Source: a virus
DNA: 22,598 nt
IMG/VR virus record: IMGVR_UViG_3300038468_000089
Span: 1 to 22,598 of that record
Direction: 5' to 3' (one strand)
Shown here: positions 1-22,598 of the stretch, piece by piece
Layout of the letters: each line of letters opens with the position of its first letter
Position numbering within the stretch: position 1 is the stretch's first letter
Position numbers and translations under genes: made by a program
The notes under the pieces: model-generated
What the model was told of the DNA's origin: nothing
Seen by the model: only the letters and a program-made list of their open reading frames with translations
Database searches by the model: none

Positions 1-3000
1 CCGGCCCTGGGCCGAGGCCATGAGCTTGTCGAAGGCGTGACGCGCGCCCTTGACCTTGGCCTTGCCCGTGAGGTCCAGCTCGGTGTTGACCGGGTCGAAG
101 GTCCCCTCGTGCATCCCCCGCCGCGGGTCCCCGCCGTAGGGTCCCGGCATCTTACCGCGGCCCTCGAGCGCCGCCTGGTAGGCGCTGTCCGCCTGCTCGG
201 TCGGCGACACGCCCTCGGGGAAGGAGGCCGCCACCACCAGGTCGAAGGCCTCACGGTCGAAGGCCTCACGCCTGGACCGGACCTTCGGCGGCACGCCCCG
301 GGGCATGGCGCGCGCCACCTGCGCGGCCATCGCCTCGGCCAGCGGGCTCTTGATGTCTTTGAGGTGCTGCGCGAGATCCGCGCGGTCCGATTCGCGAAGG
401 AGCCTTACTTGCTGGGTGAGCCTTTGGTCTGTCGCTCGGCGCGCAACTTCATCACGCCATCGACGATGAAGGCTTTGAACGTTGACCCATCTTCGATCAC
501 CTGGTAGCCGGCCTCCTTCAGTTGCTCCGTGAAGCTTTTCGGCTTCGGCAAGGTCGCCGACGCGGCTTGGCTTGCTGATGTCGCGCTGCTCGCGCTTGAC
601 TCCGGGGAGCTTGGCTCGGTCGGCTTCGTCGAAGGACTCGCCAATGGCATAGGCGAATGATAACCCGTTTTGCACAGTAGCGCCAGAGGAATCGACGCTA
701 TCCTTGTACAAAAAGAGCTTATCGGTCTGGTTCCGCAGCTCCTGTATGAATTGCCCAAGCGCCTGCTGGTCGTTGGACTGGAAGACGTACTCATCGCCGT
801 GGATGTGCGAGGCGTCGAACAGCCCACCGCCGAGCGCGGCCACCACCTCCGCGAAGTACTGGTTGATGGTGTCGGTTTCCCCATGGCCGAAGGCGTCGTT
901 CATCTCGCGGAACGCCCGGAGGTCGGCGGACACCACGAAGTCCTTGCGGTTGAGCTTGCGCGCCGCGCGCCACCCCGCGTCGTTAAGCAGGCCGCTCGCT
1001 TCGCGGTAGGTCTCGCGCAGAGCTGTGCCGCGCTTGGCCGCGGTCTGGTAGGCGGCCATCTGCCCAGGGCTCAGGGTGCCGCGCTCCGCGGGGCCCAGTG
1101 CGCCAAGCTCCTTCATCCTGGGGGCGAGGGGCGCGGCCGCCGCGGCTAGCGCCGCCCGCGCTTCGTCCGAGTCCAGGGCGATGCCCGGCTGGCCGGGCTC
1201 GAGGGCAATGGCCGGCAGGCCGGCGGAGAGCGCCGCCGGCGCCAGCTTGCGGTGCCCCAGCTCACCCTTGGCGATCAGGGCATCCTTGAGCTGCCTGTGG
1301 GCTTGGGACGTGGCCTGGATGGTCTCCTGCACGGTGCGCGCGCGGGGGGCTACGGCCGTCGTCACCTGGAGCCGTGGATCGACGCCCTTGCTCATCTCGG
1401 CCGCCAGCGCCCTGGCCTGCTGCTCATCTCGCACCCAGGCGCGCACCGAGCCCCCAACCTTGCCCGCGTCGGTGATGCCGGCCGCGGCCAGCGCCCGGGC
1501 CATCGCCCTGAAGCTGGCGTCGAGCGCCTCGTGCCCCAGCTCGTCATTGATGAGCTTGCCCCCTTCGAGATCAAACTCCGCCAGCAGCGGCCGGCTCGGG
1601 TCGCGGTCGGCGGCTTCCATGCCCGGGAGGTTCAGGAGCTGGGTGTTGGGGTCGCGCAGCAGTTCGTGGGCGCGTGCCTCCTCCGACATCGCGTTCCAAG
1701 CCTCTTCGATCTGAGGCATCGAGTCCGCCACCACCTCCGGCGCCGCGCGCCGCGCCGACAACGCCATGCGCCCCAGCACCTGCTCGGCCGCCCGCGGGTT
1801 GCGCAGGAGCGCCGTCCGGATAACGGCGCGAGTCGTGGCCACGCTCCTGCGCGCCTCATCCCGCGTCAGGCGCTGGGTGACGACGAGCTGATCCTCAAGC
1901 TCCTTTGCGTACTTCGCCTCGAGCGGCGACAGGGCGGCGGGCTCTTCGAAGGCGCCCTCCTTCGCCAGGCGTTTGGTCTCTTCGGCCGTGAACGTAGGGA
2001 GCGCCTCGAGCTCGCGCGCCGTGAGGTTCCCGGGCCGGGTCACAGCGTCCTGCCACAGCTCCTTGGCCACCTCGTTGTTGCGCCAGCGCTCGATGACCTC
2101 TTTGACCGGGACAGCGAGGGTCGCGGTCATCCCGGGATAGGCGTAGCGCTCGGCGAGCGCCGCTTCCAGCCGGCGATCGGCGTCGTCGCCGAGCAGCGCC
2201 TTCGCCACCTCCGCCGGGTCCATGCCCTTGCCCTTGGCGATGGCCGTGATCTGCGTCGGGTCGACGTAGATCTCCCTGACCTCCTGCCCGCTCATCGCGG
2301 TTTCCGTGGCCACGAGCTCCGCGAGCTGCCCCGGGATCTCGCCGGCGGCCGACGCCTCGACCAGCGACCGGATCGCCTCCAGCCGCGGGCCGTCGCGCCG
2401 CGAGCCGTCGATGGTGGCTGACTGCTGGGCGGCTGCCACCGGCATACCCATGGCGCCGATCAGGCCGCCCGCCGCCAGCCCCTTCATGCCCGCGATGTGG
2501 GACTCTGCCAGCAGGTCGCCAGTCGACCACACCTGCTGCTGGCCTGAGGACCGTGTCGCGGCCTCGTATTTGGCGATGAAGTCCACGGCCTGCTGGACGG
2601 ATTCCTCGCCGTATTCAGCGCCGGCCTCCTCGCCCCAACGCCGCGCGAGGTCGAAGAGCATCTTGCGCTTGGTCTGGTCCCCCAACGCCTTCAGCACCCA
2701 CTTCGAGGTCTGGCCGGAGGCCGCGGCCTCATTGAGCCCGACGAGCCCCCAGGAGCGCATCAACGGTCCGAGGCTTGCGATCTCGATGCCAGCCTTGACC
2801 AGGCCGGCGATCACGCTGACGACGTCGGCCACCTCCGGGTCGATCGTGTTGCCCTGGTCGTCTTTGGCCGTGATCAGGTCGCCGTAGGTGCTCCCGGCCT
2901 CGCGGCGGTAGCTCGAGCCAAACACCGCAAGCTGGCTGCCGAGCTCGAAGCCCACACGGCCGGCCACCTGCACCGCAACCTTCGCGCCACGCACCGCGCC

Positions 3001-4245
3001 CGCCGGGCTCCGAGTGAGCACCGCGCCGCCGGCGGCGCCCGCGGCCGCCACGGCCGCAACCCCGGCGCCCCCACCCCCGCCAAGCGCGGCCATGGTCTCA
3101 ACCTGCGAGGCGATGCCCTCGGTGGCGTCCAACGCCAGTTGCTCGGCGTACCCCTGGCCATAGTCGCGCTGGGTCCCGATGTCCTCGTCGAGCTGGCGGA
3201 TTGCCAGCCGACCCGCGGTGGCGGCATCCTCTGCCGCGCGCAGCGCGCGCTGGTCGCCAGAGCGCCGAGCGGCTCGAACGGCGCGGTCCAGGCCCCGCTG
3301 CGTTTCCCACAGCACCGACTTCTGCTCGCCGAGCCTGGTTCGGGCGAAGGTATCGAAGACCATCTCGCCGAGGTCCGCCCCGTACTTTGCGCCCAGTGGC
3401 CCGAGCGTCGCGCCGAGGGTTCCGCCAACCTCGCGCCCTAGTTCCCCGGCTTGCCCGGTTTCTCCCTGGCCGAGCGCCACGGGCTCCTGGATCGTCTGCC
3501 GTTGGATGGCGCCGGGCCGGCCGCGTTCCTCGGCCGCCTGCACCTGGCGCCGGGCGGCGACGCGCTCCTTGAGCCCTTCGCGAGAACCGAGAGACTGGCG
3601 CAGGACGATGTACCGCTCATGAAACGAGGCGTCGACCCAGTCCGACCAAGCCCCGAGTTGGCGGAGCGCGAGGGCCGCGCCGCTGATCTGCTCGTCTTTG
3701 AGCGCGAGCGCCATGAGGCGAGGGTCATGGGCCGCCCACGCCCAGAGCCCGCCATGCTCGCGGCGCCAGCGCTGGGCATCAAAAGAGCCGGCCGCGCGCG
3801 CCGCACGCATCTCCTCATAGAACTCCTCCGCGATGTCGATCGGCACGCCTGCGTTATTCAGGGCGATAACCCCGGCCTGCTTGTCCGGAGCACCGGCGAG
3901 GTCGTAGAGGGTGCGGAGGTGGGCGTCCTCGTTCATTTCGAGCTGCTCCGCCTCCGAGTACTCCTGCACCACGATCCGCTGGCCGGAACCCTGGGGGTTC
4001 TCGACGGAGTAGGCCAGACCCGGCTCCTCCGCAGCGGGGGGCTCCGCCGGGGCGGGGGGCTGCGGCGCCCGGGACTCGATCGAGAGCACCTCATCCGAAA
4101 GGTCCTCGATGTCGACGGCGGGCGTGGCCGGTTCTGGCTCGAAGGGCGCGGCGAGTTCGGCGGTCGGGGGTACGAGGTCCTCGTAGGGGTTGGTGCCTCC
4201 CGCCGGGGGCTTTGGCGGAACCAGGTCTTCGTAGGGGTTGCCCAT
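1..4245 (-). CDS. Giant gp16-position ejection-type protein with two GGDEF-like domains (3' end outside window)
   Basis: One frame stays open from the ATG at 4245 to the window edge: at least 1415 codons with no stop. The start overlaps the preceding stop (TGATG). Order seen: two copies of NPYEDLVPP (residues 3-11 and 19-27), a Pro/Glu-rich linker to about 80, helical regions, and Gly/Ala-rich hydrophobic segments near 385-410, 476-496 and 586-607. An acidic EEAGAEYGEESVQQ stretch near 539-552 precedes the last of these, as in other large phage ejection proteins. Then come a degenerate GGDEF-like region (864-1000) and a better-preserved one (1080-1222). Place and size fit the T7 gp16 role: a large protein that enters the envelope and helps pull DNA in. 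No lysozyme or transglycosylase motif is visible so far; one may lie beyond the edge. The ejection role is inference from order. Confidence 0.8.
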   Translation of the reverse strand, partial: MGNPYEDLVPPKPPAGGTNPYEDLVPPTAELAAPFEPEPATPAVDIEDLSDEVLSIESRAPQPPAPAEPPAAEEPGLAYSVENPQGSGQRIVVQEYSEAEQLEMNEDAHLRTLYDLAGAPDKQAGVIALNNAGVPIDIAEEFYEEMRAARAAGSFDAQRWRREHGGLWAWAAHDPRLMALALKDEQISGAALALRQLGAWSDWVDASFHERYIVLRQSLGSREGLKERVAARRQVQAAEERGRPGAIQRQTIQEPVALGQGETGQAGELGREVGGTLGATLGPLGAKYGADLGEMVFDTFARTRLGEQKSVLWETQRGLDRAVRAARRSGDQRALRAAEDAATAGRLAIRQLDEDIGTQRDYGQGYAEQLALDATEGIASQVETMAALGGGGGAGVAAVAAAGAAGGAVLTRSPAGAVRGAKVAVQVAGRVGFELGSQLAVFGSSYRREAGSTYGDLITAKDDQGNTIDPEVADVVSVIAGLVKAGIEIASLGPLMRSWGLVGLNEAAASGQTSKWVLKALGDQTKRKMLFDLARRWGEEAGAEYGEESVQQAVDFIAKYEAATRSSGQQQVWSTGDLLAESHIAGMKGLAAGGLIGAMGMPVAAAQQSATIDGSRRDGPRLEAIRSLVEASAAGEIPGQLAELVATETAMSGQEVREIYVDPTQITAIAKGKGMDPAEVAKALLGDDADRRLEAALAERYAYPGMTATLAVPVKEVIERWRNNEVAKELWQDAVTRPGNLTARELEALPTFTAEETKRLAKEGAFEEPAALSPLEAKYAKELEDQLVVTQRLTRDEARRSVATTRAVIRTALLRNPRAAEQVLGRMALSARRAAPEVVADSMPQIEEAWNAMSEEARAHELLRDPNTQLLNLPGMEAADRDPSRPLLAEFDLEGGKLINDELGHEALDASFRAMARALAAAGITDAGKVGGSVRAWVRDEQQARALAAEMSKGVDPRLQVTTAVAPRARTVQETIQATSQAHRQLKDALIAKGELGHRKLAPAALSAGLPAIALEPGQPGIALDSDEARAALAAAAAPLAPRMKELGALGPAERGTLSPGQMAAYQTAAKRGTALRETYREASGLLNDAGWRAARKLNRKDFVVSADLRAFREMNDAFGHGETDTINQYFAEVVAALGGGLFDASHIHGDEYVFQSNDQQALGQFIQELRNQTDKLFLYKDSVDSSGATVQNGLSFAYAIGESFDEADRAKLPGVKREQRDISKPSRVGDLAEAEKLHGATEGGRLPGDRRWVNVQSLHRRWRDEVARRATDQRLTQQVRLLRESDRADLAQHLKDIKSPLAEAMAAQVARAMPRGVPPKVRSRREAFDREAFDLVVAASFPEGVSPTEQADSAYQAALEGRGKMPGPYGGDPRRGMHEGTFDPVNTELDLTGKAKVKGARHAFDKLMASAQGR
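241..270 (-). repeat. Perfect 15-bp tandem duplication in coding sequence
   Basis: The 15-mer GTCGAAGGCCTCACG occurs twice back to back on the plus strand. It adds five residues in frame, giving REAFD twice near residues 1326-1335 of the giant protein. Identity at every base suggests a recent slippage or duplication event. Confidence 0.9.
580..1008 (-). other. GGDEF-like domain 2 of the giant protein (residues about 1080-1222), signature HGDEY
   Basis: Motifs in order: SGLLNDAGW (1084-1092), VVSADLRAFREMNDAFGH (1104-1121), D1125 at the GH..GD aspartate, HGDEY (1149-1153) at the GGDEF signature, then NGLSFAYAIGE (1193-1203) and EAD..KLPGVK, which matches the AD...Y..K end of the family. D1108 and D1151 at the metal sites, E1152, N1116 and D1125 are present. 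The first Gly of the signature is His and the Phe is Tyr. The residues needed for GTP binding are kept, so this copy could be active or a nucleotide sensor. Confidence 0.78.
1246..1656 (-). other. Degenerate GGDEF-like domain 1 of the giant protein (residues about 864-1000)
   Basis: The order of motifs follows diguanylate cyclases: DPNTQLLNLPG (865-875; canonical D.LTGL.NR..), LLAEFDLEGGKLINDELGHE (887-906; canonical D.D.FK.IND..GH), D909 at the GH..GD aspartate, and GGSVR (931-935) where GG[DE]EF is expected. VTTAV (961-965) and a final helix ending in LKDALIAKGE complete the fold. N900 and D909, which bind guanine in active enzymes, remain. The signature acidic pair is lost, so catalysis by this copy is unlikely. 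Confidence 0.72.
4165..4239 (-). repeat. Duplicated NPYEDLVPP coding motif
   Basis: The N-terminus of the giant protein has NPYEDLVPP twice (coding bases 4213-4239 and 4165-4191), 48 bases apart. The DNA copies differ at several third codon positions while the residues are identical, which points to selection on the peptide. Short NP[YF].DL-type words are, from memory, frequent at the ends of phage ejection proteins. Confidence 0.85.
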
Positions 4246-5987
4246 CAGCGGCCCTCGACGTGCTTGCGGTAGGTCTCTTCGATTTCGGCGGGGCTTGGGT
4301 CGGTTCCGCGCTTTTTCCGCCAGGCCTCAACAATCATGGCCCGGTCGGCCTCCGGCACTGCGGACGACACCGGGGCCGCGGGCGCCGGCGCAGAGCCGGA
4401 TGCCGCCGGCTCGAAGGTCCCGCCGCGGGATTCGACCTGGCCGCGCGTCTTGCCCTGGCCCCACAGCGCCGCCTCGCGCGCGTAGAACTGCGTCGCCCAG
4501 GCGTCGGTTTCCTTCTTGCTCGGCCGGGCGCCGGTCGACGCCTCGACGCCGGCCGCCCAGTCCGAGTATTGCGCGCGCATGTAGGCGACGTACCGGCGCC
4601 GGCTCTCTCCCTTGAGCGAGCGGGCTACCTCGTCGCCCTGGATCTGACGGTCGAACTCCCCCACCGTCTCCTCACCGAGCTTGCGGATCTTGTCGGTGGC
4701 CTGGCGCTTGATCACCGCGATGGCCTCGCGGGTGCCTTTGCCGGGGAAGGCCTTGCCGTCGTACCCGCGCCACTCTTCGCCCTGGGGGTCCATGGCCGCC
4801 TGTTCAAACAACGACTTGGCCCGGGCGTGATTGACGGCCCAGCGGTTGACGTCTGCCTGGTAGCGGTTCGCGGCTACGGACGACGGCCGGCTCTCGCGTT
4901 CTTCCGCCGCCAGCCACTGCGCGACCTGGACCTGGCCCTCGACGGGGAGCTGTTGCACGTCGTCATCGTTGAGCGTCACGACCTCGTCTTTCAGCACCCG
5001 GAGGTGGATCTTGTCGAGTGCCACGAGCAACCGTTGGCGCCTAACCTCCTGGTCAACCCGGATCGCGTGCTCAATCCGCCGCTGCACGTCATCACGCAGG
5101 CCGGGGTCATCGATCTCGCGAATGAGGCCTCCCGCCGCCCCGAGATCGCCCTGACTTTGGTGGAAGATCTGGTCCGCCATCCTGACGGCCGTGTCCTGAA
5201 CCTCGCCAGCCGCCAGGCGCTCCTCGATGCGCGAGTTTTGCAACGCCACCGCGTCGATCTCGTCCTTGTGCAGCGCGAACATCTCGCGGGCCTCGGGCAG
5301 CATCCCGCCCTTGACCAGGGAGTCCAACACGTTCAGGTATCCGTCCGTGGTGAACTCTGTCATGGCGCGTTTTCTGGCGTCCTTGTCCCATCCATCCTTG
5401 CCCGCCTTGTCGTCGATTCTCGCGAACCCCATGAACAGTTCATCGACTGCTCCCCCGGGGTCGCCACGGGCCGCCGCCGCGGTGGCGTTATCAATCGAGG
5501 TTGCCAGGGTCGCTTTGTAGTTCCGCTCCTCTACCGCGGCCGACTCGCTGGCCACGTGACGGTCAACGAGCGAGCGGAATTTGATTCTTCGGTTGTCCGA
5601 CAGGCTCTTGAACCCAGCTTTCCTGGCCGGATCGTTGCCTAGTCCCTTGCGGATGGTGTCGACCTCGCGCTCATACTGCTGCATGACCACGACGCTGCCG
5701 CCGATCGCGTTCTGGCCCTGCTGGCCGAGGAACCCACCCTCGCCCTCCAGCAATCGCTGCTCGGCAGCCGAGAGCTCCGTGTAGGCTTGGTCGAGCGCAG
5801 CATCGTTCTGTGACTTGCGTACCCGCTCGTACAGTGCCACGCCTTGCCCGGCCGTCTCGCCGATCTGCCCGACCGCTCGGCCGAGCTGCGCCTGCGCCTC
5901 GCTCGTCTGGTCGACGTTCTGGCGCCGGACGCCCGGCAGCGCATCGTATCCCGCGCGCTGTTCGTAGATGGGGATCTTGATGGGCAT
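4245..5987 (-). CDS. Internal virion protein C-like (gp15-position) ejection protein
   Basis: A 580-residue, mostly alpha-helical protein. The N-terminus (MPIKIPIYEQRAGYDALPG) and the following Gln/Ala/Glu-rich helices (AQAQLGRAVGQIGETAGQGVALYERVRK) are typical of internal virion or injection proteins placed after gp14 homologues. The middle has TPR-like helical pairs (DSLVKGGMLPEAREMFALHKDEIDAVAL, near 217-244). The end is an Ala/Pro linker and an acidic helix (ADRAMIVEAWRKKRGTDPSPAEIEETYRKHVEGR). It would form part of the trans-envelope ejection tube with the giant protein encoded next. It is coupled upstream and downstream by TGATG. The assignment rests more on position and style than on a motif. 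Confidence 0.68.
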   Translation of the reverse strand: MPIKIPIYEQRAGYDALPGVRRQNVDQTSEAQAQLGRAVGQIGETAGQGVALYERVRKSQNDAALDQAYTELSAAEQRLLEGEGGFLGQQGQNAIGGSVVVMQQYEREVDTIRKGLGNDPARKAGFKSLSDNRRIKFRSLVDRHVASESAAVEERNYKATLATSIDNATAAAARGDPGGAVDELFMGFARIDDKAGKDGWDKDARKRAMTEFTTDGYLNVLDSLVKGGMLPEAREMFALHKDEIDAVALQNSRIEERLAAGEVQDTAVRMADQIFHQSQGDLGAAGGLIREIDDPGLRDDVQRRIEHAIRVDQEVRRQRLLVALDKIHLRVLKDEVVTLNDDDVQQLPVEGQVQVAQWLAAEERESRPSSVAANRYQADVNRWAVNHARAKSLFEQAAMDPQGEEWRGYDGKAFPGKGTREAIAVIKRQATDKIRKLGEETVGEFDRQIQGDEVARSLKGESRRRYVAYMRAQYSDWAAGVEASTGARPSKKETDAWATQFYAREAALWGQGKTRGQVESRGGTFEPAASGSAPAPAAPVSSAVPEADRAMIVEAWRKKRGTDPSPAEIEETYRKHVEGR

Positions 5988-6499
5988 CAGCCAACGTACC
6001 CCCAGGCCGGCGAGGAAACCACGGCCTGCCCGATCTGAGCCCCGCCCGAGATCCCGGACGACAATGCCCCGAGGAACCCGGCCCGCCGCGCTTCTCGGGC
6101 GCGCGCTCGGTAGTCAACCTGCTGGGTCTCATATCCCCAGGCCTGCCTGGCGGCGGCCGCGCGGATACGGTCAGCGTCAGCTTGAGCGTTCATGGCCGAC
6201 ACCAGCGGCGCGCCTGCCGCGCTGCCGGACGTGGTCGAGATGCCCGACTTCGCCACCTGGGTGACGGCCGCGGCGCCAACCCGCCGGCCCTCGGCCTCGA
6301 CCCGCCTGGCCTCGTAGCCACCACGCTGGATCTCGGCGTTCCGCTGGGCGCGGGCCAACCTGGCGTTGCGCTCAGCCGTCTCGGCTTCGGCGGCCCCGGC
6401 TTTCGAGGCCGCGCCCGCCTGGAGGCCGGTCGCCGTCGCGGTCGAGGCGATCGAGATGCCGAGGCCGATCAGGGCCGGGATAGCGGCGATAGCACACAT
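5987..6499 (-). CDS. Internal virion protein B-like (T7 gp14-like) ejection protein
   Basis: A 170-residue protein starting MCAIAAIPALIGLGISIAS, a hydrophobic segment (about 3-24) followed by a long Ala/Arg/Glu-rich amphipathic helix (about 25-75, AETAERNARLARAQRNAEIQRGGYEARRVEAEGRRVG). This is the layout of T7 gp14-like internal virion proteins, which leave the virion first and form a channel in the outer membrane. Further Gly/Ala-rich segments near 76-96 and 140-165 fit membrane interaction. It overlaps the 67-aa gene by 31 bases and the next gene by TGATG. Order and pattern agree with the gp14 position. Confidence 0.77.
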   Translation of the reverse strand: MCAIAAIPALIGLGISIASTATATGLQAGAASKAGAAEAETAERNARLARAQRNAEIQRGGYEARRVEAEGRRVGAAAVTQVAKSGISTTSGSAAGAPLVSAMNAQADADRIRAAAARQAWGYETQQVDYRARAREARRAGFLGALSSGISGGAQIGQAVVSSPAWGYVG

Positions 6500-6672
6500 G
6501 CGACATCTCCATTTTGCACTCTTCCCACGCCGTCAGGGTACCAGCCGCTGGCGTACCGCGGATCTGGCGGCTTTCCCGGCGACACGGATATCGGCCTGGC
6601 CGCGGAAGGCTCAGGAATCTTGACAATCCCGGCCTCGATCGCCGCATTCAGGACATCGTAGACAGCGCACAT
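6469..6672 (-). CDS. Hypothetical 67-aa protein
   Basis: The ATG lies inside the last codons of the gp13-like gene, six bases after GGAGGA, and the stop lies inside the gp14-like gene. The protein begins MCAVYDVLNAAIEAGIVKIPEP, then becomes Pro- and Gly-rich. Its end (DVACVLS) and the end of the preceding protein (DVACALS) are alike, and its start (MCAV) resembles the next one (MCAI), because the two gene junctions share nearly the same DNA. No family is recognised. Confidence 0.6.
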   Translation of the reverse strand: MCAVYDVLNAAIEAGIVKIPEPSAARPISVSPGKPPDPRYASGWYPDGVGRVQNGDVACVLSPLSRP

Positions 6673-7145
6673 GCCACGTCCTCCTTGGTGACCTTGAACA
6701 TGCAGAAGTCGAGGCCCTTGGGGCCCCAGGGCCGCGGGGGCTGAAACACGAACCCGAGCCTTCTCCCCCAGCGGATGGCCTTCTCGTGGCGCGCGTCGAT
6801 CGCGTTGACCAGCACGTCCCACCGTTCGAACAGCGCCGGGAGCACCTCGATGCAGGCCTGCACGAACTCGCGCTTGTGGCGGTCGACCGCGTTGGTGGTC
6901 AGCATCCAGACGCACCCGACCCGGAGGCCGAGGTCACAGACTTCCGACACGCCCCACATGCAAAGCGGCTCGCCATCGACGCTGGCAACCCAACACTCTT
7001 TGCTGCCGAAGTACGACCGTGCGAGCGCCTCGAACGGGTCAACTCCTAGGGAGGCGTCGACCTCATCGACATCGGCCTGCCGCATGTCGCGGCCGATCGC
7101 GTCGATGTCGCGGTAGCGAGCCGCGATGATTTCAATCGCCGCCAA
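6648..7145 (-). CDS. Phage gp13-like (DUF2833, GNAT-fold) virion protein
   Basis: A 165-residue protein of the T7 gp13-like family. A TTG start at 7145, with GAGGGAG upstream, overlaps the nozzle stop by 14 bases. The pattern is typical: MAAIEIIAARYRDIDAIGRDMRQADVDEV, then an ECWVASVDGEPLCMWGVSEV strand pair (near 50-69), VWMLTTNAVDRHKREF (near 79-94), VNAIDARHEKAIRWGRRLGFVF (near 112-133) and DFCMFKV. This is a GNAT fold, in which the last helix and strand resemble acetyltransferases, but the family is known as an internal or assembly-associated virion protein, not as an enzyme. The location right after the nozzle gene matches T7. Confidence 0.82.
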   Translation of the reverse strand: MAAIEIIAARYRDIDAIGRDMRQADVDEVDASLGVDPFEALARSYFGSKECWVASVDGEPLCMWGVSEVCDLGLRVGCVWMLTTNAVDRHKREFVQACIEVLPALFERWDVLVNAIDARHEKAIRWGRRLGFVFQPPRPWGPKGLDFCMFKVTKEDVACALSTMS

Positions 7146-9675
7146 GCGTGTACTCCCTCAAGATCCCGAGGATCGTCATGGGCATGGGGGCGCTTTGCCG
7201 GATGGCGACGCGACCACCACGCCCCCACTCGTCGGCCACGGGTTCGACTTCCTCTGTGGTGCGCAGCGGGATGACGCCATACCCGTGCTCGACCGCACGG
7301 GTTCGGATCTCGACCAGGTGATCGAGGTCGGCCCCGACCGCGCCGCCCCTCGCGAACTCCAGCTCGACCGCCACGCGCTTGACAATCTTCTGTTTGCCGT
7401 CTTTCTGTTGAACGTCGAGCGATTCGAAGTCTGAATTGTACGGCAGACCCGCATGGAGCATGCCAGCGGTCTTGAGGTAGGTCCCCTCGTTGTCCGGGTC
7501 TATTGTGGCCGAGCCAGCCGTTACAGGCACGTTTTCGTAAACATCACCATCCGCCACAACCGTGACGGTTGAACCGTTCAGGTCGGGGGGCAGACCAGAA
7601 ACAGAAGACCGGCATACCCACCATTCGGTTTCTCCATCGGGGCAGTCGGCGGTCGCGAGCGCACGATTCAGTAGTTGGACGGTATAGTTCAGCCCGCCGT
7701 CGTCGGAGACAACCGAGAAGAAATACGGCTCGCCCCCCGCCCGGTCATCGATCCGCACAATCTCCCCGGCCACAAGAATCGGAACGTGCGAAATATGAAT
7801 CGAAAGCGTGGCGCCCATGGCATAGTCGGCCGGCGTCACAACCGAGAAGGTCGGAGTCATGGGGTAGAGCGAACGCAGCCCATTGTACGTCACGCACCGA
7901 TCGAGAAATATGCAGTAGCGGACATCGGGGTCGCCCTGGTTGTCAAGCGGGAAGCCACGGTAGGCCAGCCGCTCCAGGAAGTGGTGGTCCCCGCGCCTGA
8001 CGCATAGCCATACCCCCGATTCGCCTGCGCCCTCTGGCTTACAGCAGACGTTCTCAACCAGTCCGCCGCCGGCCGGCTCGTGACGAGCCCATGCCAAGAT
8101 CTCCAGCTCGGGCACGTAGGTAAACGAGAGCAACAGACCGTCCGAGCGCACAACCCACAGGATTTGGTGCGGGCTCTCAGCATAAGCCCAATCGGCAACC
8201 GCATAGCCGTCGAACAAGTGGCGAGCCAGAAGCGAGATGTCAGACACCCGTAGGGCATCGCCCTGGTTTTCCAGCATCCGGGGACCGCCGGTGTGCAGCT
8301 CGGCGAAAAACACGGCGTCCCCCGCCTCAACGTGCCGCAGGTCGGCGCACTGGATGTTGCTCAAGCGCCGTACCGCGATGCTGTTGGGTGTCAAAACCTC
8401 CGCGAGTCCGCTGCCGCCCGCGACCCAGATGCCACCGAGCGAACCGAGCACGAGACGTCCGAGGTCCGCAGCCCACCGGATCGCCTCTCTGGTCTTTGAC
8501 GCGATCGTGAACTCGTAGCTATCGGAGTCGTCAGCCGGCACCACCTCGTCAAAGTTGTCGAACATGTCGATCGACGAGCCCCAGACCGTTGCCGGGCGCT
8601 GCGATGTGGCGGCGAGGCCGCGGCGCGACTCGTAGAAGAACGGGACGCACGGCCTTTCGGCTCCGATCGGATTCGACCCCTGGGGCGGCGGGTCCGAATA
8701 GATCGGTTCGGCGCCATCGTCGTCGATCAATCGGCTCGTGGTCTCGCCAATGAACCCGAAATGACCACTGCGACCGCGGTAGAGCCGCGCGGAGTAAAGC
8801 GTGTCACCGCTCAATAGAACAGCACCGGGGAGTCTCCCGGTCCACACCGTCATCGGAAGATGCGGATAGAGAGCGTAGTCCTCCAAAACATCGCCGATCT
8901 CATACGGCGCCTCGTCGCTGCCGCTGCCGTCTGCGGGGTCTTTCGATACATGATACCGCTCGATCTCGTACGCCTGCGTTTCGTAGAGCTTGCCGTCTTT
9001 CGCACTGCGCACCACGTAGGTGAGAGCCCAGATCCACTCGCGCGCCGGGTAGGTCGGGGGGTCGCCGTCCACGCGGGCTGTTTTGGCCGAGACGGTTCGA
9101 AACCGTAGACGCGGCTCCCGCGCCTTCTTCTGCTCAACGGTCAGGCTGTCGTCGGTCCATTCGGCGGTAGGGAATGGCTCGGCTGTGGTGTCAAGGATCT
9201 CGATCGACCATTTCGTTGGCGAAGCGTAGCGGACCTCATAGGTGCTGCGGTCCTCAGTGCACAGGGTCAGATACAGACCATGCTGCGCCCACCGCAGTGA
9301 AACCAACTGGGCTGCGGTGTAGGGGAAGAGGGCGGTCGGATTGCCGGGGTCAAACATCATGATTGATGCATATTTGACGAACCAGTGCCGGTTGTCGGTC
9401 GGGGACTCGCGCCAGACCTGAATCCAGACATCATCGGCCACGAACACCAGCACGTAACTCTCGGTGGGGCTGACGACGAACGGGACGAGGCACACCTGGT
9501 CCGAGCCGAGATCGACCACATGCTGGGTACCCGAGCGGTTCAGCAAAGTCGCGTGTGGTGACACGAGGAAGTTTTTGAGAGTCCTGGCCCCGGCGGAATA
9601 CCGGCTGATGTCAGTCCGGCCCCAGAGGCCGGGCGCCAGCTCGCCGCCGGCCCAACTGAATTGCCGCTCCTTCAT
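7132..9675 (-). CDS. Tail tubular protein B-like nozzle protein
   Basis: An 847-residue protein, close to T7 gp12 (794). It would form the tail nozzle below the adaptor. The N-terminal signature is clear: FSWAGGELAPGLWGRTDISRY then SAGARTLKNFLVSP and LNRSGTQHVVDLG (near 6-56), as in the gp12/stabilisation-protein family. The rest is beta-propeller-like, with repeated aromatic strands: FFYESRRGLAATSQRPATVWGSSIDMFDNF (near 346-375), WAADLGRLVLGSLGGIWVAGG and SPHQILWVVRSDGLLLSFTYVPE. It is translationally coupled to the adaptor (TGATG). The C-terminus (about 760-847) is another beta region. The gene order adaptor-nozzle is as in T7. Confidence 0.88.
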   Translation of the reverse strand: MKERQFSWAGGELAPGLWGRTDISRYSAGARTLKNFLVSPHATLLNRSGTQHVVDLGSDQVCLVPFVVSPTESYVLVFVADDVWIQVWRESPTDNRHWFVKYASIMMFDPGNPTALFPYTAAQLVSLRWAQHGLYLTLCTEDRSTYEVRYASPTKWSIEILDTTAEPFPTAEWTDDSLTVEQKKAREPRLRFRTVSAKTARVDGDPPTYPAREWIWALTYVVRSAKDGKLYETQAYEIERYHVSKDPADGSGSDEAPYEIGDVLEDYALYPHLPMTVWTGRLPGAVLLSGDTLYSARLYRGRSGHFGFIGETTSRLIDDDGAEPIYSDPPPQGSNPIGAERPCVPFFYESRRGLAATSQRPATVWGSSIDMFDNFDEVVPADDSDSYEFTIASKTREAIRWAADLGRLVLGSLGGIWVAGGSGLAEVLTPNSIAVRRLSNIQCADLRHVEAGDAVFFAELHTGGPRMLENQGDALRVSDISLLARHLFDGYAVADWAYAESPHQILWVVRSDGLLLSFTYVPELEILAWARHEPAGGGLVENVCCKPEGAGESGVWLCVRRGDHHFLERLAYRGFPLDNQGDPDVRYCIFLDRCVTYNGLRSLYPMTPTFSVVTPADYAMGATLSIHISHVPILVAGEIVRIDDRAGGEPYFFSVVSDDGGLNYTVQLLNRALATADCPDGETEWWVCRSSVSGLPPDLNGSTVTVVADGDVYENVPVTAGSATIDPDNEGTYLKTAGMLHAGLPYNSDFESLDVQQKDGKQKIVKRVAVELEFARGGAVGADLDHLVEIRTRAVEHGYGVIPLRTTEEVEPVADEWGRGGRVAIRQSAPMPMTILGILREYTLGGD

Positions 9676-10538
9676 CAGTCTCGCGCCGCCAGGCTTGGGG
9701 TTTCAGGGTCGGTGTCGTGGCCGGTGTTGTTGGCTCGGCAGATCGCGCGGTCCAGCTCTTCGAGGTAGCGGGCGTGGCACCGCTGGGCGCGGGCTTCGTC
9801 TTTCGTCAGCGGGACAGCAATCGCTTCGGCGAGTCGCCACACCAGCGCCTCAACGAATGGCCGGGGCAGCAGCGCTACTTGCTCTTGCCGTGCCACATAC
9901 TGCAACGCTGCGATGTCGCTCTCGGCCAGGTCGCAACAGACCAGGAACCACTCGCCCACGTCGTCGGCCACAACCTCGAACGGCACCCGCGATTCAACCG
10001 GCGTCTGGCGGAACCGCGTGCCGGACACCAAGATCGCAACCGGGGTCACGCAGTCGGCCGGCAGTGGATACACGTGCTCCCAGCCAACCCGCGAGGTCGT
10101 GACCGTGATCTCCACGCTTTCGCCCGCCACCAGCGCGGCGGTCAACACGATCGTCGCGTCGGCCCCTACGCCCACGTCCGGGAGGGTGTAGCCCGTGTCG
10201 GCCACGAGATCTGTTCTGGTCCCCGTGGCGCCGATGTGAACAACCGACACCTGCGAGGGGTCGGCGAAGGGGAACGGGATCGTCCACGTGGTCCAGGGGT
10301 TCACTCCGGAGGCGTAGAGCTGGGTCGAGACCTGCTCATCGATCGCCACCAAAGGGCGCTCCCGCATGGCCCACGGCCAGGCGAACTCACCCAAGACGAT
10401 TTCGAGCACGTCATCCCACGCTCGCGCGCACGCTTCGGCGGCCGGACGGGCCTCGTCCTCGGCCATGACGAACTTGGTCTCGCCGATGGCGAACAGGGCC
10501 CGATTCCAGATGTCGAGCTTGGACGAGGAGCGCGGCAT
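9675..10538 (-). CDS. Tail tubular protein A-like adaptor with inserted beta domain
   Basis: A 287-residue protein matching the T7 gp11 (tail tubular protein A) adaptor family, which docks the tail under the portal. Family marks are LDIWNRALFAIGE (near 8-20), ACARAWDDVLEIVLGEFAWPWAMRERPL (near 36-63), GWEHVYPLPADC (near 152-163) and a C-terminal helical region with LVWRLAEAIAVPLTKD. T7 gp11 is about 196 residues; the excess is an insert at about 76-150 (TIPFPFADPSQVSVVHI, then a D..GYTL turn, then TIVLTAALVAGESVEITVTTSR). This insert resembles the N-terminal anchor domain of T7-type tail fibres. GAGGTGA precedes the ATG. The stop overlaps the next start in TGATG. Confidence 0.83.
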   Translation of the reverse strand: MPRSSSKLDIWNRALFAIGETKFVMAEDEARPAAEACARAWDDVLEIVLGEFAWPWAMRERPLVAIDEQVSTQLYASGVNPWTTWTIPFPFADPSQVSVVHIGATGTRTDLVADTGYTLPDVGVGADATIVLTAALVAGESVEITVTTSRVGWEHVYPLPADCVTPVAILVSGTRFRQTPVESRVPFEVVADDVGEWFLVCCDLAESDIAALQYVARQEQVALLPRPFVEALVWRLAEAIAVPLTKDEARAQRCHARYLEELDRAICRANNTGHDTDPETPSLAARD

Positions 10539-10555
10539 ACATCACCTCGGAAGTG

Positions 10556-10588
10556 GCCCGGCCGGCGAGGAAGGGGCACCGGCCGGGC
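10556..10588 (-). terminator. GC-rich intergenic hairpin between head and tail genes
   Basis: A perfect 10-base-pair inverted repeat (GCCCGGCCGG / CCGGCCGGGC) with a 13-base loop lies in the 80-base gap between the 99-aa gene and the tail adaptor. On the coding strand it is not followed by a U run, so it is not a classical intrinsic terminator. It could attenuate transcription, stabilise message ends or set the head-to-tail expression ratio. Confidence 0.45.
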
Positions 10589-10618
10589 GCGGCTGGCAGA
10601 CCGAAGTCGGCCAGGGGA

Positions 10619-10918
10619 TCACACGTCGGCGGCCCGCTTGCCCTTCTTGCCGCCCCCGTCGTCCACCTCCATCCGGCGGCCCATCGGTGGCCCCTGGTCG
10701 GGCTTCTTGACCACGACCGGGTTGACTGGCGCCGGCGGCGGCGACTTGACCAGGTGGGGGTATTCCGGGTGGTCGATCAACGCGCCGTTGCGCGTGATCT
10801 TGGCTGGCACCAACACCTCGATCGGGTCGCCGATCGTGCCCTTGAGCAACTCGGGCTCGGCCCCCGGTCGCCGCGGCATGTAGCAGCGGCGAACGACCAG
10901 CATCTTGACAGTTTCCAT
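10619..10918 (-). CDS. Hypothetical 99-aa protein
   Basis: An ATG preceded by AGGAGAGAAGG, fifteen bases after the cement gene. The first 55 residues suggest a small beta-barrel (MLVVRRCYMP, LLKGTIGDPIEVLVPAKITRNGALID); the second half is Pro-rich with a Lys/Arg tail. Small proteins of this kind between cement and tail-adaptor genes are frequent in phages, but no family is recognised. A structural or head-completion role is inference from location. Confidence 0.6.
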   Translation of the reverse strand: METVKMLVVRRCYMPRRPGAEPELLKGTIGDPIEVLVPAKITRNGALIDHPEYPHLVKSPPPAPVNPVVVKKPDQGPPMGRRMEVDDGGGKKGKRAADV

Positions 10919-10933
10919 GTTGACCTTCTCTCC

Positions 10934-11410
10934 TTACGCCGGCGCCGCGGCGCGCGCGCCGAGCAAGTGGTTCTGACCGCCCATGACCACGTAGGCGTCG
11001 CCCGCGGTCACGGTATCACCGGTGCCCGTGGTCGTGATCCACAGGCCGTAGTACCGCATCGCCAGCTTCTGCTTGGGGATGCGGATGCGCACCGTGACGA
11101 ACCGCTCGGTGGCGTCGTCGGCCAGCGCGGTCCCCACCTCGTCGGCCGTGATCGATCCGGTCGACGCGATGGTCTCGGTGTCGGCCCCGCCGGTCGCCAG
11201 CGTCGCCGCCGTGGTGTCGCCCCTGAGGTCGAGCTGAACCTGCGAGCACTGGGTCACGCCGAAGCGCGCCCAGAGCCACATCTCGTCGTGGCCGAAGAGC
11301 TTCTTGCTCTCACCCGCGTCGAAGACGTTGGTGGAGCCAAGCACGCCGCCACTCGCCGCGTTGGCGCCCTGCGTCTTGACGCCGAAGTCCAGTTGTCCGT
11401 CCAGAATCAT
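10934..11410 (-). CDS. Bbp16-like capsid cement/decoration protein
   Basis: A 158-residue beta-rich protein following the capsid gene by 27 bases, with a GAGGAAAGGAAAAG ribosome site. The N-terminus (MILDGQLDFGVKTQG, then STNVFDAG) and the end of the core (RYYGLWITTTGTGDTVTAGDAYVVMG, near 120-145) match the Bbp16-like capsid cement proteins that bind the outside of BPP-1-like capsids. Low-complexity Thr/Ala/Asp stretches lie between. The role is to stabilise the expanded head. Confidence 0.8.
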   Translation of the reverse strand: MILDGQLDFGVKTQGANAASGGVLGSTNVFDAGESKKLFGHDEMWLWARFGVTQCSQVQLDLRGDTTAATLATGGADTETIASTGSITADEVGTALADDATERFVTVRIRIPKQKLAMRYYGLWITTTGTGDTVTAGDAYVVMGGQNHLLGARAAAPA

Positions 11411-11437
11411 GTTCTTTTCCTTTCCTCGCCCTCAGCC

Positions 11438-12457
11438 TTAGCTGATGGCGGTCTCCGCGGTGAGCGCGTCGGTGGTTCGGAGCGTGATGCCGTCCAGCGT
11501 GCGCAACCGCTGGCCGCCCATGGTGTCGCTGTCGCCGACCTGCCGGTGCTCGGGTTCGGTGACCCAGGTGAGCAGCCGGCTTTCGCTCGCCCGGAGTTGA
11601 GCTTTGGCCCGCCGGATCGTGGTCCGATCCAGGTAGTAGCGCGTGTAGGGCGTGATATCGTACAGCATGTCCTGCATGTCCATCAGGCCCTCGATCAACC
11701 CGCGCTCGCCCGCCGCCATCTCGGGGTCGTCCGGGTCCCACTGGAAACGGACGGCGTAGCGGTAGTCCTCGACCGCGATCCCGGCCCACCAGCGGTAGAC
11801 CGTCTCCCAGGCGTAGTACGCCTTGGAGTTGACATCGAGCACGCGCTGGCGGCCCATGTCCTCCTTGGTCAGTCCCGCGACCGTCCCCTTGGCGAACAGG
11901 CCGTAGATCTTGCGCGGCTCCCACGTGATCAGCCAGGCACTGCGGGCGTTGGAGCCCGCGTTGGTCCCGGCCTTCACGTAGTCGCTGTTGATGTAGCCCG
12001 AGGTCCCGCGGTAGCGCGGCGTGAGACCGTGGATGCCCTCGGGATTGCTGGAGACCGACTGGTAGAAGATCTCCTCGGCGATCCACTGCGGGAAGGCCGA
12101 CATCTTGATCATGTCCTCCGACAGCCGCCAGTTGCGCCCGCCCCGCAGCTTGACCGCCATCTCGTCGACCAGGCTGTGGTCCTCGATGAACGCCACCGTC
12201 TCTTCGTACTTCTCGGTCTTGGCCTTCGTCGCGCTGACGCCGCGGTTCAGGGTGCGATAGCTCGGCTCGGGCAACGAGGTCGACGTGTAGTCGATCTCGT
12301 GGCTGGTCGGCTTGTTCGACTCGATCCACGGGATGTCCTGGAGGAAGGGATTCTTCTTCTCCAGGATGTTGGTGATCTTGGCCAGCTCGCCGTTGGGATC
12401 GTCCCGGCTCGCCAGCTCGGCAATGGTGGGCCATCCACCGTCCTCGAACTCCGTCAT
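11438..12457 (-). CDS. Major capsid protein (Bbp17-like)
   Basis: A 339-residue protein with a good ribosome site (GTAGGAGAG) before the ATG. It forms the icosahedral shell. The N-terminus (WPTIAELASRDDPNGELAKITNILEKKNPFLQDIPWIES) and the middle (RTLNRGVSATKAKTEKYEETVAFIEDHSLVD) match the major capsid family of BPP-1-like podoviruses. Other typical wording includes GIHGLTPRY near 150 and an acidic TKEDMGRQRVLDVNSKAYYAWETVYRWWAGIAVEDYRY stretch around 205-245. It is flanked by a scaffold upstream and a Bbp16-like cement protein downstream, the expected order. Its relation to HK97 folds is family knowledge, not visible here. Confidence 0.88.
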   Translation of the reverse strand: MTEFEDGGWPTIAELASRDDPNGELAKITNILEKKNPFLQDIPWIESNKPTSHEIDYTSTSLPEPSYRTLNRGVSATKAKTEKYEETVAFIEDHSLVDEMAVKLRGGRNWRLSEDMIKMSAFPQWIAEEIFYQSVSSNPEGIHGLTPRYRGTSGYINSDYVKAGTNAGSNARSAWLITWEPRKIYGLFAKGTVAGLTKEDMGRQRVLDVNSKAYYAWETVYRWWAGIAVEDYRYAVRFQWDPDDPEMAAGERGLIEGLMDMQDMLYDITPYTRYYLDRTTIRRAKAQLRASESRLLTWVTEPEHRQVGDSDTMGGQRLRTLDGITLRTTDALTAETAIS

Positions 12458-12467
12458 CTCAGCTCTC

Positions 12468-13190
12468 CTACGGGCTGCCCGCTGGCTTCATCTTCGGCGA
12501 GCCGTCCGCGTTCATGGTTGGGTACATCGCGTCGAGCACCTGCTCACGCGACGGGCGCACGGCCTGGCCGCCGCCCCTGATGTTGCTCTTGTCGTCGGCG
12601 AGCGCGTCGCCGAGCTTCTTGAAGGCCCGGAACAGACCCGGGTGATTCCCGAGACCTAGCTTGGTCAGTTCCAACCGCAACTCTCGCCCACCGGCCCACT
12701 CGATCCCTCGGGTGGCCGCGGCGGTCGATGCCGCGAGATTCTTGCCGCCAAGCTGCGGGTCGGTTCGGATCTGGTTGGCCCAGCCCTCGCCGATCTGGTC
12801 CATCGTCTCCTGGGCGGCCCGCGATTGCTGCGCCTGATGCTCAGCGAACACCTGGGCGAGCTTGGACGCCTGGGCACTGTTGACGCCCGACTCCTGAGCC
12901 CACCCCTTGAACGCTTCGAGCAGCGGCGCGTCGATCTCGACGCCATCCGGGAGTTTGATCTCGACCTCGACCGCCGACGACTGCCCGGGTTTCCCCTTGT
13001 CTTCGACCGCCTTGTCGTCCAACCCCAGCAACGACCCCTTGGCGGACGCCGCGGGCGCCGCGCTGGGCTCGGGTTTGGCCTCGGCGGTGGCAGGGGCCAC
13101 CGCGGGGGCCGGGGCCGCGCTCGCGGGGGTGGCGGGCGCGGGGGCTTGAGCCGGGCTCGCGGGAGCCGCGGCGGCGTTCTGGTCAACCAT
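12468..13190 (-). CDS. Scaffold-like capsid assembly protein
   Basis: A 240-residue protein directly upstream of the major capsid gene. Residues 5-55 are almost only Ala, Pro, Ser and Glu, a disordered arm typical of scaffolds. Then come a short strand segment (VEVEIKLPDGVEID near 71-84), a long amphipathic helical core rich in Gln/Ala/Glu (near 85-150), and a LGNHPGLFRAFKKLGDALADD segment (near 180-200), a wording I associate with podovirus scaffolding proteins. The C-terminus is basic. It would direct procapsid assembly and leave before DNA packaging. The ATG at 13190 follows GAAGAGGA; a start 48 bases upstream is possible but overlaps the previous gene more. Confidence 0.75.
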   Translation of the reverse strand: MVDQNAAAAPASPAQAPAPATPASAAPAPAVAPATAEAKPEPSAAPAASAKGSLLGLDDKAVEDKGKPGQSSAVEVEIKLPDGVEIDAPLLEAFKGWAQESGVNSAQASKLAQVFAEHQAQQSRAAQETMDQIGEGWANQIRTDPQLGGKNLAASTAAATRGIEWAGGRELRLELTKLGLGNHPGLFRAFKKLGDALADDKSNIRGGGQAVRPSREQVLDAMYPTMNADGSPKMKPAGSP

Positions 13191-13593
13191 GGTCTGTGTC
13201 CTCTTCGTCGGCGCTATCAAGCGCCAGGTCTCGGGCACGCGACTCCAATTGCTCGCCGACCATTCGGACGAACAGCTCGGGGGTCGCGCGCTCGATCAGG
13301 TTGTGGAACTCGATTGCGGCGGCACGGGCGCCGTCCACCCGGGCGGCCAGCAGGGCGCTGCACAGCCCGTCCTTGATCCCGGTGTCGAAGACGTCCGAGG
13401 TCAGGCGACCCAAATACTCCGACGGGCGTTGATCGCACGGGTCGCCCCAGATGAGCCAGTAGACAAGCCGCCTGCCCCACTCTTGCCCCATGAGAGCACA
13501 GAGGTCGTCGTGGCGCTGGCGCTCCCGCCTGCGCTGCGATTGTCGGCGCCGCTCCTGGTACTGCGGGTCCGACAGCTTGCCGTGCTCGGCCAT
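13183..13593 (-). CDS. Bbp19-like phage protein
   Basis: A 136-residue protein. The ATG at 13593 lies just after the stop of the 499-aa gene; an in-frame upstream ATG would overlap that gene by more. The core matches the pattern I know from the Bbp19-like family of BPP-1 and related podoviruses: an Arg-rich N-terminal helix, then LCALMGQEWGRRLVYWLIW (near 31-49), a short loop, VFDTGIKDGLCSALLAARV near 67-85, and an acidic C-terminal tail. In such phages it lies beside the scaffold and capsid genes and has an uncharacterised, probably morphogenetic role. The stop overlaps the scaffold ATG region. Confidence 0.65.
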   Translation of the reverse strand: MAEHGKLSDPQYQERRRQSQRRRERQRHDDLCALMGQEWGRRLVYWLIWGDPCDQRPSEYLGRLTSDVFDTGIKDGLCSALLAARVDGARAAAIEFHNLIERATPELFVRMVGEQLESRARDLALDSADEEDTDHG

Positions 13594-13595
13594 CC

Positions 13596-15095
13596 TTACT
13601 GCACCGCCATCGACCAGTTGGTCAGCCACGAGTCATCGGCGACGTCGCTCGTGTTGATCAACTGGCAGAACGGAATGAAAAGCTTTCCGTCGCTGAGCGT
13701 GTGAGCGTCCGTCGCGCTCGGCGCCACGCCGTCGATCGTGTACGTGACGACGCCGGCGGCGCTGGCCAGCGTGCAGATGGCGTGTGACGCGTCGTCGGCC
13801 CAGTTGTCGGTCGTGTCCGTGCCGCCGGTCGTCTTGTCGTTGACGTAGATATCGCCGGTGTTGGTGCCGAGTCCGATCGCGGCGTAGTCGGTGTAGTTGG
13901 TGATCACCACCGGGACGTCCGGTGTTCTCAACCCGCACCAGAACCCATCAGTGCCCGAAACGTCGTGGAGCGTGAACGTGGCGCAGAACTTCACGGCCGG
14001 GTCGACGCCAGCGATGAACGGGCGGCCGGACGCCCCTCCGATGCCAGCGTGCATCTCCCAATGGTCGTTGTCGCCCGGTGCGCCCGCGTTGAGGTCCAGA
14101 CCGGTCGCTTCCGACGCTGGGGTGACGGTGCCGGTGGCGGTCGCGATGGTCGTAAAATTATACTGGGTATATTGATAGTAGATGTGGTTGGTCGCACCGG
14201 CCGTGGTCGAGTAGGCGGTGCCGTCTTGCTCGAGCATCGCCAACCCCTTGCCTGCGCCGGCGGCGAACGTCTGGAAGTGCGCGATCGGCCGCTGGACGGC
14301 CGCAGTGTACGTGAAGACTTCCGCACCGTTGTTCGACGCGTAGCGCATGGCGTCGGTGCGACCGGGGCTCCCCCAATCGAAGGAGCTGGAGTCGTTGTCG
14401 TTCGAAAGCTGCGAGGCTGCGGTGTTGGTGAAGGTGGCGGCACCGGCGCCAGCGCCGAAGCTCACCACACCGGTGAGCGTGGACAGCTCGTCAGCCACCA
14501 GGTTGCCGACGTTGATGTGAAGGGCGGTTTGCGCGTTGACCCCGGTGATATGGAGCTGGGGCGAGACGTCGGTGGTATCGAACACCAGCAGGTCGGTAGC
14601 CCCGGCCGACCCCATCTGAAACGCCGACGCATCGGCGTCCTTCAGCACGGCCGTCGCATCCCCACTGGTGAGCGTGATCACCCCGGCCCCGCCGCTCAGT
14701 GACCACAATAGCGCCGTGGTGAGGGTGGTCACGCCGGTACCGCTCTTGATCGTCACCCCGTCGGCGGTGAAGTCGAAGATCAGGTCCTCGTTGGCGACGC
14801 CGCTGCTCTCGAGGATCTTCCACTCCGTGTCGGTCCCGTTGCTGATGGTGCCGCTGTTGGCGCCGGTGAGCGTAGTCCCGGCGGACATCTGCACCCACGA
14901 GCCGGCCGCTCGCCACTTGAAATCATCGGTGTCCAGGGCATAGCCCATCGAACCATCGGGGACGGTGGTCGCCGCCGTGCGCAGCGCATCGGTCACGAAA
15001 ATCCGCAACCGCCCGTCCTTCATGTCGGCCTGCGCCGGAACCACCGCCAACAACACCAGAGCCATGGCCACCAGGGCCGTCATCATCTTTCGCAT
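13596..15095 (-). CDS. Signal-peptide-bearing beta-rich protein with lectin-like C-terminal domain
   Basis: A 499-residue protein. The first 23 residues form a textbook Sec signal peptide: MRKMM, a hydrophobic core, then cleavage after PAQA. Residues 24-330 are Thr/Ser/Gly/Ala-rich short beta repeats, like fibre or beta-helix proteins. Residues about 333-499 are compact and aromatic (DHWEMHAGIGG, GFWCGLRTPDVP, YAAIGLGTNTGDIYV, GVVTYTIDGVAP), resembling a concanavalin/laminin-G-like jelly roll. The ATG at 15095 is chosen because it starts the signal peptide. The gene lies among head genes, between portal and scaffold. It may be a capsid or fibre decoration that binds sugars, or an exported host-surface protein. 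I do not recognise a named family. Confidence 0.75.
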   Translation of the reverse strand: MRKMMTALVAMALVLLAVVPAQADMKDGRLRIFVTDALRTAATTVPDGSMGYALDTDDFKWRAAGSWVQMSAGTTLTGANSGTISNGTDTEWKILESSGVANEDLIFDFTADGVTIKSGTGVTTLTTALLWSLSGGAGVITLTSGDATAVLKDADASAFQMGSAGATDLLVFDTTDVSPQLHITGVNAQTALHINVGNLVADELSTLTGVVSFGAGAGAATFTNTAASQLSNDNDSSSFDWGSPGRTDAMRYASNNGAEVFTYTAAVQRPIAHFQTFAAGAGKGLAMLEQDGTAYSTTAGATNHIYYQYTQYNFTTIATATGTVTPASEATGLDLNAGAPGDNDHWEMHAGIGGASGRPFIAGVDPAVKFCATFTLHDVSGTDGFWCGLRTPDVPVVITNYTDYAAIGLGTNTGDIYVNDKTTGGTDTTDNWADDASHAICTLASAAGVVTYTIDGVAPSATDAHTLSDGKLFIPFCQLINTSDVADDSWLTNWSMAVQ

Positions 15096-15096
15096 C

Positions 15097-15249
15097 TCAC
15101 GCACCTTTTGGGCCCTTGGCCCTCTTGTGTTTGCTCGCCTCGATCGCCCGCAACTGTGCAAGCGCCTTGCGATAGGTCTCGTGCACGCCCAGCGTGCGCC
15201 CGCCGCCCTTGGTTGTGACGGCGAAGCCCTTGCCCCGTCGCACGATCAT
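15097..15249 (-). CDS. Small conserved-type phage protein, 50 aa
   Basis: A short frame with an ATG overlapping the portal stop (ATGA) and a TGA two bases before the start of the 499-aa gene. The sequence is basic, with a beta-turn start (MIVRRGKGFAVTTKGGG), then RTLGVHETYRKALAQLRAIEA, then a Lys/Arg tail. Very small proteins with this layout (MIV.R.G..., LG.H.T...A..QL.AIEA) are, from memory, common near portal or capsid genes of tailed phages. Their function is unknown. Confidence 0.7.
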   Translation of the reverse strand: MIVRRGKGFAVTTKGGGRTLGVHETYRKALAQLRAIEASKHKRAKGPKGA

Positions 15250-16928
15250 CGCACCGGCTCCGCGCCCACGGCCTGCGCGGCTGCCGCTGGCGCGAGCGTT
15301 GAGGCCAGGCCTTGCAACTGCCGCGCGTCGATGCCGCTGATGTTCTTCGCCCCCTGGGTCGCCTGCACCATGGCCTCGCCCGTCTGCTTGGCCTGCTCCA
15401 TCTCGGCCCGCGCGCGCCGGGTGGCGTCGACCTTGTTCTGGCTGACGATCATGTCGGGTCGAACGCCCGTGGTCCGAGCCAGCTCGTCGACCACGACATC
15501 CACGTCCAGCTTGTCGGCTGCCTCGGCATTCACCTGCGCCAGGCGCGTCACCTCGTCGACCATCGTGCGGATACCGGCGATGCTGGCGGCCTGTTGGGCC
15601 TGGTGCATGATCGAAATGAACTTGACCCGCACCTCCTGGCCTTGGAGCGCTTCGGGGGGCATCGGGTAGCCGCCGGCCGCCTCAATGATGGCGTCGGCCC
15701 GCTCAACCGCCGGCTCCAGTAGGGTCTTGTCAAGGCGCTCCAGCAAAGGGCCGAGGATGCGCATGAGCTCCTGGCGTTTGGCTTCGACCTCGGTGGCGGT
15801 CTGGCGCTGGGCGCGGTCGTCTTGGACGAACGCTTGCCACAGATTCACGTACAGGCTTCTGTTGATGCGGTCTTCGAGCTTGCCGATCTTCCGGTCAACC
15901 GCCTCCAGCGACCCCGGGTTGACCACCTGCGCTGGCTCGTACAGCCCCGCAACCCCGCCCTCCACGTCGGTCAGGTCGCCGGGAAGCAATGAAGCTCGCC
16001 GGATGCCCCGCCCCTTCATCGGCGGGTCGGCCGTCTTGTCGAACAACTTGTTGCCGGTCTTTTCGGTGTGCTGGAGCTGCTTGCAGTCGCCACGCGCGCG
16101 CCACCCGGGGCCGCGGCCGTACGAGTCGCCCGACCGCATCGACCAGTAGGGCGCCAGCACCGGGAAGCGCTCGTAACCGCCCTCGGCCAGGAAGGTGTCT
16201 TTGCGCCTGTCCCACTCATCCCACCAGCACGACGACCACGCCTTGCCCCGTGGGCCCAGACGGCCGGGGGTATAGTCGTCGTTTGGCACAATCGCGTGCA
16301 CAACCGTCCGCGGCTCCAACACCCCGCGCTCGGCCGCCTGATTGACCTGCGGCGCAACTTTCGACTCTCCGAACCGCTGGACCATTTGGCGCGGCGTCAG
16401 GGCCCACTCGCGGAAGTAGGTATCGCACTCGCCGCGGTGATCAACATCGAGACAGTAGGAACCAATCGGGGGCGCCGAAAACGTGAAGTGCCCGCGGTCC
16501 TCGTCAATCACGAGGCACGATTGCCCGATGCCGCCGAGGTCCGGGTAGGTGTTGTCGGCGAGCAGTGCGTACCAGTTGGAGACGGCGAATTCCTTCTCGA
16601 GGATGCGGCGCCGGAGGTCGAGGTAGGACTTGACCTCGTGCAACTCCGCGATCTCATCATCCAACACCGTGAGCATCATCCATTGGTGCGCGGGGTTCGT
16701 GTACCCCGCCATCATGGCGGCAGCAAAGAACTCGACCGCGAGCAGCGGCGTCGAGTTGATGATGTGGCTGTCCTTCTTCTCACCCCGGTTTTTCTCGGTG
16801 GCGTTCCACATGACCCGGTAGGGCAGCATTTGCTCGGAGATGTCGCGCCACACCGAATCCCAAGACGAGCGGGCGGTCTTGAGTTCAGCGCGCCTCTGCT
16901 GGAGGCGCTGGCGCGGAGAGAGCGTCAC
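15246..16928 (-). CDS. Portal protein (podovirus head-tail connector)
   Basis: A 560-residue protein of the T7-like head-tail connector family, which forms the dodecameric portal at one capsid vertex through which DNA enters and leaves. Typical features are the N-terminal WDSVWRDISEQMLPYR segment (near 23-38), the FFAAAMMAGYTNP helix (near 67-79), YWSMRSGDSYGRGPG (near 260-275), which matches the family's conserved Y.R.G..YGRGP region, and a long C-terminal helical region (about 345-490) ending in an Ala-rich tail. The start is GTG, overlapping the previous stop. Length is normal. The product is structural and sits in the virion; it nucleates assembly with the scaffold and capsid proteins encoded downstream. 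Confidence 0.93.
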   Translation of the reverse strand: MTLSPRQRLQQRRAELKTARSSWDSVWRDISEQMLPYRVMWNATEKNRGEKKDSHIINSTPLLAVEFFAAAMMAGYTNPAHQWMMLTVLDDEIAELHEVKSYLDLRRRILEKEFAVSNWYALLADNTYPDLGGIGQSCLVIDEDRGHFTFSAPPIGSYCLDVDHRGECDTYFREWALTPRQMVQRFGESKVAPQVNQAAERGVLEPRTVVHAIVPNDDYTPGRLGPRGKAWSSCWWDEWDRRKDTFLAEGGYERFPVLAPYWSMRSGDSYGRGPGWRARGDCKQLQHTEKTGNKLFDKTADPPMKGRGIRRASLLPGDLTDVEGGVAGLYEPAQVVNPGSLEAVDRKIGKLEDRINRSLYVNLWQAFVQDDRAQRQTATEVEAKRQELMRILGPLLERLDKTLLEPAVERADAIIEAAGGYPMPPEALQGQEVRVKFISIMHQAQQAASIAGIRTMVDEVTRLAQVNAEAADKLDVDVVVDELARTTGVRPDMIVSQNKVDATRRARAEMEQAKQTGEAMVQATQGAKNISGIDARQLQGLASTLAPAAAAQAVGAEPVR

Positions 16929-17305
16929 AACAGGGAGCCTCGCTTGGACGGTGCCCGCAGCCCTCCGCGCGACTCACGGAGGCGGCGGTCGGTCTCAATG
17001 CGCGAGAGCGCGCGGAAGTAGGCCTCGGACTCATCGGGCGCGGCGGGGGGAGCCTCAGCCTTGGCAACTGCGTATGCCGCCCGCACGTCACTCATCGCAA
17101 GCCCCGAATTATAGGCCCCGAACCTGTCGATGTTGCCACCATGGGAAGCCGAGGTGATGCCCGCGGCCTTGGCCATGCGGTCCATGCGCGTGGCGTCTTC
17201 CCAAGCCCTGTGCTTCGCCTCTTCGCCCGCCTTGCCGGCCAGCACCTTGCTGCGGGCCCACGCCCTCTGGTGATTCGCCTCCCCTCTTTGCCAATCGGCT
17301 CCCAT
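16925..17305 (-). CDS. Hypothetical 126-aa protein between terminase and portal
   Basis: The ATG lies three bases after the large terminase stop and follows a GAGGTGAG ribosome site; the stop overlaps the portal GTG (GTGA). The protein is highly charged and mostly helical, rich in Arg, Ala and Glu, with a central Gly/Ser/Asn stretch (near 53-67) and a basic C-terminal end. It has no membrane segment or recognisable catalytic motif. Position suggests a packaging or portal accessory protein, but this is context only. Confidence 0.65.
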   Translation of the reverse strand: MGADWQRGEANHQRAWARSKVLAGKAGEEAKHRAWEDATRMDRMAKAAGITSASHGGNIDRFGAYNSGLAMSDVRAAYAVAKAEAPPAAPDESEAYFRALSRIETDRRLRESRGGLRAPSKRGSLL

Positions 17306-17308
17306 GTC

Positions 17309-18826
17309 TCACCTCGCGTACATCTCGTACTCGGTCACGCAGCTGCGCCCGTCGTAACCCTGCACCCGCACCTGCTCCTCGGCCGACATCGCCGAAACGG
17401 GGCCGGCGAACGTCAGCGCGAGCGCGTCCGCGCGGTTCGGGCTGTGCACCCCGCGGGCCTTCATGTCCTTCTTCGCCTCGAGTTTCACCAGGGTCTGGTG
17501 CCCCTTGACCGCCTGGCCGTAGCGCGGCGAGAGCAGCTCTTTCTTGAGCATCGGGTCCGCGGGCAGACACGAGGACGGCGACTGCACCCAATCACGCATC
17601 GCGACCCACATCTCGGTCCGCTTGTCGTAGTACCGCGCGCCATCATCCGCGTTGCCACCGAAGTCCACGCCCACGAGCAGGTGGCCCCAGCCGAGCAGTT
17701 TGAGGTGATCGTAACAAGACGCGCCCACGCCGCCCTTATCGCAGAAGATCACGTCGGGCGGCTCCTTTGCCTTGATTGCCTCATCGATCCTCATGGCCAC
17801 CTGGGCAGCGAGCTGTGGGCCGTCGAGGCCGTGCCACGTGATGGCGGGTCGGCACAGCGGCCCCTGGCGGCGGCACAACACCGCCTCGTCTGCTCCTGAC
17901 CGCTCGGAATACGCCGGGTCGATGCCCCACACCCGCGCGTCGCCTAGGTACTCGCCGGCCCGGAGGTCGCGCGCCTGGGCCGCGATGATGGCGTTGAGCG
18001 CGATCAGTTGGTCGTGTGCCTGGGGCGGGTAGAGCCCCAGGATGTTGACCATCACCCACGGGTCATCGCGGCCGTGTGCCGCGATCTCGCGTCGTGCGTT
18101 CTCGATGTCGATGCGCTTCGAGCGCTTCGGGTCGTCCGGGTCGCCGGTGATCGTGGTTATGCGCCAATACGGTCGACCGTTCTCGTCAGGGGCCGAGTCC
18201 TCTGTCTCGATGTAGTGGAGAGCACCTCGCTGTGTGCTCCGGTTTCCGGCGGCGAGGATCCAGCAATGCTGCCCCTTCACGCTGAAGATGCCCTTCGCGG
18301 CATCAATGACCGCGGGGCTCATGTCGCCGATCTCGTCGAGCAGATAGAAGGAATGTGCGGCGTGTAGGCCGGACAGCGCGTGCGCCTGTTCTTGGGGATT
18401 GGCGTCCTGCGCGTACGAGCGGGCCGCTAGGAACCAGGTCCCCGGGCTGAGCCTCGACGTGATACGCTCCGGTCCGTAGCGGAACAACGTCTTGAGGAAT
18501 TCGGAGCGGCCATACCAAAGGCCAAGCTCTTTCCAAAGGTTGTCCTTGAGGTTTGCCGCCGTGATCGCGAGCGCTTCGCCTTGGGCGTTCTCGTGGCACC
18601 CCAGGATCCATAAGCCGCCGATGGACAACTTGGTCGACTTGCCCGGACCCTTGCAGGCGGCATCAGCGTGTCTCGGGTCGGTGACCAGGGCGTCCCACCC
18701 TTCCTCCTGCCAGACCTCACGATCCGGCGGCGGGTCGTAGGCCTCGCGCGCCATCAGCGACGGCGCGCGCAACCACCGCTCGATCGCGTCCTGGAGAACG
18801 CCCTGGTCGCCGGCCAACGAGGTCAT
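17309..18826 (-). CDS. terL: Terminase large subunit (ATPase/nuclease)
   Basis: A 505-residue packaging motor. The ATPase half has a Walker A (CKGPGKST, near 58-65) and a Walker B (FYLLDE, near 160-165). The RNase H-fold nuclease half has the three expected acidic positions: D303 in WGIDPAYSE, D363 in VIFCDKGG and D467 in NRADALALTF. It translocates DNA through the portal and cuts concatemers. The ATG at 18826, overlapping the previous stop (ATGA), is preferred over an ATG 48 bases upstream. Length and domain order are typical. The Walker A lacks the usual SGHGxGKT wording but retains GKS/T. It is followed by an unknown gene and then the portal, the normal packaging order. Confidence 0.93.
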   Translation of the reverse strand: MTSLAGDQGVLQDAIERWLRAPSLMAREAYDPPPDREVWQEEGWDALVTDPRHADAACKGPGKSTKLSIGGLWILGCHENAQGEALAITAANLKDNLWKELGLWYGRSEFLKTLFRYGPERITSRLSPGTWFLAARSYAQDANPQEQAHALSGLHAAHSFYLLDEIGDMSPAVIDAAKGIFSVKGQHCWILAAGNRSTQRGALHYIETEDSAPDENGRPYWRITTITGDPDDPKRSKRIDIENARREIAAHGRDDPWVMVNILGLYPPQAHDQLIALNAIIAAQARDLRAGEYLGDARVWGIDPAYSERSGADEAVLCRRQGPLCRPAITWHGLDGPQLAAQVAMRIDEAIKAKEPPDVIFCDKGGVGASCYDHLKLLGWGHLLVGVDFGGNADDGARYYDKRTEMWVAMRDWVQSPSSCLPADPMLKKELLSPRYGQAVKGHQTLVKLEAKKDMKARGVHSPNRADALALTFAGPVSAMSAEEQVRVQGYDGRSCVTEYEMYAR

Positions 18827-19104
18827 CCCGCAACCTCGACCAGCGGCGTGTAGCCGATCAGCACACGACCGCATATGCAGCGCATCGGGGGCAGCACGGA
18901 CCCGCGCTTCCCCGCCATCACCATTGCCCGGGGCTCTGTGGTGAGCAGCTCTTCGGTGCAGTGGGGGCAGGTGAGCGACAGCGCGGCGACGGGCACAATC
19001 TTGGCGCGAACGCGTGTGGGTTCGAGGTCGGCCTCGATCTCCTCGCGACCCTTGGGCGCGGCCGGATCGCAGGCCTGCACCAGCCCTACCATCGCGTCGG
19101 TCAA
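18823..19104 (-). CDS. Small Cys-pair protein between terminase genes, 93 aa
   Basis: A TTG start overlaps the small terminase stop (TTGA) and follows a strong GGAGGGGGAG ribosome site. The stop overlaps the large terminase start (ATGA). This double coupling argues strongly that the gene is real. The protein has CPHC near residue 50 and CIC near residue 76, a spacing consistent with a zinc ribbon, in a beta-rich C-terminal half; the N-terminal half is acidic and helical. It may help packaging or bind DNA, but no family is recognised. The longer upstream frame lies inside the small terminase gene and is not supported. Confidence 0.6.
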   Translation of the reverse strand: MTDAMVGLVQACDPAAPKGREEIEADLEPTRVRAKIVPVAALSLTCPHCTEELLTTEPRAMVMAGKRGSVLPPMRCICGRVLIGYTPLVEVAG

Positions 19105-19661
19105 GTCTCCCCCTCCACCTTCTCGCGCGCCGACCGGATGGCGTCGGCGAGCTGCTTCAGTGCGTCGCCTCCCAGGTCGACCTTTTGAGGTGCGAACCCC
19201 CCGAGGTGCTTCAGCAGCTGCTGCGCGGCCTCGGTCTTCGACCACCATTTGACCTCGCGGACGAAGCCGATCACCTCGCCCTCGGCGCCCTTGATCTCTT
19301 TGTTCTCGATCCCGCGCACCGCCCGGCGAAGGGGTTTCGGCCACTCCTGGAGCGGGCGGAACGCCCCGGTCTGCTTGTCGATGGCGTCTGCGGGGTCCAC
19401 CTCGAGGATAGCCCGGAGCTCGCGCACCACGTCCGCGATCGTGAGCTCGGCGCGCGCCTCGACCCGCGACAGACCGGCCGCGATAGCCTTGTGCACCCGT
19501 TCATCGCCGAGCAGAGCGCTCGCCTGTTGGGCCGCGCCACGCGGGCTGTACCCAGCCCTGATCGCCGCATCGCTGCCAACCCGGTCCACGAGGTACTCGC
19601 TGACGAAGAGCCGCTGGCGGGCGGTGAGGGGCGCGTCCTTTGCTCGCTTCGCCCGGGGCAT
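19101..19661 (-). CDS. terS: Terminase small subunit
   Basis: A 186-residue protein of the Terminase_2 type. The small subunit recognises the packaging site on concatemeric phage DNA and hands it to the large subunit. The N-terminal signature is clear: LTARQRLFVSEYL near 12-24, then AAIRAGYS.RGA near 32-43 and ALLGDERVHKAIAAGL near 49-64, the helix-turn-helix that binds DNA. The middle has the family's VVRELRAILEVDPADAI segment (near 77-93) and the C-terminal part is helical (TEAAQQLLKHLGGF). Length is normal for the family. It lies directly upstream of the large subunit with only a small Cys-pair gene between. It has no strong ribosome site. Confidence 0.88.
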   Translation of the reverse strand: MPRAKRAKDAPLTARQRLFVSEYLVDRVGSDAAIRAGYSPRGAAQQASALLGDERVHKAIAAGLSRVEARAELTIADVVRELRAILEVDPADAIDKQTGAFRPLQEWPKPLRRAVRGIENKEIKGAEGEVIGFVREVKWWSKTEAAQQLLKHLGGFAPQKVDLGGDALKQLADAIRSAREKVEGET

Positions 19662-19696
19662 GGTCCATCATGCACTGGACGCGCGTGCTGTGTCAA
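19660..19696 (-). promoter_or_regulatory. Possible promoter for the packaging/late genes
   Basis: The 112-base gap 19662-19773 is the only sizeable non-coding stretch. On the minus strand it holds a perfect TTGACA (19691-19696), an 18-base spacer and CATGAT (19667-19672), a weak -10. Transcription would begin at or next to the terminase small subunit ATG, giving a nearly leaderless message; no good ribosome site precedes that ATG. A CAAC-TGAT-GTTG inverted repeat overlaps the -35. The match is suggestive only. Confidence 0.3.
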
Positions 19697-19773
19697 CATC
19701 AGTTGTCGGCCGTATCTGGTAGTTTACTCGGCCGCTTCGGGATCATCAATGCATCGGCCGTGGTCCGCCGGAG

Positions 19774-19998
19774 TCAATCATCCAACGACGCAAGGATTTG
19801 CCTCGCCCGCCCCGCGTAGTCGTGGGTCTGGTGGCGCACCGCGATCAGCCGCCCGCGGCCGAGGCGGATCCACTGCACCCTGGCGCCTCGGAACACCTCG
19901 GCGATAGCGCTGAGCACCTCGATCCATTGCGTCGTCAAGACGACCGTGTGCTCGCCGACCTGCAAGTGCAGCTCTTTGAGCCCGCACCCGCTGCTCAT
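19774..19998 (-). CDS. Hypothetical 74-aa protein
   Basis: The ATG overlaps the initiator stop (ATGA), so translation is probably coupled. The 74 residues look like a compact alpha/beta protein: a strand-rich start (KELHLQVGEHTVVLTTQ), a helix (WIEVLSAIAEVF), then basic strands (VQWIRLGRGRLIAVRH) and a terminal helix. It has no signal peptide or membrane segment. It is the last gene before the 112-base gap that separates the replication block from packaging. The same frame is open further upstream, but that part lies over the initiator gene. No family is recognised. Confidence 0.6.
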   Translation of the reverse strand: MSSGCGLKELHLQVGEHTVVLTTQWIEVLSAIAEVFRGARVQWIRLGRGRLIAVRHQTHDYAGRARQILASLDD

Positions 19999-21035
19999 CG
20001 TGCGCCAAGCTTGCGGCGGATAGCTTCGAGGTTGAGGCGGGCCGATTCGACGTCGGCGGCGCTCGACCCCGGCTCGCTGCCGTCGGCCCTCAGCACGTCG
20101 TGGGTCTTCGGCTTCGGAGCCGGTCTGGGCTTCGCCATCGCCTGTTCGAGGCCGACGGCGCGAGGCGCAGTCCGCCGACGACGAACCAGGATCGAAGCCA
20201 CAAAACCCCCGTTCGGCACTTCGTCCCGGTCCCGGCACTGGTGCGCCGCCCACTCGATCGCCCCGAGGACTTCGGGGACGTCGAACGGTCGGGCGAGCGA
20301 CAGATCGGTGAGCTGCTCCAACCACGCCTCGCGCGGCGGAGGCCAGCCCCGAGCCACCACAAGGGACACGATCCCCTGCACGCTGCACACTTCTCCAGCG
20401 TCCGAGTTGATGTCTGGATTCGTGGTCACATCGTGCGTGGGCTGATCGGTCATCTCAAAATCACTCTTCGGATCGGATCGGATCGGGGCACAATACGGAA
20501 TTGAGGTTTTCGTATATGAATCGGATACGGACGTACGGGTTTCGTATACGGGAGGAGCGGTTTCGTATACGGAATCCGGTACGAAAACCCGGCCCTGTGT
20601 CTCAGATTCAAGACCGGCGCCAGGCGCGCACAACGGGCACCCGTCCGCCGGGAGCAGCGCGTGTTTTCCGGCTCGATGCCACCGCACCAAAACGGCGGCC
20701 GACGCCAACCTGGAGCGCGCCTCGACCGGCATCGCCCCCCGGTCGTCCGGGTTGTGGTCGAGGTAGTCGTGAATGCGGTAGGACCCTGGCCCGCCCTCCA
20801 ACAGATTCAACTCGACGAGAGTCGCGACGAATAACCCCGGATCCCCGCAATACCTGGCCGCGATTGCCACGTCCTCGGCGTCGAGCCCAAGCAGCGACCC
20901 GCCGTTCTTTGCTTCCTTGCACGCTAGCCACAGATCTTGCAACGCCACGACAGCATCCGCGCCCAGCCGCGCCTGGAGCTTCGCGCGCTTGCGGTGCGTG
21001 CGCCACGAGACTTTCAGGTTCACGCTGTCTCGCAC
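19995..21035 (-). CDS. Phage replication initiator / replisome-organizer-like protein
   Basis: A 346-residue protein starting at a GTG preceded by GGAGG. The first 115 residues read like the winged-helix N-terminal domain of phage replisome organizers (lambda O or DnaD-like): an LQARLGADAVVALQDLW helix, a glycine-rich turn, a helix starting at EDVAIAARY, then a beta wing and IHDYLDHNP. These proteins bind origin repeats and help load helicase. A Cys pair (CPLC) sits near residue 133. The middle (about 150-215) is a low-complexity linker with repeated VYET words, and its DNA holds iteron-like repeats. A second helical region follows (about 220-285), then a basic, Pro-rich tail. The gene is flanked by small genes and lies upstream of packaging. 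No helicase or polymerase is in the window, so the replication role rests on the N-terminal pattern and the repeats. Confidence 0.65.
   Translation of the reverse strand: MRDSVNLKVSWRTHRKRAKLQARLGADAVVALQDLWLACKEAKNGGSLLGLDAEDVAIAARYCGDPGLFVATLVELNLLEGGPGSYRIHDYLDHNPDDRGAMPVEARSRLASAAVLVRWHRAGKHALLPADGCPLCAPGAGLESETQGRVFVPDSVYETAPPVYETRTSVSDSYTKTSIPYCAPIRSDPKSDFEMTDQPTHDVTTNPDINSDAGEVCSVQGIVSLVVARGWPPPREAWLEQLTDLSLARPFDVPEVLGAIEWAAHQCRDRDEVPNGGFVASILVRRRRTAPRAVGLEQAMAKPRPAPKPKTHDVLRADGSEPGSSAADVESARLNLEAIRRKLGAR
20469..20488. repeat. Tandem CGGAT repeat with three phased GATC sites
   Basis: Three perfect CGGAT units in a row are followed by CGGGG, giving GATC at 20471, 20476 and 20481. The cluster adjoins the iteron-like region within the same coding linker. 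GATC is the classical Dam target, and the window encodes a Dam-like methylase, so a methylation-sensitive element is possible but unproven. Confidence 0.6.
20492..20589. other. Candidate replication origin: iteron-like repeats inside the initiator gene
   Basis: Four related words sit in an AT-rich island of an otherwise GC-rich region: GGTTTTCGTATATG at 20505-20518, GGTTTCGTATACGG at 20538-20551 and again, identical, at 20559-20572, and an inverted copy (GGTTTTCGTACC on the minus strand) at 20578-20589. The two identical copies start 21 bases apart, two helical turns. Related GATACGG and CGTACGG words lie between 20523 and 20539. Lambda-type phages place origin iterons inside the initiator gene in this way. 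The repeats also encode repeated VYET residues, so a purely protein-level repeat is the alternative. Confidence 0.45.
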
Positions 21036-21262
21036 GACCGCCCCTCCTTTTCCTCGGCCTCACCCTCAGCGATCGCCAGCAACAGGAGCCAGTGATTCGG
21101 CCGGCTCTCCCCGCAATTCTTGCACACCCCCTCATCCCCACCACACGATCGCCCGCATCCACAGAACCACGGGAGATGCAGACCAGCGGCCGCAGCCTGG
21201 CACCGCCGGCACCCGAACTCCGGCTTCCGGTGCCAACACCTCCACGCCCACCCGCTACCCAC
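21020..21262 (-). CDS. Small Cys-rich (zinc-ribbon-like) protein, 80 aa
   Basis: A GTG start at 21262 is preceded by GGAGGGA about seven bases upstream and overlaps the stop of the 76-aa gene by eight bases. The end overlaps the start of the replication gene. The same frame extends further upstream, but that part lies over the preceding gene and is less likely to be used. The protein has Cys pairs in the order CRRC (near residues 15-18), CGC, a single Cys, then CKNC. This is the pattern of one or two zinc ribbons. Its place just before the replication initiator suggests a nucleic-acid-binding or replication accessory role. That is inference; no specific family is recognised. Confidence 0.6.
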   Translation of the reverse strand: MGSGWAWRCWHRKPEFGCRRCQAAAAGLHLPWFCGCGRSCGGDEGVCKNCGESRPNHWLLLLAIAEGEAEEKEGRSCETA

Positions 21263-21485
21263 CGACAGTCCCTCCCCATGCACTCCTGACCGCCTGAGCC
21301 AACAAGCAGAAATGGCACTGGCAACCGCGGCGATGGTCAAGCGGCCCGCGTTCGAGCCACTCGTCGGCCAGCTGCCGGCCGAGGCCAGCGAGTCGCCCCT
21401 GCACCGCCAACTCGTCGACCAGTCCACGGCGGATCGATTCGCTTTCCGCGAGACGCTGGCGGATCTCGGTTTTGTTCAGCCCCAT
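21255..21485 (-). CDS. Hypothetical 76-aa protein with a CQCHFC motif
   Basis: The ATG overlaps the methyltransferase stop in a TAATG junction, so the two are probably translated together. The protein is mostly helical and charged, and has a short Cys/His cluster (CQCHFC) near residues 55-60 that could hold a metal, although one cluster alone is not a finger. It ends in a Gly-rich tail. I do not recognise a family. The case for it being real rests on the junction, codon use like its neighbours, and its place in a tightly packed gene string. Confidence 0.6.
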   Translation of the reverse strand: MGLNKTEIRQRLAESESIRRGLVDELAVQGRLAGLGRQLADEWLERGPLDHRRGCQCHFCLLAQAVRSAWGGTVGG

Positions 21486-22555
21486 TAGCGCAGCTTCCCG
21501 ATCACGCCCCGATGCTCAAAGACCTCTTTGAACCGTTTCACATTCGCGCCGAAGTACATCCAGCTCTGATCAAATCGATTGCGATTCCCACCACACAGGT
21601 AGTTGATTCGACCCTTCTCGAAACAGACCGCCTCGGCGCGCCCCGCCGCGCGCTGCCACCACCGGGTGGAGATCGAGGCGTTGGTAAGGGAGATGGCCTC
21701 CGGAACTCTGCCCGCCCTCATCTCCTCATCCAATTTATCAAAGGCCTTTCCACAGCCACCGCCCGAAAACGGCGGCTGCACAAACACCTTACCGCGCCAT
21801 TCCTGGATCAGCCCATTATCCGTCTTCGTGAAGATCCGCACCGCCCGCACGGTGCGGTTTGCAGACTCGCAACTGAAGGGGTCCAGATCGATCTTCCCGC
21901 CGAACACCTTCCTGACGTCGTCGGCCTCGGGTTTTGGCGTATACCTCTCATCTGAGTCCGGGTCTGACTGCCCGCCAAGCGCTGGGTCCTGCGCCCCCCG
22001 CGCCACGGCACGCAGTCCCGACTCCGTGAGCTCGGCGCGCGCCTCGACCGTTTTTGCCACCCACTGCCGGTACCTGTCGTCGGGGAGCGACGCACACTGC
22101 TGCCAGCGCGAGGCCTGCTGCGTGCTCACGCCGGCCTGATCGAGCACCCCGCGATACTCCGAAATACGCCCACCGGTGGGAGCATTTTTCCTCGACCGGC
22201 CAGATCGGCCCCGCTCAAGTTGCGTCAGATCCGCTCCGAACCTTCGCACCTCGCGCAGGTAGACCTCTGCCAGTTCGTTGCGGGCCACCAGTGTTGCACC
22301 GATGCGTCGGCCGGCGACCGCCAGCCCCGCCAGGCCGTCGAGCGCCTTCTTGCGCTCCTGGAGATCGCGGGCACCATGCAACGACTTTTGTGCAACCTCC
22401 AGGCAGCTCAGGAACCGGGCGTCCGCCTCGGCCAGCCGAACCAGCGCGGTCGGCGCCGCGGTGCGTTCAACCAGAGGCGGTGTGCGACCCGACATGGAGG
22501 CCTCAACCGCGTCGGTGGCCTGCTCGGCGATCTGTTGCATGGTGCGCCGCCTCAT
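21485..22555 (-). CDS. Phage DNA N6-adenine methyltransferase (Dam-like) with N-terminal helical region
   Basis: A protein of about 356 residues. The C-terminal part (about 200-356) fits the phage N-6-adenine methyltransferase (Dam) family, which transfers a methyl group from AdoMet to adenine in DNA. Visible motifs are RYTPKPEADDV near 205, DLDPFS near 224-229, DNGL..EW near 247-253 and VQPPFSGGG near 260-268. The last sits where N/D/S-P-P-Y/F is expected, but starts with Q. The N-terminal 190 residues are charged and helical, and around 140-157 they read like a helix-turn-helix (GVSTQQASRWQ), so this half may bind DNA. The ATG at 22555 is preferred to the GTG at 22558 because AAGGAGG lies six bases upstream. 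It starts the visible replication block and probably protects phage DNA or marks the origin. Family assignment is firm; target site and activity are not known. Confidence 0.82.
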   Translation of the reverse strand: MRRRTMQQIAEQATDAVEASMSGRTPPLVERTAAPTALVRLAEADARFLSCLEVAQKSLHGARDLQERKKALDGLAGLAVAGRRIGATLVARNELAEVYLREVRRFGADLTQLERGRSGRSRKNAPTGGRISEYRGVLDQAGVSTQQASRWQQCASLPDDRYRQWVAKTVEARAELTESGLRAVARGAQDPALGGQSDPDSDERYTPKPEADDVRKVFGGKIDLDPFSCESANRTVRAVRIFTKTDNGLIQEWRGKVFVQPPFSGGGCGKAFDKLDEEMRAGRVPEAISLTNASISTRWWQRAAGRAEAVCFEKGRINYLCGGNRNRFDQSWMYFGANVKRFKEVFEHRGVIGKLR

Positions 22556-22598
22556 CACGAGCCTCCTTGGCCGGTCAGCGCGACCACGACCGCGACCA
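22555..22598 (-). CDS. 3' end of an unidentified upstream gene (partial)
   Basis: Only 13 sense codons and a TGA are visible. The reading frame ends in the residues VALTGQGGS. The stop TGA lies inside the GTGATG start region of the methyltransferase, the same overlapping-junction style used across this operon, which is the main reason to think the frame is real. The visible part is too short to suggest a function. Confidence 0.3.
   Translation of the reverse strand, partial: VAVVVALTGQGGS

Follow-up and report, generated by a model that had tools for sequence, protein, structure and literature searches.

The phages T7, P22 and epsilon15 eject proteins of the gp14–gp16 type, which are encoded in the same gene order, and the C-terminal part of T7 gp16 has been assigned to a ring lying in the host cytoplasm (reviewed in PMC8954989). 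GGDEF domains have been reported in polyvalent proteins, where they were described as "not very widespread" and where interference with cyclic nucleotides was suggested (Iyer et al., 2017; PMC5512222). As these polyvalent proteins are described as injected, and as a diguanylate-cyclase domain is annotated in gp44 of phage YuA, the statement in an earlier note on this DNA that no such example was known has to be withdrawn.

The locus compared here with these systems lies on a 22,598-base uncultured viral record, analysed over its whole length (the window). Its minus strand encodes the structural genes of a podophage in one operon, in the order terminase, portal, scaffold/protease-like protein, GP7 capsid, tail tubes A and B, gp13-, gp14- and gp15-like proteins and P0001 (Table 1). 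The ORF of P0001 runs off the window start, so that its C-terminal end is missing. Capsid and tail proteins matched those of phages such as BPP-1, epsilon15, Vibrio 1.185.O and Caulobacter Jess A. Between the portal and scaffold genes, an ORF at 13596–15161 (minus strand) has a signal-peptide-like N-terminus (MRKMMTALVAMALVLLAVVPAQA) and no PHROG match, and the window closes with a DNA adenine methyltransferase gene (Dam, PF05869; 21485–22597, minus strand). No Rfam families or tRNAs were found in the window.

Table 1. Features of the window, with positions, strand and the evidence for each assignment.
Feature	Position	Strand	Evidence
P0001, gp16-position polyvalent ejection-type protein	1–4245	−	1415 aa seen; gene order, residues 364–684 homologous to MW202722 giant
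GGDEF domain 2 (domain of the earlier note)	541–1023	−	residues 1075–1235; Pfam PF00990, phage profiles, AlphaFold2, PDB fold matches
HGDEY signature (1149–1153), domain 2	787–801	−	sequence, alignment
Metal and guanine-recognition motif, domain 2: D1108...N1116-D1117...G-H...D1125	871–924	−	sequence, alignment
GGDEF domain 1, degenerate, in usual effector slot	1240–1698	−	residues 850–1002; phage profiles, AlphaFold2, PDB fold matches
GGSVR (931–935), domain 1 signature degenerated, without the catalytic acids	1441–1455	−	sequence, alignment
Metal/guanine motif kept in domain 1: D892...K897..N900-D901..G-H...D909	1519–1572	−	alignment
Module shared with relatives' polyvalent giants, just before effector slot	2176–3156	−	residues 364–690; blastp, profile search with decoys
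Three hydrophobic segments (384–413, 471–496, 587–607) ahead of GGDEF pair	2425–3096	−	hydropathy
Weak LPD22-like N-terminal stretch	3751–3927	−	residues 107–165; local profile, hhalign
gp15-like ejection protein, by position	4245–5987	−	PHROG 1044 and others; gene order
gp14-like internal virion protein	5987–6499	−	Pfam T7_gp14 27.3 bits; PHROG 418 E=3e-23
gp13-like protein	6648–7145	−	Pfam Phage_T7_Gp13 21.6 bits, below cut-off
Tail tube B	7132–9675	−	PHROG 376; 135 phage records
Tail tube A	9675–10538	−	PHROG 394
Major capsid protein, epsilon15 GP7 family	11438–12457	−	Pfam PF20911 E=2e-63
Podophage portal (head-tail connector)	15246–16928	−	Pfam PF12236 E=6e-120
Terminase large subunit	17309–18874	−	PHROG 2

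P0001 had been described in the earlier note as a phage ejection-type protein of the T7 gp16 type. This was borne out as to position, the large ORF directly following the gp14-like and gp15-like genes, but its sequence belongs with the polyvalent ejection proteins of BPP-1/epsilon15-type phages rather than with T7 gp16 itself. Residues 364–684 were homologous to the MW202722 giant protein (blastp 1e-6), and a profile search recovered this module in Jess A and BPP-1 as well, with scores higher than those of reversed and shuffled decoys. Pfam LPD22 was not detected in P0001; the LPD22-like stretch scored only 5–7 bits, though above 200 shuffles, with an hhalign probability of 24%. The Pfam scan of P0001 contained no SLT or lysozyme domain of the kind that forms the N-terminal peptidoglycan hydrolase of T7 gp16, a domain likewise not conserved in P22-like phages (PMC8954989). 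Neither tblastn of P0001 against cultured phages nor exact peptide patterns from the whole of P0001 and its tail protein, searched in viral contigs, returned a match or relative.

In several cultured relatives, the gene at the position of P0001 encodes a 2000–3200-aa protein with LPD22 and an effector at about residues 610–830. The effector is an ART domain in MW202722, Jess A and DC33, a PBECR1 RNase in BPP-1 and a GNAT domain in Vibrio 1.185.O. Seven other uncultured podophage records showed a gp14-like gene, a gp15-like stretch of mostly about 1.5–1.7 kb and then a large ORF with one intact GGDEF domain; six of them carried the PF12236 portal and five the GP7 capsid. LPD22 was found at the N-terminus of the GGDEF protein in five of the seven, and in these five the GGDEF domain lay near residues 700–930, i.e., in the effector slot. 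In one podophage (L162, 6687–8681) the GGDEF ORF measured only 665 aa from stop to stop; a large gene may have been split there by a frameshift, or the protein may be truly shorter.

By analogy with T7, P22 and epsilon15, P0001 is probably ejected into the host cell: it would be a polyvalent protein of the BPP-1/epsilon15 podophage type, carried in the virion and passed into the cell together with the phage DNA, its exchangeable effector position holding the tandem GGDEF domains. The hydrophobic segments possibly form a membrane-insertion region. Because all three precede the GGDEF pair, the part of P0001 that follows them, and with it the pair, would by the same analogy reach the cytoplasm.

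The GGDEF-like domain recognised in the earlier note at 580–1008 (minus strand) corresponds to P0001 residues 1080–1222, and its identity as a GGDEF domain is practically certain. Pfam GGDEF (PF00990) scored 27.9 bits against the whole of P0001 (cut-off 23.8; E=2.4e-6; best stretch 1092–1173) and 21.8 bits, below the cut-off, against the domain cut out alone. Higher scores were obtained with profiles of ten large phage GGDEF proteins (49.5 bits) and of 21 close phage relatives (55.7 bits). As the earlier note had proposed, the domain was modelled and compared with GGDEF structures: the AlphaFold2 model, built on 29 sequences (pLDDT 83.8, pTM 0.78), followed the beta-alpha order expected and contained the HGDE hairpin, and all 50 of the listed PDB fold matches (Foldseek; best E=4.3e-9) were GGDEF/diguanylate-cyclase structures. 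A chance resemblance in some other fold could draw on the single-sequence search of the PDB, which gave only E=0.013, but the corresponding profile search returned GGDEF-family chains (best E=5e-24) and, taken with the Pfam score above cut-off, the phage profile scores, the predicted fold and the PDB fold matches, led us to reject this explanation as having a negligible likelihood. The domain is therefore real, but it is not the single GGDEF domain that had been described, since a second, GGDEF-like domain lies at 1240–1698. In 580–1035, the G+C content at codon positions 1 and 2 was 0.65 and 0.40, compared to about 0.76 and 0.51 in the rest of P0001, which may reflect a separate acquisition of domain 2.

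A search seeded with domain 2 retrieved 22 viral loci, 21 of which encode ORFs, mostly of 1500–4000 aa, with the GGDEF form SIDVDSLKWVND..GH..GD...YHISGDEF. The D, DxD, K, N, D and GDE residues were kept in 20–21 of 21 subfamily sequences, and the catalytic residues were invariant in all 21. Such conservation points to selection for catalysis, and its strictness argues that the YHISGDEF subfamily is catalytic. Domain 2 scored 62 bits with the phage profile vs. 35 bits with the cellular profile (+27) and domain 1 scored 38 vs. 23 bits (+15), whereas for each of 136 cellular test domains the cellular profile was ahead by 24 bits or more. The canonical GGDEF pattern matched mostly cellular GGDEF proteins, from which the large phage proteins were separated by ORF size and Pfam. 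A mixed cellular/phage GGDEF alignment was too variable for searching. A DNA pattern for the divergent motif retrieved nothing but a fortuitous motif, located almost always in a tail-tube-like protein, and was discarded. Three weak phage matches (MT835770, MT837255 and MT836256; L002, L003 and L004) were also set aside, being contigs from human gut that encode ordinary bacterial genes along with GGDEF proteins of cellular type. Labelled Bacteriophage sp., these records appear to be bacterial sequences that contaminate the phage collection.

Other giant phage proteins combine GGDEF with ART, LPD5, SLT or helicase domains, and in one of them GGDEF and an ART-PolyVal domain occur together (L061/L168). 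Two subfamily members are found in MAG contigs labelled Hyphomicrobiales and Methylococcaceae. One record (L139, G027) contained the same GGDEF ORF twice, with identical scores, at 9601–10011 and 14484–14894 in inverted orientation, probably a palindromic assembly artefact. Stand-alone members, annotated as diguanylate cyclases, occur in YuA-like Pseudomonas and Bordetella phages; in MP1412 (L181, 10983–11944) and YuA (L182, 6615–7573) the immediate neighbour of the gene is a KlcA-like anti-restriction gene, which suggests a possible part in counter-defence. For such stand-alone cyclases an action on host behaviour has been suggested, the YuA gp44 record bearing the note "putative role in host cell conversion", and lysogens of Bordetella phage LK3 show a hyperbiofilm phenotype whose cause has not been established (PMC8471281). 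The GGDEF domains of P0001 could by extension belong to a late or lysogeny enzyme and not to an entry effector; we consider this improbable, given that they are fused into an ejection-type protein encoded in the structural operon, outside the early and lysogeny regions.

The residues named for domain 2 in the earlier note, namely D1108, D1151, E1152, N1116, D1125 and the HGDEY signature, were all found at exactly the positions given. The final AD...K helix is also present, as ADR...K, with K1217 aligning to a Lys kept in 20 of 21 relatives. In domain 2 the D...GDE set is thus complete and the C-terminal Lys retained. The description "near-intact" holds for these active-site residues but not for three others: D, K and G, present in 21 of 21 relatives, are replaced in the alignment by R1110, R1113 and T1124, and the second Asp and the Lys of the DxDxFK motif are consequently absent. 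Positions nine to six before HGDEY, where an inhibitory RxxD I-site would be located, read G-G-L-F, and the I-site is therefore absent. As to the first signature position, His was tolerated in an HGDEF mutant of VCA0965 and Ser occurs naturally in ECA3270 (SGDEF), a tolerance that depends on context; His or Ser at this position is accordingly compatible with activity (PMC3974145).

Domain 1 scored 29.3 and 30.7 bits, over about residues 852–1000, with the profiles of the ten large proteins and of the 21 relatives, respectively, and 15.8 bits, below the cut-off of 23.8, with Pfam GGDEF when taken alone. Since all rows of the tandem alignment fell on domain 2, the two domains were folded separately; the model of domain 1 (pLDDT 93.4, pTM 0.86) likewise had GGDEF proteins as its PDB fold matches (Foldseek). 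Domain 1 retains the lead helix by which the phage subfamily is characterised (WNAMSEEARAHELLRDPNTQLLN vs. MSPEEMRQELLTDPLTGLPN). In place of the active-site motif G-G-[DE]-E-F it has GGSVR, and its DxDxFK motif carries E at the second Asp position and K at the Lys position. The metal Asp and the guanine-contacting Asn and Asp are present in both domains, as D892, N900 and D909 in domain 1 and as D1108, N1116 and D1125 in domain 2. Two GGDEF copies were not found in any other large phage protein examined, nor was a close relative with a tandem GGDEF. Both domains were on very long branches of the tree, which for this reason places neither of them and does not distinguish duplication from separate acquisition.

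The identity of both copies to their relatives was below 30%, and together with the long branches and the lost signature of domain 1 this would fit a decayed effector, in which the GGDEF domains are relics or structural parts of an ejection protein devoid of nucleotide function. This seems unlikely, because the ORF has remained open, both domains gave predicted folds of good confidence and the nucleotide-contact residues are kept in both copies. A catalytically dead pair that still binds nucleotides, delivered either to sense GTP or c-di-GMP or to soak up nucleotides of host signalling or defence, carries more weight, although we hold it to be less probable than catalysis. It would account for a domain 1 that lacks the catalytic acids while retaining the guanine-binding D, N and D, and for the departure of domain 2 from residues invariant in the subfamily, and degenerate GGDEF domains that bind nucleotides or are otherwise active are known (PMC3974145). 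The full D...GDE set and C-terminal Lys of domain 2, and relatives in the same slot that look fully catalytic, speak against it. Given the changed invariant residues and the long branches, the activity of domain 2 may nevertheless be gone or altered, and we regard enzymatic activity of the GGDEF pair as plausible, at just under an even chance.

The reading that we tentatively favour, while placing it somewhat below an even chance, is that P0001 is ejected and that its tandem GGDEF domains pair, make a guanine (di)nucleotide signal and disturb host signalling or defence. Diguanylate cyclases act as two facing GGDEF domains. In P0001, domains 1 and 2 might pair within the chain or within a ring of ejection proteins, as a gp16-type cytoplasmic ring could bring GGDEF domains together. 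The catalytic metal site (D1108, D1151/E1152) would then come from domain 2, with domain 1 as a non-catalytic partner that could still hold a guanine nucleotide via D892, N900 and D909. A symmetric c-di-GMP reaction within one chain is not expected, because domain 1 lacks both catalytic acids. The putative product would be c-di-GMP or a linear or mixed relative, made in the first minutes of infection, which may disturb c-di-GMP control or a nucleotide-based defence of the host. If active, P0001 would bring a synthase of nucleotide messengers into the cell along with phage DNA, whereas phages are known to do the opposite, degrading or sequestering these messengers. For assays, the seven podophage relatives with intact residues would constitute better starting material than the protein of the window itself.

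Compared to the diguanylate cyclases PleD and DgcB, the GGDEF domains of P0001 have the fold and the metal- and guanine-contact residues in common. They differ in the absence of the I-site RxxD, in a His, invariant in the subfamily, that replaces the Arg before GGDEF, and, in domain 2, in the loss of the second Asp of DxD. Cas10 of type III CRISPR systems also contains two related palm domains per chain, with the catalytic signature on one only; it is specific for ATP and operates within a crRNA complex. The likeness to P0001, one catalytic and one non-catalytic palm per chain, is an analogy of mechanism only: GGDEF was the sole domain in the Pfam scan of P0001, which contained no Cas10 features, and its recognised neighbours are phage structural genes. 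It is conceivable, if distinctly doubtful, that the phage delivers a pre-made, single-chain Cas10-like pseudo-heterodimer whose guanine-containing oligonucleotide, made on entry, jams or hijacks a cyclic-nucleotide defence of the host before phage genes are expressed.

The stand-alone proteins YuA gp44, MP1412_43 and that of Bordetella phage CN2 belong to the same phage GGDEF subfamily (124–130 bits to the profile; SGDEF or AGDEF), but they are only 152–156 aa long and encoded outside the structural operon. The polyvalent GGDEF proteins of Iyer et al. (2017; PMC5512222) resemble P0001 in being very large, multidomain and thought to be co-delivered with DNA, with GGDEF among their effectors. 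Unlike the other examples found, which have a single intact GGDEF domain, P0001 has two, the first degenerate, in the slot of a gp14–gp15–gp16-type podophage operon. Among the open-licence papers compared, this tandem of a catalytic and a non-catalytic GGDEF domain appears to be new; also new in that literature are the definition of the YHISGDEF subfamily with its invariant active site and the recurrence of GGDEF as one option among the effectors exchanged at the gp16 position in podophages of the BPP-1/epsilon15 type. Counterparts by context are the LPD22 polyvalent proteins of BPP-1 (Bbp10), Caulobacter Jess A, Limnohabitans DC33 and Vibrio 1.185.O, which share with P0001 the gene position and the pre-slot module, their phages being likewise of the GP7 capsid and PF12236 portal type. 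LPD22 is clear in these proteins and only weakly visible in P0001, and their effectors are a PBECR1 RNase, ART or GNAT where P0001 has GGDEF. Podophages of this type thus swap an ADP-ribosyltransferase, an RNase, an acetyltransferase and GGDEF in one slot of a predicted ejected protein, and because of this exchange the slot can be mined for entry-stage effectors.
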